Part shown: positions 1 through 64,000 of the stretch, piece after piece
Layout: each line of letters begins with the position of its first letter
How positions within the stretch are numbered: the stretch's first letter is position 1
Origin: Actinomadura barringtoniae
Lineage (GTDB): Bacteria > Actinomycetota > Actinomycetes > Streptosporangiales > Streptosporangiaceae
NCBI RefSeq assembly: GCF_017573505.1
Contig: NZ_JAGEOJ010000014.1
Span: forward strand, 248,001-312,000
Length of the DNA stretch: 64,000 nt
Direction of reading: 5' to 3'
The notes under the pieces: model-generated
Told to the model about the DNA's origin: nothing
Seen by the model: the letters and a program-made list of their open reading frames with translations, nothing else
The model's database searches: none
Program-made: the position numbers and the translations under genes

Positions 1-354
1 CTGCCCGGCGGGGTCGGCTCGGGTAGCGATCTCCTCGTGCGCGTGACCGAGGTGCCGTACGCGCACGTGGGCGGTCGTCGCAGGCACCAGGCGGCCGATG
101 AGCTCGACGTCCCGGCCGTCGGCGGTCACCTCGACCTCGACCGCCAGATCGGCCCCGGCGAACGTCAGGGCCCGCGTGGACTCGCCGCGCATGCCATGGG
201 CGGCCTGCCCCTGATCCTGAATGAGCTCGGCGAGCCCGGCGCCCGGCTCGCGCCAGGCAATGGCCGAACGCCCGGCAGCAAGCACATGCCCGGGCACCGG
301 ATCTACGCCATGGAACGCCGCCCGGACCTGGGAGAGGAGATCGTCTTCGTTCAT
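1..354 (-). CDS. sigma-factor-associated protein, truncated by window edge
   Basis: An open frame runs from an ATG (352-354) off the left edge with no stop, giving 118 visible residues. The start follows a GGAGG-like sequence. The visible N-terminus opens with MNEDDLLSQVRAAFHGVDPV and later has repeated V/E-rich strands, with no signal peptide or membrane segment. It lies 94 bp downstream of the sigma factor on the same strand. Small proteins of this general look commonly follow ECF-type sigma genes in actinomycetes, where they may act in a sigma-linked signalling set. That role is context inference; no catalytic motif is visible. The C-terminus and any fused domain lie outside the window. 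Confidence 0.6.
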   Translation of the reverse strand, partial: MNEDDLLSQVRAAFHGVDPVPGHVLAAGRSAIAWREPGAGLAELIQDQGQAAHGMRGESTRALTFAGADLAVEVEVTADGRDVELIGRLVPATTAHVRVRHLGHAHEEIATRADPAGQ

Positions 355-448
355 GCCGCGGGCCTCCGTCGTGGGCCGGTCGACCCGGTCGTTCGTCGGG
401 TGAGTCGCCCACCGTTCCGCGTGGGCTGAGCAAAAGAGAGAAGGTGGT

Positions 449-973
449 TCACTGGCCGAGCTTTCGGCGGAGGTTGTCCAAACATCGAGCACGCGTCGGG
501 CCGATGCTGCCGATCGGCATGTCGAGCGCTGCCGCCAGATCGGCGTACGTGGGAGCCAAGGCGAACATCCGCAACAAGGCCTGGCAGCGTTGCGGGAGCG
601 TGTGAATGGCCGCGGCGACGCGCCCGAGCCGTTCACGAGCCACAGCGACCTGTTCCGGCCCTGGCGAGCTGGAGTCGGGGATCTCGCTCGGCAGTTCACG
701 GCCGCGACGCTGAGCCACGCGCAGGCTCTCGCGCCGCGCCGTCACGGCGAGCCAGCCTCCGACCGCTGCCGGTTCGGCGATCTGGTCGATCCGTTCGACC
801 AAGCGCAGCCAGGTCGTCTGCACGACGTCCCCGCTGTCGGCGTCGTTCAGTGAGAACGACCGGGCGATCGACCACAGCAGGCCGCTGTAGCGATCGACGA
901 GCTTGGCCCAGGCCGCGCCGTCTCCGTCGCGTGCCCTGGCCACGAGATAGGCATTGTCATCTTGCAGGGCCAT
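449..973 (-). CDS. ECF-type RNA polymerase sigma factor
   Basis: The 174-residue protein has the two-domain ECF layout. Region 2 covers about residues 8-75 (DGAAWAKLVDRYSGLLWSIA, then DADSGDVVQTTWLRLVERI, the core-binding and -10 recognition helices). Region 4 covers about 115-170 (LPQRCQALLRMF, then YADLAAALDMPIGSIGPTRARCL, a -35 recognition helix-turn-helix). The linker is rich in S and P. Unlike many ECF sigmas, no adjacent classic anti-sigma factor with membrane segments is visible. The next gene downstream is a small soluble-looking protein that could be its partner. The family assignment is firm; the signal it answers is unknown. Confidence 0.92.
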   Translation of the reverse strand: MALQDDNAYLVARARDGDGAAWAKLVDRYSGLLWSIARSFSLNDADSGDVVQTTWLRLVERIDQIAEPAAVGGWLAVTARRESLRVAQRRGRELPSEIPDSSSPGPEQVAVARERLGRVAAAIHTLPQRCQALLRMFALAPTYADLAAALDMPIGSIGPTRARCLDNLRRKLGQ

Positions 974-1218
974 ACGAGTCTCCTCGCGAGGCCCCCCGCT
1001 GCCGATGACATTAGGCCCGCCCCGACGCGCGCACGGCCCGACACAGCCCGCGGTTACCTCTTCGCCGCCATGCCGTGTTCAAGGCCTGATGATTACCTCG
1101 CCCACCACCGGGGTAACCGCCGCCTGCCCAGCCAAGCCCCACCCCGACAAATGCCCCCCGACCCCACTGAACCGGCCGTGCTGAGTCCTGGTCGCGCTGG
1201 GCGGTGGGTGGTGGGGTG

Positions 1219-2457
1219 TTAGTCGGTGGTGAGGATGGTTTTGGTGGTGTCGCTGGTCATGTGGTCGGCGAGGACCTTGGGGGCGTCGTCCAGGTCGGCC
1301 AGGCGGGTGGTTACGGCCTCGGGGTGGAGGGTTGTGGCGGTGACCAGTTCGAGGACTTGAGGAATGAGCGTACGGGTGTGGGCTCGGCCGATGTGGACGG
1401 TCACGTTGCGGACGAAGAGGAGGCTCGCGGGGATGCGGGCCGCGTGGCTCAGGGTGCCTACGCTGCTGCACACTCCGTCGGGAGCGGTCTTGGTCAGTGC
1501 GGTCCGTACTCCTCGCGGGGATCCGCTGATGTCCACCACGAGTGGGGTGAGGGGGTGGCGGCGCAGTTCGGAGGGGGTGATTGTCTCCAGGCCTAGTCCG
1601 GCGGCCTCCTCGCGCACCTGGCTGCGGGCCTCGCAGAAGGTGATCCGGCGGGCTCCCAGGGCTTGGGCCGTCAGGGCGGCGTAGAGGGCGGTGCTGACGC
1701 TGAAGGGATAGCGGGACGCGAGGGAGCCGATGATCAGGACTTCGGTGCCGGGGTCGCGTTCGAGGAGTCGCGGCAGGTGTGGGGCCACGTGCCGGAACCC
1801 GTCGCAGACCGTGTCGGCCAGGCTTGCCACGGCGGCGGGGTCTACGCCGTCGGGCAGCGGTACGAGCATGGCGTCGGCGTACGGTACGCCGACCAGGTCG
1901 GCGTAGGTGCCGCCCCAGTGGCCGCCGATCAGTCCGAAGCCGTACATCGATACTGGGGGTACGGCGCGGCAGCTGCCTGTCAGGCCGGCTTGGCAGGCGC
2001 TGCACTTGCCGCAGCTGATCTCGAAGGGGACCACTACGCGGTCGCCCACTTGAACGGTCTGCACCTGGGATCCGACGGCGACCACCTCGGCCACGCATTC
2101 GTGACCTAGCTGCAGCGGCCGGGGGAAGGGCGTACGGCCGAGGACGAGCGGCCGGTCCAGGTCGCAGGTGGCCATGGCGATCGGGTGGACCGTGGCTCCC
2201 AGCGGGCCTGGTGGGGGAGGCGCGGGTACTTGCCGCCACGAGAGGCGGCCGCTTGGTGAGACGACCAGCGCTCGCATTCGCTCGCGTCCGGGACTGAATC
2301 GCTCACGTGTTGCTTTGGCGACCGCTGTGCGTAGCCGGGAGAATCGTTGGTCGGCGTTCCAGCCGAACATCCCCTTCGACGCGGCGGCCATGTCGCGCGG
2401 GTCTGTCGTGGCCAACTGCCGCACCGTGCCATACGGCCGAAATCGAGTCGCTGCCAT
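1219..2457 (-). CDS. zinc-dependent alcohol dehydrogenase-like protein (MDR family)
   Basis: The 412 residues include about 60 at the N-terminus that precede the usual MDR fold; an internal Met (MRALVVSPSG) may be the true start. The catalytic-zinc region shows ATCDLDRP and GHE. The structural zinc lobe shows four cysteines in CGKCSACQAGLTGSC. The Rossmann nucleotide loop (IIGSLASRYPFS) lacks the textbook GxGxxG spacing, so cofactor choice is uncertain. The likely role is NAD(P)-dependent oxidation or reduction of a sugar or alcohol in the cytosol. It stands alone, with no co-oriented close partner, so the pathway is not defined by context. Confidence 0.8.
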   Translation of the reverse strand: MAATRFRPYGTVRQLATTDPRDMAAASKGMFGWNADQRFSRLRTAVAKATRERFSPGRERMRALVVSPSGRLSWRQVPAPPPPGPLGATVHPIAMATCDLDRPLVLGRTPFPRPLQLGHECVAEVVAVGSQVQTVQVGDRVVVPFEISCGKCSACQAGLTGSCRAVPPVSMYGFGLIGGHWGGTYADLVGVPYADAMLVPLPDGVDPAAVASLADTVCDGFRHVAPHLPRLLERDPGTEVLIIGSLASRYPFSVSTALYAALTAQALGARRITFCEARSQVREEAAGLGLETITPSELRRHPLTPLVVDISGSPRGVRTALTKTAPDGVCSSVGTLSHAARIPASLLFVRNVTVHIGRAHTRTLIPQVLELVTATTLHPEAVTTRLADLDDAPKVLADHMTSDTTKTILTTD

Positions 2458-2721
2458 ATCGCCCCCTCCGCTCTTTCACCGTAAACCCGGGACTCCCAAG
2501 GTCCCCGGCGACCCCCGTTCACGACAAAGCGCCTGGGCTAGGTGCTTGTCTCGGTCTGGTCGAGCGCGCACGGTCAGAGCGCGGCGACGTTGCTGAGGGC
2601 CTTGCAACGTGACCCCTGAGCGGCGATGGAGCTTGCGATGGTCGTTTGCGTGTTTCGGTGCGGGGTTGGACGGGGCGGCTGGGGCCGATCCCGTTTTTGG
2701 GCTTGTCGGGTTCAGGGGCTG

Positions 2722-3888
2722 TTAGCCGAGGGGGGTTAGGTTGACGGCCTCTTTGAGGAAGAGGACGGCGTCGATGGTGGTGATGTGGGTCGGGTCTAGG
2801 GGGAAGTAGGCGAAGTCGTTGGAAACGCGTGGGGTCGGGGTGGGGACGGCCTCGGCTAGGTGGCGGGCGTTGATTAGGGAGTGGTCCCAGGGGAGCTTGG
2901 AAAGGGCGCCTTCGAGGGTTTCTGGGGGTGGGGTGTCGTTGGCAATGGTGCCGAAGGCTGAGGCTATGAAGGCGTAGCGGTCGCCTAGGTGGGTTTCGGT
3001 GATGGCGCCGGCGCTCCACCAGTCGATGCGGTGGTCGCCGAACGACATGACGCTCTTGTGGCGCTGCAGGTGGAGGTTGCTGGCGAAGACGAGCGTGGGG
3101 TTTTCGGCAGCGATGGCTCGGAGGTTGGCGGCCATCATGGTGTCGCGTAGGGCGGATAGGCGGCCCCAACGTTCTGGGGTGTCCTCGGCCATGTAGCGGT
3201 GGTAGCGGAGCAGGCCGACGGCGGTACGGGCGTAGAGGTGTGCTCGTTCTCGGGTCTGGGCGTCTAGGCGGGGTGTCTGAGTGTCGAGGAGTGCGACCAT
3301 GTCGTCGGCGATCAGGCGGAGGCGCTGGGCGTTGGGGGACTGGCCGATCGATTTGGACGCGTCCATGGCCGTGGCCTCGTTCGACCAGGGGTCGTCCGGG
3401 CCCAGGAGGGCGTCGAGGGTTTCCCGGGCGCAGGGGAGCGGGCCCTCTAGGAGGTCGTAGAGGCCGGTGAGCGCTTGGCGCGGGCTTGCGGCCCAGTATT
3501 CGAGCGGGCCGTCGAATCCGTGGAAGCGGAGCTTCTCGTCGTGCTGCCGGTTGTACGCGTGCATCCAGCGCACCAGCTCGCGGTTGGCGGGTGAGGTGCC
3601 GAAGCTGTGGCTGAAGCCGCGTTCCATGACGTCGTCGAGCGTGCCTTCGCCTGTCGCCAGGTAGTCATCGACGATGAGGCCCATGAGGCAGTCGCTCTCG
3701 ATGGCGAACGAGCGGTAGCCCTCGTGCTCGACCAGGTGCCGGAAGAGCTCGTTGCGTACTTCGCCGAGTTCGCCTACGAAGTGCCGGGCCTCGCCCAGGC
3801 CGAGGAGGCTGGGCTTGGCGGGAAGCGACTGGAGGAACGCCGAGATGGCCGCGCCATCGAGTGGCCGGGCTGTGTTCTTGAGGTCCAT
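2722..3888 (-). CDS. erythromycin esterase-like protein
   Basis: The 388-residue protein matches the erythromycin esterase (Ere) superfamily. It has GLGEARHF with a catalytic-type His near residue 36, an Ala-Ile-Glu-Ser-Asp segment with the active-site Glu near 64, and later His-containing segments (NLHLQRHKS). Ere enzymes open the macrolactone of 14-membered macrolides, but many family members have unknown substrates, so macrolide resistance is not proven. The gene is divergent from a double-MerR regulator 90 bp away. An 18-bp perfect inverted repeat lies immediately before its ATG, and the only SD-like GAAGG is 1 nt from ATG. This suggests a leaderless or operator-covered start. Confidence 0.85.
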   Translation of the reverse strand: MDLKNTARPLDGAAISAFLQSLPAKPSLLGLGEARHFVGELGEVRNELFRHLVEHEGYRSFAIESDCLMGLIVDDYLATGEGTLDDVMERGFSHSFGTSPANRELVRWMHAYNRQHDEKLRFHGFDGPLEYWAASPRQALTGLYDLLEGPLPCARETLDALLGPDDPWSNEATAMDASKSIGQSPNAQRLRLIADDMVALLDTQTPRLDAQTRERAHLYARTAVGLLRYHRYMAEDTPERWGRLSALRDTMMAANLRAIAAENPTLVFASNLHLQRHKSVMSFGDHRIDWWSAGAITETHLGDRYAFIASAFGTIANDTPPPETLEGALSKLPWDHSLINARHLAEAVPTPTPRVSNDFAYFPLDPTHITTIDAVLFLKEAVNLTPLG

Positions 3889-3889
3889 T

Positions 3890-3910
3890 CCTTCAACGGT
3901 ATCGTTGAAC
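3890..3910. promoter_or_regulatory. palindromic operator-like element at the esterase start
   Basis: TTCAACG (3892-3898), a 4-bp spacer and CGTTGAA (3903-3909) form a perfect inverted repeat in the divergent esterase/MerR promoter region. Read on the reverse strand, its TTGAAGG end is separated by one base from the esterase ATG. A related element with the same CCTTCAA-N8-TTGA geometry, at the same distance from an ATG, occurs at 60857-60877. Binding by the neighbouring MerR-type protein is inference. Confidence 0.55.
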
Positions 3911-3978
3911 CTTCGGTGGAAACTTTGGCGCGGATATGGCGAGTTGACAGGGGCTGAGCTTCAAACGATGGTGCATTC

Positions 3979-4707
3979 GTGAGGCCGGTCGATCTGGCGC
4001 GTGAGCATGGGCTGTCCACTCAGGCGATCCGGAACTATGAGGACGCGGGGATCCTGCCTGCGGCCGAACGCACCGAGCATGGCTATCGCACTTACAGGGC
4101 GTTGCATGCGCAGGCTTTGCGCGCGTTCCTCGCGCTGGTGCCCGGGCACGGTCACCAGACGGCGACGTCGATCATGCAGGCGGTCAATCGAGGGGCCGCG
4201 GAGGAGGCGTTGCGGGTCATCGATGAGAGTCATGGGCAGCTGCTCGATGACCGTCGTGTGCTGCAGGCCGTTGAGGCTGCGCTTGTGGATCTGGCGCCGG
4301 TGCCGTCCGTGCCGTCCGTGCCGTCCGTGCCGTCCGTGCCGTCCGTGCCGGAGGAACGTGGTGAGGTGTTCATCGGGCCGCTGGCCAGGCGGCTCGGGCT
4401 GCGTCCCGCCACGTTGCGCAAGTGGGAGAACGCCGGGCTCGTTCGGCCGCGTCGTGATCCGCAGACGGGTTACCGGGTCTACAGCGCGGCCGACGTACGG
4501 GACGTTCGGCTGGCTCATCAGCTGAGGCGGGGCGGCTATCTGCTGGAGCAGATCGCTCCGCTGATCGATCAGGTTCGGAACGCGGGAGGGATCGCTCCGC
4601 TGGAGTCGACCTTGCGTGATTGGCAGGGGCGGCTGTCGGCTCGGGGGCGCGCGATGCTCACGGGCGCTGCTGAGCTGGACGAGTATCTGCGGCTCTGCGA
4701 TAGGTGA
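3979..4707 (+). CDS. double MerR-domain transcriptional regulator (TioE-like)
   Basis: The 242-residue protein contains two MerR-type DNA-binding modules. The first is at the N-terminus (VDLAREHGLSTQAIRNYEDAGIL) and the second near residues 130-200 (GPLARRLGLRPATLRKWENA, then TGYRVYSAADVRDVRLAHQL). A low-complexity linker of five Val-Pro-Ser units at about residues 109-124 separates them and is encoded by an exact 9-bp tandem repeat. TioE-type regulators have this duplicated layout. No C-terminal drug-binding domain is obvious. It starts with GTG, diverges from the esterase gene, and overlaps the convergent downstream gene by about 50 bp. It probably controls itself and the esterase. Confidence 0.85.
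   Translation: MRPVDLAREHGLSTQAIRNYEDAGILPAAERTEHGYRTYRALHAQALRAFLALVPGHGHQTATSIMQAVNRGAAEEALRVIDESHGQLLDDRRVLQAVEAALVDLAPVPSVPSVPSVPSVPSVPEERGEVFIGPLARRLGLRPATLRKWENAGLVRPRRDPQTGYRVYSAADVRDVRLAHQLRRGGYLLEQIAPLIDQVRNAGGIAPLESTLRDWQGRLSARGRAMLTGAAELDEYLRLCDR
4302..4346 (+). repeat. five exact 9-bp tandem units in the MerR linker
   Basis: GCCGTCCGT is repeated five times without a mismatch and in frame, producing the VPS repeat that links the two MerR modules. Because the unit is nine bases, slippage would change linker length without breaking the frame. Confidence 0.95.
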
Positions 4708-5128
4708 TGGTCAGGTCGTCTTCCCAGTTCGTTCCGTCGTGCGACAGCTGGCTTTGGCCCTCGATGGTGTCGCCGTTCTGGCTCAGCTTGCCGGTGAAGC
4801 GCTGGTGGAAAGGACCCACGTCGCCCCAGAACCGCCACTGGCGTTCGTTGATGCTGACGGCCAGCACCCGGTGTACGCCGCGTACATCGAAATAGTGCAT
4901 CGACAAGCGGCCGTCGGTGACGCCGGTGATCGCGATCGCGTCCGGGATCTCCGGATGGTCGTACCGCGAACGTTGGATCAGGAACGTGCGGCCCTCAAGC
5001 CACTCGAACGTCACCTGCCCCTTGATGAACGCCCCGGGAAGCCCCACGTGCGTCGCCTCGATCTCCCACGCGCCGATCAAGCGCTCCGCGGCCTTGAGCT
5101 CGGGCGGTTGGGGTTGGCTGTCTGACAT
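4658..5128 (-). CDS. lipocalin-like / DUF1579-type hypothetical protein
   Basis: The preferred start is the internal ATG at 5128, preceded by GGAGG at 8 bp; a frame start 15 bp upstream lacks this. The 156-residue product has ERLIGAWEIEATHVGLPGAF, then alternating beta strands with conserved aromatic residues (FEWLEGRTFL, MHYFDVRGVHRVL, WRFWGDVGPFHQRF). This looks like a small beta-barrel similar to DUF1579 or lipocalin-like proteins of unknown ligand. There is no signal peptide. The 3' end overlaps the convergent MerR gene. Function is not assigned. Confidence 0.7.
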   Translation of the reverse strand: MSDSQPQPPELKAAERLIGAWEIEATHVGLPGAFIKGQVTFEWLEGRTFLIQRSRYDHPEIPDAIAITGVTDGRLSMHYFDVRGVHRVLAVSINERQWRFWGDVGPFHQRFTGKLSQNGDTIEGQSQLSHDGTNWEDDLTITYRRAADTRPAQQRP

Positions 5129-5279
5129 CGTCCGGTCCTCCATCCGGGAGCCTGACCGCGCAGCGAAGGGGCCGAGCGCGGGCGGTGCTGAACGTGAACG
5201 CGAACGTCCAGCGATCTAACCCGTTCAGCTAACCAGGCTCGGGATCTTCGCTCCACCTGTCCTCTGGACGCCCCTCACC

Positions 5280-6437
5280 TCAGAGGATGATCACGCCCAG
5301 GTCGGGGAGCGTGGGGGAGGAGTGCGGGTCCAGGACCTGGTCGGCGGCTTCTACTGCGGAGAGGTCCTGTGAAGCGGCCAAAGCGGCTATCCGCCCGGCT
5401 ACCGCGGGAGTGGCGAAGGATGTGCCGCTCCAGGTGGCGTAGCCGTTGAACGCGTCCGGATCCAGCCCGTTCACCCGAGGTTTGGGGCCGTCGAAGCGAA
5501 CGTACGCGCTGGGAACGGAAACCCCTGGCGCGCAAGCGTCCACCCACCACCCGTAGTTGGAGAACCAAGCGCGATCGCCGCTGTCCAGAGCCGCCACCGC
5601 GATGACCGCCTTGAGCGCCGCAGGAAAGAAAGGACGGTCCGACCCCGAGTTCCCCGCGCAAGCGACGACCACCGTACGACGCCCCAGAGCAGAGATGGCC
5701 CGGGACATCACGGGCGAAGGCCGGTCGTCGAACGTGTAGCAGCCGATGGAGAGGTTGACGATGTCGGCGCCGCCCTGGTGCTTGAGCCACGACAGGGCGC
5801 GGATGACGTCGACCTCGTCGCCCACACCGTCGCCGCCGATGACGCGGCGGGCGAGGATGCGGGCGGTGGGGCAGTGCTGGAGGAGGACCCCGGCGATGAA
5901 CGTGCCGTGGCCGGCCTGGGCGTCGAGTTCGAAGTCGAGGTCGGCGTCCAGGACCTCGGCGACCTCCTCGCGCTGCTCCATGTACCAGTCGGTGCCCTCG
6001 TACCAAGGATGAGGCGACAGGCCGGTGTCCAGGACGGCGATGGAGACGTCGCGGTGGGCGGTGGCTTCGGGGGCGGGGATAGGGGCCGAGGGGCGCGGAA
6101 GGTCGGCGGGGCCGGACCACCACATGGGCTGGCCGTGCACGATGTGGTTGGGGGAGACGCTCAGGCGGCGGTGACGTCCTTCGCCCGCGAGGGTCGCGGA
6201 GAGTTCGCAGACGTCGACCTTGGCGGGGGCGCGCAGCCGCAGGCGGGTGACGCCGTGCTCATCGTGCCGCGAGTCGTACCAGCGGCGAACCAGTTCCTCG
6301 GCGGCCGACGCGTCGTGGTCGGCGACGAGGATCTGGTCGCGGCGGATGAGCGCGGGGCGGCCGGGGAGGGCTTCCACGATCTGGGCGTCGCGGTGGCGTG
6401 CCAGGAGCCGTTCCAGCCGTACTTCTTGGTCGAACAT
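5280..6437 (-). CDS. S8 family serine peptidase (subtilisin-like)
   Basis: The start is taken at the ATG at 6437 (MFDQEVRLERLL), giving 385 residues; a frame start at 6488 would overlap the divergent gene. The catalytic triad is visible: Asp in AVLDTGLSPHP (about 137), His in GHGTFIAGV (about 177) and Ser in SGTSFATP (about 340), with the oxyanion region AGNSG. The first 130 residues form an extra N-terminal domain without signal peptide or propeptide signature, so the enzyme may be cytosolic. Such intracellular S8 proteins occur near sigma-linked signalling sets in actinomycetes; the sigma factor 4.5 kb away may be coincidental. Confidence 0.9.
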   Translation of the reverse strand: MFDQEVRLERLLARHRDAQIVEALPGRPALIRRDQILVADHDASAAEELVRRWYDSRHDEHGVTRLRLRAPAKVDVCELSATLAGEGRHRRLSVSPNHIVHGQPMWWSGPADLPRPSAPIPAPEATAHRDVSIAVLDTGLSPHPWYEGTDWYMEQREEVAEVLDADLDFELDAQAGHGTFIAGVLLQHCPTARILARRVIGGDGVGDEVDVIRALSWLKHQGGADIVNLSIGCYTFDDRPSPVMSRAISALGRRTVVVACAGNSGSDRPFFPAALKAVIAVAALDSGDRAWFSNYGWWVDACAPGVSVPSAYVRFDGPKPRVNGLDPDAFNGYATWSGTSFATPAVAGRIAALAASQDLSAVEAADQVLDPHSSPTLPDLGVIIL

Positions 6438-6479
6438 CGACACCAGCCTTAACCGTATGTGACTGAGGGTGACTGCATC

Positions 6480-8090
6480 ATGCCGCATCGTGTCCGCGTT
6501 GAAACGGGGTGGCGGGCGGCGTGGCGCGGGTGCGTTACTGGAGTTGTGATCGGACGCCTCGCGCTTCCCCGGTCGGTACGGCTGCCGTGGGAGCGCGTCG
6601 GGAGCCTGGCGGCCGGTGTGATGCCGCTGCTGGCGTTCCCGCGCGCCGATTTCGGGTGGCTGGCGTGGGTGGTGCTGGTGCCCGGGATGCTGCTGATGCT
6701 GAACGCGCGGGACGTGCGCGAGGCCGCACTGCGCGGGTGGTGGTTCGGCGCCGGGTTCCTGCTCGCGGCGCTGTACTGGACGTTGCCCGACATCGGCCCC
6801 GGGCTGCCGCTGCTGGCGATCGTGTTCGGCGTGCCGTGGGCGGCGTGGGGCGCGGCGGTGCGGTGGCTGATGCCGGAGCGGCCGCTGGCGGCCCTGGTCG
6901 TTCTGCCGAACGGGTGGCTGGCGATCGAGCTGATCCGTTCCTGGCCACGCCTGGGCGGGCCGTGGGCGCTGCTCGGCGCGACGCAGTGGCGGTACCCGGC
7001 GGTGCTGAGCCTCGCGTCGGTGGGCGGCGTATGGCTGATCTCAGTCGCGATCGTCGCGGTCAACACCCTCGTCGTGCTGTTCATCGTCCGGCGCCGGGTC
7101 TGGCCGGTCGCCGCAGCGGCCGCGATCCTCCTGGCCGGCCCCCTGACGTACACGCTGACCCCCGCGCCCCCCGCTCCCACGTCCGCGACGCCCGGGCTGA
7201 CGGGTGGGGGTGGGGGCGGGGATGGGCGGATGTTGCGGGTGGCGTTGGTTCAGCCGGGGATTGTGCATGACCCGGCGGAACGGCTCGCGGCCAGTGAAGG
7301 GATCACTGCCGGTCTGCCTGCCGTGGATCTGGTCGTGTGGGGTGAGAGCAGCGTTGGGTACGACCTGGATCGGCGCACCGACATCGTGGACCGCCTGACC
7401 GCCCTCAACTCGCGCGGTGACCTGCTGGTGAACGAGGACGCTCGGGACGCCAGGGGGCGCATCTCCAAGAGCTCGATCCTGGTCGGGCGGAACGGCCCAC
7501 GCGACCGGTACGTGAAGACGCGGCTGGTGCCGTTCGGCGAGTACATCCCGTTCCGTTCGAGCATCGGCTGGCTCAGCCGGATCAGCGCGGCGGCGAGTGA
7601 GGACCGGGTGCCCGGGACCGGCCCTGAGGTCATGTCGGCGGGAGGTACGACGATCGGGCCGCTGATCTGCTTCGAGTCGACGTTCCCCGACCTCGCCCGT
7701 ACGGTCGTGAACCGTGGCGCGCAGGTCATCGTCTACCAGTCGTCGACGTCCTCGTTCCAGGACAGCTGGGCTCCGCGGCAGCACGCGGCGCTCGGCGCCG
7801 TTCGCGCCGCCGAGACCGGACGGCCCGTCGTTCAGGCGGCGCTCACCGGAGTCTCGGCCGCTTACGATTCACGTGGCCGACGCCTCACGCACCTCGATAC
7901 CGACGGCCGTGGTGCGACCTTGGTCACGTTGCGATTGCCGAACGCCTCGTCCCGCACGCTGTACGACCGCTGGGGCAACTACGTTCCCTGCCTTGCGCTC
8001 GCCGTCACCTTCGGTGCCGCAGCCGCCGCCGCGTACACCCTCCGCCGCGGCTCACGCGCCACCGGTGCCCGGCGCGACCGCCCCCTGTGA
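6480..8090 (+). CDS. lnt: apolipoprotein N-acyltransferase
   Basis: Lnt transfers a third acyl chain to the N-terminal cysteine of lipoproteins at the membrane. The 536-residue protein (start at ATG 6480, chosen because GAGG lies upstream) has about six or more hydrophobic segments in residues 40-230, then a nitrilase-fold domain. The catalytic triad is visible as Glu (WGESSVG, about 289), Lys (YVKTRLVPFGEY, about 346) and Cys (PLICFES, about 397). A glycine run near residue 242 joins the membrane and catalytic parts, and a last hydrophobic segment precedes the basic C-terminus. Two lipoproteins encoded in this window (at 29 and 46 kb) are the kind of protein it would act on. Confidence 0.92.
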   Translation: MPHRVRVETGWRAAWRGCVTGVVIGRLALPRSVRLPWERVGSLAAGVMPLLAFPRADFGWLAWVVLVPGMLLMLNARDVREAALRGWWFGAGFLLAALYWTLPDIGPGLPLLAIVFGVPWAAWGAAVRWLMPERPLAALVVLPNGWLAIELIRSWPRLGGPWALLGATQWRYPAVLSLASVGGVWLISVAIVAVNTLVVLFIVRRRVWPVAAAAAILLAGPLTYTLTPAPPAPTSATPGLTGGGGGGDGRMLRVALVQPGIVHDPAERLAASEGITAGLPAVDLVVWGESSVGYDLDRRTDIVDRLTALNSRGDLLVNEDARDARGRISKSSILVGRNGPRDRYVKTRLVPFGEYIPFRSSIGWLSRISAAASEDRVPGTGPEVMSAGGTTIGPLICFESTFPDLARTVVNRGAQVIVYQSSTSSFQDSWAPRQHAALGAVRAAETGRPVVQAALTGVSAAYDSRGRRLTHLDTDGRGATLVTLRLPNASSRTLYDRWGNYVPCLALAVTFGAAAAAAYTLRRGSRATGARRDRPL

Positions 8091-8573
8091 GATCCACGCA
8101 GCCCCCCGCCCGACCGCTGGTTCGCCGCCTCTGCGTGCCCTGCGCGCGCTCGTCGTCCCGGCGTTTGCGGGCGGGAGTGTTTTCGCAGGTGAACGGAGGG
8201 CCCGGCAGGGCAGGGACAGGTGTCCCTGGTAGGCGGGACGCGTCTGTCCTTACTGTCAGTATTGCGACGGCCACCTGACCACCGCTCGCAGCCACCGCGG
8301 ATGGGGGTTTCCGCGAGAAGTGCGAGCGGGGTCGTCGCTTTTTCTGCGTTCACCACCGGTCCGATGCGGACCTCCGCGAGCGGGCGTGCGAGCTCAGCCG
8401 TCGCCCGGACGCGATGTTGGACCGCGCGAGGCGCGCGGTCAAGCGTTCGGCAAACAATGGTCGTGCGGTGGTGTGTCCGGTTCCGATGATGCACAATGAG
8501 GGACGCGGACGCCGTCTTGGGACGTACGAGGCCGTAGGGGAAGACGAGCCTCAGTACAGATCCAGGAGGTCCG
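8091..8573. other. intergenic region with no supported gene
   Basis: This 483-bp stretch lies between lnt and the DUF3145 gene. The frames on both strands have low-complexity Arg/Ser/Pro composition and no family likeness. The last 130 bp are less GC-rich and probably carry the DUF3145 promoter, but no clear -35/-10 pair can be named. Confidence 0.6.
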
Positions 8574-9068
8574 GTGACCGCACGTGGCGTTTTTTACGTC
8601 CACTCCGCGCCACCTGCGCTGAGCCCGCATGTCGAGTGGGCCGCCGCAGGTGTTGTTGGCGTGCCCGTTTCCCTTGAATGGGCTGATCAACCCGCAGCGC
8701 CCGGGACGCTGCGCGCTGAGCTCCATTGGGAGGCGGCGCCGGGAACGGCCGCCGGCATCACCTCGGCGTTGCGCAACTGGAAGTTGCTGAGGTTCGAGGT
8801 CACCGAGGACCCGACCCCCGGCTCCGATGGCGTGCGCTATAGCTTCACGCCCTCGCTGGGCGTCTTCACCGGCGTCATCGGAGCCAGCGGCGACATCATG
8901 GTCCCCGAGGACCGCCTCCGCTCGGTGATGGCGAACGCCGCCGTGGGCAAGACGACCCTTGAGCACGAGCTGGACCGTTTGCTCGGCACCCCATGGGACA
9001 ACGAGCTTGAGCCCTTCCGCCGCGCCGGAGACGGAGCCCCCGTCCGCTGGCTTCACGCTGCTGTTTAA
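8574..9068 (+). CDS. DUF3145 domain-containing protein
   Basis: The 164-residue protein begins with GTG behind a strong AGGAGGT. It matches the DUF3145 family, a conserved actinobacterial protein regularly found convergent to fabF at the end of the fatty acid synthesis cluster. Typical features seen are TARGVFYVHSAPPALSPHVE, LHWEAAPGTAAGITSALRNW and MVPEDRLRSVMA. No catalytic motif, membrane segment or signal peptide is visible. Conservation of position hints at a link with lipid synthesis, but the function is unknown. Confidence 0.9.
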   Translation: MTARGVFYVHSAPPALSPHVEWAAAGVVGVPVSLEWADQPAAPGTLRAELHWEAAPGTAAGITSALRNWKLLRFEVTEDPTPGSDGVRYSFTPSLGVFTGVIGASGDIMVPEDRLRSVMANAAVGKTTLEHELDRLLGTPWDNELEPFRRAGDGAPVRWLHAAV

Positions 9069-9080
9069 TCCTTTTCCGGC

Positions 9081-9115
9081 CTCGGGGCCCTCGCCTGGCG
9101 GCTCGGGGCCCTCGC
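9081..9115 (+). repeat. 14-bp direct repeat after the DUF3145 stop
   Basis: CTCGGGGCCCTCGC occurs at 9081-9094 and 9102-9115, with a degenerate third start at 9122. It lies just downstream of the DUF3145 stop codon in a gene-free stretch. Confidence 0.85.
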
Positions 9116-9169
9116 TGGCGCCTCGGGACCCGAACCGCAAAAGCGGCGGGCGCGGCATCGCTTCGCGAT

Positions 9170-9211
9170 CTGAGCGGGGAGCCTCGCCTTCGGCGTTGGC
9201 TCCCCGCTCAG
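9170..9211. terminator. strong hairpin downstream of DUF3145
   Basis: CTGAGCGGGGAGCC (9170-9183) pairs perfectly with 9198-9211. The 14-base loop itself contains CGCC-TTC-GGCG, making a second inner stem. There is no T-tract. A transcription terminator or a conserved intergenic repeat element are both possible. Confidence 0.65.
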
Positions 9212-9321
9212 GTAACGCGCCCGCGTGCGGGTCGGCGTTGATGGGCGGAGAAAAGAAAGTGGCAGGCGCGTTAGGAACGCGTATTGGTGGGGAAGCTTGG
9301 GGCGTCCGGGGGGACAGAGAA

Positions 9322-9352
9322 CGGCCCGGCAGCCGGTGGGGCTGCCGGGCCG
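9322..9352. terminator. bidirectional terminator between DUF3145 and fabF
   Basis: A 13-bp perfect GC-rich stem (9322-9334 with 9340-9352) closes a 5-base loop and is followed on the + strand by TCTCTTGT. It sits between the convergent DUF3145 and fabF genes and would stop transcription from either side. Confidence 0.8.
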
Positions 9353-9398
9353 TCTCTTGTGCGGCGTAGGTGCGCTTCTGAGCGCTAGATGCGGTCCT

Positions 9399-9437
9399 GA
9401 GCGCTCGCTGCGCGACTGAAGCCTAGAGCGCTCGCTG
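9399..9437. repeat. duplicated fabF 3' end
   Basis: GAGCGCTCGCTG, the complement of the last fabF codons (Gln-Arg-Ala-Leu), occurs at 9426-9437 in the gene and again at 9399-9410 beyond the stop. A degenerate third copy lies near 9379. This is one of five stop-spanning repeats in the window. Confidence 0.75.
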
Positions 9438-10712
9438 GAAGGCGACGGAGACGTTGTGGCCGCCGAAGCCGAACGAGTTGTTGAGCGCGGCGAGGGGGCC
9501 GTCGGGGAGCTTGCGGGGCTCGCCGCGGACGATGTCGAGGTCGACCTCGTCGTCGAGGTCCTCGAGGTTGGCGGTGGGGGGGATCAGGCCGTCCCGCAGC
9601 GCCAGGATGGTGAAGACCGACTCCAGGGCCCCGGCGCCGCCGAGGAGGTGGCCCGTCATCGACTTGGTGGCGGTGACGATCACCTTGGCGCAGACGTCTT
9701 CGCCGAGCGCGGCCTTCATGGAGGCGAGCTCGGCGACGTCGCCGGCCGGGGTCGAGGTCGCGTGCGCGTTGATGTGCGCGATGTCCTCGGGCTTCAGGCC
9801 CGCGTTGTCCAGGGCGCGGCGCATGGCCTTGGCCTGGCCGGCGCCGGACGGGTCGGGCAGCACGATGTCATAGGCGTCGCCGGAGTAGCCGCAGCCGGCG
9901 GCGATGCCGTGGATGCGGGCGCCGCGGGCGCGCGCGTGCTCCTCCGACTCCAGGATCATGACGGCCGAGCCCTCGCCGAGGACGAAGCCGTCACGGTTCT
10001 TGTCGTACGGGCGGGACGCGCGCTCGGGCTCGTCGTTGCGCGTGGACATCGCGCGCATGGCGCCGAACGAGGCCATCTGCAGCGGGTGGATGCAGGCCTC
10101 GGTGCCGCCGCAGATCACCACGTCGGCGCGGCCGGTGCGGATCATGTCGATGGCGTAGCCGACGGCCTCGGCGGACGAGGCGCAGGCGCTGACCAGCGCG
10201 TGCGAGCCGGCCATCGCGCCGTACTCGATGCCGACGTGGCCGGACGAGCCGTTCGGCATCAGCATCGGGACGGTGAACGGTGAGACGCGGGTCCAGCCCT
10301 TGTCGCGCCACACGTCGTAGCTGTTGAGGGCGGTGTGCAGGCCGCCGATGCCGCTGGAGACGACGACGCCGAGCCGGTCGCCGTCCACCTCGAAGCCCTC
10401 GGCGTCCTCCTCGTAGCCCTTCTTGGTGCGCGCCTTGAAACCGGCGCTGCCCCAGGCCTCCTTGGCCGCGATCAGCGCGATCGCCTGGCTGCGGTCCAAC
10501 CGGCGCAGCGCCTGCTTCGGCATGACCTCGGAAGGGTCGACCGCGAGCTGCGCGGCGAACTGAACCGGGAGTTCCTCGACGTTCTCCCACTCAAGGGTCC
10601 GCACTCCGGATTTCCCGGCGAGCAACGCGGCCCAGGTCGACGGCAGGTCGCCGCCGAGCGGGGTCGTTGCACCAAGGCCGGTGACGACGACTTTGGTGGT
10701 GCTGGTGCTCAT
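9423..10712 (-). CDS. fabF: beta-ketoacyl-ACP synthase II
   Basis: FabF condenses malonyl-ACP with growing acyl-ACP in type II fatty acid elongation. The 429-residue protein shows the thiolase-fold catalytic triad: Cys177 (SACASSAEA), His317 (NAHATSTPAGD) and His355 (KSMTGHLLGGAG). It also has the C-terminal signature NNSFGFGGHN. It is the last gene of the fasR-fabD-fabH-acpP-fabF block. A 151-bp gap separates it from acpP, where a 15-bp direct repeat lies. Length and motifs are normal for the family. Confidence 0.97.
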   Translation of the reverse strand: MSTSTTKVVVTGLGATTPLGGDLPSTWAALLAGKSGVRTLEWENVEELPVQFAAQLAVDPSEVMPKQALRRLDRSQAIALIAAKEAWGSAGFKARTKKGYEEDAEGFEVDGDRLGVVVSSGIGGLHTALNSYDVWRDKGWTRVSPFTVPMLMPNGSSGHVGIEYGAMAGSHALVSACASSAEAVGYAIDMIRTGRADVVICGGTEACIHPLQMASFGAMRAMSTRNDEPERASRPYDKNRDGFVLGEGSAVMILESEEHARARGARIHGIAAGCGYSGDAYDIVLPDPSGAGQAKAMRRALDNAGLKPEDIAHINAHATSTPAGDVAELASMKAALGEDVCAKVIVTATKSMTGHLLGGAGALESVFTILALRDGLIPPTANLEDLDDEVDLDIVRGEPRKLPDGPLAALNNSFGFGGHNVSVAFQRAL

Positions 10713-10791
10713 AGCGAGTACTCCTCAAGAAGACTGGGGGATGGAACGCGACGCGCCGCCCGATGCCGGGGGCCCAGTGGAATGGAAGTAG

Positions 10792-10826
10792 CGGATCCGT
10801 ACGACGCTGGACGGATCCGTACGACG
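10792..10826. repeat. 15-bp direct repeat between acpP and fabF
   Basis: CGGATCCGTACGACG occurs at 10792-10806 and 10812-10826, exactly 20 bp apart. The repeat is in the untranslated gap upstream of fabF and could be a regulator site or mRNA structure element; no function is shown. Confidence 0.8.
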
Positions 10827-10863
10827 GTGTACGGGGCCGCGACGGCGCGTCGCGCCGGCGACC

Positions 10864-11115
10864 TTAGGCCTGCAGGTTCTGGACGAAGTTGATGACGTCC
10901 TTGACCGTCTTGAGGTTGCGAAGCTCGTCGTCGGGGATCTCGACGCCGAACTTGTCCTGCGCGGCCACCGCGATCTCTACCATCGACAGCGAGTCGATGT
11001 CGAGGTCGTCGATGAAGTTCTTCTCCGGCGTCACCTCGGCCTTGTCGATGCCGACGATCTCGTCGATGATCTCGGCGAGGCCGTCCAGGATCTGCTGCTC
11101 GGTGGCTTCTGCCAT
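10864..11115 (-). CDS. acpP: acyl carrier protein
   Basis: The 83-residue acidic protein carries growing fatty acyl chains. The phosphopantetheine attachment site is Ser42 in DLDIDSLSMVE. The ATG at 11113-11115 gives the standard size and is preceded by AAGGAGGAGAAG, an excellent ribosome binding site. A longer reading of this frame is an artefact of high GC. The gene lies between fabH and fabF, 53 bp downstream of fabH. Confidence 0.97.
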   Translation of the reverse strand: MAEATEQQILDGLAEIIDEIVGIDKAEVTPEKNFIDDLDIDSLSMVEIAVAAQDKFGVEIPDDELRNLKTVKDVINFVQNLQA

Positions 11116-11168
11116 GTTGGTGCTTCTCCTCCTTGGTTGGTCCAGAGCACTGTGCGCAGGACGGATGC

Positions 11169-12152
11169 CTACGGGATCTGGATGACTTGGGCAGCGTAGG
11201 CCAGTCCGGCACCGAACCCGATGAGCAGGGCCGGGGCTCCGGACTGGACGTCGCCGCGTTCGATCATGTGGGCCAGCGCCAATGGGATGGACGCGGCCAT
11301 GGTGTTTCCCGAGGTGACGATGTCGTCCGCCACCACGGCGTTGGTAGCGCCCACCTTGCGGGCGATCGAGTCGATGATGCGCAGGTTCGCCTGGTGCGGC
11401 ACGATGGCGGCCAGCTGCTCGGGGGCGATCCCGGCGCGTTCGCAGGCCTCCAGCGCGACCGGGGCGATCGCGGTGGTCGCCCACCGGAACACCGCCTGGC
11501 CCTCCTGGGTGATGAACGAGGACCGGTCGGCGATGGAGATCATGTGGGAGCTGTCGCCGGCGCTGCCCCACACGACCGGGCCGATGCCGGGCTCGTCGCT
11601 GCCGGTCACCACCGCGGCGCCGGCGCCGTCGGCGAAGATGATGCAGGTCGAACGGTCGGTCCAGTCGATCCACTGCGAGGTCTTCTCGGCGCCGATCACC
11701 AGCACGTTGCGGGCGCCGCCGCCGCGTACCGCCGCGCTGGCGGTGGCGAGGGCGTAGCAGAAGCCCGAGCAGGCGGCGTTCAGGTCGAACGCGCCGGGGG
11801 CGTTGATGCCGAGCCGGTAGGCGGTGGGCGCGGACACGTTCGGCATCGGCACGTCGTGCGAGGCGGTCGCGACGATGACCAGGTCGATGTCCTCGGGGGC
11901 CAGGCCGCTGGCGGCCAGGGCCTTCCCGCCGGCGTGCACCGACATGTCCACGAGGGTCTCGTCGGGCTCGGCGATGCGCCGTTCCCGGATGCCGACGCGG
12001 GTGCGGATCCACTCGTCGTTGGTGTCGACGGTCTTGGCCAGGTCGTCGTTGGTGACGACCTTGGCGGGCTGGTAGTCGCCGAGCGCCAGGATGCGGGCAC
12101 CCGCGGTGACGTTCGGTACGCGCAGAGGCGTCCTCTGGCTGGAAGAGGTCAT
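11169..12152 (-). CDS. fabH: beta-ketoacyl-ACP synthase III
   Basis: FabH starts fatty acid synthesis by condensing an acyl-CoA primer with malonyl-ACP. The 327 residues contain the Cys-His-Asn triad: Cys128 (NAACSGFCYA), His253 (PHQANLRI) and Asn283 (TSGNTMAAS). The ATG overlaps the fabD stop by four bases (ATGA), so the two are translationally coupled. The actinobacterial enzyme commonly prefers branched primers; preference cannot be read here. Confidence 0.97.
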   Translation of the reverse strand: MTSSSQRTPLRVPNVTAGARILALGDYQPAKVVTNDDLAKTVDTNDEWIRTRVGIRERRIAEPDETLVDMSVHAGGKALAASGLAPEDIDLVIVATASHDVPMPNVSAPTAYRLGINAPGAFDLNAACSGFCYALATASAAVRGGGARNVLVIGAEKTSQWIDWTDRSTCIIFADGAGAAVVTGSDEPGIGPVVWGSAGDSSHMISIADRSSFITQEGQAVFRWATTAIAPVALEACERAGIAPEQLAAIVPHQANLRIIDSIARKVGATNAVVADDIVTSGNTMAASIPLALAHMIERGDVQSGAPALLIGFGAGLAYAAQVIQIP

Positions 12153-13111
12153 GATGAATGCGCCTCGATCAGGTCACGGGCCTTGTCGAGGTCCTCGGGG
12201 GTCTTCAGGGCGAGCAGCTCGACGCCGGTGTCCTTCAGCTCGCGCTTGGCGAGCCCGATCAGGGTGCCGGCCGGGGGCAGCTCGATGATGGCGGTGACGC
12301 CCAGCTCGCGGATGGTCTGCATGCAGGCGTCCCAGCGCACGGGCGAGCTGACCTGCTCGACCAGGCGGGCGACGTAGTCGGCGCCGTCGGCGACGACCGC
12401 GCCGTCGCGGTTGGACAACAGCGTGATCGCCGGGTCGTTCACGGGGGCTCCGGCGGCGACGCGCCGGAGGGTGTCGACGGCGGGGGCCATGTGCTCGGTG
12501 TGGAACGCGCCGGCGACCGACAGCTTGCGCAGCCGCGCCTTGGCCGGGGGCTCCTCGTCGAACGCGGCGAGCTGCTCCAGCGTCCCGGCGGCCACGATCT
12601 GGCCGGCGCCGTTGACGTTGGCGGGGGTGAGGCCGTGCTTGTCGATCGCGGCCAGGACCTCCTCGGGCTCGCCGCCGAGCACGGCGCTCATGCCGGTCTC
12701 GGTGATCGCGGCGGCCTCGGCCATCGCCTTGCCCCGCTCGCGGACCAGGACCATCGCCGACTCGGGGGACAGCACGCCCGCCATCGCGGCCGCGGCCAGC
12801 TCGCCGACGCTGTGCCCGGCGGCCGCGTCGGGGCGGCGGCCGGCGCCGCCGTATCGTCGCTCGCTCCTCAACTCCGTAGACTCCGGATACAGGGCCTCGT
12901 AGGCCGCCAGGGCGGCGGAGACCAGCAGCGGCTGGGCGACGGCGGTGTCTCGGATCTCCTCGGCGTCGGCGGTCGTCCCGTAGCGCACCAGGTCCAGGCC
13001 GGTGACCGCGGACCACCAGGCAAGGCGGTCGGCGACACCGGGAACCTCAAGCCATGGCTGCAGGAATCCGGGGGTCTGGGCGCCCTGGCCGGGCGATGCG
13101 AGCAGAATCAC
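12149..13111 (-). CDS. fabD: malonyl-CoA:ACP transacylase
   Basis: FabD loads malonyl groups from CoA to ACP. The 320-residue protein has PGQGAQTPGF at the start, the nucleophile motif GHSVGE (Ser101) and AGAFHTEHM with the catalytic His. Between AQPLL and GHSVGE there is an Arg/Gly-rich segment about 13 residues longer than I expect for Streptomyces FabD (around residues 78-95). It is encoded by a stretch less GC-rich than its surroundings. The reading frame is intact and the active site is complete, so the gene should be functional. Confidence 0.96.
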   Translation of the reverse strand: MILLASPGQGAQTPGFLQPWLEVPGVADRLAWWSAVTGLDLVRYGTTADAEEIRDTAVAQPLLVSAALAAYEALYPESTELRSERRYGGAGRRPDAAAGHSVGELAAAAMAGVLSPESAMVLVRERGKAMAEAAAITETGMSAVLGGEPEEVLAAIDKHGLTPANVNGAGQIVAAGTLEQLAAFDEEPPAKARLRKLSVAGAFHTEHMAPAVDTLRRVAAGAPVNDPAITLLSNRDGAVVADGADYVARLVEQVSSPVRWDACMQTIRELGVTAIIELPPAGTLIGLAKRELKDTGVELLALKTPEDLDKARDLIEAHSS

Positions 13112-13180
13112 AGAGCCCAGCCTGCCGTCTGCCGGTCTATGGTGCCGATGCGGAACAGCACGAACTTTCGTCGCAGGGGT

Positions 13181-13197
13181 TTGTACGACACCTACAA
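13181..13197. promoter_or_regulatory. candidate operator upstream of fabD
   Basis: TTGTA (13181-13185) and TACAA (13193-13197) form a short inverted repeat in the 174-bp gap between fasR and fabD, the only AT-leaning part of that gap. FasR is known to act at the fabD promoter in Streptomyces. That this repeat is the site is inference. Confidence 0.35.
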
Positions 13198-13285
13198 GGG
13201 CCCTAATCGGGACAATACGCGATGGGCCTCTCGGCGGGCTGAAGCCGAGCTTGAACGACGCCCCGCGCGAGGCGGTCGCCGAGGG

Positions 13286-14467
13286 TCAGACCCGGGCCGG
13301 GCGGGCGCCGAATCGTCCCAGTACAAGGGCGATCCGGAGGGTGAAGGCGTTGCGGCCGTCGGTCGGGGACAGGCCCGTCAGCTCGGCGACCCGGCGGAGC
13401 CGGTAGCGCACGGTGTTGGGGTGCACGAACAGGAGCCGGGCCGTGGCCTCCAGCGACGACCCCTGTTCCAAATAGGTGGTCAAGGTATCGAGAAGTGGTG
13501 CGCCGGCCGCGCACATCGGCTCGAACACCTGGTCGACCAGGTAGCGCCGGGCGTCGGCGTCGCCGTCCAGGGCCCGTTCGGGCAGCAGCTCGGACGCCAG
13601 CACGGGCCGGGGCGCGTCCGGCCAGCCCGCGGCGGCCTTGAGGCCCGCGAGGGCGGCCTGGGCCGACACGGTCGAGTCGTAGAGATCGTCCACGGGCGGC
13701 CCGATGACGACCGGGCCGGGCCCGAGCTTGGCGGCGATCGGCCGGGCCGCCTCCAGCTGGTCCTCGGCGCCGCCCACGATCACGATCACCCGGTGGCCCT
13801 GGACCCCGGCCAGCACGTCCACCCGCGCGCGGCGGGCGGCCAGCTGCATCTGGTCGATGGTGACCTCGGGCTCCTCGTCCTCGGGCGTCATCCCGGCGAT
13901 CACCACGACCGGCTTGGACGTCCACCCGAGGGCGGCCGCCCACGAGTGCATGCCGTCGTCCACCTCGCCGCGCAGCACGGCGTTCACGACCAGCGCCTCC
14001 AGGCGCGCGTCCCAGGCGGCGCGGGTCTCGGCGGCCTGCGCGTAGACCTGGGCGGCGCCGAACGCCACGTCCCGGGTGTAGCGCAGGATCGCCTCCCGCA
14101 GCTGGGCCTCGCCGCCGGGCGCGGCCAGCTCGTCCAGCCGGGTCTCCACCACGTCGATGATCACCCGGACCATGTCGATGGTGTGCTTCAGCTTGATCGA
14201 ACGCAGCAGCTCGCGCGGGGCGGTCCCGAAGACCTCCCCGGCGATGGCGGGACGGCTCTCCTCCGCGCTCTTGAACCATTCGACGAACGCGGCGATGCCG
14301 GCCTGCGCGACCAGGCCGATCCAGGAGCGCTGGTCGGCGGGCATCCGCCGGAACCAGGGGAGCTGCTCCTCCATGCTGGCCAGAGCCGCCGTCCCGAACG
14401 TCCCCATGGCCTTCTCAAGGCGCTCGGTGGTCTTCTCGCGGATGGCGGCCTCGCTCGTGGTGTCCAC
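13286..14467 (-). CDS. fasR: PucR-type regulator of fatty acid synthesis
   Basis: The 393-residue protein matches the Streptomyces FasR pattern throughout: LPWFRRMPADQRSWIGLVAQ near the N-terminus, FGTAPRELLRSIKL, AAQVYAQAAETRAAWDARLE in the middle. The C-terminal PucR helix-turn-helix shows SLEATARLLFVHPNTVRYRL and AFTLRIALVLGRF. FasR activates the fabD-fabH-acpP-fabF operon, which lies immediately downstream. The annotated GTG start has GGAGG directly adjacent with almost no spacing, so a slightly later start is possible. Confidence 0.93.
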   Translation of the reverse strand: MDTTSEAAIREKTTERLEKAMGTFGTAALASMEEQLPWFRRMPADQRSWIGLVAQAGIAAFVEWFKSAEESRPAIAGEVFGTAPRELLRSIKLKHTIDMVRVIIDVVETRLDELAAPGGEAQLREAILRYTRDVAFGAAQVYAQAAETRAAWDARLEALVVNAVLRGEVDDGMHSWAAALGWTSKPVVVIAGMTPEDEEPEVTIDQMQLAARRARVDVLAGVQGHRVIVIVGGAEDQLEAARPIAAKLGPGPVVIGPPVDDLYDSTVSAQAALAGLKAAAGWPDAPRPVLASELLPERALDGDADARRYLVDQVFEPMCAAGAPLLDTLTTYLEQGSSLEATARLLFVHPNTVRYRLRRVAELTGLSPTDGRNAFTLRIALVLGRFGARPARV

Positions 14468-14581
14468 CCTCCAAGAGTGCCATCTCGCCCGTCATGTCCC
14501 GTACCAGCCGCCTCGACGAGCGCTGTCCGGCCCGGCCAGACATCGCTCACCCAGACTCGCCTGCCCCGGTGCCCTGGGGCA

Positions 14582-14617
14582 GGCTGATGCGTTCGGGGCC
14601 GGCTGATGCGTTCGGGG
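14582..14617. repeat. 17-bp direct repeat between fasR and the hydrolase gene
   Basis: GGCTGATGCGTTCGGGG occurs at 14582-14598 and 14601-14617 (19-bp period) in the gap between the fasR start and the upstream gene's stop. Confidence 0.85.
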
Positions 14618-14665
14618 TCGCCGGGGCGGGCCGGGCGCCCGATCGCCGCCCGCCGGCCGGGCGGG

Positions 14666-15688
14666 TCAGGCCTGGGGTGAGGGGGTCACCTGGGAGGGGC
14701 GGCCGAGCGCGATGTAGGTGAGATTGCGCAGCGAACGCGAGCCGGGAGTGAAGTAGTCGCTGTGCCCGCCGGGCCCCGCGTCGAAGATCCGCGCGCCGAA
14801 CGACGGGGAGACCGGATCCGGCCCGAGGCCCAGGCCGAAGATCCGTACGTGCGGCACGTCCTCCATCCAGTCGGTCGCGCCGCGGCCCGCCCACACGCGG
14901 GTGTCGCCGAGCCGGGCGGCCGACCAGGCGGTCGTGCCCGGGCTGCCGAACAGGGCGATGTCGGTGACCTGCTTCCAGGCGTCCCCGCCGGGGCCGTGGC
15001 CCTCCAGCGCGGCGCGGCCGCAGACGACCGAGCCGTAGCTGTGGCAGAGCAGGCCGACCTTGGCGTCCTGGTTGACCCGGTGGAGCCCGACCAGGAACTT
15101 GCGCAGCTCCACGGCACCCTCGCCGGCGCGCTCGTCGGTGAGGACGTCGCTGCTGAACGTCTTGGGCGCCGCGTAGCCGAGCCAGGCGACGACGGCCAGG
15201 TCGTCGTGCGCGCCGGACTTGCGGGCCTGGTCGTAGACCGCGCGGGCCGCGCCGCCGGGGGCGGCCCAGGTCTTGCCGGCCTTGTGGTCGAAGTCGGTGA
15301 TCGTGGTGTCGGCGCCCGGCACGAGCACCGCCACCCGGCGGGCCCGGGTCAGGTCGCCCACGACCTCGATGGCCCGTCCCCGCCCGCGCGGATCAAAATA
15401 CAGAAACCGCCTCCCCGGCTGCTGGAGGGCCTCCAGGGCCCGCACCCGAGGCTGGTCGCCCACGTTGCGCGCGGTCGCCAGCGCGTCCCCGATCTCGTGC
15501 TGCTCCGCCGCGTAGCGGAGGTTCAGCGTGGCGGGCGACATCGACGGCATCGGCCCCGGCTTGGCGTACGGGTCGGCGTGGCCGGTCCCGGCGGTCGTCA
15601 GCAGGACGCCTGCGATCGTCGTGACGTACAACAGCGCACGTCGAAGCCGTCGTCTGGCGCGTCGGGGGGGATGCGTACGAGGCGGCAT
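14666..15688 (-). CDS. exported alpha/beta hydrolase (DUF1023 type)
   Basis: The 340-residue protein has a basic N-terminus with twin-arginine-like clusters, a hydrophobic segment (LLYVTTIAGVLLTTAG) and a cleavage-like GHADP, so it is probably exported. The nucleophile elbow is CHSYGS at about residue 215; FGSPGTTA and GGHSDYFTPGS follow, as in the DUF1023 alpha/beta hydrolase family. It is a paralogue of the protein at 17141-18109, sharing GRRFL-FD-RG-GRAIEV-like, VLVPGAD and SYGSVV-GRA segments. An acyltransferase gene lies between the two. Substrate is unknown; a cell-envelope ester or lipid is plausible. Confidence 0.82.
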   Translation of the reverse strand: MPPRTHPPRRARRRLRRALLYVTTIAGVLLTTAGTGHADPYAKPGPMPSMSPATLNLRYAAEQHEIGDALATARNVGDQPRVRALEALQQPGRRFLYFDPRGRGRAIEVVGDLTRARRVAVLVPGADTTITDFDHKAGKTWAAPGGAARAVYDQARKSGAHDDLAVVAWLGYAAPKTFSSDVLTDERAGEGAVELRKFLVGLHRVNQDAKVGLLCHSYGSVVCGRAALEGHGPGGDAWKQVTDIALFGSPGTTAWSAARLGDTRVWAGRGATDWMEDVPHVRIFGLGLGPDPVSPSFGARIFDAGPGGHSDYFTPGSRSLRNLTYIALGRPSQVTPSPQA

Positions 15689-15807
15689 GGTGAGTCTTTT
15701 TACCTCATTGGTGGGTGTGGTCTGGGTATCCGGGGGTAGTCCTGCGTGTTTTGAAGCTCCCTTGAGGAGCCTCTAAGTGAGATGTACGAAGCGGTCCAGG
15801 AGTTTGG

Positions 15808-17148
15808 TCAAGAATCTGCGGGTTGGGGCGGCTCGGTGCCTGCGTGGGTGTTTTCCGAGGCGCGTGCGGGGCGTTGGCGGGAGCGCTGACCAGAGCGCTG
15901 ACCAGAGCGCTGACGAGGGCGTTCGAAACCGCGGAAGACCGCCCAGAGGACCGCCAGGGCGGCGGCGAAAACGGGGAGCCAGGCGAGCCGGTCCAGGATC
16001 CATACCGGCCTGTCCGCCACGGTGTGGAGCCCTGGCAGCGTACCGACCGACAGGGCCGCGCCGACGGTGATCGCCATCATCGCCGTCTGATGCCACAGGA
16101 AGACCGTCATGGCCGAGAGGTTGGCCAGGGCCACCCCAGCCCAGACCCGCGGGCGCCGCATCAGGCGCGCCAGAGGCCGCCTGAGCAGCAGCGCGAGACC
16201 CACCTGGGCGAGGCCGAACGCCACGGCCGCCAGGGTCGGCGGGTTGAGATTGGAGATCGCCGAACCCGGCACCCCGACCATGCTCGCCGGGTACCCCGCG
16301 TACACGATCAGCGCCGCCGCGGCCGCCGCGCCGCCCACCATGAGGCCCGCGGCGGTACGGCGTGACTCCAGTTTCCCGTTCGCCCAGGCCACGCCGAGGT
16401 AGAACGGGACCAGCCAGCCGGTCAGGACGGTCACCCAGCCCACCCAGGCCGGGCCGCCCAGCCCGAACCGGACCAGGTCGACCGCCGCCGTCACGCCGAT
16501 CGGGACGGCCGCGCCCCAGACGCCGAGGCGGTTCCAGAGCCGTACGACCAGCGGCGTGAGGGCCGTGAGCGTCCCGTACACCCCGAGGAACCACAGCGGG
16601 CTCAGCACGAGCTTGACCAGCGACTGGACGGTGCCGGGGGAGTAGCCCGCCCAGAGCAGGGCGCCCACCGCCGGGACCCAGGCCAGCAGGAGGAAGGGCA
16701 CGGGCCGCAGCAGCCGCCCCATCCGCCGCCGCAGCCAGGGCAGGGAGGCCTCACCCGCCCGATAGCCCTTCGCCGCCGTGTAGCCACCGACGAGGAAGAA
16801 GATCGCGAGGGTCTGGAGCACCCAGCTGATCGGCGCCAGCATCGGCATCGACGCCAGCGGGCTGCTCACGGCCAGCCGCCCGTTCCCGGTCGTCACGATC
16901 GCGGTGACCAGCCAGTGCCCGAGCACCACCCCGAGGATCGCGATCGCCCGCAGCGCGTCCACCGCCCGATCCCGCTGCGGCGGCGTCGCCGCGACGATCC
17001 GGGCCACCAGCCCCGGCCGGTGACGGGGCTCCCCGTGGCCCGGCTGACGCGGTCGCGGCGGGGTCTGGACCGGCGGGGTCCCGACGGGCGGGTTCTGGAG
17101 CGCCGGGGTCTGGACGGGCCTTGGTGTGCGCGTTCTGGTGTCAAGCAT
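15808..17148 (-). CDS. acyltransferase-3 family membrane protein
   Basis: The 446-residue protein begins with about 50 Pro/Arg/Thr-rich residues, then RDRAVDALRAIAILGVVLGHW, the hallmark of acyltransferase family 3 with its catalytic-type His, followed by about ten hydrophobic helices. This family O-acylates sugars, lipids or antibiotics at the membrane. The C-terminal tail contains QRSG repeats from a 12-bp tandem repeat (15886-15915). It overlaps the upstream hydrolase gene by 8 bp and is co-oriented with a second hydrolase downstream. An acylation/deacylation pair acting on one envelope substrate is inference. Confidence 0.86.
   Translation of the reverse strand: MLDTRTRTPRPVQTPALQNPPVGTPPVQTPPRPRQPGHGEPRHRPGLVARIVAATPPQRDRAVDALRAIAILGVVLGHWLVTAIVTTGNGRLAVSSPLASMPMLAPISWVLQTLAIFFLVGGYTAAKGYRAGEASLPWLRRRMGRLLRPVPFLLLAWVPAVGALLWAGYSPGTVQSLVKLVLSPLWFLGVYGTLTALTPLVVRLWNRLGVWGAAVPIGVTAAVDLVRFGLGGPAWVGWVTVLTGWLVPFYLGVAWANGKLESRRTAAGLMVGGAAAAAALIVYAGYPASMVGVPGSAISNLNPPTLAAVAFGLAQVGLALLLRRPLARLMRRPRVWAGVALANLSAMTVFLWHQTAMMAITVGAALSVGTLPGLHTVADRPVWILDRLAWLPVFAAALAVLWAVFRGFERPRQRSGQRSGQRSRQRPARASENTHAGTEPPQPADS
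15886..15915. repeat. 12-bp tandem repeat in the acyltransferase tail
   Basis: AGCGCTGACCAG and close copies run about 2.5 times in frame and encode the Gln-Arg-Ser-Gly repeat near the C-terminus. Confidence 0.85.
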
Positions 17149-18109
17149 GGGTGACCTCCGAGTTCAGGCCGAGGGCGATGAGCGTGAGGTTGCGGAGCGA
17201 GGCGGAGCCGGGCTTGAGGTACTCGCTGTGGGTGCCGGAGCCGGCGGCGAAGCGCTGGGCGCCGAACGCGCGGGAGATCGGGTCCTTGCCGAAGCCGATC
17301 CCGGCGAAGCGGATCTTGGGGACGTACTGCATCCAGTCGCCGGCGGCGCGGCCCGCCCACACGTGCGCGGGCGTCTTCAGGTCGGTGACCGAGCCGCGGG
17401 TGACGCCGGGGCTGCCGAACAGGGCGATCTCGTCCACCGGGAGCCCGGTGAGGTGCGGGATCGCGCGGCCCAGGACGACCGAGCCGTAGCTGTGGCCCAG
17501 CAGCGCGATCCGGGCCTTGCCGTTCACCCGGTGCAGGTCGCCCAGGAAGCCGCGCAGGGTCGTGGCGGCGTGGTCGGCGGTGTCGTCGGACAGGACGTCG
17601 GTGCTGAGCGTGGACGGCGAGTCGTAGCCCAGCCAGGCGATCACCGCGAGCCGGGAGTTCGGCGCGGCGTGAACGGCCTGCTGGGCCAGGGCGCGGGCGC
17701 CGCCGCCCGCCCACTTCCAGGAGTCGAAGTTGGTCAGCTCGCCGTCCGCGCCGGGGACCACGACGGCGATCCGGTCGGCGCGGGCGAGGTCGCCGTGGAC
17801 CTCGACGACGTGGCCGGTGCCGCGCGCGTCGAACGCCAGGAAGCGGCGGCCGGGCTGGAGGAAGGCGTTCAGTGCCTTCACGCGGCCGGAGTCCTTCAGC
17901 CGCACCGCCATGTCGCGGGCGGTCACGATGTCGGCGTGGACCGCGTCGTAGCGGGCCTGGAGGGAGCCGGGCGAGGCGAGCGCGGCGGCGGTGGTGGCGG
18001 CGGCCGGAGCCGCGTACGGCTCGGGACGGCTCGCCCCCGCGGCCGTCAGGGTGGCCGCGGAGCAGAGAGCGGTGGTGGCGGCGATCCGACGCAGTCGCTG
18101 GCGGCGCAA
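17141..18109 (-). CDS. exported alpha/beta hydrolase (DUF1023 type), paralogue
   Basis: The 322-residue protein starts MRRQRLRRIAATTALCSAA with a hydrophobic stretch ending in AGASRPEPYA, an export signal. The nucleophile motif is GHSYGS at about residue 206, followed by FGSPGVTRGS and a C-terminal GTHSEYLKPGSASLRNLTLIA that closely matches the end of the 14666-15688 protein. The two are therefore paralogues. Its stop overlaps the acyltransferase start by 8 bp, indicating coupled translation. The substrate is not identifiable from sequence. Confidence 0.82.
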   Translation of the reverse strand: MRRQRLRRIAATTALCSAATLTAAGASRPEPYAAPAAATTAAALASPGSLQARYDAVHADIVTARDMAVRLKDSGRVKALNAFLQPGRRFLAFDARGTGHVVEVHGDLARADRIAVVVPGADGELTNFDSWKWAGGGARALAQQAVHAAPNSRLAVIAWLGYDSPSTLSTDVLSDDTADHAATTLRGFLGDLHRVNGKARIALLGHSYGSVVLGRAIPHLTGLPVDEIALFGSPGVTRGSVTDLKTPAHVWAGRAAGDWMQYVPKIRFAGIGFGKDPISRAFGAQRFAAGSGTHSEYLKPGSASLRNLTLIALGLNSEVTHA

Positions 18110-18259
18110 TTTCGGTGTCCTTCCTGCTCAGCGGGTGTTTCCCACTGATCAGAAAGGTAGAAATCGCGGCCTGTAACAGGCATCGGCCTGGGGATCACAC
18201 TTGCCCGTAGGACCCCGGTATGACGAGGTCTACCGGGGGCCGATGCGGGCCGGCCGCGG

Positions 18260-18922
18260 TCAGTCCCCGGGGCGTACGAGGCCCACGTCGTAGGCGTAGA
18301 CGATCGCCTGCGGGCGGTCGCGCAGGCCGAGCTTCATCAGGATGCGGCCGAAGTGGGTCTTCACGGTCTGCTCGGCGACCACCAGTTCGGCCGCGATCTC
18401 GCCGTTCGACAGGCCCCTGGCGACCAGGGCCAGCACCTCGGTCTCGCGCTCGGTCAGGTCGTCGAGCTGCTTGCGTGACGGGCCCTTCGGGCCGCCGAGC
18501 CGCGAGAACTCCCCGATCAGCCGCTTGGTGATCGAGGGGGACAGCAGGGCGTCCCCGGCCGCGACGACCCGTACGGCGTCGGAGAGCTCGGTCGCCGAGG
18601 CGTCCTTCAGCAGGAAGCCGCTGGCTCCGGCCCGCAGCGCCTCGTAGACGTAGTCGTCCAGGTCGAAGGTGGTCAGCATCAGCACCTTCGGGACCTCGCC
18701 GTCGCCCGCCAGCAGCCGCCGGGTGGCCTCCAGCCCGTCCATGACCGGCATCCGGACGTCCATCAGCACCACGTCGGGCCGCAGCTCGGCGATCGTGCGC
18801 AGGCCCTCCGCCCCGTCCACGGCCTCGCCGACCACCTCGATGTCCGGCTGGGCGTTCAGCAGGACCCCGAAACCGGTCCGCACCATGCCCTGGTCATCGA
18901 CGATCACGACCTTGATCGTCAC
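18260..18922 (-). CDS. NarL/FixJ-family response regulator
   Basis: The 220-residue protein has a receiver domain (VVIVDDQGMV acidic pocket; phospho-acceptor Asp in DVVLMDVRMPVMDG; Lys in FLLKDAS) and a LuxR-type DNA-binding domain (LTERETEVLALVARGLSNGE, then VAEQTVKTHFGRILMKLGL). The GTG start at 18922 overlaps the kinase stop by four bases (GTGA), so the pair is translationally coupled. A longer reading of the frame into the kinase gene is an artefact. No target is evident; the pair is likely autoregulated. Confidence 0.95.
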   Translation of the reverse strand: MTIKVVIVDDQGMVRTGFGVLLNAQPDIEVVGEAVDGAEGLRTIAELRPDVVLMDVRMPVMDGLEATRRLLAGDGEVPKVLMLTTFDLDDYVYEALRAGASGFLLKDASATELSDAVRVVAAGDALLSPSITKRLIGEFSRLGGPKGPSRKQLDDLTERETEVLALVARGLSNGEIAAELVVAEQTVKTHFGRILMKLGLRDRPQAIVYAYDVGLVRPGD

Positions 18923-20310
18923 GGCGTCCCCTTCTCGACCGGCGGCTTCTCCACGGGCAGCGTCACCCGTACCGCGTATCCGCCCTCGGGCGTAGGCCCG
19001 GCGTCCAGTTCCCCGCCCAGCATGGCAGCCCGTTCCCGCATGCCGATCAGCCCGTGCCCCCCGCCCGCGCCGTCCGGCGGGTCCACGCCGTCCGGCTCGT
19101 CCGCGCGGTCCGGTGCGTCCACACCGGGCGGGGGAGCGGGCGGCGGGTCGTTGATCACCGCGATCCGTACGGCGTCGTCGGCGTAGGAGACGGCGACCGC
19201 GACCTCCGCCCCCGGCGCGTGGCGCATGGCGTTGCTCAGGCCCTCCTGAACGATCCGGTAGATCGTCAGGCCGTAGCCCGGCGGCACCCGGCCGCGCTCG
19301 CCCTTCTCCTCGAACGTCACGGTCAGCCCGGCCTGGCGGGCCCCGGAGACCAGCTCGTCGAGGCGGTCCAGGCTCGGCTGCGGGGCGGTCTCGGCGCCGT
19401 CCTCCGAACGCAGCACGCCCAGGATCCGGCGCAGCTCGTTGAGGGCGTCCAGCGCGGTGCCGCGGATCTCGGCGAGGTCCTTGCGGGTCTCCTCGGGCAC
19501 GTCGTCGACCTTGTACGGGGCGGCCTCCGCCTGGATCGCGATCATCGACATGTGATGGGCGACCACGTCGTGCAGCTCGCGGGCGATGCGCTGGCGTTCG
19601 GTCAGCACGGCCTCGGCGTCGCGGTGGCGCCGCTCCTGCTCGGCGAGCTCGCGCCGGGTGGACTCCTCGCGTTCCAGCAGGTCGCGCCGGGCCGTCTCGC
19701 GCTGCCGTACGACGAACCCGACCAGGAGCGGCAGCAGGATCAGCGCGCCCGCGCCCGCCCCGGACCGCGGCGACAGCGCGATGGCGCCGCCGATCGAGAT
19801 CAGGGCGACCCCGACCGTGATGTCGCGCGAGCAGCGCACGGCCACCGAATAGAGGATCATGACCGCCGCGACGGCCGCGCCCGGCAGGTAGGGGGTGGTC
19901 ATCCACCGGTGCACCTCGGGTGTGCCGAGCGCGATGGCCAGGGCGATGATCCGCCAGGCGGCCAGCGGATGGCGCTGCCGCAGGGCCAGCGGCACGGCGG
20001 CGCCGAGCGCGATCAGGAAGAACAGGAAGGCCTGGCCGGGGCTGCCGGTGTGCGGGCCCATCCGCTTGGACTCGTTCTGCAGCACCGCGAACGAGCCGAA
20101 CAGCACCGCGGTCGCGATGCCGAGGTCGACCAGCTGCATGACGGCGCCGAAGCGCAGCCTGCCGATCCCGAGGTACCGGGTCCAGCGCAGGCCCGCCGGC
20201 CACGGGCGGTCGGCGGGCGGCGGGTCCGCCCGGCCGGTCAGCGCGGCGGCGGCGACCGGCCGGACGATCATCCGGACGGTCTCGCCGAAGCCGGTGGTCT
20301 CGCTGGCCAT
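18919..20310 (-). CDS. NarL-type sensor histidine kinase
   Basis: The 463-residue protein has several hydrophobic helices between about residues 50 and 200, a coiled-coil-like Glu/Arg-rich stretch, the HisKA_3 phospho-acceptor motif ARELHDVVAHHMSMIA and an HATPase domain (IVQEGLSNAMRHAP, then GGGHGLIGMRERAAMLGG). A Pro/Asp/Gly-rich insertion (PDRADEPDGVDPPDG) sits inside the ATPase lid. It phosphorylates the response regulator encoded immediately downstream. The membrane part lacks a large extracellular sensor, as in the intramembrane-sensing kinases linked to envelope stress; the stimulus is unknown. Confidence 0.93.
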   Translation of the reverse strand: MASETTGFGETVRMIVRPVAAAALTGRADPPPADRPWPAGLRWTRYLGIGRLRFGAVMQLVDLGIATAVLFGSFAVLQNESKRMGPHTGSPGQAFLFFLIALGAAVPLALRQRHPLAAWRIIALAIALGTPEVHRWMTTPYLPGAAVAAVMILYSVAVRCSRDITVGVALISIGGAIALSPRSGAGAGALILLPLLVGFVVRQRETARRDLLEREESTRRELAEQERRHRDAEAVLTERQRIARELHDVVAHHMSMIAIQAEAAPYKVDDVPEETRKDLAEIRGTALDALNELRRILGVLRSEDGAETAPQPSLDRLDELVSGARQAGLTVTFEEKGERGRVPPGYGLTIYRIVQEGLSNAMRHAPGAEVAVAVSYADDAVRIAVINDPPPAPPPGVDAPDRADEPDGVDPPDGAGGGHGLIGMRERAAMLGGELDAGPTPEGGYAVRVTLPVEKPPVEKGTP

Positions 20311-20393
20311 ACGCCCAGGCTAGAGCGCCCGCGCCCGCCCCGAATGCCACCGTGGTGCGACACGTCTCGTCATACCTGGGTACGGTGCGGAGC

Positions 20394-21425
20394 GTGGAGC
20401 CCGTCGAAGCGTTGCGCCGGATCGCCTTCCTGCTGGAGCGCGCGCACGAGCCGACCTACCGGGTGCGCGCCTTCCGCAAGGCCGCCGACCTCGTGGCGGA
20501 GACGCCACCGGACGAGCTGGCGGCCCGCGCGGCCGCCGGGACGCTGACCGACCTCGCCGGGATCGGCAAGGTCACGGCGCTGGTCATCGAGGAGGCCCTG
20601 CGCGGTGAGACCCCGGTCTACCTGCGGCGGATGGAGGCGACCGAGGGCGAGCCGGTGGACGAGGCCGCCGCGGCGCTGCGTTCGGCGCTCAAGGGCGACC
20701 TGCACACCCACAGCGACTGGTCCGACGGCGGCTCGCCGATCCGGGAGATGGCCGAGGCGGCGCGCGGCATCGGCCACGAGTACCTCGCGCTGACCGACCA
20801 CTCGCCGCGGCTGAAGGTGGCCAACGGGCTGTCGGCCGACCGGCTCCGGCGGCAGCTGGACGTGGTGGCCGAGCTGAACTCCGAGCTCGCCCCGTTCCGC
20901 ATCCTCACCGGCATCGAGGTCGACATCCTGGAGGACGGCACGCTGGACCAGGAGCCCGACCTCCTCGACCGGCTCGACGTGGTCGTGGCGAGCGTGCACT
21001 CCAAGCTGCGCATGGACAAGGTCGCGATGACCAAGCGGATGGTCGCGGCGATCGCGAACCCGCGGGTGAACGTCCTCGGCCACTGCACCGGCCGCATCGT
21101 CAAGGCGGGCGGGAAACGGGGCGGGCTGCGGCCGGAGTCGGAGTTCGACGCGCAGCTGGTCTTCGACGCCTGCGCGGCCTACGACGTCGCCGTGGAGATC
21201 AACTCGCGGCCGGAACGGCTCGACCCGCCCAAGCGTCTGCTGCGCCTGGCCGTCGAGGCGGGCTGCCGGTTCTCCATCGACTCCGACGCGCACGCGCCGG
21301 GCCAGCTCGACTGGCAGCCGTACGGCTGCGACCGGGCCGCGCGCTGCGGCGTCACCGCCGAGCAGATCGTCAACACCCGTTCCGCCGCCGACCTGCTCGC
21401 CTGGACGCGCGGCGACGGCGCCTGA
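20394..21425 (+). CDS. PHP-domain protein with HhH (DNA polymerase X-like) N-terminus
   Basis: The N-terminal 85 residues resemble the polymerase-beta/X helix-hairpin-helix region (VEALRRIAFLLERAHEPTYR, DLAGIGKVTALVIEEAL). A PHP metal-dependent phosphoesterase domain follows, with metal ligands in GDLHTHSDWSDG, LTDHSP, GIEVDI, ASVHS, LGHCTGR and SIDSDAH. The nucleotidyl-transferase palm of a true PolX is absent, so this is a stand-alone HhH-PHP phosphoesterase. The GTG at 20394 fits homologous starts; an upstream GTG at 20352 has no ribosome site. It diverges from the kinase gene. Confidence 0.85.
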   Translation: MEPVEALRRIAFLLERAHEPTYRVRAFRKAADLVAETPPDELAARAAAGTLTDLAGIGKVTALVIEEALRGETPVYLRRMEATEGEPVDEAAAALRSALKGDLHTHSDWSDGGSPIREMAEAARGIGHEYLALTDHSPRLKVANGLSADRLRRQLDVVAELNSELAPFRILTGIEVDILEDGTLDQEPDLLDRLDVVVASVHSKLRMDKVAMTKRMVAAIANPRVNVLGHCTGRIVKAGGKRGGLRPESEFDAQLVFDACAAYDVAVEINSRPERLDPPKRLLRLAVEAGCRFSIDSDAHAPGQLDWQPYGCDRAARCGVTAEQIVNTRSAADLLAWTRGDGA

Positions 21426-21530
21426 CCGTTTCATCAAGCAACCAGTGACCAAGACGGGCATTCCCGGTCACCCATATTTCATCGGGGCCGGATAGCGTCG
21501 AGATCAACCGACTCTAAGGACGGCAGTGGG

Positions 21531-22487
21531 ATGACCGAGATCAACCACCGTTTCGTGAAGTCCACCAGCGGCCTGAACATGCACATCGCCGAGGCCGGCG
21601 AAGGCCCCCTCGTCCTCCTCCTGCACGGCTTCCCCGAGTGCTGGTACTCCTGGCGCCACCAGCTCGTCGCCCTCGCCGAGGCCGGCTACCACGCCGTGGC
21701 CCCCGACCAGCGCGGCTACGCCCGTACGGGCGGCCCCGACCAGGTCGACCAGTACACGCTGCTGCACCTGGTGGGCGACGCGATCGGCCTGATCGAGCCG
21801 CTCGGCGAGGAGGACGCCGTGGTCGTCGGCCACGACTGGGGCTCCCCGGTCGCGTGGGGCGCCGCCCAGCTGCGCCCCGACCTCATCCGCGGCGTCGCCT
21901 CCCTCTCGGTCCCGCACCGCCCCCGCGGCTCGATGCCGCCCATCCCGATCATGCGCAGGATGTTCGGGGACGGCTTCTACATGGTCTTCTTCCAGCAGCC
22001 GGACCTCCCCGAAGAGGGCTTCGAGCGCGACCTCACCGACACGTTCCGCCGCATGCTGTACGCGGCCTCCGGCGACTCGCCCGGCATCGTCCCGATCATC
22101 CCCGAGGGCGGCAGCATGGTCGACGTCTGCCCGGCCCCCGACGAGCTGCCCTCCTGGCTCACCGAAGAGGACATCGCCGCCTTCGTCCGCGAGTACGACG
22201 GCAAGGGCTTCTTCGGCCCGGTCAACTGGTACCGCAACATGGACCGCAACTGGGAGCTCACCGCAGCCTGGCACCGCGCCCCCATCCTCCCGCCCGCGCT
22301 CTACATCGTGGGCGACCGGGACATGGTGGTGGCCGCCCCCAACGCGCGCGAGGGCATCGCCAAGCTCACCGACTTCATCCCCAACCTCCAGGAGCCCATC
22401 TGGCTCCCCGGCTGCGGCCACTGGACCCAGCAGGAGCGCCCCAAGGAAGTCAACGAAGCCCTGATCTCCTTCCTCGACTCCCTCTGA
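21531..22487 (+). CDS. epoxide hydrolase-like alpha/beta hydrolase
   Basis: The 318-residue protein has HGFPECWYSWRHQ (oxyanion region), the nucleophile Asp in VVGHDWGSPVAW, DQRGYARTGG, a cap domain with FFGPVNWYRNMDRNW supplying Tyr residues, an acidic residue in IVGDRDMVV and the catalytic His in GCGHWTQQE. This set is typical of epoxide hydrolases, which open epoxides to diols. The haloalkane dehalogenase alternative is less likely because the HGFPE and cap-tyrosine pattern is present. It stands alone and ends at a shared terminator with the convergent peptidase. Confidence 0.88.
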   Translation: MTEINHRFVKSTSGLNMHIAEAGEGPLVLLLHGFPECWYSWRHQLVALAEAGYHAVAPDQRGYARTGGPDQVDQYTLLHLVGDAIGLIEPLGEEDAVVVGHDWGSPVAWGAAQLRPDLIRGVASLSVPHRPRGSMPPIPIMRRMFGDGFYMVFFQQPDLPEEGFERDLTDTFRRMLYAASGDSPGIVPIIPEGGSMVDVCPAPDELPSWLTEEDIAAFVREYDGKGFFGPVNWYRNMDRNWELTAAWHRAPILPPALYIVGDRDMVVAAPNAREGIAKLTDFIPNLQEPIWLPGCGHWTQQERPKEVNEALISFLDSL

Positions 22488-22509
22488 CACCTACCTGCGT
22501 CAGTAGGTG
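22488..22509. terminator. hairpin between convergent hydrolase and peptidase genes
   Basis: CACCTAC (22488-22494) and GTAGGTG (22503-22509) form a perfect 7-bp stem with an 8-base loop that contains the peptidase stop codon on the reverse strand. Confidence 0.55.
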
Positions 22510-23837
22510 GGAAGGGCGAGCATGTTCGTCAGGAGGCTCGCCAGGAAGACGGTCTGCGTGTGCATGAGGTCGGGGTCGATCCTGTCCAGATGGCCGTTGG
22601 GAGCCACTTGGACCAGGTAGGCAGGGCCGCTGATGAGCGTGGCGGTGGGGATGCCTAGTCGGTAGGGGTAGGTGGCCTCGCCGTAGAGGCCGTCGTTGAA
22701 CGGCTTGAGGACGGCGGTACGGGCCAGGTCGTGCTCCTTCACCTGGTCGATGACCAGGGCGGTGAGGGCGTCGCTGTTGCCGGTGCCCAGGACGGCCGGT
22801 TCGGAACGGTCTGTGGGGCCGTTCTCGGTCCAGCCCTGGGCGCCCAGGTGTTCGGGGACCAGGCAGGCGACGATGCGGTCGCGGAGGGCCGGGTTCTGCT
22901 CCAGCCACGTGCGCAGGTCCGGTGTGTGGTTGTGCGCGGTCATGTGGTTGGGCGAGAGCACGAAGAGGACGTCGCGCGGACGCGAGGCTTGGGGCAGGGC
23001 GGCGAAGTAACGGGCGAGCGCTAGGACGGCGGGTACGCCGTTCTCCTCTATGGCGTTCTGGCCGTCGGTGTGGGTGCCGACCATGACGGCGCCGGGGAGC
23101 GAGCCGTTGCCCTTCAACTCCGCGGTCAGGTAGTCGATCGTGGTGCGTTGGGTTGCCGCGGTGAGCGTCACGGTGGCCTTGGCCGGGGCTCTCATCAGGT
23201 CGCGTAGGAGACGGCCCTCGACGCGGTCCAGATGCAGGGCGGGCAGGCCGGACTGTGGCTGCTGATGCGGTGAGTACTGCAGCCGGGTGTGGTCGGGCGG
23301 GAGGTCGATGATGTCGACCATCGCGATGGCGCCGTGCTGCCGGGCCAGGTCCAGAGACAGCTGGGCGGGAACGGTCTGCCAGAGGCGCGTGTAGTCCTCG
23401 TTCCGCAGGTCCTCGGGCTGGTGAATGTAGTCGGCCAGTGGGAAGACGGCGCCGAACGGCATGCGCGGCAGGGGATAGTCCGCGACGACCACACGGCCTC
23501 GGACGTCCTTGCCCTCGTAGTCGGCGGGCTGGCCGGCGCCGACCTCGATGAGTTCGCCCCGCACGCCGTCACTGGAGGTCTGGCCTGAGTACGGGCGGTA
23601 CGACGACGGGAGACGGTGCGTTCGTCCGCCCACGTCTTCGACCGTCAGGGACCACGCGCCGGCTTCCCAGGCGTTGATGGGGACGGGATGGCGGCCCACG
23701 GTCAGGCCGCAGGACCGCAGTTGCGCCTCGACCAGGTCCACATAGCGGCGATGAGCATGGCCGCCGGTGAAGCGCGGGCCCAGGTCCGACATCGCCTTTA
23801 CCCAGCTCATGAGCGTGCCTGAGTCGACCAGGTCCAT
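22500..23837 (-). CDS. M28-like metallopeptidase family protein
   Basis: The start is taken at ATG 23837 (MDLVDSGTLMSWVKAMSD), giving 445 residues; the longer frame overlaps the divergent regulator. The order resembles M28 peptidases with an inserted PA domain: N-terminal cap, a PA-like part (GKDVRGRVVVADYP), then a metal-site region GTHTDGQNAIEENGVPAVL, LFVLSPNHM and LVPEHLGAQGW. The ligands H and D in GTHTDG and Glu in the EEN segment are plausible zinc ligands, but the motif departs from the standard HxD spacing, so peptidase activity is uncertain. No signal peptide is present with this start. Confidence 0.7.
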   Translation of the reverse strand: MDLVDSGTLMSWVKAMSDLGPRFTGGHAHRRYVDLVEAQLRSCGLTVGRHPVPINAWEAGAWSLTVEDVGGRTHRLPSSYRPYSGQTSSDGVRGELIEVGAGQPADYEGKDVRGRVVVADYPLPRMPFGAVFPLADYIHQPEDLRNEDYTRLWQTVPAQLSLDLARQHGAIAMVDIIDLPPDHTRLQYSPHQQPQSGLPALHLDRVEGRLLRDLMRAPAKATVTLTAATQRTTIDYLTAELKGNGSLPGAVMVGTHTDGQNAIEENGVPAVLALARYFAALPQASRPRDVLFVLSPNHMTAHNHTPDLRTWLEQNPALRDRIVACLVPEHLGAQGWTENGPTDRSEPAVLGTGNSDALTALVIDQVKEHDLARTAVLKPFNDGLYGEATYPYRLGIPTATLISGPAYLVQVAPNGHLDRIDPDLMHTQTVFLASLLTNMLALPTY

Positions 23838-23889
23838 GGGCCGACGGTAGCGGCTCGGGAATGTCGGTGGCGGGGCGTACGGTCGCCGG

Positions 23890-24594
23890 GTGAACCGGAC
23901 CGACCGGCTGTACGCATTGGTAGAGGAACTTCGCGCGTGCGCGCCCCGGCGGGTCAGCGCGCGGGAGCTCGCGGCGCGGTACGAGGTGAGCGTGCGCACC
24001 ATCGAGCGCGACATCGGCGCGCTGCAGCAGGGCGGTGTGCCGATCTACGCCGACGTGGGCCGCGGGGGCGGCTACACGCTGGACAAGAGCCGTACGCTGC
24101 CGCCGCTGAACTTCACGCCGGCCGAGGCGGTGGCGCTGGCGATCACGCTGGGACGGGCCGAGGGCTCGCCGTTCTCCCGTTCCGCGCGGACGGCGCTGCA
24201 CAAGATCGTGGCGGCGATGTCGGCGGCCGACGGCGACTCGGCGCGGGAGCTGGCCGGGCGGATCCGGTTCCTGACGCGCGAGGACTGCGAGGAGCCGGTC
24301 TCGGTGCCCGCGGTGCTGGAGGAGGCGATGTCCGCCCGGCGCGTGGTGCGGATCAGCTACGTCGACGGCGCGGGGGCCGAGACCGAACGCGACGTCGAGC
24401 CCGTCGCCTTCACCGGCGGCGAGCGGGGCTGGTACCTCATCGGCTGGTGCCGGCTGAGGGGCGGCACGCGGGTGTTCCGGATCGACCGTGTGCGCCGGGC
24501 GGGACTGCTGGAGGAGACCTCGCCCGACCACCGGTTCGAGGACATCACCGACAGCCCCGACGGGATCGTGGTGAGAGCGCTCGAGTTCGTCTGA
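23890..24594 (+). CDS. WYL-domain (YafY-type) transcriptional regulator
   Basis: The 234-residue protein has an N-terminal HTH_11 (NRTDRLYALVEEL, then VSARELAARYEVSVRTIERD), the linker IYADVGRGGGYTLDKSRTLPPLNFT and a WYL domain (ARRVVRISYVDG, GERGWYLIGWCRLRGGTRVF, RIDRV). WYL regulators usually respond to small ligands or nucleic acid signals. The VOC protein gene follows 73 bp downstream on the same strand and may be its target. The start is a GTG. Confidence 0.92.
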   Translation: MNRTDRLYALVEELRACAPRRVSARELAARYEVSVRTIERDIGALQQGGVPIYADVGRGGGYTLDKSRTLPPLNFTPAEAVALAITLGRAEGSPFSRSARTALHKIVAAMSAADGDSARELAGRIRFLTREDCEEPVSVPAVLEEAMSARRVVRISYVDGAGAETERDVEPVAFTGGERGWYLIGWCRLRGGTRVFRIDRVRRAGLLEETSPDHRFEDITDSPDGIVVRALEFV

Positions 24595-24667
24595 GAAACA
24601 CCGACACAGGGTTGTCGCGGCCGTCCCGGATCGTGGGTCTCACCTCAAGGAGACGAAGGAGACACCC

Positions 24668-25069
24668 ATGTCAGGACCGGCTTTCGACAGCGTCGCGTGG
24701 TTCCAGGTGGGCACCACCGACCCCGACGCGGCACGCACGTTCTACGGGCGGCTGTTCGGCTGGTCGTTCCAGGCGGACCCGAACGTCGGCGGCGGCTACG
24801 ACCTCGTCACGGCCAAGGGCTCGGAGGGTCCGTCGGGCGGCCTCGCCACCGTGGCCGACCCCGCGCAGAACCACGCCATCTTCATGGTGGTCGTGCGGGA
24901 CGTGGCGACCGCGGTCAAGCAGACCGAGGAGCTGGGCGGCAAGGTCGTGGTGCCGCCCAAGACCACCGACGACGGGCTGGTGTTCGCCCACCTGCTCGAC
25001 CCGGCGGGCAACGAGTTCGGCGTCTTCACGCCGCCGGCCACCGACGGGACCAAGCCTGTAGAGGCCTGA
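24668..25069 (+). CDS. VOC (glyoxalase/bleomycin-resistance fold) protein
   Basis: The 133-residue protein has two beta-alpha-beta-beta-beta modules. The first is FDSVAWFQVGTTDPDAARTF with YGRLFGWSF; the second is NHAIFMVVVRDVATAVKQ with LVFAHLLDPAGNEFGVF. AAGGAGAC lies in front of the ATG. VOC proteins are small metal-dependent enzymes or binding proteins, and substrate cannot be predicted. The single-domain size fits a dimer. Confidence 0.9.
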   Translation: MSGPAFDSVAWFQVGTTDPDAARTFYGRLFGWSFQADPNVGGGYDLVTAKGSEGPSGGLATVADPAQNHAIFMVVVRDVATAVKQTEELGGKVVVPPKTTDDGLVFAHLLDPAGNEFGVFTPPATDGTKPVEA

Positions 25070-25112
25070 TTCGCCGTGGGCCGGGGCCCTGCGGCGGGTC
25101 CCGGCCTCGCTG

Positions 25113-25204
25113 CCTCAGCGGAAGCGCACCCACCTCAGCGTGAGTGCACCACCTCAGCGGAAGCGCATCCACCTCAGCGTGAGTGCACCACCTCAGCGGA
25201 AGAG
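25113..25204. repeat. 39-bp tandem repeat at the SRPBCC gene 3' end
   Basis: Units begin at 25113, 25152 and 25191; the first two are near identical (one substitution) and the third is partial. Each 39-bp unit is itself two related halves of about 20 and 19 bp starting CCTCAGCG. On the reverse strand every half ends CGCTGAGG, repeating the gene's own stop-codon context; the real stop is 25193-25195. Confidence 0.9.
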
Positions 25205-25666
25205 CCCCGCGTAGCGGTCCAGGTAAAGGGGCCAGCCGCCGTCGCCGCCGATGCCGTCGGCGACGTTCTGCCAGCCGGGGCCGTGCCTGTCGATGTTGCG
25301 GTGTTCCAGTTCGACCCGGGTGCGCTCGGGGGTTTCGGCGATGAACCGGACCTCGACCTCGCTGGCGTTCTCCAGGTCGGATTCCAGCTGCCATTGGGGG
25401 CCGATGTCCCAGCTGAACACCACCCGGTCCGGCGGCTCGAAGGCCAGGACGCGCGCCCAGTGGCACTCGGTGCCGTCCTCGGCGCGGTCGTAGATGTGGC
25501 CGCCGACGCGGCCCTCGAACACGGTCTCGGCGATGGGCGCGCCGAGCAGGTTGTGCTCGGGCGGCTTGAAGTCGCCGAACCGCTCGGTGAAGGTCTTGAA
25601 CGCCTGCTCGGCCGGTGCGCCGATGACGATCTGCCGACGCACCACCGCGTTCGCCGCCTGGGTCAT
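25193..25666 (-). CDS. SRPBCC / AHSA1-family protein
   Basis: The 157-residue protein has the START-like fold pattern: VRRQIVIGAPAEQAFKTFTE, then GGHIYDRAEDGTECHWARVL, PPDRVVFSWDIGP and VRFIAETPERTRVELEHRNI. AHSA1-type proteins are often encoded with an ArsR repressor, as here: its ATG overlaps the ArsR stop (ATGA, 25663-25666). They may bind a hydrophobic ligand. The longer upstream frame reading is an artefact. The 3' end is the seed of the adjacent tandem repeat. Confidence 0.9.
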   Translation of the reverse strand: MTQAANAVVRRQIVIGAPAEQAFKTFTERFGDFKPPEHNLLGAPIAETVFEGRVGGHIYDRAEDGTECHWARVLAFEPPDRVVFSWDIGPQWQLESDLENASEVEVRFIAETPERTRVELEHRNIDRHGPGWQNVADGIGGDGGWPLYLDRYAGLFR

Positions 25667-25989
25667 GACTCCTCCTGCGCTCGATCTTCGGTGATCTCCT
25701 GGAAACCCGCCAGGGTCCGGTTCCAGAACGTCTCCAGCTGGTCCCGCAGGGCGGCCACGCCCTCGGGGTTGAGCCGGTAGATGCGCCGGGTGCCGGCGGT
25801 GCGCTCGGAGACCAGGCCGGCGTTCTTGAGCACCTTCAGATGCTGGGATACCGCAGGTCTGCTGACCGGCAGTTCGTCGGCGAGCTCTCCGACGGCGCGC
25901 GGCCGTTCGGCGAGGCATTCGACGATGGCCCGCCGGGTGGGATCGCCCAGGGCGTTCCACACCTCGTCTTCGGATCCGTTAGTCGCCAC
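25663..25989 (-). CDS. ArsR-family winged-helix repressor
   Basis: The 108-residue protein shows the ArsR helix-turn-helix: DEVWNALGDPTRRAIVECLA, AVGELADELPVSRPAVSQHL and KVLKNAGLVSERTAG, followed by RRIYRLNPEGVAALRD. No metal-binding cysteine motif is present, so it is of the non-metal type that pairs with SRPBCC proteins. It is the first gene of a two-gene operon and probably represses it. Confidence 0.93.
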   Translation of the reverse strand: MATNGSEDEVWNALGDPTRRAIVECLAERPRAVGELADELPVSRPAVSQHLKVLKNAGLVSERTAGTRRIYRLNPEGVAALRDQLETFWNRTLAGFQEITEDRAQEES

Positions 25990-26028
25990 GAACGGTTAGT
26001 CTACACTTACCGATAGGCCTCGGGAAGG

Positions 26029-28920
26029 CTAGTCCTCGAAGAGGTGGAGGCCGTGGGCCTTGGCGGCGGCCTCGCCCCGGCTGGAGACGCCCAGCTTGGC
26101 GAGGATGTTGGAGACGTGCACGCTGGCCGTCTTCACGGAGATGAAGAGGCCTTCGGCGATCTCGCGGTTGCTGCGCCCGGCGGCCACCAGGCGCAGGACC
26201 TCTTCCTCGCGCGGCGTGAGGCCCAGGCGGGGCGCCTCGGCGGTGATGTCGGAGCCGCCCAGGCTGACGCGGGTACGCCGGGCCAGGTCGTTGATCCGGT
26301 CCAGCAGCGGCGTGACGCCCAGCCCATCGGCCAGCTGCGCGGCCCGCTGCAGGGCGGGTGCCACCGAGTCGCGGTCGCCGCCCGCCGCGGTGGCCTCGGC
26401 CTGCCGGTAGAGGGCCTGGGCCAGGTCGTACGGCCGGTTGAGCGCGTCCCAGGCGCGGGCCGCGGCCTCCCAGGCGGGCTTGTCGAGCCGGCCCTCGGCA
26501 CGGGCGGCCTCGGCCTCGAAGGTGAGGTGATGGGCCTCTTCGACAGGGCCGTAGACGCGCAGCTGGGAGGTCCGGGTGCGGACGGCCTCCAGCGCCTCGG
26601 TGTCACCGGTCTCCGAGCAGGCCGTGGCGGCGACGATGAGGGCGGGCAGGCCGTAGCGGGAGGAGTTGCGCAGGCCGCGCTCCTCCAGAACGGGCCGCAG
26701 GGTCTCGAACGCCTCGGCGGGCTTGCCCCGGGCCAGCAGGATCAGCGCCTCGACACGGCAGACGGGGAAGAGGTCCTGGGCCTTGGCCACCGTTCCGTGC
26801 CCGATGAGGCCGCGGGCGGCGGTGGCGTAGTCGGCCGCGAGGGAGAGGTCGCCGCGCGCCACCGCCAGGTCACCGGCCAGGAAGCACAGGCCGCCCCGGT
26901 ACACCGAGGGCTGCAGATGGCGTAGCGACTGCTCCAGCAGCGTGAGCGCCTCGTCCCAGCGGCCGAGCGAGATCAGCGGCTCGACGAGGTTGAAGGTGAG
27001 GACGGAGCCGCTGGTCCTGGACAGCCCGACCTCCTCGGCCCGCGCCAGCCCCCGGCGGGCGGCGTCGGCGGCCTCCTCGTGCATGCCGTACGCCTCCATG
27101 ACGTCCGACTTGTTGATCATCGCGCGCAGGACGGCGCGGTAGGCCTTGGCCTCCTCCGCCTGCACCCGGGCCGTCTCCAGGAGGGCGAGCGCCGCGTCGA
27201 CGTCGTCGTCGCGGAACATGTTGAGCCAGGACCGGCGCAGGTTGATCTGTATGAGGACGGAGGGCTCGCCCACCTCCTCGGCGATCGCGAGCGCCTCCTC
27301 GGCGGCGGCGTCGGACTCGGCGTCGGTGGCCGGGTCGGCGTAGTGGTCCAGGTGCATAGCGAGGGTGGCGAGCACCCGGGCACGCGTCGCGTTCGGCGGG
27401 TCGGCGGGGGCGATCCGGGCCGCCTCCCGCAGGTCGACGAGCGACTCCGGGCGGGCGATCTGCATGGCGAGCTGGCCGCGCAGCTCCAGCAGCCGGGCCA
27501 CCCGGAGCGGGTCGGAGACCTCCTTGAGCGCGGCCGTCGCCAGCTTGATGCCGAGCTCGGAGTCGGCGCTGTCGGAGGCGAGCTTGACGGCCCGTTCCAG
27601 CACCTCGGCGTGCGTCGCGCCGATGCGTTCGGCGGCGCCCGGCACCTCGTCCCACAGCTCCAGGACGCGCGAGGCCATCTGGAGGGACTCGGCGTAGGCG
27701 AGGGAACGTTCGGTCGCGCCGATCGCGTCCCACGCGCTGACCAGCGCCTTCACCGTGCTGTGCGCCATGAACCAGTGGTGCGCGACCTCCACGGCGCGCG
27801 CCTCGCCCGGCACCTCGTCCGACAGGCACTCGGCGTAGCGGGCGTGCAGGCGGGTGCGCTCGCCCGGCAGCAGGTCGTCGTGGATCGCCTCGCGGATCAG
27901 GGCGTGCCGGAACGAGTAGCCGTCGCCCTCGACGACCAGGACGTTGGCCGCGACGGCGGGCCGCAGCCCGCGGGTCAGGGTCATCTCGTCCAGGCCCGCG
28001 ATGGCCGAGAGCAGGTCGTGCTCGATGCGCGCGCCGCCCGCGCTCGCGACCCGCAGGATCTCCTGGGTGTCCTCGGGCAGCCGCTGAACGGCGGCGAGCA
28101 GCAGGTCGCGGAGCGAGCCGGGCAGCTCGGCGCCCGACCCGGCGTCCAGCAGCGCCTCGACGAACAGCGGGTTGCCCTCGCTGCGGGCGAAGATCTCGTC
28201 GACGATCTGCGGCGGGCCCTCCTCGCCGAGGATGCTCGCGACGAGCTCGGTGACCTCGTCCCGGCGCAGGCGCGCCAGCTCGATCCGGTGCACGTGCTCG
28301 GCCCGGTCGAGCTCGGTGAGCAGCGGGCGCAGCGGGTGTGAGCGGGTCAGCTCGTCGGTGCGGAACGTGATGACGATCAGCAGCCGGGTGCTGCCGCCGA
28401 GGTTGCGGATCAGGAACGTGACCAGTTCGCGGGTCGACTGGTCGGCCCAGTGCGCGTCCTCGATCACCAGGACGACGGGCGAGGCCTCGGAGAGCCGTTC
28501 GAGCAGGGTCAGCACCAGCTCGAAGAGCCGGGCGCGCGCCTGCCCGCTGGAGATGTCGCCGTCCGGCTCGCCGAACTCGGGCAGCAGCCGGGACAGGCCG
28601 CTCGCCGAGCCGCCGGGGAGCAGCTCGGCCACCCCTTCGACCGAGATCTCCCGGACCAGCTCGCGCAGCGCCGCGGTGAACGGGGCGAACGGCAGGCCGT
28701 CGGCGCCGAGCTCCAGGCAGCCGCCGACCAGGACGCGCGCCTGACCGGCCCGGGCGCGGGCGCCGAACTCCTTGGTCAGCCTGGTCTTGCCGACGCCGGC
28801 CTCGCCGCCGACCAGCACGGCGCCCGGTGTTCCCTGCTCGGCGGCGCGCAGCGCGTCCTCGAGCAGGGCGAGCTCGGTGGGCCGGCCCACCAGGACGGGG
28901 GAGATCGTTCGTGCGCTCAC
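26029..28920 (-). CDS. large ATP-binding LuxR-family regulator (LAL type)
   Basis: The 963-residue protein starts with an AAA/NACHT-like ATPase: Walker A GGEAGVGKTRL near residue 40 and Walker B VVLVIEDAHWADQ. A long helical TPR-like middle follows (about 430-850, rich in EAL/AEE repeats). A LuxR DNA-binding domain ends it (LTPREEEVLRLVAAGRSNRE, then SVKTASVHVSNILAKLGVSS). LAL regulators are often pathway activators in actinomycetes. The divergent gene is the sugar-binding lipoprotein 149 bp away, but that promoter carries an IclR-type site instead, so a regulatory link is uncertain. Confidence 0.93.
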   Translation of the reverse strand: MSARTISPVLVGRPTELALLEDALRAAEQGTPGAVLVGGEAGVGKTRLTKEFGARARAGQARVLVGGCLELGADGLPFAPFTAALRELVREISVEGVAELLPGGSASGLSRLLPEFGEPDGDISSGQARARLFELVLTLLERLSEASPVVLVIEDAHWADQSTRELVTFLIRNLGGSTRLLIVITFRTDELTRSHPLRPLLTELDRAEHVHRIELARLRRDEVTELVASILGEEGPPQIVDEIFARSEGNPLFVEALLDAGSGAELPGSLRDLLLAAVQRLPEDTQEILRVASAGGARIEHDLLSAIAGLDEMTLTRGLRPAVAANVLVVEGDGYSFRHALIREAIHDDLLPGERTRLHARYAECLSDEVPGEARAVEVAHHWFMAHSTVKALVSAWDAIGATERSLAYAESLQMASRVLELWDEVPGAAERIGATHAEVLERAVKLASDSADSELGIKLATAALKEVSDPLRVARLLELRGQLAMQIARPESLVDLREAARIAPADPPNATRARVLATLAMHLDHYADPATDAESDAAAEEALAIAEEVGEPSVLIQINLRRSWLNMFRDDDVDAALALLETARVQAEEAKAYRAVLRAMINKSDVMEAYGMHEEAADAARRGLARAEEVGLSRTSGSVLTFNLVEPLISLGRWDEALTLLEQSLRHLQPSVYRGGLCFLAGDLAVARGDLSLAADYATAARGLIGHGTVAKAQDLFPVCRVEALILLARGKPAEAFETLRPVLEERGLRNSSRYGLPALIVAATACSETGDTEALEAVRTRTSQLRVYGPVEEAHHLTFEAEAARAEGRLDKPAWEAAARAWDALNRPYDLAQALYRQAEATAAGGDRDSVAPALQRAAQLADGLGVTPLLDRINDLARRTRVSLGGSDITAEAPRLGLTPREEEVLRLVAAGRSNREIAEGLFISVKTASVHVSNILAKLGVSSRGEAAAKAHGLHLFED

Positions 28921-29019
28921 CGCCTAAGGATGCCATCCGGGCGCGGTCGTACGTCCAGATCGTCGGGTTTACGGGGTCTTGACCTGCACGGGAAGCCGCT
29001 GCTAGCTTTGCCGCAATCC

Positions 29020-29043
29020 GGAATAGCATTCCGTATCGTGGAA
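29020..29043. promoter_or_regulatory. IclR-box-like operator, copy 1 (sugar importer promoter)
   Basis: GGAA (29020-29023), 5 bases, TTCC (29029-29032), 7 bases, GGAA (29040-29043). The same GGAA-N5-TTCC-N7-GGAA geometry recurs at 39131-39154, and TTCC-N7-GGAA at 38273-38287 beside the iclR gene. It lies 26 bp before the TTG start of the binding-protein gene. Confidence 0.65.
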
Positions 29044-29069
29044 AACAGAGTCTCGACGGAGGAGTCCCG

Positions 29070-30359
29070 TTGAAGAAACTCGTCCCGATCCTCACCGCGG
29101 TGCTCCTCGGCACCGCCACCGCCTGTTCCTCGTCCTCCGGCGGCGGGGACGCGGGCGGGCCCGTCGAACTGACGATCTGGCACGGCCAGGACGACATGGC
29201 CGCCCGGTCGATCGAGAAGCTGATCGCCTCGTTCAACAAGACCCACCCCGGCATCAGGGTGAAGAGCGACTCCGGCGGCGCCACCGCCGACACGATGCTG
29301 CCCAAGGTCACCGCCGCGTTCGCCGCCGGCACCTACCCCGACATCGCCTACATGTACGGGTCGTGGGGCGCCGCGCTCGCCCGCAGCCCCAAGGTCCCCA
29401 ACCTGAAGAAGTACCTCGGCGGCCCGGCGGTCGGCTGGGACGACTTCTGGCCCAACACCCGGCAGACCGCGACCGTGAGCGGCAAGGTGATCGGCTTCCC
29501 GGCCGTCGTCGACGACCTCACCGTCCTCTACAACAAGAAGATGCTGGCCAAGGCGGGCCTGAAGCCGCCCCCGCCCGACTGGACCTGGGACGACTTCAGG
29601 TCGTACGCGGCCAGGCTCACCGACGCCAAGACCAAGATGTACGGCACCACCTGGGCCGTCAGCGGCGGCGAGGAGACGACCTGGGCGCTGTGGCCGCTGG
29701 TGTGGCAGCGCGGCGGCGCGATCCTGTCGCCCGACAACAAGAAGGCCGCCTTCAACGCGGCGCCGGGCGTGCAGGCCCTCACGCTCCTCCAGCAGATGGC
29801 CGTGCAGGACAAGTCGGTCTACCTGGACTCCAGCCCCGCCGAGAAGGGGCAGAAGCTCTTCGAGTCGGGCCGCCTCGGGCTCTTCCTGTCCGGACCGTGG
29901 GTGCTGCCCGACGTCCAGGCCGCGAAGATCGACTACGGCATCGCCCGGCTGCCCGGCACGAACGGCGACCATCAGACGGTCTCGGGCCCCGACAACTGGG
30001 CCGTCTTCGACCACGGGACGCGCCGCGTGAAGGCCGCCGCCGAGTTCCTCACCTGGCTGACGCAGCCGCAGCAGCAACTGGTCTGGATGATGGACACCGG
30101 CTCGCTGCCGACCCGCCGGTCGATCGTCAAGCTGCCCGGCTACCGGGACTTCGTCAAGAAGTATCCGGGCATCGGCATCGTCACCGACAACCTCGCCGAC
30201 GCCAAGCAGATCAGGCCGGTCACCTCGAAGTATCCGCGGGTCTCGGCGTTCGTCGCCGACGCCATGGCCTCGGTCATGCTCGGCAAGTCCGACCCGCAGA
30301 GCGCGCTGAACGACGCCGCCCGCAAGTCCGACGCGCTGCTCGCGGTGCCCGGCCAATGA
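29070..30359 (+). CDS. carbohydrate ABC transporter substrate-binding lipoprotein
   Basis: The 429-residue protein has a lipoprotein signal (KKLVPILTAVLLG, then a lipobox-like TATAC with Cys19). The solute-binding family 1 fold follows: VELTIWHGQDDMAARSIEKL, YPDIAYMYGSWGAA, VIGFPAVVDDLTVLYNKKML, GPDNWAVF. It begins with TTG behind GGAGGAGT. It binds a sugar or sugar-like compound outside the membrane and is the first gene of a three-gene importer. The stop overlaps the next ATG (ATGA). An IclR-type operator precedes it. Confidence 0.92.
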   Translation: MKKLVPILTAVLLGTATACSSSSGGGDAGGPVELTIWHGQDDMAARSIEKLIASFNKTHPGIRVKSDSGGATADTMLPKVTAAFAAGTYPDIAYMYGSWGAALARSPKVPNLKKYLGGPAVGWDDFWPNTRQTATVSGKVIGFPAVVDDLTVLYNKKMLAKAGLKPPPPDWTWDDFRSYAARLTDAKTKMYGTTWAVSGGEETTWALWPLVWQRGGAILSPDNKKAAFNAAPGVQALTLLQQMAVQDKSVYLDSSPAEKGQKLFESGRLGLFLSGPWVLPDVQAAKIDYGIARLPGTNGDHQTVSGPDNWAVFDHGTRRVKAAAEFLTWLTQPQQQLVWMMDTGSLPTRRSIVKLPGYRDFVKKYPGIGIVTDNLADAKQIRPVTSKYPRVSAFVADAMASVMLGKSDPQSALNDAARKSDALLAVPGQ

Positions 30360-31324
30360 GCGCCGCGATCGTCACCAAGGGAGACCGCAGGGACCGCCGC
30401 AGGACCTCGACACGGCCTGACCGCAAGCAGGGTGGCGGAGGCGGCAGGCGGCGCCGGCGGCTGGCCGACCAGGCCGCCGGCTGGTCGTTCGCCGGGCCCT
30501 CCACACTGCTGGTCCTCGGCTTCTCGCTGCTGCCGATGGGCTGGGCGTTCCGGCTGTCGCTCACCGACTCCGACCTGGTCACGAGCGGGCAGAACGTCGG
30601 AACCGCCAACTACAAGGCGCTCGCGCACGACCCGGTGTTCTGGAAGTCGATCCGCAACACCGCGGAGCTGATCGCGCTCTACATCCCGATCTCGCTGCTG
30701 CTCGGGCTCGCGGTCGCGCTGCTGCTGAACAAGCCGATCAGGGGCATCGGGTTCTACCGCGCGTGCTTCCTCGTCCCGTTCGTCGCCTCGGCCGCCGCCG
30801 AGGGACTGCTGATGGCGTTCGTCTTCGACAAGGACTTCGGCGTGGTGAACGGGCTGCTGTCGCAGGCCGGGCTGCCCACGCAGGGATTCCTGGACGACCC
30901 GTCGCAGGCGATGCTCGTCATCACCGGGATCTTCATCTGGACCCAGTTCGGGTTCAACGTGGTCATCTACCTGGCCGCGCTGCAGGAGATCCCGCAGGAG
31001 GTGCTGGAGGCCGCGGCGATCGACGGCGCGGGCGCGTTCCGCACGTTCCGGCACATCATCATCCCGGGCGTACGGCCCATCTCGCTGTTCCTGGCGGTCT
31101 GGGGACTGATCGACTGCCTGCAGTTCTTCGACCTGCTGCTCACCACCACCAAGGGCGGGCCGGTCAACTCCACGATCACGATCGTCTATTACGTCTGGCA
31201 GCTGGCCTTCGAGTACTTCACCGCCGGCTACGGCGCCGCGGTCGCCTACACGCTGTTCGTGGCGAGCCTGGTGGCCATCGTCGTCGGCCTGGTCTTCGGC
31301 CGCCGGAAGGGGTTCCTGCTGTGA
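30356..31324 (+). CDS. sugar ABC transporter permease (MalF type)
   Basis: The 322-residue protein starts with about 35 basic residues and then six hydrophobic helices. The EAA loop for ATPase docking is VLEAAAIDGAGAFRTFRHII, the standard MalF-like signature. It is translationally coupled to the binding protein upstream and to the next permease downstream (GTGA at 31321-31324). No ATPase gene follows, so a shared MsiK-like ATPase encoded elsewhere would be needed. Confidence 0.94.
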   Translation: MSAAIVTKGDRRDRRRTSTRPDRKQGGGGGRRRRRLADQAAGWSFAGPSTLLVLGFSLLPMGWAFRLSLTDSDLVTSGQNVGTANYKALAHDPVFWKSIRNTAELIALYIPISLLLGLAVALLLNKPIRGIGFYRACFLVPFVASAAAEGLLMAFVFDKDFGVVNGLLSQAGLPTQGFLDDPSQAMLVITGIFIWTQFGFNVVIYLAALQEIPQEVLEAAAIDGAGAFRTFRHIIIPGVRPISLFLAVWGLIDCLQFFDLLLTTTKGGPVNSTITIVYYVWQLAFEYFTAGYGAAVAYTLFVASLVAIVVGLVFGRRKGFLL

Positions 31325-32172
31325 CCACCGCCGACGTGACCATCGCCGAACCGACACCTCGGCGGCGGCTGCCGAGCCCGCGTCACCTGGTGCTGCTGCC
31401 GCTGTCGCTGCTCATGGTGATCCCGTTCGTCTACATGCTGGGCGCGTCGGTGATGACCAAGGCGCAGCTGAACCGGTTCCCGCCGCCGCTGATCCCGCCG
31501 GGCGTGAACCTCACCGGCTACCGGCAGCTGCTGTCGGACTCGGAGTTCCCGCGCTGGTTCCTCAACAGCGTGATCGTGTCGCTGGCGATCGTGGTGTCGC
31601 AGGTCGTGCTGTGCAGCATGGCGGGGTACGCGTTCGCGCGGCTGCGCTTCGTGGGCCGCCGGGCCGCGCTGGTGCTGGTCATCGCCACCACGCTGATCCC
31701 GTTCCAGCTGACCGTGATCCCGACGTTCCTGATCTTCCACAAGCTGCATCTCATCAACACGCTCGGTGCGCTGATCGCTCCGCAGCTGGCGTCCGCGCTC
31801 GGCGTCTACCTGATGACCTCGTTCTTCCAGAACTTCCCGCGCGAGCTGGAGGAGGCGGCGCGGATGGACGGCTGCTCCCGCTGGGGCGTGTTCTTCCGCG
31901 TCGTGCTGCCGGTCGCCCGCCCCGCGCTGTCGGCGCTCGCGGTCATCACGTTCATCTACGCGTGGAACGACCTGTTCTGGCCGATGGTCGCGATCTCCTC
32001 CAAGGAGAACTACACCGTGCAGGCGGGCCTGGCCACCTTCCAGGGGCAACATCGTGCGGACTGGCCGCAGATCATGGCCGGGACGGTGCTGACCACCGTC
32101 CCGGTCCTGCTGGTGTTCCTCATCGGCCAGCGCCGCTTCGTTCAGGCCCTGGCAGGCGCGGTCAAGGGCTGA
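31321..32172 (+). CDS. sugar ABC transporter permease (MalG type)
   Basis: The 283-residue protein has six hydrophobic helices and the EAA loop ELEEAARMDGCSRWGVFFRV. Near the C-terminus it has WNDLFWPMVAISS as in MalG-like permeases. It pairs with the MalF-type permease to form the channel. GTG start overlapping the upstream stop. It ends 3 bp short of the convergent amidohydrolase gene. Confidence 0.94.
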   Translation: MTTADVTIAEPTPRRRLPSPRHLVLLPLSLLMVIPFVYMLGASVMTKAQLNRFPPPLIPPGVNLTGYRQLLSDSEFPRWFLNSVIVSLAIVVSQVVLCSMAGYAFARLRFVGRRAALVLVIATTLIPFQLTVIPTFLIFHKLHLINTLGALIAPQLASALGVYLMTSFFQNFPRELEEAARMDGCSRWGVFFRVVLPVARPALSALAVITFIYAWNDLFWPMVAISSKENYTVQAGLATFQGQHRADWPQIMAGTVLTTVPVLLVFLIGQRRFVQALAGAVKG

Positions 32173-32175
32173 GGG

Positions 32176-33186
32176 TCACAGGTTGAGAAGACGGTTGGCG
32201 TTGGCGGCGTAGACCTTCTCCAGAACGTTCGGGGGGAGGTCTAGGCCGCTGATGTGCCAGCGCCCCATCAGCGGCGGGTCCTCCGTCGAATGCGGGAAGT
32301 ACTCGTCGGCCGTCTCCAGGAAGCGGAAGTGGATGCCGTAGACGTCGGCGTCCGGCGGGATCTCGTCCGTGCCGAACAGCACCCGGTCCGGGAAGCGCAG
32401 GATCAGCTCGCGGGTCGCGCGCGGCTGGCGGCCGAGCTCGGCGATGCGCGCGGCGATGTCGATGTGCAGGTTCGGGTAGTCGGCGAGCATGCGCCCGACG
32501 CGGCCGAGGTCCTCGGCCTGGCAGCCGCCGTGCACGGCGATGAACGTCGTATCGGGATGCCGCGCGACGAGGGTCTCCAGGGCGTCCATCAGCTGCTCGA
32601 AACGCGGGAAGCGGTCGGTGTCGGCGAACGACCAGTCCGGGTGCGCGAGCAACTGCTCGTAGCGTTCGTTGCGCTCGTCGACCGGATCGAAGAACGCGAT
32701 CGGGTCGGCGGTGTGTATCGCGACCGGGATGCCGAGCTCGGCCGCGGTGTCCCACAGCTCGCCCAGCCGTTCGTCGTCGGGCAGCACGAGCCGCCCGGAG
32801 TCGTCCCGCACGTGCAGCCCGAGGTCCTTCCAGACCTTCAGCCCGCGCGCGCCCTCGATCACCGAATGGCACAGGCTCGTCGCCGCGCCGCCCAGGTCGT
32901 TCCAGTCGACGTGGCAGAACGTCACGAACCGGCCGGGGTGAGCGCGGTCGTAGCGGTCGAGGTTGTCGCGCAGCTCCGGACCCCACCGCCCGTCCAGGTT
33001 GATGATCTTCTGTACGCCGCACGCGTCCATCAGGGCCAGCAGCCGCCCGACGTCCGGCACGGCCCAGTCACCGGTCAGCCAGCGGCCGAGGTGGTTGTGC
33101 GCGTCGATCGCCGGGACGGCCGCGCGCGGAACGCGAGACCCCGGCACGCGCAGCCGCGGCCGGGGCCTGTAGTCGCTCAGCTCCAT
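32176..33186 (-). CDS. amidohydrolase-2 family protein
   Basis: The start at ATG 33186 (MELSDYRPRPRLRVPGS) gives 336 residues; the longer frame is an artefact. The TIM-barrel metal site is seen in AIDAHNHLGRW (HxH-type), FVTFCHVDWN, AVHGGCQA and LFGTDEIPP. Family members include decarboxylases and lactonases (for example L-fuconolactone or rhamnonolactone hydrolases). In this operon, with a glycosidase and dehydrogenases, lactone hydrolysis is a reasonable guess. It is the last gene of the reverse operon, 8 bp after the GH4 gene. Confidence 0.85.
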   Translation of the reverse strand: MELSDYRPRPRLRVPGSRVPRAAVPAIDAHNHLGRWLTGDWAVPDVGRLLALMDACGVQKIINLDGRWGPELRDNLDRYDRAHPGRFVTFCHVDWNDLGGAATSLCHSVIEGARGLKVWKDLGLHVRDDSGRLVLPDDERLGELWDTAAELGIPVAIHTADPIAFFDPVDERNERYEQLLAHPDWSFADTDRFPRFEQLMDALETLVARHPDTTFIAVHGGCQAEDLGRVGRMLADYPNLHIDIAARIAELGRQPRATRELILRFPDRVLFGTDEIPPDADVYGIHFRFLETADEYFPHSTEDPPLMGRWHISGLDLPPNVLEKVYAANANRLLNL

Positions 33187-33194
33187 CGGCGGGC

Positions 33195-34484
33195 TCAGCG
33201 GACGCCCTCGGGGAGCGCGTCCCCGTGAGCCTTGATCATGTCCTCGACCAGGTCGTGGATCTGGGCGAGGGTGAGCGTGGCGGCGGCGTTCGGGTCGAGC
33301 ATCGCCGCGTGGTGAACATGGTCGCGCCGCCCCTCCAGCGCCGCCCGCACGGTCAGGTCGCTCACGTTCAGGAACGTGCGGTTCAGCGCGGCGAGCTGCG
33401 GCGGCATCGCGCCGACGCGGGTCGGTTGCACGCCGGCCCGGTCCACCACGCACGGCACCTCGACGAACGCGTCGCCGGGCAGGTTGGTGATGAGCCCCTC
33501 GTTGTGCACGTTGCCGTGGACGATCCGGCGCGTGCCGGTCTCGATCGAGTGGATGATCTCCGAGGCCAGCTCCGACATCGGCTCGACCGTCACGCCCTCA
33601 CCGGCGGCGAGGCGGCGGCGGGTCCCCTCGTAGGTGTCCAGGTTCTCCCGTGACCATTCCAGGTAGGCGCCGACCTGGATGCGGAACAGCTCGACCTGGT
33701 CGTCGTGGTGCAGGAACCACGGCAGGTACTCCGAGCCGTGCACGCTGGACTCGGTCGGGAAGTGCCCGAACCGCGTGAAGACCTCGGCGCGCACGGTGCG
33801 CCGCAGCGCCGGGTCGGCGTCGACCGCCGCGGCGAGCCGCGGGTAGAGGTCCTGCCCGTGGTGCTCGAACTTCAGCACGAACGCCTGATGGTTGACCCCG
33901 GCGGTGACGAACGAGACCTCGTCCTCGGGGACGCCGACCAGTCCCGCCAGCCGCGCCTGGGTGTCGCGGACCGAGTGGCAGATGCCCACGACGTTGCGGA
34001 ACGGCGTCCCGTCGTAGACCGCGCGGGGGACCATCGACATCGGGTTGGTGTAGTTGAGCAGCAGCGCGTGCGGGGCGAGCTCGGCGAGGTCGTGCCCGAG
34101 CGCCACCATCACCGGGATGGTGCGCAGCGCCCGGAAGATCCCGCCGATGCCGAGCGTGTCGGCGATCGTCTGGCGCAGCCCGTACCGGGCTGGGATCTCG
34201 AAGTCGATCCGCGTCGCCGCGAACCCGCCGACCGCGATCTCGTTGATGACGTAGTCGGCGCCGTCGACGGCGGCCCGCCGGTCGGTGTGCGCCTCGACCC
34301 TGGCGGGCAGCCCGAGGTGGCCCACCATCCAGCGCGCCATGGCCTCGGCGGTCGCGAGGCGGTCGGCGTCGATGTCGTGCAGGACGAGCGTGGAGGTCTC
34401 GAGGCCGGGGAGGGTGAGGAGGTCGGACAGGACGTTCTTGGTGAACTCGACGCTGCCGGCGCCGATGAAGACGATGCGTGCCAT
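33195..34484 (-). CDS. glycoside hydrolase family 4 enzyme
   Basis: GH4 enzymes cleave alpha-glycosides through NAD-dependent oxidation at C3 with a divalent metal. The 429-residue protein has the NAD loop IVFIGAGSVEFTKN at the N-terminus, NYTNPMSM, the metal ligands in GICHSV (Cys169, His170) and VNHQAF (His199) and LLLNYTNP. Family members include alpha-galactosidase (MelA) and alpha-glucosidase or galacturonidase; specificity is not evident. ATG start with GGAGACCCCC in front, 18 bp after the SDR gene. Confidence 0.93.
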   Translation of the reverse strand: MARIVFIGAGSVEFTKNVLSDLLTLPGLETSTLVLHDIDADRLATAEAMARWMVGHLGLPARVEAHTDRRAAVDGADYVINEIAVGGFAATRIDFEIPARYGLRQTIADTLGIGGIFRALRTIPVMVALGHDLAELAPHALLLNYTNPMSMVPRAVYDGTPFRNVVGICHSVRDTQARLAGLVGVPEDEVSFVTAGVNHQAFVLKFEHHGQDLYPRLAAAVDADPALRRTVRAEVFTRFGHFPTESSVHGSEYLPWFLHHDDQVELFRIQVGAYLEWSRENLDTYEGTRRRLAAGEGVTVEPMSELASEIIHSIETGTRRIVHGNVHNEGLITNLPGDAFVEVPCVVDRAGVQPTRVGAMPPQLAALNRTFLNVSDLTVRAALEGRRDHVHHAAMLDPNAAATLTLAQIHDLVEDMIKAHGDALPEGVR

Positions 34485-34502
34485 GGGGGTCTCCGCGTTC
34501 CC

Positions 34503-35261
34503 TTACATGATGGCGAGCTGGCCACCGTCGATGACCAGCTCGGCTCCGTGGACGAAGGAGGCGTCGTCGGAGGCCAGGAAGGCGTACGCGGAGGCGACCT
34601 CCGCGGCCTGCCCGGCCCGGCCCAGGGGGATGTGGTCGCGCTGGTACGCCGCGACGAAGTCGGGGTCGAGGGTCGCCTCGATGGATGCGTTCAGCGGGGT
34701 CCTGATGTAGCCGGGGCACACGGCGTTGACCCGGATGCCGTGCCTGCCGAGCTCGACCGCCATGGTCTTGGTCAGCAGCAGCACGCCGCCCTTGGAGGCG
34801 TTGTAGTGCGCGTAGTCCTCCTCGCCGCCGAGCGCGTTCGTGGAGGCCATGTTGACGATCGCGCCGCCGGTGCCGCGCTCGACCATCAGCCGGCTCACCG
34901 CCTGGCCGACGAGGAACATGCCGCGCAGGTTGACCGCGATGATCTTGTCCCAGTGCTCCGGGGCGATCTCCAGGAACGCGTCGCGGCGCGACGTCCCGGC
35001 GTTGTTGATGAGGACGTCGACGGAGCCGAGCGCGGCCCGCGCCTCGGCGACCAGGCGGGCGACGTCGTCCTCCCTGCTGACGTCGCAGACCGTTCCGGCG
35101 ATCTCGCCGAGGGCCGACAGCTCGTCCACGACCTCCTTGACGCGGTCCAGCCCGCAGATGAAGACTCGCGCGCCCTCCTCCAGGAACCGGCGGGCCGCGG
35201 CCTCGCCGATCCCGCTGCTGCCGCCCGTGATCAGGACGGTCCTTCCGGTCAGCCCGCGCAT
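34503..35261 (-). CDS. short-chain dehydrogenase/reductase
   Basis: The 252-residue SDR has the cofactor loop TGGSSGIGEAAARRF, NNAG, the catalytic Ser in NMASTN and Tyr-x-x-x-Lys in YNASKGG, and the C-terminal GAELVIDGGQLAIM. It likely oxidises a sugar or sugar-acid hydroxyl with NAD(P). Its ATG overlaps the upstream stop by one base (TGATG), so it is coupled to the PLP enzyme. The cysteine in VFICGLDR replaces the usual acidic or basic cofactor-choice residue. Confidence 0.93.
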   Translation of the reverse strand: MRGLTGRTVLITGGSSGIGEAAARRFLEEGARVFICGLDRVKEVVDELSALGEIAGTVCDVSREDDVARLVAEARAALGSVDVLINNAGTSRRDAFLEIAPEHWDKIIAVNLRGMFLVGQAVSRLMVERGTGGAIVNMASTNALGGEEDYAHYNASKGGVLLLTKTMAVELGRHGIRVNAVCPGYIRTPLNASIEATLDPDFVAAYQRDHIPLGRAGQAAEVASAYAFLASDDASFVHGAELVIDGGQLAIM

Positions 35262-36349
35262 CACCGCACCTTCCCCCGGGCCGCGACGGCGAGCTCGTGG
35301 TCGAGCCGCCCGCCGCGCACCCCGTACGCCGTGTCGAAGAGGTTGGAGACCGGGCAGGCGTGGCTCGGGATGAGCTCCAGCCGTTCCCCGATCTCGGGTC
35401 CGGCGGTCTCGGCGGCGCAGCGGCCGATGCCGTGCTCCTCGCTGAGGAACCGCATCGACAGCTCCGGCCGACCGGCGACCATGATCCAGCCGGGCGTGCC
35501 GGCGCCGTCGGAGGTCAGCGACTTGCTGCCCGCGTCCACCACGAACCGGTCGGGCGCCGGGCGCGCGATCACCGTCGTCAGCACCCGCGCGGCGGCCGTG
35601 GCCTCGGTGGCGACGCCGAGCCGGATCATGGTGGCGTCGTTGAACACGTAGGTGCCGGGGCGGATCTCGGTGACGCCCGGCACGGCCGCGCCGAAACGGG
35701 ACGTGGGCGTGGAGCCGACGCTGATCTCCAGCTCGCCGCCGCACAGCTCGGCCGTCTCGGTGAGGTCGGTGACCTCGCGTTCGGCGACCGCGCGCAGCTC
35801 GTCCAGCGAGGTCGAACGGTAGGAGTGGCCCGCGTGTGTGAGCAGCCCGGCGACGCTTACGCCCGGCACCTTCCGTACGGCCGCGACCAGCTCGGCCGTC
35901 GGGACGCCCGGTGGCCGGCCGAGCCGGTGCAGGCCGGTGTCGACCTCCACGAACACCTCGATCGGATCGTCCGGCGACGCGCCGCCGACGCCGCCGAGGC
36001 CCTCGGCGACCTCGACCGAGTCGAGGCTGACCCGCACCCGGGCCCGTTCGCGCAGTGCGGCGATGCGCTCCAGCTTGGGCCGCCCCCACAGCGGGAACGC
36101 GAGCAGGATGTCGTCGCAGCCCGCGTCCGCCATCACCTCCGCCTCGCCGAGCTTGGCGCAGGTGATCCCGGCCGCGCCGGCCTCCAGCTGAAGGCGCGCG
36201 ATCTCGGGCATCTTGTGCGTCTTGATGTGCGGGCGCAGCCGTACGCCGTTCCGGGCCATGACGCCGGCCATCTCGGCGATGTTGGCCGCCACGGTGTCCA
36301 GGTCGACGATCAGCGCCGGGGTGTCGATCTCCTCATAGGGGACGGACAC
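35261..36349 (-). CDS. DSD1-family PLP enzyme (D-threonine aldolase / D-serine dehydratase-like)
   Basis: The 362-residue protein has an alanine-racemase-type barrel with the PLP lysine in RPHIKTHK (about residue 43). A C-terminal beta domain has the metal-site pattern PSHACPVSN (about 322-330), as in D-threonine aldolases and metal-dependent D-serine dehydratases. It may cleave or dehydrate a beta-hydroxy-D-amino acid. Its place between sugar enzymes suggests the imported compound contains, or is converted to, a hydroxy amino acid. GTG start behind AGAGGAGAACC; 10 bp after the MBL gene. Confidence 0.88.
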   Translation of the reverse strand: MSVPYEEIDTPALIVDLDTVAANIAEMAGVMARNGVRLRPHIKTHKMPEIARLQLEAGAAGITCAKLGEAEVMADAGCDDILLAFPLWGRPKLERIAALRERARVRVSLDSVEVAEGLGGVGGASPDDPIEVFVEVDTGLHRLGRPPGVPTAELVAAVRKVPGVSVAGLLTHAGHSYRSTSLDELRAVAEREVTDLTETAELCGGELEISVGSTPTSRFGAAVPGVTEIRPGTYVFNDATMIRLGVATEATAAARVLTTVIARPAPDRFVVDAGSKSLTSDGAGTPGWIMVAGRPELSMRFLSEEHGIGRCAAETAGPEIGERLELIPSHACPVSNLFDTAYGVRGGRLDHELAVAARGKVR

Positions 36350-36359
36350 GGTTCTCCTC

Positions 36360-37208
36360 TCAGACGCCCAGGACGACCGGGCGGCCGACCTTGGGAACGA
36401 GGTACTCCTGGTCGGGGAACTGCCGGTCGAGCGTGTCGACGAACGTCGTGACCGACTCGGCGTTCACGGCGAACAGGTCGTGGTGGCTCGGCATCAGCCA
36501 GCGCGCGCCCGCCTGGGCCGCCAGGTGCGCGGCCTCCCGTACGGTCAGGTTGCCGACGATCCCCATCTCCTCGCGGATGCGGTCGCGGCCGTTCACCGGC
36601 AGCAGCGCCACGCGCGGCCGCAGGCCCGCCAGCGCCCGGTCGATCTCGGGATGCAGGACGGTGTCGCCCGCGTGGTAGACGGTCACGCCGTCCTCGACCT
36701 CGATGACATAGCCGAGGAAGCGGTGCGCGCCGTCCTGCACCATCACGTCGTAGCAGGCGGGCCCGGTGTATTCGGGGGAGTGGGCGGCCGGGACCGGGTG
36801 CACGAGGACGCCGCCCACCTCCAGCGGCTCGCCCGCGTGCGCCGGTCGGAACGCGGCGCCGAGCCTGGTGGCGTCGTCCGCCAGGACGGGCGGGGCGACG
36901 AGCTGGAACGGGTGACGCTCGAAGGCGGGTCCGAGCGTCACCGGGTCGAAGTGGTCGGCGTGCTCGTGGGTGATCACGACCACGTCGGCGTCGAGCTCGC
37001 CGGGGCCGAACGGTGGCGGGAAGCGCCGCGCCCAGCGTCCGGGCGGCCCGAACTCCGAGTCGGTCGCGAGCCGGTCCGACAGGTAGGGGTCGACGGCCAC
37101 GACCGTTCCGCCCGACCCCTTGATCAGGAATCCGGCCTGGCCGAGCGCGCAGACGCCCACCATCCCGGGCGGCACGGCCAGCTCGCGGAAGCCCTCGCTG
37201 ACGTTCAT
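36360..37208 (-). CDS. MBL-fold metal hydrolase (UlaG-like)
   Basis: The start at ATG 37208 gives 282 residues and follows GGAGACGG. The metallo-beta-lactamase motif is HEHADHFD near residue 85; additional metal ligands appear in AAHSPEYTG, YHAGDTVLHPE and MPSHHDLF. The opening GQAGFLIKGSGGTVVAVDPY and the overall order resemble UlaG, the L-ascorbate-6-phosphate lactonase. Lactone or phosphodiester hydrolysis is possible. No signal peptide. Second gene of the reverse operon. Confidence 0.85.
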   Translation of the reverse strand: MNVSEGFRELAVPPGMVGVCALGQAGFLIKGSGGTVVAVDPYLSDRLATDSEFGPPGRWARRFPPPFGPGELDADVVVITHEHADHFDPVTLGPAFERHPFQLVAPPVLADDATRLGAAFRPAHAGEPLEVGGVLVHPVPAAHSPEYTGPACYDVMVQDGAHRFLGYVIEVEDGVTVYHAGDTVLHPEIDRALAGLRPRVALLPVNGRDRIREEMGIVGNLTVREAAHLAAQAGARWLMPSHHDLFAVNAESVTTFVDTLDRQFPDQEYLVPKVGRPVVLGV

Positions 37209-37234
37209 GAGCCGTCTCCTTCCGTGCTCACGGG

Positions 37235-37298
37235 CCTCAAGGCGCCTCAGTGGCCTCAAAGCGCCTCAGAGGCCTCAAGGGGCCTCAAGGGGTCTCAG
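37235..37298. repeat. seven 9-10-bp CCTCAA/G units at the dehydrogenase 3' end
   Basis: YCTCAR recurs at 37235, 37245, 37254, 37264, 37273, 37283 and 37293. On the reverse strand each unit reads YTGAGR, and the last at 37293-37298 holds the dehydrogenase stop codon. It is a stop-spanning repeat. Confidence 0.88.
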
Positions 37299-38230
37299 GG
37301 GGCGAGGAGCGCCTTGACGGGCTCGGTCCCGCCGTTCATCAGGTCGGTGAACACCCGCGCCCCGTCGCTGAGGGGGAAGGTGTTCACCCAGCTGAGGTCC
37401 CACTCTGCCGCGAGATCCACGGCGGCGGCGAACTCCGCGTCGGTGTAGCCGAACGAGCCGAGCACGCGTTTCTCGGCGCGGACCAGGTCGGCGCCGTCGA
37501 ACCCGGACTCGGCCGACAGCAGCCCCAGCCAGACGGCCGTCCCGCCGGGCGCGAGGTGGGCGAGGGCGGCGGCGCGGGTGCCGGGGGAGCCCACCGCGTC
37601 GAAGATCACGTCGAACTCGCCGCTCAGCGCCGGGCCCGCGACGTCGGCGCCGAGGCGGGCGGCGACGGCGGCGCGGCGGTCGGACAGGTCGGCCGCGGCG
37701 ACGGTCGCCGCGCCCCGGCCGCGCGCGAGCTGCATGCACAGCAGCCCGATCGTGCCGCAGCCGATCACGCCGACCCGCGCGCCCTCGGGCACCTGTGCAA
37801 CGTTCCAGGTGTGGACGGCGTAGGCGATCGGCTCCACCAGCCCGGCCGCCGTCCAGGACATGCCGGCTGGCAGGACGTGCACGGCCGACGCGGGCACGGC
37901 CACCCGTTCGGCGAACCCGCCGGGGCGGTGCACGCCGATCAGGGCCCGGTGGCGGCACAGCTGGCTGCGGCCCCGGACGCACAGGTCGCAGGTGCCGCAG
38001 GAAAGAATGGGGTTGACCGCCACCCTGCGGCCGTCGATCGTCGTTCCGGCGAACTCGTGCCCCATCACCAGCGGCGGGGTACGAAAGCCCGGGGTGCGCA
38101 CGCCGTGCAGCTCGCTGCCGCAGATGCCGGCGGCGGCCACCTCGACCAGGATCTCATCGGATTTCACGGACGGTTCGTCGATGTCATGCAGTTCCACCAC
38201 ACTCGGTGCGGTGAACACCAGTGCCTTCAT
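37295..38230 (-). CDS. zinc-binding dehydrogenase (MDR family, polyol/threonine type)
   Basis: The start at ATG 38230 (MKALVFTAPSVVELHD) gives 311 residues; a frame start 24 bp upstream is less likely. The catalytic zinc region is ICGSELHG and GHE; four structural-zinc cysteines lie in CGTCDLCVRGRSQLC. The Rossmann loop is GVIGCGTIGLL. It is slightly shorter than the usual 340-350 residues. It is the first gene of the reverse catabolic operon, divergent from iclR across a two-copy operator-like region. Confidence 0.9.
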   Translation of the reverse strand: MKALVFTAPSVVELHDIDEPSVKSDEILVEVAAAGICGSELHGVRTPGFRTPPLVMGHEFAGTTIDGRRVAVNPILSCGTCDLCVRGRSQLCRHRALIGVHRPGGFAERVAVPASAVHVLPAGMSWTAAGLVEPIAYAVHTWNVAQVPEGARVGVIGCGTIGLLCMQLARGRGAATVAAADLSDRRAAVAARLGADVAGPALSGEFDVIFDAVGSPGTRAAALAHLAPGGTAVWLGLLSAESGFDGADLVRAEKRVLGSFGYTDAEFAAAVDLAAEWDLSWVNTFPLSDGARVFTDLMNGGTEPVKALLAP

Positions 38231-38252
38231 CACGCGGCGAATGTAGCAGGGC

Positions 38253-38287
38253 ATCCGTATCGTGGGCTAGCATTCCGTATGGCGGAA
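38253..38287. promoter_or_regulatory. IclR-box-like operator, copy 2 (dehydrogenase/iclR promoter)
   Basis: TTCC (38273-38276), 7 bases, GGAA (38284-38287), with a degenerate half ATCC-N7-GGGC at 38253-38267 preceding it by the same 5-base spacing. It lies between the divergent dehydrogenase and iclR genes, where an autoregulating IclR protein would bind. Confidence 0.65.
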
Positions 38288-38306
38288 AGATCTGAGAGAG
38301 GGCCTC

Positions 38307-39077
38307 ATGTCGAAGAGTGAGTCGCCGGTGGGCAGCGTCGACCGTGCGCTGCGCATCCTCCAGCTGCTGTCCGAGCACGGGCGGGGAGTGACGCTGGAGG
38401 ACCTGGCGGTCCGCTCCGGCATCCCGCGCAGCTCGCTGCACCGCCTGCTCGGGGCCCTGCGCCACCGCGGCTTCGCGGCCCAGCCCGAGCCGAACGGCCC
38501 CTACTTCCTCGGTACCGAGATGCTGGCCGCGGCGTTCCGCTTCTACGACCGGATCGACCTGCGCGCGCTGGTGCACCCCGTGCTGCTGCGGCTGCGCGAG
38601 GAGCTGAACGAGACCACCCACATGGCCGTGCTGGAGGGCGCGGAGATCATCTACGTGGACAAGGTCGAGGCGATCCACCCGCTCACCATGACCTCGGTGA
38701 TCGGCGGCCGCAACCCCGCGCACTGCACCGGCGTCGGCAAGGCCCTGCTGGCCTGGACCTACCCGACCGACGAGGCGATCAAGCTGTGGGCCTCCGCGCA
38801 CGAGCTGCGCGCCGTCACCCGCCACTCGATCACCTCGCCGGCCCGGCTGGCCGAGGAGATGGCGGCCATCCGGGAGCGCGGCTACGCCCTTGACCTGGAG
38901 GAGAACGAGGAGGGCGTGCGCTGCGCGGCCGTCCCGGTCTTCCTGGGCAAGGCCACGCCGTCGGCCGGGGTGAGCGTCACCGCGCCCAAGGACCGGTTCC
39001 CGAAGGCGAAGCTGACCGAGGTCGCCACGCGCCTGCGCGCCATCCTCTCCGAGGAGCTCGACCAGCCGGTGGTCTAG
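38307..39077 (+). CDS. IclR-family transcriptional regulator
   Basis: The 256-residue protein has the N-terminal winged helix (VDRALRILQLLSEHGRGVTL, SGIPRSSLHRLLGALRHRGF) and the C-terminal effector domain (ETTHMAVLEGAEIIYVDKVE, RNPAHCTGVGKALLAW, RGYALDLEENEEGVRCAAVP). It is the only regulator between the sugar importer and the FAD oxidase. Operator-like elements with shared geometry lie at all three promoter regions, so it probably controls the whole island. The effector is likely the imported substrate or an intermediate. Confidence 0.94.
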   Translation: MSKSESPVGSVDRALRILQLLSEHGRGVTLEDLAVRSGIPRSSLHRLLGALRHRGFAAQPEPNGPYFLGTEMLAAAFRFYDRIDLRALVHPVLLRLREELNETTHMAVLEGAEIIYVDKVEAIHPLTMTSVIGGRNPAHCTGVGKALLAWTYPTDEAIKLWASAHELRAVTRHSITSPARLAEEMAAIRERGYALDLEENEEGVRCAAVPVFLGKATPSAGVSVTAPKDRFPKAKLTEVATRLRAILSEELDQPVV

Positions 39078-39130
39078 GTGCCGGGCCGGACGGTTGACGC
39101 GCCCGGCGATCTGCTGGTTGCCTGTAATGC

Positions 39131-39154
39131 GGAAATACGTTCCGCTATCCGGAA
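39131..39154. promoter_or_regulatory. IclR-box-like operator, copy 3 (FAD oxidase promoter)
   Basis: GGAA (39131-39134), 5 bases, TTCC (39140-39143), 7 bases, GGAA (39151-39154): exactly the spacing seen at 29020-29043. It lies 35 bp upstream of the preferred oxidase start. Confidence 0.65.
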
Positions 39155-39189
39155 TATTGTGGGCGTTTCTAGCTGATACGAAGGTGGAT

Positions 39190-40551
39190 GTGAGCCAGCC
39201 CCCCGTTGAGACGCTGGGCGCACTGCTCCCGGCAGGCCGCCTGATCACCGACCCCGACGCCATGGACGCCTACGCCCGCGACCAGACCTACGCGGCCCCG
39301 GGCAAGCCCGCCGCGGTCGTGCTCGCCCGCGACACCGCCGACGTCGTCACGGTCATGAAGTGGGCGCGGCAGCACCTCGTCCCGGTCGTACCGCGCGGCG
39401 CCGGCACGGGCCTGGCCGGGGGAGCGACCGCCACCGACGGCTGCGTCGTGCTGTCCCTGGCGAGGATGACCGCGATCCAGGAGATCGTGCCGCAGGACCA
39501 GCTCGCCGTGGTCGAGCCCGGCGTGATCACCGCCGACCTGGACCGGGCGGCGCGCGAGCACGGGCTGATGTACGCGCCCGACCCGTCCAGCCACGAGATC
39601 TCCACGATCGGCGGCAACCTGGCGACCAACGCGGGCGGGCTGCGCTGTGTGAAGTACGGCGTGACCCGCGACTCCGCGCTCGGCCTGGAGGTCGTGCTCG
39701 CGGGCGGCCGGGTGATCCGCACCGGCGGGCGCACGGTCAAGGGCGTCACCGGCTACGACCTGACCGGCCTGTTCGTCGGGTCCGAGGGCACGCTGGGCGT
39801 GATCACCGCCGCGACCGTGCGGCTGCGCCCGGCGCCCGCCGATGCCCCGGTGACCGTGCTGGCCTCGTTCGGGTCGCTCACGGCGGCCGGCGCCGCCGCG
39901 GCCGCGATCATGGGCGCCGGGCTGCGGCCCAGCCTGCTGGAGCTGATCGACAGGGCGACGCTGCGCGCCATCGACGACTATCGCCGGATCGACCTCGACG
40001 CCGACACCGCCGCCGTGATCATCGCGCAGACCGACGGGCCCGAGTGCCCCGCCGCCGAGCTCGTCCGGCACTGCGAGGAGGCGGGCGCGGAGTTCGCGGC
40101 GGCCTCTACCGACGAGGCCGAGGCCGCCGCGCTGCTCGAGGTGCGGCGGATGGCCTATCCCGCCGCCGAACGCCTCGGGAACTGCCTGGTCGAGGACGTG
40201 TGCGTGCCCCGCTCCCGGCTGCCCGAGATGATGGAACGGATCGAACGCGCCGCCGCCCGGCACGACGTGCGGGTCATGACCGTCGCGCACGCCGGGGACG
40301 GCAACCTGCACCCGCTGTTCGTCTTCGACCGCGGCCTGACCGGCCCGCCGCCGCCCGTCCAGGCCGCCGCCGACGAGATCTTCACCGCCGCGATCGAGCT
40401 GGGCGGCACGCTCACCGGCGAGCACGGCGTCGGCGTGCTGAAGCGGCCCTGGCTGGACGGCGAGTTCGACCCCGACACCCTGGCCGTCCATCGCCAGATC
40501 AAGCAGGCCCTCGATCCCGACGGCCTGCTCAATCCGGGAAAGGCGATCTAG
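39190..40551 (+). CDS. FAD-binding 2-hydroxyacid oxidase (GlcD-like)
   Basis: GlcD-type flavoproteins oxidise glycolate, D-lactate or related 2-hydroxy acids. The start is GTG 39190 (SQPPVETLGALLPAG) with GAAGG six bases upstream; a longer frame from 39094 would cover the operator. The protein of about 453 residues has the PCMH FAD-binding motif PRGAGTGLAGGA, then TIGGNLATNAGGLRCVKYG, VKGVTGYDLTGLFVGSEGTL, and the C-terminal AHAGDGNLHP and GEHGVG metal/substrate sites. It would remove a short hydroxyacid end product of the island's pathway. It converges on the PHB esterase gene. Confidence 0.92.
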   Translation: MSQPPVETLGALLPAGRLITDPDAMDAYARDQTYAAPGKPAAVVLARDTADVVTVMKWARQHLVPVVPRGAGTGLAGGATATDGCVVLSLARMTAIQEIVPQDQLAVVEPGVITADLDRAAREHGLMYAPDPSSHEISTIGGNLATNAGGLRCVKYGVTRDSALGLEVVLAGGRVIRTGGRTVKGVTGYDLTGLFVGSEGTLGVITAATVRLRPAPADAPVTVLASFGSLTAAGAAAAAIMGAGLRPSLLELIDRATLRAIDDYRRIDLDADTAAVIIAQTDGPECPAAELVRHCEEAGAEFAAASTDEAEAAALLEVRRMAYPAAERLGNCLVEDVCVPRSRLPEMMERIERAAARHDVRVMTVAHAGDGNLHPLFVFDRGLTGPPPPVQAAADEIFTAAIELGGTLTGEHGVGVLKRPWLDGEFDPDTLAVHRQIKQALDPDGLLNPGKAI

Positions 40552-40560
40552 GTCACGGGT

Positions 40561-40594
40561 CGGCCCGGCGCGCGGGTCAGCCCAGCGCGCGGGT
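40561..40594. repeat. 17-bp tandem repeat duplicating the PHB esterase 3' end
   Basis: Reverse-strand ACCCGCGCGCTGGGCTG (40578-40594, the last codons and part of the stop) is followed directly by ACCCGCGCGCCGGGCCG (40561-40577) and a partial third unit. This is another stop-spanning repeat. Confidence 0.85.
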
Positions 40595-41557
40595 CATGGC
40601 CATGACGGCCTCGATCTGCTTGCCGCCGTGCTGGGCGTAGCGGGTGTCGCCACCGTAGCCCCACCAGTTCCAGCAGCCGTTCGGGTTGCCCGTCGCGGTG
40701 GTGGCCTGCGGGTAGAGGACGATCGTGTCGTTGGTGTCGGCGTACTCGTTCAGGTAGGCCTTCTTGATGAACGCGTCGCCGACCGTTCCGTAGTACTGCT
40801 GGCAGCCGTGCAGCGCGACGATCAGGCGGCAGGCCGTGCCGGACGCGCAGGTGCTCGGCACGTAGACGAAGCCGCGCGAGTCCATGCTGATCGCGCTCGC
40901 GCTGCCGCCGGGGGCGTAGGCGTTCTGGTCGAACTGCACGAGCTGCCCGCCGGGCGTCGAGGCGGGCGCGTTGACCGACCCGAAGAGCTTGCCGAGCATC
41001 TCGCGCTCCGGGTCGTTGCCGCACTTGTTGATGTACGGGGACGCGGTGAGCGAGCAGGAGTTGGGCCCGAGCGGGCTCACCCACGCGTGCCCGGCCGCGG
41101 TCGTCTTGTTATAGACGACGGAGGCGCCGAGGTCGCTGTAGTAGGTGGCGAGGTCGTCGTTGACCGCCTGCTTCACGGTGTTGTCGCTGGTGCCGTGGTA
41201 GAGGTACACCGGGTCGCCCGAGAGGTTGGAGACCGGGTCGACGGTCCCGGCCGTGGCGCGGTCGCGGGTCTCCTGCTCCAGGTAGGCGGGGGTCTTGCGA
41301 GGCTGGAGAGTGTTCATACAGGCGAGCTGCGCGGTGATTGTCGTGGTGTCACCCTGCGCGCAGTCGTAGGCCCCGGCGGTGAAGATGCCCGCCCCGGCGA
41401 ACGTGCCCGAGTAGGCGACGTGCAGCTGGTTGGCCATGTAGCCGCCAGACGAGACACCCGCGACGTACCGAGTGCTGATGTTGTACGAGGGCAGGGTGGC
41501 CGCGGCGGGGGCGGTCAGTTGGCTTGCGGTGAGCAGGGACGCGAGCAGGGACTTCAT
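40577..41557 (-). CDS. exported PHB depolymerase-like esterase
   Basis: The start at ATG 41557 overlaps the upstream stop (ATGA). The 326-residue protein opens MKSLLASLLTASQLTAPAAA, a signal peptide. The catalytic residues are Ser in GVSSGGYMANQLH (about 42), Asp in LYHGTSDNTV and His in AAGHAWVSP. The later part has VALHGCQQYYG and NPNGCWNWWGY, typical of the PHB depolymerase/esterase family. It would hydrolyse extracellular poly(3-hydroxybutyrate) to oligomers. Neighbours encode oligomer hydrolysis, CoA transfer and 3-hydroxybutyrate oxidation, which supports the role. Several cysteines suggest disulfides. Confidence 0.85.
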   Translation of the reverse strand: MKSLLASLLTASQLTAPAAATLPSYNISTRYVAGVSSGGYMANQLHVAYSGTFAGAGIFTAGAYDCAQGDTTTITAQLACMNTLQPRKTPAYLEQETRDRATAGTVDPVSNLSGDPVYLYHGTSDNTVKQAVNDDLATYYSDLGASVVYNKTTAAGHAWVSPLGPNSCSLTASPYINKCGNDPEREMLGKLFGSVNAPASTPGGQLVQFDQNAYAPGGSASAISMDSRGFVYVPSTCASGTACRLIVALHGCQQYYGTVGDAFIKKAYLNEYADTNDTIVLYPQATTATGNPNGCWNWWGYGGDTRYAQHGGKQIEAVMAMTRALG

Positions 41558-42972
41558 CCGGTGCCTCCGAGGGAGCATTCGTTGGCGAGGTCGCCCGAGG
41601 CCGGGCGGGGGAGTGTTTTGTCCGGTGGCGGGGTCTTGCCCTTGGTGGTCCAGCCTTCGAGCGCGGTGAAGGCGGTGCGGAAGCAGGGCAGGATCGGCCG
41701 AAGCTTGTCGGGGTAGGTGCCGTAGAGGCCGTCGACGTGGTTGCCTCCCTCAATGCGGTAGTAGCGGTGCAGGCGATCGCGGCCCTGGGCCTTGATGAGG
41801 CGGTCGTAGACGTCGGAGTCCTGCGAGATGGGCAGCAGGGAGTCGAGCGTGCCGTGCAGGGTGATGAGGGGACGGCCGATGCGCCCGTTCAGCGAGATCC
41901 TCCGTACGGCCTTGTGCACGGAGTGGGGGCGGGACGCGTAGTCGTAGGCGGTTTCCGCGCCCGTATAGGCCGGGTCGACCTCTTGGCGGTAGATGCGCTG
42001 GGTGAGGTCCCAGTAGACCTTGTAGTGGTAGTCCCACAGGAACGACGAGGCGGCGGGGTAACCGGCGGCCTCGATCTCGGCAGTGTCGCCCTTGGTGTAG
42101 CCGTCCAGGGCCTTCGGCAGGAACGTGAAGAGGTTGGGCCCGTCCTCCCGCCAGAGCGTGCCCTCCCAGTCCACGCCGCCGGTGTAGAGCTCCGGGTTGT
42201 GCTCCAGCTGCCAACGGACCAGATAACCGCCGTTGGAGACGCCCGCCGCGTACGTGTGGCGTGGGGTGCGGCCGTAGTAGCGGGCGACCGTGCGTTTGGC
42301 CGCCTTGGTCAGCTGGGTGACGCGGTCGTTCCACTCGGCCAGGGCGTCCCCGGGCTTCCTGCCGTCCTCATAGAACGTGGCGCCGACGTTGCCCTTGTCG
42401 GTCGCCGCGAACGCATAGCCCTTGGCCAGCACCCAGTCGGAGATGACGAAGTCGTTGGCGTACTGGCCCCGGACGCCCGGCGACCCGGCCACGACCAGGC
42501 CGCCGTTCCAGTGCTCGGGCAGCCGGATGACGAACTGGGAGTCGTGGTTCCAGCCGTGCGCGGTGTTGAACGTCGAGGTGTCGGGGAAGTAGCCGTCGAT
42601 CTGCGTGCCGGGCACGCCGCTCGGGTTGCGCGCACCGGGCGGGTGCAGCCCGGCCCAGTCGCCGGGGATCGTGTGGCCGGACGCGACCGTGCCGGCCGTG
42701 GTGAGGTCGTCCAGGCACGCGGTGACCTGCTTCTCCGCGCCCGGAACGGCGACCGGCGAGCAGGCCTTGGCCTGGGCGGACGCGGAGGGGACGGCCGAGG
42801 CGGAAGCGGCCGAGGCCGAGCCGACGGCCGAGGCGGAGGCGGCCGAGGCGGAGGCGGAGGCGGAGGCGGAGGCGGCCGAGGCGGAGGGGGCGGCCTGGGC
42901 GGAGGGGGCTGCCACGAGGGACGCGCCGATCGCGAGTCCGGCGGCGGCCACGAGGGGGTGGGTGGCTCTCAT
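41554..42972 (-). CDS. exported alpha/beta hydrolase, oligomer-hydrolase/tannase-like
   Basis: The 472-residue protein (start ATG 42972) has a signal peptide (MRATHPLVAAAGLAIGAS to AQA). A Ser-Ala low-complexity stretch of about 40 residues follows, then a catalytic domain. The nucleophile is Ser in YAAGVSNGGYLVRW, an acidic residue follows in LHGTLDSLLP and the His is in EGGNHVDGLYG. Related proteins are annotated as tannase/feruloyl-esterase-like or as 3-hydroxybutyrate oligomer hydrolases. Its operon (CoA-transferase, PHB depolymerase) favours action on hydroxybutyrate oligomers. The Ser-Ala linker may space the enzyme from the wall. Confidence 0.78.
   Translation of the reverse strand: MRATHPLVAAAGLAIGASLVAAPSAQAAPSASAASASASASASAASASAVGSASAASASAVPSASAQAKACSPVAVPGAEKQVTACLDDLTTAGTVASGHTIPGDWAGLHPPGARNPSGVPGTQIDGYFPDTSTFNTAHGWNHDSQFVIRLPEHWNGGLVVAGSPGVRGQYANDFVISDWVLAKGYAFAATDKGNVGATFYEDGRKPGDALAEWNDRVTQLTKAAKRTVARYYGRTPRHTYAAGVSNGGYLVRWQLEHNPELYTGGVDWEGTLWREDGPNLFTFLPKALDGYTKGDTAEIEAAGYPAASSFLWDYHYKVYWDLTQRIYRQEVDPAYTGAETAYDYASRPHSVHKAVRRISLNGRIGRPLITLHGTLDSLLPISQDSDVYDRLIKAQGRDRLHRYYRIEGGNHVDGLYGTYPDKLRPILPCFRTAFTALEGWTTKGKTPPPDKTLPRPASGDLANECSLGGTG
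42781..42900. repeat. hexanucleotide repeats encoding the Ser-Ala linker
   Basis: GAGGCG and near copies repeat in frame and encode alternating Ser and Ala in the exported hydrolase. The six-base unit equals two codons, so length changes by slippage preserve the frame. Confidence 0.85.
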
Positions 42973-43035
42973 GGGCCCATCGTGATGATGCGCTGTGACC
43001 CGGACCACGTGCCGCCGCCCCACATTGCGCCGCGG

Positions 43036-43683
43036 TCAGGTGTCGGCGATCACCAGGGGCGCGGCGGTGGCCTCGCGCACCTCGTCCGCGGTGACGCCGG
43101 GGGCGGTCTCGCGCAGCATGAGACCGTCCGCCGTCACGTCGATGACGGCCAGGTCGGTGATGATCCGGTCGACCACGCCGCGCCCGGTCAGCGGCAGCGT
43201 GCAGGACCGCACGATCTTGGACGAGCCGTCGCGGGCGCGGTGCTCCATCAGCGCGATGACGCGGCGGGCGCCGTGCACCAGGTCCATCGCGCCGCCCATC
43301 CCCTTGATCATCTTGCCGGGGATGGTCCAGTTGGCGAGGTCGCCCGACGCCGACACCTGCATGCCGCCGAGGATCGCCGCGTCCAGCCGTCCGCCTCGGA
43401 TGACGCCGAACGAGAGCGCCGAGTCGAAGTAGGACGCGCCCGGCAGGACCGTCACGGTCTCCTTGCCCGCGTTGATGAGGTCGGGGTCCACCTCGTCCGC
43501 GCGCGGGTAGGGGCCGACGCCGAGGATCCCGTTCTCGCTGTGCAGCACCACCTCGACGCCCGGCGGCAGGTAGTTGGGGACCAGCGTCGGCAGCCCGATG
43601 CCGAGGTTGACGTACGAGCCGTCGGTGAGCTCGCGGGCGGCGCGGGCCGCCATCTGCTCGCGGGTGAGCGGTGTGGGGGTCAT
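43036..43683 (-). CDS. scoB: 3-oxoacid CoA-transferase subunit B
   Basis: The 215-residue protein has the active-site Glu in the SENG motif (HSENGILG, Glu50), [11 protein letters not shown] and the C-terminal EVREATAAP. It moves CoA between succinyl-CoA and acetoacetate (or another 3-oxoacid). The ATG overlaps the subunit A stop (ATGA). A 63-bp gap precedes the exported hydrolase gene. The alternative is 3-oxoadipate CoA-transferase; the 3-hydroxybutyrate neighbours favour acetoacetate. Confidence 0.9.
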
Positions 43684-44363
43684 CGGCTGGTCGTCTCCTT
43701 CTCGATCCTCTTCTCGGCGAGGCCGGCCGGCACGACGCGGTGCACGAAGATCCCGGGCAGGTGGATCTCGTCGGGGGCGAAGTCGGTGACCTCCTCGACC
43801 TGCGCGATCGTGATCCGTCCCGCCATCGCGGCGAGCGGGTTGAAGTTGCGGGCGGAGGCGTGGAACGCCAGGTTCCCGAACCGGTCGCCGCGGGCCGCGT
43901 GCACCAGCGCGAAGTCGGTGGTGATCGCCTCCTCCAGCACGTACGTGCGCCCGTCGAAGTCGCGCGTCTCCCGGCCGCCCGCGATCGGGGTGCCGACCCC
44001 CGCCGGGGTGTAGAACGCCGGGATCCCGCAGCCGCCCGCGCGCAGCCGTTCGGCGAGCGTGCCCTGCGGCACCAGCTCGACCTCCAGCTCGCCGCCCATG
44101 TACTGCCGGGCGAACTCCTTGTTCTCGCCGACGTACGACGCGGTCATGTGCGCGATGCGGCCCTCGGCCAGCAGCACGCCGAGACCCCAGTCGTCGACGC
44201 CGCAGTTGTTGGACACCACGCGCAGCCCGGTCGTGCCCCGGTCCAGCAGCGCAGTGATCACGTTCATCGGAATGCCGCACAGCCCGAACCCGCCGACGGC
44301 CACCGACGCCCCGTCCGGGACGTCGGCCACCGCCGCGGCGGCCGAGCTCACCACCTTGTCCAT
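43680..44363 (-). CDS. scoA: 3-oxoacid CoA-transferase subunit A
   Basis: The 227-residue protein (start ATG 44363, [20 protein letters not shown]) has the CoA-binding pattern [28 protein letters not shown] and [22 protein letters not shown], then [17 protein letters not shown]. It forms the active enzyme with subunit B. It is the first gene of the reverse arm of the proposed hydroxybutyrate locus and faces the ABC importer operon across a palindrome-rich 225-bp gap. Confidence 0.92.
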
Positions 44364-44410
44364 GCCGGTGACCGTACGGAGATGGTCTTCGCGGTTCCTA
44401 CATGGCCGAT

Positions 44411-44510
44411 CCACATATCCGGACCAGGGGAAATGTGGAAACGCGCCTGACCTGTGAGTGATGTGGATCACATCACTATCGGCCGCCCCAATTGTGTGGC
44501 GGCCCCACAT
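44411..44510. promoter_or_regulatory. divergent control region with palindrome and four ATGTGG hexamers
   Basis: GTGATGTG-GAT-CACATCAC is a perfect 8-bp-arm palindrome at 44458-44476. ATGTGG or its complement occurs at 44411, 44433, 44461 and 44505, and TGTGG/CCACA also pair at 44495-44509. The region serves both the CoA-transferase arm and the importer arm. Repeated operator binding by one regulator is inferred. Confidence 0.6.
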
Positions 44511-44588
44511 GGTTCCCCTTACCGGGCCGACTTAGTGTCCTGCGTCACACACCCCGCAAACCCACGCACACCCCCCCGAGGAGGCCGC

Positions 44589-45347
44589 ATGGACGGTCCT
44601 GTTCTGCGTGCGCAGGGCCTGGTCAAGGAGTTCCGCGGGTTCCGCGCCGTGGACGGCGTGGACCTCGACGTCGCCGACGGCAGCGTGCACGCGCTCGTCG
44701 GGCCGAACGGAGCAGGCAAGACCACCCTGTTCAACCTGCTCACCGGCTTCCTCAAGCCGAGCGCGGGCCGGATCAGGCTGCACGAGCGCGACCTCACCGG
44801 CCGCCGCCCCGAGCACGTGGCGCGGCTCGGCGTGGCCCGCTCGTTCCAGATCACCAGCCTGTTCGCGCAGCTCACCCCGCGCGAGCACCTGCAGCTGGCG
44901 CTCGCGGGCGGCACCGGCGTGACCTGGCGGTTCTGGCGCTCGGACCGGTCGCTCGAACGGTTCACCGAGCGCGCCGCACAGTTGCTGGAGGAGGTCGGCC
45001 TCACCGCTCAAGCGGACGTACCGGCGGGCACTCTCTCCTACGGCCGCAAGCGCGCCCTGGAGCTGGCGCTCGCCCTCGCGCTCGATCCCAAGGTGCTGCT
45101 CCTGGACGAGCCGACCGCCGGGATGGGCGTCGAGGACATCGACCGGACCGTCGACCTGGTCCACCGCGTGCGGCGCGGCCGGACCGTCGTGATGGTCGAG
45201 CACAACATGAGCGTCGTCTCCCGGCTCGCGGACCGGGTCACGGTCCTGCAGAGCGGCCGCGTACTGGCCGAGGGCCCGTACGAGGAGATCCGCGACGACC
45301 CGCGCGTCGTCGCCGCCTACCTGGGAGACGCGAATGCCGAGCACTGA
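44589..45347 (+). CDS. branched-chain-type ABC transporter ATPase (LivG-like)
   Basis: The 252-residue protein (ATG 44589 behind GAGG) has Walker A GPNGAGKTTLF, the LivG-type insertion TGRRPEHVARLGVARSFQI, the signature LSYGRKRALELALAL (LSYG in place of LSGG), Walker B VLLLDEPTAGM and the switch His in VMVEHNM. It powers one half of a HAAT-family importer. Its stop is 14 bp inside the next gene. A longer upstream frame would run through the operator and is rejected. Confidence 0.94.
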   Translation: MDGPVLRAQGLVKEFRGFRAVDGVDLDVADGSVHALVGPNGAGKTTLFNLLTGFLKPSAGRIRLHERDLTGRRPEHVARLGVARSFQITSLFAQLTPREHLQLALAGGTGVTWRFWRSDRSLERFTERAAQLLEEVGLTAQADVPAGTLSYGRKRALELALALALDPKVLLLDEPTAGMGVEDIDRTVDLVHRVRRGRTVVMVEHNMSVVSRLADRVTVLQSGRVLAEGPYEEIRDDPRVVAAYLGDANAEH

Positions 45348-46047
45348 GCCGATGCTGCGCATCGAGGGCCTGTCGGCCTGGTACGGCGAGGCGCAGGCCC
45401 TCCGCTCCGTGGACATCGAGGTGCAGGAAGGCGAGATCGTCACGCTCGTCGGCCGGAACGGAGCCGGGAAGACCACGCTCCTGCGCTGCGTCACGGGTCT
45501 GCACATTGGACGGAACGAAGGGCGTGTTTCGTTCCTCTCTCAAGATGTGACCAAACAGGCCGTGCACAAACGAACACGGCGCGGGCTCGGCTACGTGCCG
45601 GACGACCGCGGCATCTACGCCACGCTCTCGGTCGAGGAGAACCTCACGCTCCCGCCGCGCGTCGGCCCCGAGCCCTGGTCGCTGGACCGGGTGTACGAGA
45701 CGTTCCCCCGCCTGAAGGAGCGGCGGCGCTTCCCCGGCACCAAGCTCTCGGGCGGTGAGCAGCAGATGCTCGCGCTCGCCCGCGTGCTGCGCATGGGCGC
45801 GCGCCTGCTGCTCTGCGACGAGCCCACCGAGGGCCTGTCCCCGCTGATCGTCCAGCAGATCGGCGACATCCTCCGCGAGGTCAAGCGGCAGGGGGTGACC
45901 GTCCTGCTCATCGAGCAGAACGTGCACTTCGCCGCCACCGTCGCCGACCGGCACTACCTGCTCGCCGAAGGGCGCGTCGTCGAGTCCCTCGACAACGACG
46001 CGATGAAGGCCCGCGAGGGCGAGCTTCTCCAGCACCTGGGCATTTAG
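45334..46047 (+). CDS. branched-chain-type ABC transporter ATPase (LivF-like)
   Basis: The 237-residue protein has Walker A GRNGAGKTTLL, LGYVPDDRGIYATLSVEENL typical of LivF, signature LSGGEQQMLALAR, Walker B LLLCDEPTEGLS and switch His replaced in VLLIEQNVHFA (the LivF pattern). It pairs with the LivG-like ATPase upstream, with a 14-bp gene overlap. The binding protein gene follows 15 bp downstream after TTAAGGAGTAAG. Confidence 0.95.
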   Translation: MPSTEPMLRIEGLSAWYGEAQALRSVDIEVQEGEIVTLVGRNGAGKTTLLRCVTGLHIGRNEGRVSFLSQDVTKQAVHKRTRRGLGYVPDDRGIYATLSVEENLTLPPRVGPEPWSLDRVYETFPRLKERRRFPGTKLSGGEQQMLALARVLRMGARLLLCDEPTEGLSPLIVQQIGDILREVKRQGVTVLLIEQNVHFAATVADRHYLLAEGRVVESLDNDAMKAREGELLQHLGI

Positions 46048-46062
46048 TTAAGGAGTAAGACG

Positions 46063-47313
46063 ATGACAGCTCGTTCGCGTACGGCCGCACTGGCCGCGGT
46101 GGGGGCGATCCTGGCGAGCGCGGCGGCCGGCTGCAACGGCGGCCCCGGCGGCGGTGGCGGCAAGATCTCCGACGGCAAGATCGTGCTCGCCGTCCTGAAC
46201 GACCAGTCGGCGACCTACGCCGACCTGTCCGGCAAGAACAGCATCGAGGCGGTCAGGATGGCCGTCGCCGACTACAAGGCCAAGTACGGCGACAAGGCCG
46301 TCGCCAAGAAGATCGACGTGGTCTCGGCCGACCACCAGAACAAGCCCGACATCGCCAACTCCAAGGCGCAGGAGCTCTACGACCGGCAGAAGGCCGACAT
46401 CATCCTGGACGTGCCGACCTCGTCGGCGGCGCTCGCGGTCGCCAACATCGCCAAGGCCAAGAAGAAGCTCTTCATGGACATCGGCGCCGCGACCACCGCG
46501 CTGGAGGGCGCGAACTGCAACAAGTACACCTTCCACTACGGCTACAACACCTACATGCTGGCGCACGGCACCGGCGACACGGTGACCAAGGACGGCGCCA
46601 AGAACTGGTACGTCGTCTACCCGGACTACGCGTTCGGGCAGGACATGAACAAGAGCTTCAACACCGCCGTCACGGGCGCGGGCGGCAAGGTCGTGAAGGC
46701 CGACCCGGCGCCGTTCCCGAACGACAACTTCTCCACGTTCATGCTCAAGGCCCCGGGCCTCAGCCCGAAGCCGCAGGTGCTCGGCACCATGCAGGCGGGC
46801 GGCGACCTGGTCAACTTCGTGAAGCAGTACAACGAGTACAAGCTGCGCGACAAGGGCATCGGGCTGGCGGTCGGGCTGATGTTCCTCACCGACATCCACT
46901 CGCTCGGCTCGGACGCGCTCGCCGGGACCAAGTTCACCGACGCCTGGTATTGGAACGCCGACCCGCAGAACCGCGCCTGGGCCGACAAGTTCATGGCCAA
47001 GACCGGCAAGCGCCCGACGTTCGCGCACGCCGCCAACTACTCCGCGGCCCTGCAGTACCTGGACGCGGTGCAGCGCGGCGGCACCGACAAGTCCGACGAC
47101 GTGGTGAAGCAGCTCGAGGGCCACACCTTCCAGGACGTCTTCGCCAAGAACGCCTCCATCCGCGCCGCCGACCACCTGCTGCTGCACGACGTCGCGCTCG
47201 CTCAGGTCAAGCCGTCCAGTGAGGTCAAGGAGCCCTGGGACTACGAGAAGGTCCTGAAGACCATCCCGGCGAACCAGGCGTTCCAGCAGCCCGACCCGTC
47301 CTGCAAGCTCTAG
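46063..47313 (+). CDS. branched-chain-type ABC transporter binding lipoprotein
   Basis: The 416-residue protein has a lipoprotein signal with lipobox ASAAAGC (Cys near 25) followed by a Gly-rich tether. The periplasmic-binding type 1 fold shows IVLAVLNDQSATYADLSGKN, DIILDVPTSSAALAVANIAK, WYVVYPDYAFGQDMNKSF and FAHAANYSAALQYLDAV. HAAT binding proteins take amino acids, amides, urea or small carboxylates. The gene lies inside an operon with 3-hydroxybutyrate dehydrogenase, so a hydroxybutyrate ligand is proposed. The ligand cannot be read from sequence alone. Confidence 0.93.
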   Translation: MTARSRTAALAAVGAILASAAAGCNGGPGGGGGKISDGKIVLAVLNDQSATYADLSGKNSIEAVRMAVADYKAKYGDKAVAKKIDVVSADHQNKPDIANSKAQELYDRQKADIILDVPTSSAALAVANIAKAKKKLFMDIGAATTALEGANCNKYTFHYGYNTYMLAHGTGDTVTKDGAKNWYVVYPDYAFGQDMNKSFNTAVTGAGGKVVKADPAPFPNDNFSTFMLKAPGLSPKPQVLGTMQAGGDLVNFVKQYNEYKLRDKGIGLAVGLMFLTDIHSLGSDALAGTKFTDAWYWNADPQNRAWADKFMAKTGKRPTFAHAANYSAALQYLDAVQRGGTDKSDDVVKQLEGHTFQDVFAKNASIRAADHLLLHDVALAQVKPSSEVKEPWDYEKVLKTIPANQAFQQPDPSCKL

Positions 47314-47326
47314 GGAGGCCAGGCAC

Positions 47327-48190
47327 ATGCTCGAACAGGCCTTCAACGGCCTGGTGGGCGGGGCGTTCTTCGCCCTGCTCGCCCTGGGCCTCTCGGTCAT
47401 CTTCGGGATGCTCGGCGTGGTCAACTTCGCCCACGGGGCGTTCTACATGCTCGGCGCGTTCGGCGCCTTCGTGCTGCTCGACTCGTTCGGCGTGAACTTC
47501 TGGGTCGCGCTCGTCGCGGTCCCGATCGTGCTGGGCGTGGCCGGGATCGTGCTGGAACGGCTGTTCATCCGGCGGCTGGCGCCGCTGGACCCGCTCTACA
47601 ACTTCCTGTTCACCTTCGGCCTCACGCTGATCCTTCAGGACCTGGTGAAGAGCAAGTACGGCGTGCAGTCGCAGCCTTATCCGCGGCCGTCGGCCCTGGA
47701 CGGCTCGATCGACCTTGGCCTCTTCAGCTACCCGACGTACCAGGTGTTCGTGCTGGCCCTCTCGGTCGTCGTCTGCGTGCTGGTGTGGGTGGCGCTCACC
47801 CGGACCCGCGTCGGGATGATCGTCCGGGCGTCGACCGAGAAGCCCGAGCTCACCCGGGCGCTCGGCATCGACGTCGGCCGCTGGGTCACGCCGGTGTTCG
47901 GCTTCGGGATCGCGCTGGCGGGCCTGGCCGGAGTGCTCGCCGCCCCGATGCGCGCGGTCAACCCGCTGATGGGCTCCGATCTCATCATCACCGTGTTCGC
48001 GGTGGTCGTGATCGGCGGCCTCGGTTCGATCTTCGGGTCGGTGACGGCGGGCTTCGCGATCGGGCTGGTGACGGCGCTCGGCAACTACTACGTGCCGTCG
48101 CTGTCGCAGACGCTGGTGTTCATCGTGATGGCGGCCGTGCTGCTGTGGCGGCCGGCCGGGCTGTTCGGCCGCGAGGAGGCGATGTCGTGA
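47327..48190 (+). CDS. branched-chain-type ABC permease (LivH-like)
   Basis: The 287-residue protein is highly hydrophobic with about eight helices. It opens LEQAFNGLVGGAFFALLALG, has VNFAHGAFYMLGAFGA and the cytoplasmic coupling loop ALTRTRVGMIVRASTEKPEL typical of LivH. It pairs with the LivM-like permease; stop and start overlap as GTGA. Confidence 0.94.
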   Translation: MLEQAFNGLVGGAFFALLALGLSVIFGMLGVVNFAHGAFYMLGAFGAFVLLDSFGVNFWVALVAVPIVLGVAGIVLERLFIRRLAPLDPLYNFLFTFGLTLILQDLVKSKYGVQSQPYPRPSALDGSIDLGLFSYPTYQVFVLALSVVVCVLVWVALTRTRVGMIVRASTEKPELTRALGIDVGRWVTPVFGFGIALAGLAGVLAAPMRAVNPLMGSDLIITVFAVVVIGGLGSIFGSVTAGFAIGLVTALGNYYVPSLSQTLVFIVMAAVLLWRPAGLFGREEAMS

Positions 48191-49191
48191 TCTTGTCCAG
48201 GCTGGCCGCAAGGCCCGCGCTGCTCGCGGTGGGCCTCGTCGTGGCGCTCGGGCTGCCGTGGTTCGTCTATCCGCCGGTGGCGATGGACATGCTGTGCTGG
48301 GCGCTGTTCGCCGCCGCGCTCGACCTGCTGCTCGGCTACACCGGGCTGCTGTCGTTCGGGCACGCCGCGTTCTGGGGCGGGTCGGCGTACGCCGCGGGGC
48401 TGATGGCGGTGCACTGGGGCGTCCCGTTCCCGGTCGCCGTGCTCGGCGGCGCGCTGTTCGCGGCGCTGCTGGCGGTGCCGATCGGCTACCTGTCGGTGCG
48501 GCTGCGCGGCATCTACTTCGCGATGGTCACGCTGGCGTTCGCGCAGATGGTCTACTTCGTCGCCAACCAGTGGCGGGACGTGACGGGCGGGGAGAACGGC
48601 CTGCAGGGCGTGCCGCGCGAGTTCTTCGGCGTGGACCTGTCCGACCCGTTCTTCTTCTACTACGCGGGCCTGCCGTTCATCCTGCTCGGCATGCTGGCGG
48701 TCTGGAGGGTCGTACGGTCGCCGTTCGGCCGCGTGCTGATGTCCATCCGCGACAACCCGGCGCGTGCGCAGGCACTCGGCTACCCGGTCGAGCGCTACAA
48801 GCTGCTGGCGTTCGTGCTGTCGGCGGGGCTGTCCGGCCTCGCGGGCGGGCTGTACGCGATCAGCCACGGCTTCGCGTCCCTGCACGAGGTCTACTGGACG
48901 ACGTCCGGGCAGGCCGTGATGGCGGTCGTCCTCGGCGGCATCGGCACGCTGTGGGGCGGCGCGATCGGCGCCGGGCTCATCGTCGAGCTGAACGACTACC
49001 TGGCCACCGCCGGGTTCACCGAGACGGGCCTGGTCACCGGCGGGATCTTCGTGGTCATCGTGCTGGTCTTCCGGCGCGGCATCTGGGGAACGGCCCGCCA
49101 CCTGCTCGCGTCCCGCCGTACGCGGGCCGCGGGCGCCGGCGCCGAGAAGGAATCCGAGCCGTCCACCCGTCAGGAGGCCGTCGCCCGATGA
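48187..49191 (+). CDS. branched-chain-type ABC permease (LivM-like)
   Basis: The 334-residue protein has about nine helices, LLLGYTGLLSFGHAAFWGG, GIYFAMVTLAFAQMVYF and the coupling loop RSPFGRVLMSIRDNPARAQA of LivM permeases. The C-terminal tail is charged. GTG start at 48187. Its stop overlaps the ATG of the 3-hydroxybutyrate dehydrogenase gene (ATGA), which ties the importer to hydroxybutyrate metabolism. Confidence 0.94.
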   Translation: MILSRLAARPALLAVGLVVALGLPWFVYPPVAMDMLCWALFAAALDLLLGYTGLLSFGHAAFWGGSAYAAGLMAVHWGVPFPVAVLGGALFAALLAVPIGYLSVRLRGIYFAMVTLAFAQMVYFVANQWRDVTGGENGLQGVPREFFGVDLSDPFFFYYAGLPFILLGMLAVWRVVRSPFGRVLMSIRDNPARAQALGYPVERYKLLAFVLSAGLSGLAGGLYAISHGFASLHEVYWTTSGQAVMAVVLGGIGTLWGGAIGAGLIVELNDYLATAGFTETGLVTGGIFVVIVLVFRRGIWGTARHLLASRRTRAAGAGAEKESEPSTRQEAVAR

Positions 49192-49973
49192 CCGCTACGA
49201 GCACGGCCCGCCCATCGGAGGGCCTGGACCTGTCCGGGCGGCGGGCCCTGGTGACCGGCGGCGCGAGCGGGATCGGCCGGGCCTGCGCCCGCCGCCTCGC
49301 CGCCGCCGGCGCCGAGGTCACCATCGTGGACCTGCGGCCCGACGTGGCCCGCCGGGCCGCCGACGAGATCGGCGCGGCGGGCGCGCTCGCCGCCGATCTG
49401 ACCGACATGGCGGCGGTGGACGCGCTGGACTGCGACGGCATCGACATCCTGGTCAACAACGCCGGGTTCCAGCACGTCGCGCCGGTGACCGAGTTCCCGC
49501 CCGACGCCTTCGCCGAGATCCTCCGGATCATGGTGGAGACCCCGTTCCGGCTGGGGCGGCGTGCGCTGCCGGGCATGTACGCGCGGGGATGGGGCCGGAT
49601 CGTCAACATCTCGTCGATCCACGGCCTGCGGGCCTCGCCGTACAAGGCCGCCTATGTGGCCGCCAAGCATGCCCTGGAGGGCCTGTCCAAGGTGGTGGCG
49701 CTGGAGGGTGCGGCGCACGGCGTGACCTCCAACTGCGTCAACCCCGCCTATGTCCGCACGCCGCTGGTGGAGTCCCAGGTGACCGACCAGGCCAGGGCGC
49801 ACGGCATGGCCGAGGACGAGGTCCTGGACAAGATCATGCTGGCGCGGGCGGCGATCCGGCGGCTGATCGAGCCCGACGAGGTGGCCGAGATGGTGGCCTA
49901 CCTGTGCTCCCCGCACGCCTCCATGGTCACCGGCGCCTCGTTCGCCATAGACGGCGGATGGACGGCGCACTGA
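49188..49973 (+). CDS. bdhA: 3-hydroxybutyrate dehydrogenase (SDR)
   Basis: The 261-residue SDR oxidises (R)-3-hydroxybutyrate to acetoacetate with NAD. It has TGGASGIGRACARRL, NNAGFQHVAPVTEFPPD (a sequence typical of 3-hydroxybutyrate dehydrogenases), catalytic Ser in NISSIHG and Tyr-x-x-x-Lys in YVAAK, and CVNPAYVRTPLVE. Its ATG overlaps the LivM-type permease stop. Acetoacetate made here would be activated by the CoA-transferase encoded on the divergent arm. No thiolase gene is in the window. Confidence 0.92.
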   Translation: MTATSTARPSEGLDLSGRRALVTGGASGIGRACARRLAAAGAEVTIVDLRPDVARRAADEIGAAGALAADLTDMAAVDALDCDGIDILVNNAGFQHVAPVTEFPPDAFAEILRIMVETPFRLGRRALPGMYARGWGRIVNISSIHGLRASPYKAAYVAAKHALEGLSKVVALEGAAHGVTSNCVNPAYVRTPLVESQVTDQARAHGMAEDEVLDKIMLARAAIRRLIEPDEVAEMVAYLCSPHASMVTGASFAIDGGWTAH

Positions 49974-49986
49974 CAATGGGTGGGTC

Positions 49987-51897
49987 ATGACCTGCACAAT
50001 CTTCCTCGAACTGCTCGCCCGGGAGGCCTCCCCGGTCGAGTTCGAGGCACCCCTGCTGGAGGCCCGCGCCGCCGGCGCGCCCCCAGAAGAGCTGGCCGAG
50101 CTCGAACGCACCAAGCTCGCGGCCCTGCGGGTGCGGACGCTCCTGGAGCGCCGCGCCCGCCGGGAGGCCGAGCTGTCGGCGCTGTTCGACACCGCCGGCG
50201 ACCTGGCGGGCCTGCGCGACGTCGACGCCGTCCTGGAGGCGATCGTGCGCCGCGCGCGCCGCCTCCTGCACGCCGACATCTCGTACATGACGCTGCACGA
50301 CGACGAGCGCGGCGACACCTACATGCGGGTCACCGACGGGTCGGTGTCGGCGGCGTTCCGGGCGCTGCGGCTGCCCCCGGGCGCCGGGCTGGGCGGCCTC
50401 GTGGCCCAGACCGCGACCCCCTACACCAGCGCCGACTACCCCGCCGACGAGCGGTTCCGCCACATGCGCCACATCGACTCCGCCGTCGGCGAAGAGGGCC
50501 TGGTGTCGATCCTGGGCGTTCCCATGCGCCTGGGCACCCGCGTCATCGGTGTGCTGATGGCCGCCAACCGCAGCGAACGCCCGTTCGCCCAGGAGGAGGT
50601 GACCCTACTGGCTTCCTTGGCGGCCCACGCCGCAGTGGCCATCGACAACGCGCGGCTGCTGGAGGAGACCCGGGCGGCGCTGGACGAGCTCAGTGCGGCG
50701 AGCGAGCTGATCAAGGCCCGTTCCGCCGCCGTGGAACGCGCCGCGCAGGCCCACGACCGCATGACGGCGCTGGTCGTGCGCGGCGGGGGCGTGGAGGACG
50801 TCGCCGCCGTGGTGGTCGACGTGCTCGGCGGGGCGCTGGCCGTCCGGGACTCGGGCGACCGGCGGCTCGCCGCGGTCGGCGACATCGGCGACGCGGACGA
50901 GGCCGAGATCGCCGCGGCCGCCGAGGCGTCCCGATCGCTGGGCCGTACGGTGCAGCGCGGCGACCTGTGGGTGACCTCCATGGCCGCCGGGGCCGAAGCG
51001 CTGGGCATCCTCGTCTGGCGCGGCGACGACCCCGACCAGCGCATCCTGGAACGCGCCGCCCTCGTAACAGCCCTCCTCCTGCTCTTCCGCCGCAGTGTCG
51101 CCGACGCCGAAGGCCGCGTACGGGGCGAACTCCTGGACGACCTGCTGACAGGACGCGTCACCGACGCGACCGCCTTGCAGGACCGGGCCAAGCTCATCGG
51201 CGTCGATCTGGACACGCCCCACGTCCTGGTCGTGGCCCGGCACGGGGGAGACCGTCAGCGCGCCGCCTTCTGGGCCACCTCCCATGCCGCCGTACGGCAC
51301 GGCCTGGCAGCGGCCAAGGGCGACGAGGTGATCCTCCTTCTACCGGGCTCCACACCCGGTCCCGAAGCCCGCGCAGCTGCCCGCGAACTGGGCGCCTGCC
51401 TGGGGGAGAAGGCCACCGCCGGAGCCGCAGGCCCGCTCACCGTCCTCCAACCCCCGCCCACCACAGTCAATGGACGAGCTTCGCTCGACAGCCCTCCCGC
51501 AGGGGTGGCCGATGCCTACCAGGAGGCCGAACGCTGCGCGGACTCCCTGCTCTCCCTGGGACGCCAAGGCGATGGGGCCAGCTCCGACGAGCTGGGCTTC
51601 GTAGGCCTGCTCATCGGGGAGGGCCGGGACGTTCCGGCCTTCCTGGAGTCGGCGTTGGGCCCGGTCCTGGCGTACGACAAACGCCGGGGCACGGCCCTCG
51701 TCCAGACCCTGGAGGTCTACTTCAGCTCAGGAGGCAGCCTCTCCCGCGCCGCCGAACGCCTCCACATCCACGTCAACACCGTCACTCAGCGCCTGGACCG
51801 CGTCTCCCAACTCCTCGGCAACGACTGGCAGTCCCCGTACCGCGCCCTGGAAATCCAGCTGGCCCTGCGCCTGCACCACCTCCGCACGGTGGTCTAG
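49987..51897 (+). CDS. GAF-domain PucR/CdaR-type regulator
   Basis: The 636-residue protein has a helical N-terminus (LERRARREAELSALF) and a GAF domain at about 70-235 (LHADISYMTLHDDERGDTYM, SILGVPMRLGTRVIGVLMAA). A central coiled-coil and CdaR-like region follow, and a C-terminal PucR helix-turn-helix (GGSLSRAAERLHIHVNTVTQ, RLDRVSQLLG). It follows the dehydrogenase gene by 13 bp and is the only regulator in the hydroxybutyrate locus. It likely senses a small acid through the GAF domain and acts at the palindrome region. Confidence 0.9.
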   Translation: MTCTIFLELLAREASPVEFEAPLLEARAAGAPPEELAELERTKLAALRVRTLLERRARREAELSALFDTAGDLAGLRDVDAVLEAIVRRARRLLHADISYMTLHDDERGDTYMRVTDGSVSAAFRALRLPPGAGLGGLVAQTATPYTSADYPADERFRHMRHIDSAVGEEGLVSILGVPMRLGTRVIGVLMAANRSERPFAQEEVTLLASLAAHAAVAIDNARLLEETRAALDELSAASELIKARSAAVERAAQAHDRMTALVVRGGGVEDVAAVVVDVLGGALAVRDSGDRRLAAVGDIGDADEAEIAAAAEASRSLGRTVQRGDLWVTSMAAGAEALGILVWRGDDPDQRILERAALVTALLLLFRRSVADAEGRVRGELLDDLLTGRVTDATALQDRAKLIGVDLDTPHVLVVARHGGDRQRAAFWATSHAAVRHGLAAAKGDEVILLLPGSTPGPEARAAARELGACLGEKATAGAAGPLTVLQPPPTTVNGRASLDSPPAGVADAYQEAERCADSLLSLGRQGDGASSDELGFVGLLIGEGRDVPAFLESALGPVLAYDKRRGTALVQTLEVYFSSGGSLSRAAERLHIHVNTVTQRLDRVSQLLGNDWQSPYRALEIQLALRLHHLRTVV

Positions 51898-51980
51898 AGG
51901 CGCTCCCCGGAACTGTCCGGAGGCCCGTACTCGACTCCTCACAGGAGGGGGCAGCATGACCGAGCAGCTGGGCGGGTCCA

Positions 51981-52556
51981 TCACTTGGGAGCGGACCATT
52001 CCTCGGCCAGGAGCGCGTAGGAGAGACCGTCGAGCCATCCCTTGGTGCGGTGGAGAGAGTCTCTTACCGTGTGCTGTTCGCGGCGCATCCCAACCCGCTC
52101 CATCAGCCGCCACGAAGGTTCGTTGTCGTAGAAACACTCCGCGTGCAGGCGGCGCAGGCCAAGCCTCCCGAAGGAGACGTCGATGAGCGCGCGCACCGCT
52201 TCGGTGGCGTAGCCCTTGCCTCCGTAGGAGGGGTCCAACGTCCACCCGAGCTCAGCCTGCACGCTTTTCGCCTGGTCAGCGACCTCCTCCTGGGCCCAAG
52301 CGTCCTGGACCTGCAGCATCAGATCGCCGATGACCCGGCCGTCCAGTTCGATGATGAGCAGGTCGGCGAGCCGCTCCTTGCTGAGAAAACGCTCACGGTA
52401 GTCGTCATACGTCACCGTGGCGGCCCCGACCCATTCGTGAGTCTCCGGCAACTGCCGGAAGACCCAGGTCGAGTCCAGGTCGTCGGGGGCAGCCCGGCGC
52501 AACAACAGCCGGTCGGTGGAAATCGGCCAGTCCAACGTGTCAAGAGGGTGGCGCAT
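51981..52556 (-). CDS. GNAT acetyltransferase (RimJ/RimL-like)
   Basis: The 191-residue protein has the GNAT pattern: TDRLLLRRAAPDDLD, VIGDLMLQVQD, AELGWTLDPSYGGKGYATEA (acetyl-CoA pyrophosphate loop) and AECFYDNEPSWRLMERVGMR. It would acetylate a protein N-terminus or a small amine with acetyl-CoA. It converges on the regulator gene and has no functional neighbours. Confidence 0.92.
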   Translation of the reverse strand: MRHPLDTLDWPISTDRLLLRRAAPDDLDSTWVFRQLPETHEWVGAATVTYDDYRERFLSKERLADLLIIELDGRVIGDLMLQVQDAWAQEEVADQAKSVQAELGWTLDPSYGGKGYATEAVRALIDVSFGRLGLRRLHAECFYDNEPSWRLMERVGMRREQHTVRDSLHRTKGWLDGLSYALLAEEWSAPK

Positions 52557-52637
52557 GGGCTACATGCTGGCAGAGAGCCGCGGTCACACAGATCAGGCCC
52601 CGCCGGAATGGTGGGGGCCTGACTGAGATGCCGAGGT

Positions 52638-52739
52638 CTACTTCAGGTCGAGGTCGCGTGCTTTGATGCGGGTCGCGAGGGTGGCGAACGCGGAGCGGTC
52701 GATGTGCAGGTGTCCGGTGTCGGGGCGCGGGCTCAACAT
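52638..52739 (-). pseudogene. remnant of a DUF397-like gene (C-terminal end)
   Basis: A 33-codon frame reads SPRPDTGHLHIDRSAFATLA followed by TRIKARDLDLK and a stop, resembling the C-terminal end of DUF397 proteins. The conserved N-terminal WRKSS/NCVEVA part is missing. Where it should continue, the opposite strand carries an ATPase C-terminal fragment. Too short to be a full gene; a decayed copy is likely. Confidence 0.5.
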
Positions 52740-52861
52740 TGTGGAGGCGCTGGCGGAGGAATGGGGATGCGAGCCCGCGGAGGCGCTCGGGGGGGAAGTA
52801 CGTGTGGGCCCGGCTCGGGCCGAAGCCGAAGGATGAGCGAGTGGTCATGGGCGGCTGCTGA
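52720..52861 (+). pseudogene. remnant of an anti-sigma-type ATPase (HATPase) C-terminus
   Basis: The + strand reads SGRGLNIVEALAEEWGCEP and then, after a one-base shift at a run of seven G (52789-52795), GGKYVWARLGPKPK. This is the C-terminal signature of the RsbW-like ATPases that accompany XRE and DUF397 genes. The ATP-binding N-terminal part is absent and the frame is broken, so it is a fragment. Confidence 0.5.
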
Positions 52862-54953
52862 GGCGGAAGGCGAACAGGTCGGCGCCGTGCAGGGCCACCA
52901 GGAGCGGGCCGACGTTGGTGAGGATCCATGGCTCGGTGTCGCCCACCGCGACGTCGCGGTAGCTCCAGACCAGGCGTCCGGTGGTCGCGTCCCAGCCGTA
53001 GAGGCCCGGGCCCGTGGAGCCTGCCACGGCCGTGAGGACGAGGCCGCCCAGGGCGAGCAGAGGCGCCTTGTCGTCCCCTGGGGTGCTCGCCGACCAGAGC
53101 CGGCGGCCGGTCCGGGCGTCGAGCGCGAGCAGGGTCCGGTTGTCGAGGGTGTAGGCGAACCTGCCGCTCGCGAGGAACGTCCGGTAGTTCGTGCTGGGCA
53201 CGGCCGGTACGTGGGACCACTTCTCCTGGCCGGTGGCCAGGTCCAGCGCGTGCAGCGTGGAACCGGCGACGTAGGCCATGCCGTTCGCGACCGTGATCTC
53301 GCCGTCCTGGATGTTCGCCGTCCAGAGCGTGCGGCCGGTGGACGCCGAGAGGGCGTCGAGCGCGCTGCCGGACTGGTTGTTGAAGATCACGTCCCCGCTG
53401 CCCGGCATGGTCATGTCCGAGTTGGCGTACTGGCGGGTCCAGCGGGGCTCGCCGGTGGCGGTGGCGAGCGCGAAGAGGGTGCCGAACGTCTTTCCGTCGT
53501 CGCCCTTGCCGGACTTGGCGATGAGGCTGCCGCCCTGCACTCCCTGGAGCTCGGTCCCCGGAGGAGCCCGGTGGGCCCACAACTGTGCGCCGCTGCGGGC
53601 GTCGTAACCGATGACCGTCCCCGTGCCGTCGACCACGCCGATGACGGTCCCGTCCTTGGGGCCGCGGATGCCGCGCAGGTCGTAGCCGACCGGCAGCGGC
53701 GCCCGCCAGCGCTGGGCGCGGGTGGCGGGATCCAGCGCGACCAGGGCCGTGCTCTGCGGCACGTACATCAGGGCCGAGTCGGTGGTGCCGTCCAGCTTGG
53801 CCGACCACAGCTCGCGGCCGGTGGCGGTGTCGTAGGCCGTGGACTTGGTGAGGTAGGCGTTGACGACGACCGCGTGCTCGAAGGCCAGAGGCGACAGGAA
53901 GTCGCCGCCGGTGGGCAGCCTGGCCTTCCAGCGGAGAGCGGGCGTGGGGAGGCCGGGCTCGCCGTCGTCCGTCCCTGCCAGCGCCATGGCCGTGCCGCCG
54001 CCGACCGCCGCGAGACCGGCGACCGCGGCCCCGCCCAGCAGGAGCCGCCGCCGGGTCCTGGCGCGGGAGATGGCCTTCAGGTCCAGGACGAGGGTGTGCT
54101 CGCGGTCGTCGAGCTCGCGGCCGATGGCGTCGGGCAGCCAGCCGTTCGCCAGTGGCTGGGCGGCGAGGAGCTGGGGGAGCAGCGCGACACGCGGGCGATC
54201 GGCGGGGTCGCGGCTCAGGCAGGCGGCGACCATCGCGGACAGGGCTCGCGGCACGCCGTCCAGGTCGGGCGGCTCGTGCAGGGTCCGGTGGATCACGGTG
54301 TGGACCGGGCCGAGGCCGAACGGCGGGCGGCCGGTGGCGGCGTAGGCCAGCACGGCGCCGAAGGCGAAGACATCGGCGGCAGAGGTGAGTTCCTCGCCGC
54401 GGATCTGCTCGGGCGGCATGTAGCCGGGCGTGCCCATGAACTGGCCCTCGGAGGTGAGCCTCGTCCCGTCGGCGGCCCTGCTGATGCCGAAGTCGATGAC
54501 GCGCGGGCCGTCCTTGGCCAGCAGGATGTTCGCCGGTTTGAGGTCGCGATGCAGCAGTCCGTTCTGCTGGATGGCGATCAAGGCCTCGCCCAGGCCTGCG
54601 CCGAGCGTGCGCAGGAGCGGCTCGGGCATCGGGCCGTGTCGCGCGACGGCGTCCTTGAGGTTGAGGCCGTTCACGTACGCCGTCGCGAGCCAGGGGACCG
54701 TGCCGTCCGGGTCGGCGTCCACCACCGGGCTGGTGAACGCGCCGCTGACCCTGCGCGCGGCCTCCACCTCGGCGCGGAACCGGGCCCGGAAGGTGTGGTC
54801 GTCCGCCAGTTCCGGGCGTACCACCTTGATCGCCACCGCCCGGCCCGCGGGCGACGCGCCGAGGTAGACGCGGCCCATGCCGCCCTCGCCCAGGCGGCTC
54901 AGCAGCCGGTAGCGGCCCACATGACCGGGGTCGTCCGGCTCCAGCGCGGCCAT
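52845..54953 (-). CDS. Ser/Thr protein kinase with PQQ-like beta-propeller
   Basis: The 702-residue protein has an N-terminal kinase domain with the Gly loop LGEGGMGRVYLG, Lys in AIKVVRPE, catalytic HRDLKPANILL and VIDFGIS, and the activation segment GTPGYMPPEQI. A membrane helix (LLLGGAAVAGLAAVGGGTA) at about 315-335 precedes the outer part. That part is a PQQ-like propeller of repeated blades (TGRELWSAK, AQRWRAPL, GAQLWAHR, GEPRWTRQ, GRTLWTA, GRRLWSAS). The propeller probably senses an extracellular ligand or cell-wall state. It overlaps the upstream kinase gene by one base (TGATG). Confidence 0.95.
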   Translation of the reverse strand: MAALEPDDPGHVGRYRLLSRLGEGGMGRVYLGASPAGRAVAIKVVRPELADDHTFRARFRAEVEAARRVSGAFTSPVVDADPDGTVPWLATAYVNGLNLKDAVARHGPMPEPLLRTLGAGLGEALIAIQQNGLLHRDLKPANILLAKDGPRVIDFGISRAADGTRLTSEGQFMGTPGYMPPEQIRGEELTSAADVFAFGAVLAYAATGRPPFGLGPVHTVIHRTLHEPPDLDGVPRALSAMVAACLSRDPADRPRVALLPQLLAAQPLANGWLPDAIGRELDDREHTLVLDLKAISRARTRRRLLLGGAAVAGLAAVGGGTAMALAGTDDGEPGLPTPALRWKARLPTGGDFLSPLAFEHAVVVNAYLTKSTAYDTATGRELWSAKLDGTTDSALMYVPQSTALVALDPATRAQRWRAPLPVGYDLRGIRGPKDGTVIGVVDGTGTVIGYDARSGAQLWAHRAPPGTELQGVQGGSLIAKSGKGDDGKTFGTLFALATATGEPRWTRQYANSDMTMPGSGDVIFNNQSGSALDALSASTGRTLWTANIQDGEITVANGMAYVAGSTLHALDLATGQEKWSHVPAVPSTNYRTFLASGRFAYTLDNRTLLALDARTGRRLWSASTPGDDKAPLLALGGLVLTAVAGSTGPGLYGWDATTGRLVWSYRDVAVGDTEPWILTNVGPLLVALHGADLFAFRLSSRP

Positions 54954-57133
54954 CAGGCCTCAGCCCGGAAGCAGTAGAGCCGCCTGTTGTCGGTGGCGTA
55001 GACGTTCGTCCCGGACACGGCCACGCTCCACTCGTCACGGCCGTAGGACGGCCCCCAGTGTGCCCAGGCCGTCCCGCCGCCGAAGGGAACGACGAAGATT
55101 CCGCCGCCGTCGTGCCTGTCGTCCGAGGACGTCCCGTTGTCGTCGATCGCGGCCGCGAGCAAGCGCGAGGAGCCACCGGCGTCGTTGCGAGGAGAGGAGA
55201 GGCCCAATTCGACCGGATCGGTCGGCCGCTTCCAGCGCGGAGCACCGGTGGCCCGGTCATAGGCCTGGAAACTCGTCAGGTCGGCCGTGACCACCATGCC
55301 GTTCACCACGAGCACGGGGCGCCCGACGGTGGGCGCCGTCCACTTCACGGCCCCCGTGGCGGTGTCGACGGCACGAAGGCTGCCGTATCCGGTCTCGCTG
55401 ACGAACAGCAGGCCGTCGCCGAGCATGAGCGGGTGCGCCACCTCCTTGCTCGCGTCGCCGGGGACGAGGGTGCGGGTCCACCGCTGGGCGCCGGTGGCGC
55501 CGTCGAGGGCGATGACCTTGGACGGGGTGTTGATGTAGAGGGTGGTGCCTCCGGTGACCCCGTAGACGTAGACGGAGCGCGCCGGGAAACGCCACAGGAT
55601 CCGGCCGCTGTTCATGTCGACGGCCAGGACGACGACATCCCTGCTGCCCTGGGAGGGTTTCGCGCTCACGTAGGCCGTGCTGCCGATGAGCCCGAACAGG
55701 TCCTGGAGGTCGAGGTCGTGCCCGGGAATCTCGACCGTCCTGGCGGCCCCCGTGGTCGCCTCGATCGTGTGGATCGTCTTGGTGGGGAAGAGGTTGGTGC
55801 CGTCCGCCTGGACGAGCTGCATCGCGCCCAGCGCGACGATCGTGCTCCCGAAGACCTGGAACACGCACTCGTCGAGCGAGTCGATCTTGGTCGGGCGGCC
55901 GGCCGACCAGAGCAGGCGGCCCGAGGCGGCGTCGACCCCGCAGAACCCCTTCTGTCCTCGCCACACCACCGTGCCGCCCGCCATCACGACGTTCAGGCGC
56001 GAATCATCCCGGAGATCGCTGGGCCAGGACTGGGCCCAGACGGGCGGGGGAGCGGCCACGAGACCGGTCGCGCGCGGCGCCGGCTTGACGGGCTTGGCGT
56101 CCTTGCGGGTCAGCGCCCAGGCCGTGGCGCCGCCGCCCGCGCCCACCACGCCGACGGCCGCGGCGGCGGCGAGGCGCAGGACGCGCCGCCTGCTCGGGGT
56201 GACCGGGGCCGTCTCGTCGATGCTCGGCAGCGGGGGAGGCGGGGCGACGGGCGCCGTGGAGGCCGCGGTGGCCGCCGCTTCGAGGGCCGCGATCTCCTCG
56301 CGGAGGCCGGGGGAGATCAGCGCGGCCGGGTCGGCGGGCGCGAACGCGTCGAGCATGGCGGGGAGTTCGGGCCGTTCGGCCGGATCCTTGGCCAGGCAGG
56401 CGGCGAGGAGTTCACGGAGCGAGGCGGGCACGCCGTCGAGCCGCGGGTCCTCGTACAGCACGCGGTAGAGCAGGGAGGACGGGTCGGCCGTGGCGAACGG
56501 CCCGGACCCGGTGGCGGCGAACACCAGCACGCCCGCCAGCGAGAAGACGTCGGACGGCGGGCCCGCGTCCTTGCCCCGGGAGATCTGCTCGGGCGCCATG
56601 AACGCCGGTGTCCCGACCAGGACGCCGGTGCCGGTGAGCGCCGAGGCGTCGGCGGACTTGGTGATGCCGAAGTCGATGACCTTCGGGCCGTCCTCGGCCA
56701 GCAGGATGTTGGTCGGCTTGAGGTCGCGATGGACCAGGCCCGCCGCGTGAATGGCCTGCAGCGCCTCGACCAGCCCGGCTCCCAGCGCGCGCAGCGGCGG
56801 CTCGGGCAGCGGACCTGCGGTGCGGACGGCCTCGCTCAGTGTCGGGCCCGGCACGTAGCTGACGGCGAGCCAGGGGCGGGACGCGTCGGCGTCGCCGTCC
56901 AGCACGGGGGCGGTGTAGAGGCCGCTGACCTGGCGTGCGGCGGCGATCTCACGCCGGAACCGTTCCCGGAAGCCCTCGTCGTTGGCGAACTCCTGCCGTA
57001 CGAGCTTGAGGGCCGCGAGCCTGGCGCCGGGCGACTTGGCCAAATAGACCGTTCCCATGCCGCCCGCGCCGAGGCGGGCGAGCATCTGGTAATGGCCGAC
57101 CCACGCCGGGTCTCCCGCCTGAAGCGGCTGCAC
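54953..57133 (-). CDS. Ser/Thr protein kinase with PQQ-like beta-propeller, paralogue
   Basis: The 726-residue protein repeats the layout of its downstream neighbour: Gly loop LGAGGMGTVYLA, AALKLVRQE, HRDLKPTNILL, VIDFGIT, GTPAFMAPEQI, then a Pro/Ala-rich juxtamembrane stretch, a helix (LAAAAAVGVVGAGGGATAWA), and propeller blades (GRLLWSAGR, GRILWRFP, AQRWTRTL, GAPRWKRP). The two genes are a tandem duplication, cotranscribed with stop and start overlapping. Differences in the propellers suggest distinct signals. Confidence 0.95.
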   Translation of the reverse strand: MQPLQAGDPAWVGHYQMLARLGAGGMGTVYLAKSPGARLAALKLVRQEFANDEGFRERFRREIAAARQVSGLYTAPVLDGDADASRPWLAVSYVPGPTLSEAVRTAGPLPEPPLRALGAGLVEALQAIHAAGLVHRDLKPTNILLAEDGPKVIDFGITKSADASALTGTGVLVGTPAFMAPEQISRGKDAGPPSDVFSLAGVLVFAATGSGPFATADPSSLLYRVLYEDPRLDGVPASLRELLAACLAKDPAERPELPAMLDAFAPADPAALISPGLREEIAALEAAATAASTAPVAPPPPLPSIDETAPVTPSRRRVLRLAAAAAVGVVGAGGGATAWALTRKDAKPVKPAPRATGLVAAPPPVWAQSWPSDLRDDSRLNVVMAGGTVVWRGQKGFCGVDAASGRLLWSAGRPTKIDSLDECVFQVFGSTIVALGAMQLVQADGTNLFPTKTIHTIEATTGAARTVEIPGHDLDLQDLFGLIGSTAYVSAKPSQGSRDVVVLAVDMNSGRILWRFPARSVYVYGVTGGTTLYINTPSKVIALDGATGAQRWTRTLVPGDASKEVAHPLMLGDGLLFVSETGYGSLRAVDTATGAVKWTAPTVGRPVLVVNGMVVTADLTSFQAYDRATGAPRWKRPTDPVELGLSSPRNDAGGSSRLLAAAIDDNGTSSDDRHDGGGIFVVPFGGGTAWAHWGPSYGRDEWSVAVSGTNVYATDNRRLYCFRAEA

Positions 57134-57209
57134 TCGCGTCCTCTCGGCGAAGGTCTGACCTTTCCGCAGGCTACCGCAAAGAGATGCTGCTGTTCATCAG
57201 AGAACTCGC

Positions 57210-57247
57210 GTTTACCGGGATACTGAATGGTCCAATCAACTGATACG
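57210..57247. promoter_or_regulatory. element shared by XRE-cupin and aminotransferase promoters, copy 1
   Basis: Read on the reverse strand this region starts CGTATCA and ends CCGGTAAAC. The same two blocks, CGTATCA and CCAGTAAAC, recur in direct order at 57830-57864 with three bases less between them. A promoter or the binding site of the XRE-cupin protein is possible. Confidence 0.45.
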
Positions 57248-57258
57248 TGGAGACCACT

Positions 57259-57810
57259 GTGCTGGCACAAGAGGATCTGGCGCGCGTCGTCGGCGGCAAC
57301 GTGCGCCGGCTGCGCGCCGCCGCCAAGATCTCCCTGGCCGACCTCGCCGAGGCGGGCGGCGTGAGCAAGACGACGTTGCACGGCATCGAGCAGGGCGCGG
57401 GCAACCCGACGCTGGGCACGCTGTGGGCGCTGTCGGCGGCGCTGCGGGTGCCGCTCGGCGACCTGCTGGAGGCCCCGGAGTCGGCCAAGCTGCAGGTCGT
57501 ACGGGCGGGCGACGATGTTCCGCGCGCCGCGGGCGACTCGGTGGACGGCCGGTTGCTGCATCGCGTGAAGCTGTCCGGCACGGTCGAGGTGTACGGCCTG
57601 GAGATCGCGGACCGGCTGCAGGAGTCCCCGGCCCACCTGCCGGGCGTGCAGGAGTGCCTTGTGGTGACTGATGGGCAGGTCACGGCTGGTCCCGTGGAGG
57701 AGCCTGTCGAGTTGGCGGCGGGCGACTCGATGTTGCACCGGGCCGAATCGCCGCACATCTATCGAGGTGAGGGGCGGGCCGTGCTGGTCATGCTCTATCC
57801 CGATTCCTGA
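57259..57810 (+). CDS. XRE-family regulator with cupin domain
   Basis: The GTG at 57259 is preferred because GTGGAG sits six bases before it; a GTG at 57247 lacks a ribosome site and would overlap the repeated element. The 183-residue protein has an N-terminal XRE helix-turn-helix (NVRRLRAAAKISLADLAEAG, SKTTLHGIEQGAGNPTLGTL) and a C-terminal cupin (HLPGVQECLVVTDGQVTAGP, LAAGDSMLHRAESPHIYRG). Such proteins regulate amino acid or polyamine genes. The aminotransferase gene 64 bp downstream is the probable target. Confidence 0.9.
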   Translation: MLAQEDLARVVGGNVRRLRAAAKISLADLAEAGGVSKTTLHGIEQGAGNPTLGTLWALSAALRVPLGDLLEAPESAKLQVVRAGDDVPRAAGDSVDGRLLHRVKLSGTVEVYGLEIADRLQESPAHLPGVQECLVVTDGQVTAGPVEEPVELAAGDSMLHRAESPHIYRGEGRAVLVMLYPDS

Positions 57811-57829
57811 CGCCTTGCCGGGCTCCTGG

Positions 57830-57864
57830 CGTATCACTATCTTGGGATGCACGTACCAGTAAAC
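57830..57864. promoter_or_regulatory. element shared by XRE-cupin and aminotransferase promoters, copy 2
   Basis: CGTATCA (57830-57836) and CCAGTAAAC (57856-57864) lie directly before the aminotransferase ribosome site GGAGG. They match copy 1 at 57210-57247 in inverted orientation. Confidence 0.45.
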
Positions 57865-57874
57865 TGGAGGTGCC

Positions 57875-59038
57875 ATGCCGGTCTCACGCCTGCGCGACAT
57901 CCCGGGCATCGGAGTGGACGTCGTCGGCGACGCGGCCGACGCCCTGCACGACCCGGACATCCTGCGCCTGGAGAACCTCGACACCGACGTGCGCCCCCCG
58001 GCCGCCGCCCTCGCCGCGACCCGGGAGGCCGTCGACGACGACTCCGCCAACAGCTACCTGCCGTTCCAGGGCCGCCGTTCCCTGCTGGAGGCCGTCGCGT
58101 CCCATGTCGGCCGCATCGCGGGCCGTACCTACGATCCGGTGACCCAGTGCGTCAGCGTGGCCGGCGGCCTGAACGGCATCCTCAACGCCCTGCTCGCCAC
58201 CGTCGAGCCCGGCCAAGAGGTTGTGTTGTGCGACCCCGTGTACGCGGGCCTGGTCAACCGCGTTCGGCTCGCGGGCGGCGTGACCCGCTTCGTGCCGACC
58301 GTCCCGACCGGCAAGGGCTGGACCGTCGATCCCGAACAACTGGCCGCCGCAGTAGGACCCAACACCGCCGCCGTCCTGATGATGGGCCCCCTCATGCCGA
58401 CCGGCCTCGTGCTGGACGACTCGCACTGGACCGCCTTGGCCGAGGCCTGCGAACGCCACGACGCCTGGCTCATCTACGACGCCGCCATGGAACGCATCCG
58501 CTTCGACGGCCGGCCGCCGTCCCACCCTGCGCGCCTGGACGCCCTGGCCGAACGCACCATCACCGTCGGCGCGGCCTCCAAGGAACTGCGCATGATCGGC
58601 TGGCGCGTCGGCTGGGTCGTGGGACCGGCGGACATCCTCAACGACATTCGCCTGGTCGGCCTCACCAACGTCGTCTGCCAGGTCGGCATCGCCCAGGAGG
58701 CCGTCGCCGCTGCCCTTTCCGCCCCCGACGCCGACGCCGACATGGCCGCCGCCACCGCCGAATGGCAGCGCCGCTGCGAGGCGATCCTCCACGAACTCGC
58801 CGACTTCCCCCTCGTACGCCCCCACGGCGGCTGGTCTCTCCTGCTCGACACCGCCGAGCTGGGCCTCACCCCGGCCGAGCTGTCCGACCGCCTGCTGACC
58901 CACGGCAAGGTGGCCGCCACCCCCATGAACGGCTGGGGCCCCAGCGGCGACCGCTACCTGCGCTTCGTCTTCGCCAACGAGCCAGTGGACCGCCTCACCG
59001 GCCTAGGCCACCGCTTCCGCGAAGCCCTCAGCCATTGA
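57875..59038 (+). CDS. class I/II PLP-dependent aminotransferase
   Basis: The 387-residue protein has SVAGGLNGILNALLATVEPG, DPVYAGLVNRVRLAGG, MMGPLMPTGLVLD (where an NP-G motif is usual), WLIYDAAMERIRFDG and the PLP Lys in GAASKELRMIGWRVGW, with the C-terminal Arg in YLRFVFANEP. It catalyses an amino group transfer in an unknown pathway. It sits behind an XRE-cupin regulator with a shared promoter element. Replacement of the canonical Asn-Pro by Gly-Pro-Leu near 170 is a departure from most aspartate-aminotransferase-like enzymes. Confidence 0.9.
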   Translation: MPVSRLRDIPGIGVDVVGDAADALHDPDILRLENLDTDVRPPAAALAATREAVDDDSANSYLPFQGRRSLLEAVASHVGRIAGRTYDPVTQCVSVAGGLNGILNALLATVEPGQEVVLCDPVYAGLVNRVRLAGGVTRFVPTVPTGKGWTVDPEQLAAAVGPNTAAVLMMGPLMPTGLVLDDSHWTALAEACERHDAWLIYDAAMERIRFDGRPPSHPARLDALAERTITVGAASKELRMIGWRVGWVVGPADILNDIRLVGLTNVVCQVGIAQEAVAAALSAPDADADMAAATAEWQRRCEAILHELADFPLVRPHGGWSLLLDTAELGLTPAELSDRLLTHGKVAATPMNGWGPSGDRYLRFVFANEPVDRLTGLGHRFREALSH

Positions 59039-59125
59039 GGCGCTCAGTGGTTGAGGCGCTCAGTGGTTGAGGCGCTCAGTGGTTGAGGCGCTCAACCACT
59101 GACGCCCTCATCGTTGAGGCCCTCA
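59024..59125. repeat. 16-bp tandem repeat filling the gap between convergent genes
   Basis: The aminotransferase end GCCCTCAGCCATTGAG is followed by three exact GCGCTCAGTGGTTGAG units, then GCGCTCAACCACTGAC, GCCCTCATCGTTGAG and the HxlR gene end. Every unit carries TGA on one or both strands, and both genes' stop codons belong to the array. Confidence 0.93.
59077..59101. terminator. hairpin formed by inverted repeat units
   Basis: CAGTGGTTGAG (59077-59087) and CTCAACCACTG (59091-59101) make an 11-bp perfect stem with a 3-base loop between the convergent aminotransferase and HxlR genes. It probably terminates transcription from both sides. Confidence 0.65.
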
Positions 59126-59470
59126 AGCGTTCTGGCACCTGATCTGGGCCACGCGTTCGCGGTGCTCGCATCCCCACGCGCCCAGGGGGCCGAGCGCCTG
59201 GACCAGCGACTCGCCGAACGGGGTCAGCGAATACTCCACCTTGGGCGGCACGACGTGGTGCACCTCGCGATGCACGATCTCGTCGCGTTCCAGCTCGCGC
59301 AGATGCTGGATCAGCATCTTCTCGCTGACCCCGTCGACGGCCCTTTTCAGCTCACCGAAGCGCTTGGTGCTCTCACCGAGGGACCAGAGGATCAGGACCT
59401 TCCACTTGCCGCCCATGACGTCGATGGCGGTGTCGAGACCCGAGACGAAGACCTGCCTCTGATCTGCCAT
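59123..59470 (-). CDS. HxlR-family transcriptional regulator
   Basis: The 115-residue protein has the HxlR winged helix: DVMGGKWKVLILWSLGESTK, FGELKRAVDGVSEKMLIQHL, RELERDEIVHREVHHVVPPK and VEYSLTPFGESLVQAL. It is divergent from the MFS transporter and probably represses it through the AGTACC/GGTACT palindrome between them. Confidence 0.93.
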   Translation of the reverse strand: MADQRQVFVSGLDTAIDVMGGKWKVLILWSLGESTKRFGELKRAVDGVSEKMLIQHLRELERDEIVHREVHHVVPPKVEYSLTPFGESLVQALGPLGAWGCEHRERVAQIRCQNA

Positions 59471-59485
59471 ACATACCTCCAGGTG

Positions 59486-59510
59486 AGTACCTGACTAAAT
59501 AGTCGGTACT
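59486..59510. promoter_or_regulatory. candidate HxlR operator
   Basis: AGTACCTGACT and AGTCGGTACT flank AAAT as an imperfect inverted repeat in the HxlR/MFS divergent region. TGACTAAATAGT gives it an AT-rich centre that could overlap promoter elements. Confidence 0.6.
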
Positions 59511-59575
59511 TGTCCGTCGGTAACCATGCTGGCGAGGATCGGCCCTGTTCACAACCCCTGAGCATTGGACAGGCA

Positions 59576-60715
59576 GTGCCGCTCTTCGTCTTCGCCCTCA
59601 TGCTGGTCGTCTTCAGCTTCACGACCGGGGAGTTCGTCATCGCGGGGATCCTCCCCGACGTCGCCGGGGGCCTCTCGGTGACCGTCGCCTCGGCGGGTCA
59701 CCTGGTCACCGCGTACGCCCTCGGAATGATCGTCGGCGGCCCGGTGGTCACGGTCCTCACCTCGAAACTCCCGCGCAAGCCGCTCATCATCGGCCTGATG
59801 GCCGTCTCCATAGCGGGCAACCTCGCCTCGGCGGCGGCCCCGAACTACCCGACCCTCCTCCTGGCCCGCTTCCTGTCGGGGCTGGTGGTCGCCACGTTCT
59901 TCGCCGTGGCCATCGCCACCGCCGTCTCGCACGCGGCGGAGGGCAAGCAGGCCTCGACCGTCGCCAAGATCGCCCTGGGCCTGAACCTGGGCATCATCCT
60001 CGGCGCCCCGATCGGCACGTTCGTCGGCCAGCATGTCGGCTGGCGCGCCACGTTCGTCACGGTCGCGGCGTTCGCGCTGGTGGCCCTGCCGCTGGTCCTG
60101 CGCTACGTCCCCGCTCAGCCCGCCGCGACGACCTCGGCGCTGGGGGAGCTCCGCGTCTTCACCGGCAGGAACGTCCAGCTGGCGATCGCCCTCACGATCT
60201 TGGGCAACGTGGGCGTCGTCACGGTCTTCACGTTCATCTCGCCGCTGCTCACCGACGTCGGCGGCTTCAGCGAGGGAGCGGTCCCGATCTTGCTTCTGCT
60301 TTACGGAGCGGGGGCCGTCGTGGGCAACTTCCTGGGCGGCTATCTGGCCGACAGGTCGCTTCTGCCCTCCGTGGCGATCCTTCTGGCCGTTCTGGCGGGC
60401 ACCCTCGCGGCCTTCTGGCAGCTAGGCGACCACAAGGTCCCGGCCGCCGCCCTGACCTTCGCCATCGGGCTCCTGGCGTTCGCCGTGATCCCCGGCATGC
60501 AGACCCGCGTCCTCACCACCGCCAGCGCCGCCCCCACCCTCGCCGTGGCGGTGAACGCCTCCGGCTACCAGGTGGCGGCGGCGTTCGCGGGCTGGCTCGG
60601 CGGGTGGCTCATCACCGGGTCCGGCCTCCGCTCCATTTACCTGGTGGCCGCCGTCCTCACCCTCGCGGGCCTGGCCGTGGCCGCCTACTCGATCCGCCAG
60701 GCCCCGACCTCCTGA
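59576..60715 (+). CDS. MFS efflux transporter (Cmx/CmlR-like)
   Basis: The start at GTG 59576 gives 379 residues beginning PLFVFALMLVVFSFTTGEFV, matching drug-efflux MFS proteins of the AraJ/CmlR group; a longer TTG frame would begin inside the operator. Twelve hydrophobic helices are visible with GPVVTVLTSKLPRKPLIIG between helices 2 and 3 and the antiporter-like GLNLGIILGAPIGTFVGQ in helix 5. It probably exports a small toxic compound and is controlled by the divergent HxlR protein. Confidence 0.9.
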   Translation: MPLFVFALMLVVFSFTTGEFVIAGILPDVAGGLSVTVASAGHLVTAYALGMIVGGPVVTVLTSKLPRKPLIIGLMAVSIAGNLASAAAPNYPTLLLARFLSGLVVATFFAVAIATAVSHAAEGKQASTVAKIALGLNLGIILGAPIGTFVGQHVGWRATFVTVAAFALVALPLVLRYVPAQPAATTSALGELRVFTGRNVQLAIALTILGNVGVVTVFTFISPLLTDVGGFSEGAVPILLLLYGAGAVVGNFLGGYLADRSLLPSVAILLAVLAGTLAAFWQLGDHKVPAAALTFAIGLLAFAVIPGMQTRVLTTASAAPTLAVAVNASGYQVAAAFAGWLGGWLITGSGLRSIYLVAAVLTLAGLAVAAYSIRQAPTS

Positions 60716-60855
60716 TAGGCCGAGTCATAGATGACCGAGGCGTCCCCGGGCTTCACCTCGTAGTGCTTCAGGTTGCCGCCCCAGTACCGCAGGATCCGCT
60801 GCAGCTCATCGACGGCGTTCTCTTCCGGCACTTCGACTTCGAGTACGAATTTCAT
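60685..60855 (-). CDS. 56-residue hypothetical protein
   Basis: The ATG at 60855 gives MKFVLEVEVPEENAVDELQR and continues to GAWRIE. It is a compact, acidic alpha/beta-looking protein with no signal peptide. The 3' end overlaps the convergent MFS gene by 31 bp. An element like that before the erythromycin-esterase-like gene lies directly in front of the ATG. I do not recognise the family. A frame start 48 bp upstream is less likely. Confidence 0.6.
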   Translation of the reverse strand: MKFVLEVEVPEENAVDELQRILRYWGGNLKHYEVKPGDASVIYDSAYQEVGAWRIE

Positions 60856-60856
60856 A

Positions 60857-60877
60857 CCTTCAATCGTGTCATTGACC
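60857..60877. promoter_or_regulatory. second copy of the esterase-type operator element
   Basis: CCTTCAA-N8-TTGACC at 60857-60877, with the inner inverted repeat TCAAT...ATTGA, matches CCTTCAA-N8-TTGAAC at 3890-3910 in spacing and in distance to the downstream ATG. Confidence 0.4.
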
Positions 60878-60969
60878 TGCCCAGCGAGACTTTTGCCGTG
60901 CATAGCAGGGATGGGTGGGTCAAACCTTCAAACGCTGGATGAAGGCAGCGGGATGAAGGCATGAAGAAG

Positions 60970-61006
60970 GGCGGGATCCGCGGCCTACACCTCCGCGGGT
61001 CCCGCC
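60970..61006. terminator. terminator downstream of aceE
   Basis: GGCGGGATCCGCGG (60970-60983) and CCGCGGGTCCCGCC (60993-61006) pair over 14 positions with one G-T wobble or mismatch and a 9-base loop, 15 bp past the aceE stop. Confidence 0.75.
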
Positions 61007-61021
61007 CTGTGAACTACGTGC

Positions 61022-63799
<2,778 letters not shown>

Positions 63800-63865
63800 G
63801 GGGTCCCCTCTGTGCTTACCGTCTCTTTTTCCTAACGACTGTTCGCCGTCGTTTCTGTGATCCAT

Positions 63866-63882
63866 CGTCGTCGGTAACGACG
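63866..63882. promoter_or_regulatory. inverted repeat upstream of aceE
   Basis: CGTCGT (63866-63871) and ACGACG (63877-63882) flank CGGTA in the 200-bp region before aceE. It is short but perfect and could be a regulator site. The rest of the window end holds no recognisable gene. Confidence 0.35.
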
Positions 63883-64000
63883 GCTAACGCATCTCTACTT
63901 GCCAGTAACTATTTGCGCCGGTCAGCGGGCGTGTCGGGGCCTCGCGGGGTGAGGCCGGTCCCGGCCACTCGACGGCGCGCGCATCTCGTACGAAGCTAAT

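Follow-up and report, generated by a model that had tools for sequence, protein, structure and literature searches.

The locus at positions 40577–51897 of the window (the whole 64,000 nt stretch of Actinomadura barringtoniae DNA analyzed here) raises the question of what is carried by a HAAT-type ABC importer encoded together with 3-hydroxybutyrate dehydrogenase and predicted secreted hydrolases. Uptake of the PHB monomer by bacteria is little known. The findings below suggest that the locus probably scavenges external PHB and its oligomers, and that the cargo of the HAAT importer has shifted from amino acids to the hydroxy acid 3-hydroxybutyrate.

Gene arrangement

The locus consists of two divergent operons. 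The reverse strand carries phaZ, coding for a predicted secreted type-2 PHB depolymerase (40577–41557), OH, coding for a predicted secreted alpha/beta-hydrolase (41554–42972), and scoB and scoA, the genes for 3-oxoacid CoA-transferase subunits B (43036–43683) and A (43680–44363). The forward strand carries genes for a livG-type ATPase (44589–45347; PF00005 and PF12399), a livF-type ATPase (45334–46047; PF00005), a substrate-binding lipoprotein proposed as the 3-hydroxybutyrate receptor (46063–47313; PF13458, 281.6 bits), livH-type (47327–48190) and livM-type (48187–49191) permeases, both matching PF02653, 3-hydroxybutyrate dehydrogenase (bdhA, 49188–49973), and a GAF/PucR-type regulator with a PucR-type HTH (49987–51897; PF01590/PF13185 and PF13556). 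Both operons had been described in a sequence-only reading, and the positions and families agree with that description; export signals and the lipobox were called by eye, without a predictor.

The start of bdhA overlaps the livM stop as ATGA, as had been read before, and the same overlap is present at ScoA-ScoB and at OH-PhaZ. Three open frames extend upstream of the likely starts: phaZ is open to 41578 (likely start 41557), OH to 43023 (likely ATG 42972), and scoA to 44510 (likely start 44363), the TIGR02429 match of ScoA beginning at residue 50. For livG, 44589 is the likely corrected start. The arrangement is beyond chance, as judged by its recurrence in other genomes.

Hydrolases and 3-hydroxybutyrate metabolism

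PhaZ scores 342.4 bits against NF050059, a model of extracellular type-2 scl-PHA depolymerases with a cut-off of 280 bits. Many extracellular depolymerases carry a separate PHB-binding domain. PhaZ has none, and the catalytic model fills residues 33–331 of its 333. The N-terminal half of OH matches Tannase (PF07519, 53.3 bits). Its C-terminal end matches 3HBOH (PF10605) at 25.9 bits, slightly below the cut-off of 27, which is passed by all eight OH orthologs scanned. Residues S255, D386, and H421 of OH are invariant across 24 sequences. The structure model of OH is poor (mean pLDDT 57.3) and shows some resemblance to feruloyl esterases and MHETase, fold matches that give only a hint.

BdhA is above the TIGR01963 cut-off (326.5 vs 307.05 bits), and the solved chains closest to it are D-3-hydroxybutyrate dehydrogenases. 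ScoB (TIGR02428, 331.7 bits) and ScoA (TIGR02429, 244.4 bits) are also above cut-off. A search for PHB synthase with PhaC_N (PF07167) at E 1e-15 gave hits in 0 of 13 genomes; one of 14 control genomes, Caulobacter, was positive. Because the synthase was not found in the 13 genomes, the polymer would come from outside. An intracellular PHB cycle was rejected on this result and on the exported appearance, by eye, of both hydrolases.

Association of the importer with BdhA

BdhA is found 2–8 kb from the importer in 11 of 13 Actinomadura-group genomes, and in the remaining two it is on a different contig. The pairing is also found in Micromonosporaceae and in Knoellia/Ornithinimicrobium, and on two of three Deinococcus plasmids bdhA is situated immediately upstream of the same five importer genes. 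The importer-bdhA synteny is kept by close relatives and in two phyla. Where the binding protein is 66–100% identical, BdhA is present in 20 of 27 loci, PucR in 22/27, OH in 17/27, and ScoA in 2/27, counting loci whose flanks reach 7 kb or more in each direction; two of these loci, L024 and L112, come from one and the same record. BdhA is present in 3/9 loci at 60–66% identity and in 0/32 full-flank loci at 39–45%. The concern that homologous importers might lie routinely away from bdhA thus applies to distant relatives and in part at 60–66% identity, and does not apply at 66% or above.

In the importer tree, each main branch open to judgement contains BdhA-linked rows. When neighbours were clustered with none selected beforehand, the recurrent ones were BdhA, PucR, and OH; the BdhA cluster of 21 loci includes three 35% SDRs other than BdhA. 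The GAF/PucR-type regulator recurs beside BdhA in other genomes. Actinomadura alba (L153) has PhaZ, OH, ScoAB, importer, and BdhA-PucR together; its BdhA is separated from phaZ by approximately 7.5 kb and from the binding-protein gene by 13 kb. Among the importer loci fetched this is the only other one with the whole set, and the description of the locus as complete applies to the window. The importer is patchy, being carried by 17 of 59 relatives searched. Importer, BdhA, and PucR form the conserved core, in many cases accompanied by OH. PhaZ and ScoAB are optional parts, joined to it in some genomes only.

Some importers are found without BdhA. Second copies in the genus (L105–L107) keep OH or a tannase, full-length in L106, and a clade of six importers has no BdhA nearby, four of these sitting with full-length tannases. 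No BdhA over cut-off was found in 4 of 11 genomes searched. Around importers of the Micromonospora and Knoellia types, no OH-type esterase was found. Crude motifs run over 12 loci that lack OH picked out no other alpha/beta hydrolase, which is not evidence of absence.

Transporters at other BdhA loci

Among 55 BdhA loci sampled across the phylum, 28 have a metabolite/H+ symporter (TIGR00883) beside BdhA and four (L163, L164, L202, and L206) a complete, unrelated HAAT. Symporter and HAAT together occur in 0/55, and 23/55 show neither type by the criteria used. The symporter was found near 0/40 and 0/40 control importer loci. In Nonomuraea and in L200, bdhA, pucR, and OH are accompanied by the symporter where the importer would be. 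The mutual exclusion of the transporters beside BdhA suggests that each carries the BdhA substrate, and the metabolite/H+ symporter is proposed as the commoner candidate 3-hydroxybutyrate transporter in the phylum.

One further locus, L182, is not part of the count of 55 and would raise the symporter tally by one. A single open frame there spans an N-terminally incomplete symporter match and BdhA; the frame may be flawed and no fusion is claimed.

Importer family and binding pocket

The importer has the subunit set of HAAT (TC 3.A.1.4), with two Liv-type ATPases, two BPD_transp_2 permeases, and a PF13458-type (Peripla_BP_6) binding protein in one operon. The best urea and Liv models score below their cut-offs, and urea import was rejected on the urea scores. 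HAAT importers with cargoes other than amino acids are known. In LivJ, E226 is presumably the acid that holds the amino (ammonium) group of the ligand. In a MAFFT alignment this position is Leu in 50/50 close rows; in a smaller alignment the column is shifted two residues and is still non-acidic. An acid at this position marks amino-acid cargo and not HAAT membership. All pocket positions are taken from MAFFT alignments, the hhalign match of the binding-protein family to LivJ/LivK being weak (probability 6%). The solved chains nearest to the binding protein are 3i09 and 3n0w.

L55 and F274 are present in 28/28 BdhA-linked binding-protein rows and changed in two BdhA-less clades; the two positions were picked after the fact and the contrast rests on these two clades. 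The tannase-side clade and the second genus copies differ at both residues. A second binding protein of Plantactinospora endophytica, 5 kb from bdhA, has L55/F274 and is one fresh case that agrees. The Segeticoccus importer (L050) also has L55/F274, in a genome without BdhA over cut-off.

Proposed function

PhaZ and OH, which look exported by eye, would break down PHB and its oligomers to (R)-3-hydroxybutyrate, to judge from their families. The lipoprotein would capture the monomer and LivHMGF would import it with ATP, as synteny, transporter exchange, and pocket suggest. BdhA would then convert 3-hydroxybutyrate to acetoacetate and ScoAB acetoacetate to acetoacetyl-CoA, in line with their enzyme families, and the PucR protein probably senses substrate or product and controls the gene set. 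Acetoacetate may be a second cargo. The earlier proposal of import of 3-hydroxybutyrate or short oligomers thus draws support from synteny, symporter exchange, pocket, marker residues, and the lack of PHB synthase hits in 13 genomes. BdhA takes the monomer, and since OH and PhaZ look exported, the monomer would be the likelier cargo than an oligomer.

Cargoes other than 3-hydroxybutyrate were weighed against the same evidence. The subunits belong to HAAT families and leucine catabolism ends in acetoacetate, so that an ordinary branched-chain amino acid importer could stand beside a ScoAB fed by leucine breakdown. This is very improbable given the Leu at the E226 position in all 50 close rows, the recurrent neighbours BdhA, PucR, and OH, and secreted polyester-type hydrolases that do not fit; a plain branched-chain importer was set aside on pocket and neighbours. 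ScoAB of the operon would use imported acetoacetate directly, and sequence separates neither acetoacetate nor a range of C4–C5 hydroxy and keto acids from 3-hydroxybutyrate in particular. Such a cargo is nevertheless improbable, as the constant partner is BdhA (20/27 full-flank loci) and not ScoAB (ScoA 2/27).

Another acid released by the secreted esterase as cargo, e.g. an aromatic or other hydroxy acid, would leave BdhA as a neighbour for some other reason. The tannase-like half of OH, the resemblance of its poor model to feruloyl esterases and MHETase, and the full-length tannases beside L106 and four importers of the BdhA-less clade are in keeping with this. However, every main branch judged has importers linked to BdhA, which does not hold for the esterase, the tannase-side clade and second copies differ at 55 and 274, and symporters take the place of the importer beside BdhA. 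Such a cargo is considered unlikely.

Beyond 3-hydroxybutyrate import in the window, a wider scheme is put forward tentatively. A HAAT family may be coupled to secreted esterases, with the cargo switching with the esterase: L55/F274 with BdhA, often with OH, would mark (R)-3-hydroxybutyrate, and A55 plus L/V274 with a true tannase another acid. HAATs may have been turned to 3-hydroxybutyrate on more than one occasion, with the window/Deinococcus type as one example and the HAATs unrelated to it, beside bdhA in L163, L164, L202, and L206, as others; the exchange would be with H+ symporters.

Comparison with known systems

The known route runs from polymer (extracellular PHB depolymerase) and oligomer (3HB-oligomer hydrolase) to monomer, acetoacetate, and acetoacetyl-CoA. 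The window locus shares this order of steps but differs in a depolymerase without a separate substrate-binding domain, an OH that is half tannase-like, and the inclusion of importer and regulator genes. With E. coli LivJ/LivKHMGF and the urea system UrtABCDE the window importer shares its five-subunit make-up, its fold families, and its set of genes; it differs in having Leu at E226 and in its linkage to BdhA and secreted esterases.

HbtABC of Ruegeria pomeroyi is presumably a TRAP system, and HbuT of Bacillus subtilis we take to be a secondary carrier. Uptake of 3-hydroxybutyrate by HbtABC was tested experimentally, and the same report names it the only confirmed 3-hydroxybutyrate transporter (PMC10130141, 2023). 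An earlier paper gives HbuT as a presumed 3-hydroxybutyrate transporter and states that a transporter of the PHB monomer was not known (PMC8000602, 2021). The cargo of HbtABC, established by experiment, would be shared by the window importer, whereas here it is a prediction. The actinobacterial TIGR00883 symporters beside bdhA have the same genomic setting and the same proposed, equally putative cargo but are single-protein secondary carriers rather than ABC importers. If the proposed function is correct, soil actinomycetes would take up a bioplastic monomer through a dedicated, energised ABC importer, a HAAT clade present in two phyla would have its amino-acid label corrected, and marker residues with a compact gene set would serve for finding PHB scavengers.

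Divergent control region

The region between the two operons (44364–44588) contains a perfect 19-base palindrome at 44458–44476. A sigma-70 promoter scan gave 0 sites, and a terminator scan gave three, with 2.7 expected. The control-region block GTGATGTGGNTCAC is kept in several Actinomadura loci.

Gene organization and control region

The locus at 40577–51897 consists of two divergent operons situated back to back. The leftward operon has the order scoA-scoB-OH-phaZ, where OH encodes a tannase/3-hydroxybutyrate-oligomer-hydrolase-like esterase, and the rightward operon reads livG-livF-SBP-livH-livM-bdhA-pucR, where SBP encodes the substrate-binding lipoprotein (46063–47313, +). The sequence-only reading had placed two hydrolases with scoAB in one operon and the importer, bdhA and a regulator in a divergent one, and this is confirmed; its ATGA overlap at the livM-bdhA junction is borne out on reading the sequence. 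ATGA overlaps also join scoA-scoB and OH-phaZ.

A perfect 19-base palindrome, GTGATGTGGATCACATCAC, is found in the divergent control region (44458–44476) and is partly conserved in the genus; 0.15 matches are expected at three or fewer mismatches. A GTGATGTGGNTCAC block occupies the same place in several Actinomadura loci. The palindrome/GTGATGTGGNTCAC region is a candidate operator. GTGGTCCGGGTCAC (42995–43008, −) precedes OH here, and in related loci (L025, L029, L034, L040, L111, L113) it is found between OH and livG, as if an older OH-livG divergent promoter had received an insertion of scoAB.

Adjoining the locus, 37295–40551 carries genes for a zinc-type alcohol dehydrogenase, an IclR regulator and a FAD-linked (GlcD-like) oxidase, which gene maps show are not conserved with the importer in relatives. 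Downstream of the regulator, 52845–57133 (−) encodes two tandem proteins that by eye display a Ser/Thr kinase domain and a PQQ-type repeat domain.

Enzymes and predicted pathway

PhaZ (an extracellular type-2 scl-PHA depolymerase), ScoAB (3-oxoacid CoA-transferase) and BdhA (3-hydroxybutyrate dehydrogenase) all score above curated-model cut-offs. The catalytic model takes up the whole of PhaZ, and a separate PHB-binding domain would not fit. OH is a profile chimera, with Tannase (PF07519) in the N-terminal half and 3HBOH (PF10605) near the C-terminal end; PF10605 is above the gathering score in 8/8 orthologs scanned and 1 bit below it in the window. All 24 sequences compared share the Ser, Asp and His motif residues of OH. 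The predicted structure is nearest to feruloyl esterases and MHETase, in a poor model (mean pLDDT 57.3). Full-length tannase-family enzymes take the place of OH beside close importer relatives at five loci (L052, L056, L058, L059, L106).

Exported PhaZ and OH would yield (R)-3-hydroxybutyrate, which the lipoprotein and LivHMGF may bring into the cell; BdhA and ScoAB, as identified by profile, would convert it to acetoacetyl-CoA, with PucR as the putative regulator of the gene set. The monomer is favoured over oligomers as cargo, since hydrolysis appears external and BdhA takes the monomer. A profile search for PhaC_N found none in the source genome and 12 congeners, the same search giving a match in one of 14 control genomes (Caulobacter); thus PHB degraded here would be of external origin.

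Conservation of the importer-bdhA association

The importer is patchy (17/59 relatives searched at E 1e-60, all of the same genus), and the nearest named Actinomadura record among the matches listed, A. rudentiformis, has a binding protein about 90% identical. A genome-contig search confirmed 592 loci, of which the best 80 were surveyed. In their gene maps the five importer genes stay together, OH, where present, usually diverges from livG, and the BdhA-PucR pair lies to one side of the importer in either orientation. In a close set of 27 of these 80 loci the binding protein is 66–100% identical to the window's and each flank extends for 7 kb or more (two members, L024 and L112, are one record). 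BdhA is present in 20/27, PucR in 22/27, OH in 17/27, PhaZ in 5/27 and ScoA in 2/27. In seven close-set loci BdhA is missing. For L032 it lies on the same contig at a distance of about 13 kb (L153); L105–L107 are second importer copies; and L051, L054 and L060 have bdhA-pucR at another genome site. In the rest of the best 80, BdhA is found in 3/9 loci at 60–66% binding-protein identity, 2/4 at 45–60% and 0/32 at 39–45%, these last being mostly Rhizobium and Stutzerimonas. Of the importer-bdhA-scoAB synteny that was to be checked, the bdhA link holds in most close loci and is absent at 39–45%; scoAB seldom accompanies it. Unbiased clustering of neighbour genes shows that, apart from the transporter, only BdhA, PucR and OH recur in more than 8/40 loci. 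In Rhizobium and Sinorhizobium (L122, L123; 44–45% identity) a GMC oxidoreductase follows the importer relative, and in L122 a 3-hydroxyisobutyrate dehydrogenase does too.

All 13 Actinomadura-group genomes carry BdhA above cut-off (14 matches), and in 11 it lies 2–8 kb from the importer. In G032 the contig begins with a livM fragment, followed by BdhA (L117), and in G016 BdhA and the importer are on different contigs. These genomes encode 172 PF13458 proteins; among the matches listed, no further one comes as close as 10 kb to a BdhA above cut-off.

The same livGF-SBP-livHM set is found on three Deinococcus plasmids, with binding proteins 48–50% identical. An annotated 3-hydroxybutyrate dehydrogenase is directly upstream in two (TIGR01963, 314.9 and 306.7 bits; cut-off 307.05) and elsewhere on the plasmid in the third. 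Deinococcus plasmid loci L120, L121, L125 and L126 show a further HAAT set and a large BTAD/AAA-type regulator upstream of bdhA, so placed in L120 and L121 that two HAAT systems flank bdhA. In Thermus oshimai (L129) a LivF-like ATPase gene is directly 5′ of bdhA and is itself closely preceded by a TnpB gene of IS200/IS605 type. In a 60-row binding-protein tree, BdhA-linked rows are found in every main branch judgeable within a 52-row clade, and eight changes of state are needed; the Deinococcus/Rhizobium-side join is unsure because long branches meet there.

Candidate binding-pocket residues

LivJ E226, the acid that binds the amino group of the ligand, aligns with Leu268 of the window protein; Leu is at this position in 50/50 close and 38/40 distant rows. 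All columns were scanned for residues that are fixed, save for at most one exception, among the 28 BdhA-linked rows and do not occur in the tannase-side clade; positions 55, 107, 158, 256 and 274 emerged. Position 55, which corresponds to LivJ Tyr18, and position 274 differ in a second BdhA-less clade as well; they were chosen post hoc on these two clades. Plantactinospora endophytica has a tannase-linked importer with A55/L274 and a second binding protein (L150, 15200–16720, −) with L55/F274, about 5 kb from bdhA-pucR and apparently without permeases of its own alongside. This is one fresh case of L55/F274-BdhA linkage. Micrococcales copies without adjoining BdhA have F274 in 4/4 and L55 in 3/4; in one of these genomes, that of Segeticoccus (L050), no BdhA scored above cut-off, which counts against a strict residue-BdhA rule.

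Exchange of transporters beside bdhA

Searches of an open-access library turned up no ABC importer, of the HAAT type or otherwise, with 3-hydroxybutyrate as its assigned cargo. PMC10130141 describes R. pomeroyi HbtABC as the only confirmed transporter, and PMC8000602 treats the transporter as unknown and names B. subtilis HbuT as the presumed one; the passages found in PMC13372988, PMC13373117, PMC11893044 and PMC12542648 name none.

A phylum survey of 396 genomes gave TIGR01963 above cut-off in 55, the window's included. Of 56 places fetched, leaving out the window's own, one is just below cut-off, and BdhA was mapped in 55. A metabolite/H+ symporter of TIGR00883 type lies within 5 kb of BdhA at 28/55 loci and a complete HAAT importer of another kind at 4/55; both types occur together at 0/55 and neither at 23/55. 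PucR (16/55), OH (8/55) and Sco (3/55) are other neighbours. No symporter was found near the importer in 40 window-type loci or 40 distant relatives. Locus L200 has the order scoA-scoB, a PhaZ-like open reading frame (37% identical), OH, bdhA, symporter, pucR, and is the window's gene set with the importer exchanged for the symporter. Nonomuraea shows bdhA, pucR, symporter, a hydrolase-like open reading frame (by eye) and OH, and in Tsukamurella the same symporter type precedes bdhA. Against the TIGR00883 cut-off of 443, L200 scores 447.6 bits, above, and Nonomuraea (430) and Tsukamurella (399) are below. That the transporters exclude each other in one and the same setting is best accounted for by a common cargo, the BdhA substrate. 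Comparative sequence evidence thus supports 3-hydroxybutyrate as the probable cargo of the importer, and makes the TIGR00883-type symporter a candidate carrier of it.

This symporter is the commonest transporter adjoining actinobacterial bdhA in the survey (L155–L210; cf. L130, L132). The different HAAT importer adjoins bdhA in four actinobacterial genomes (L163, L164, L202, L206), with scoAB in two. Their binding proteins are only distantly similar to the window's (79–91 bits) and the LivJ acid is absent; from this distance, HAAT recruitment probably occurred more than once. At L182, a 702-codon open frame (8224–10329, +) spans both a complete BdhA and a symporter match that lacks the N-terminal part, and is either a fusion or a flawed frame.
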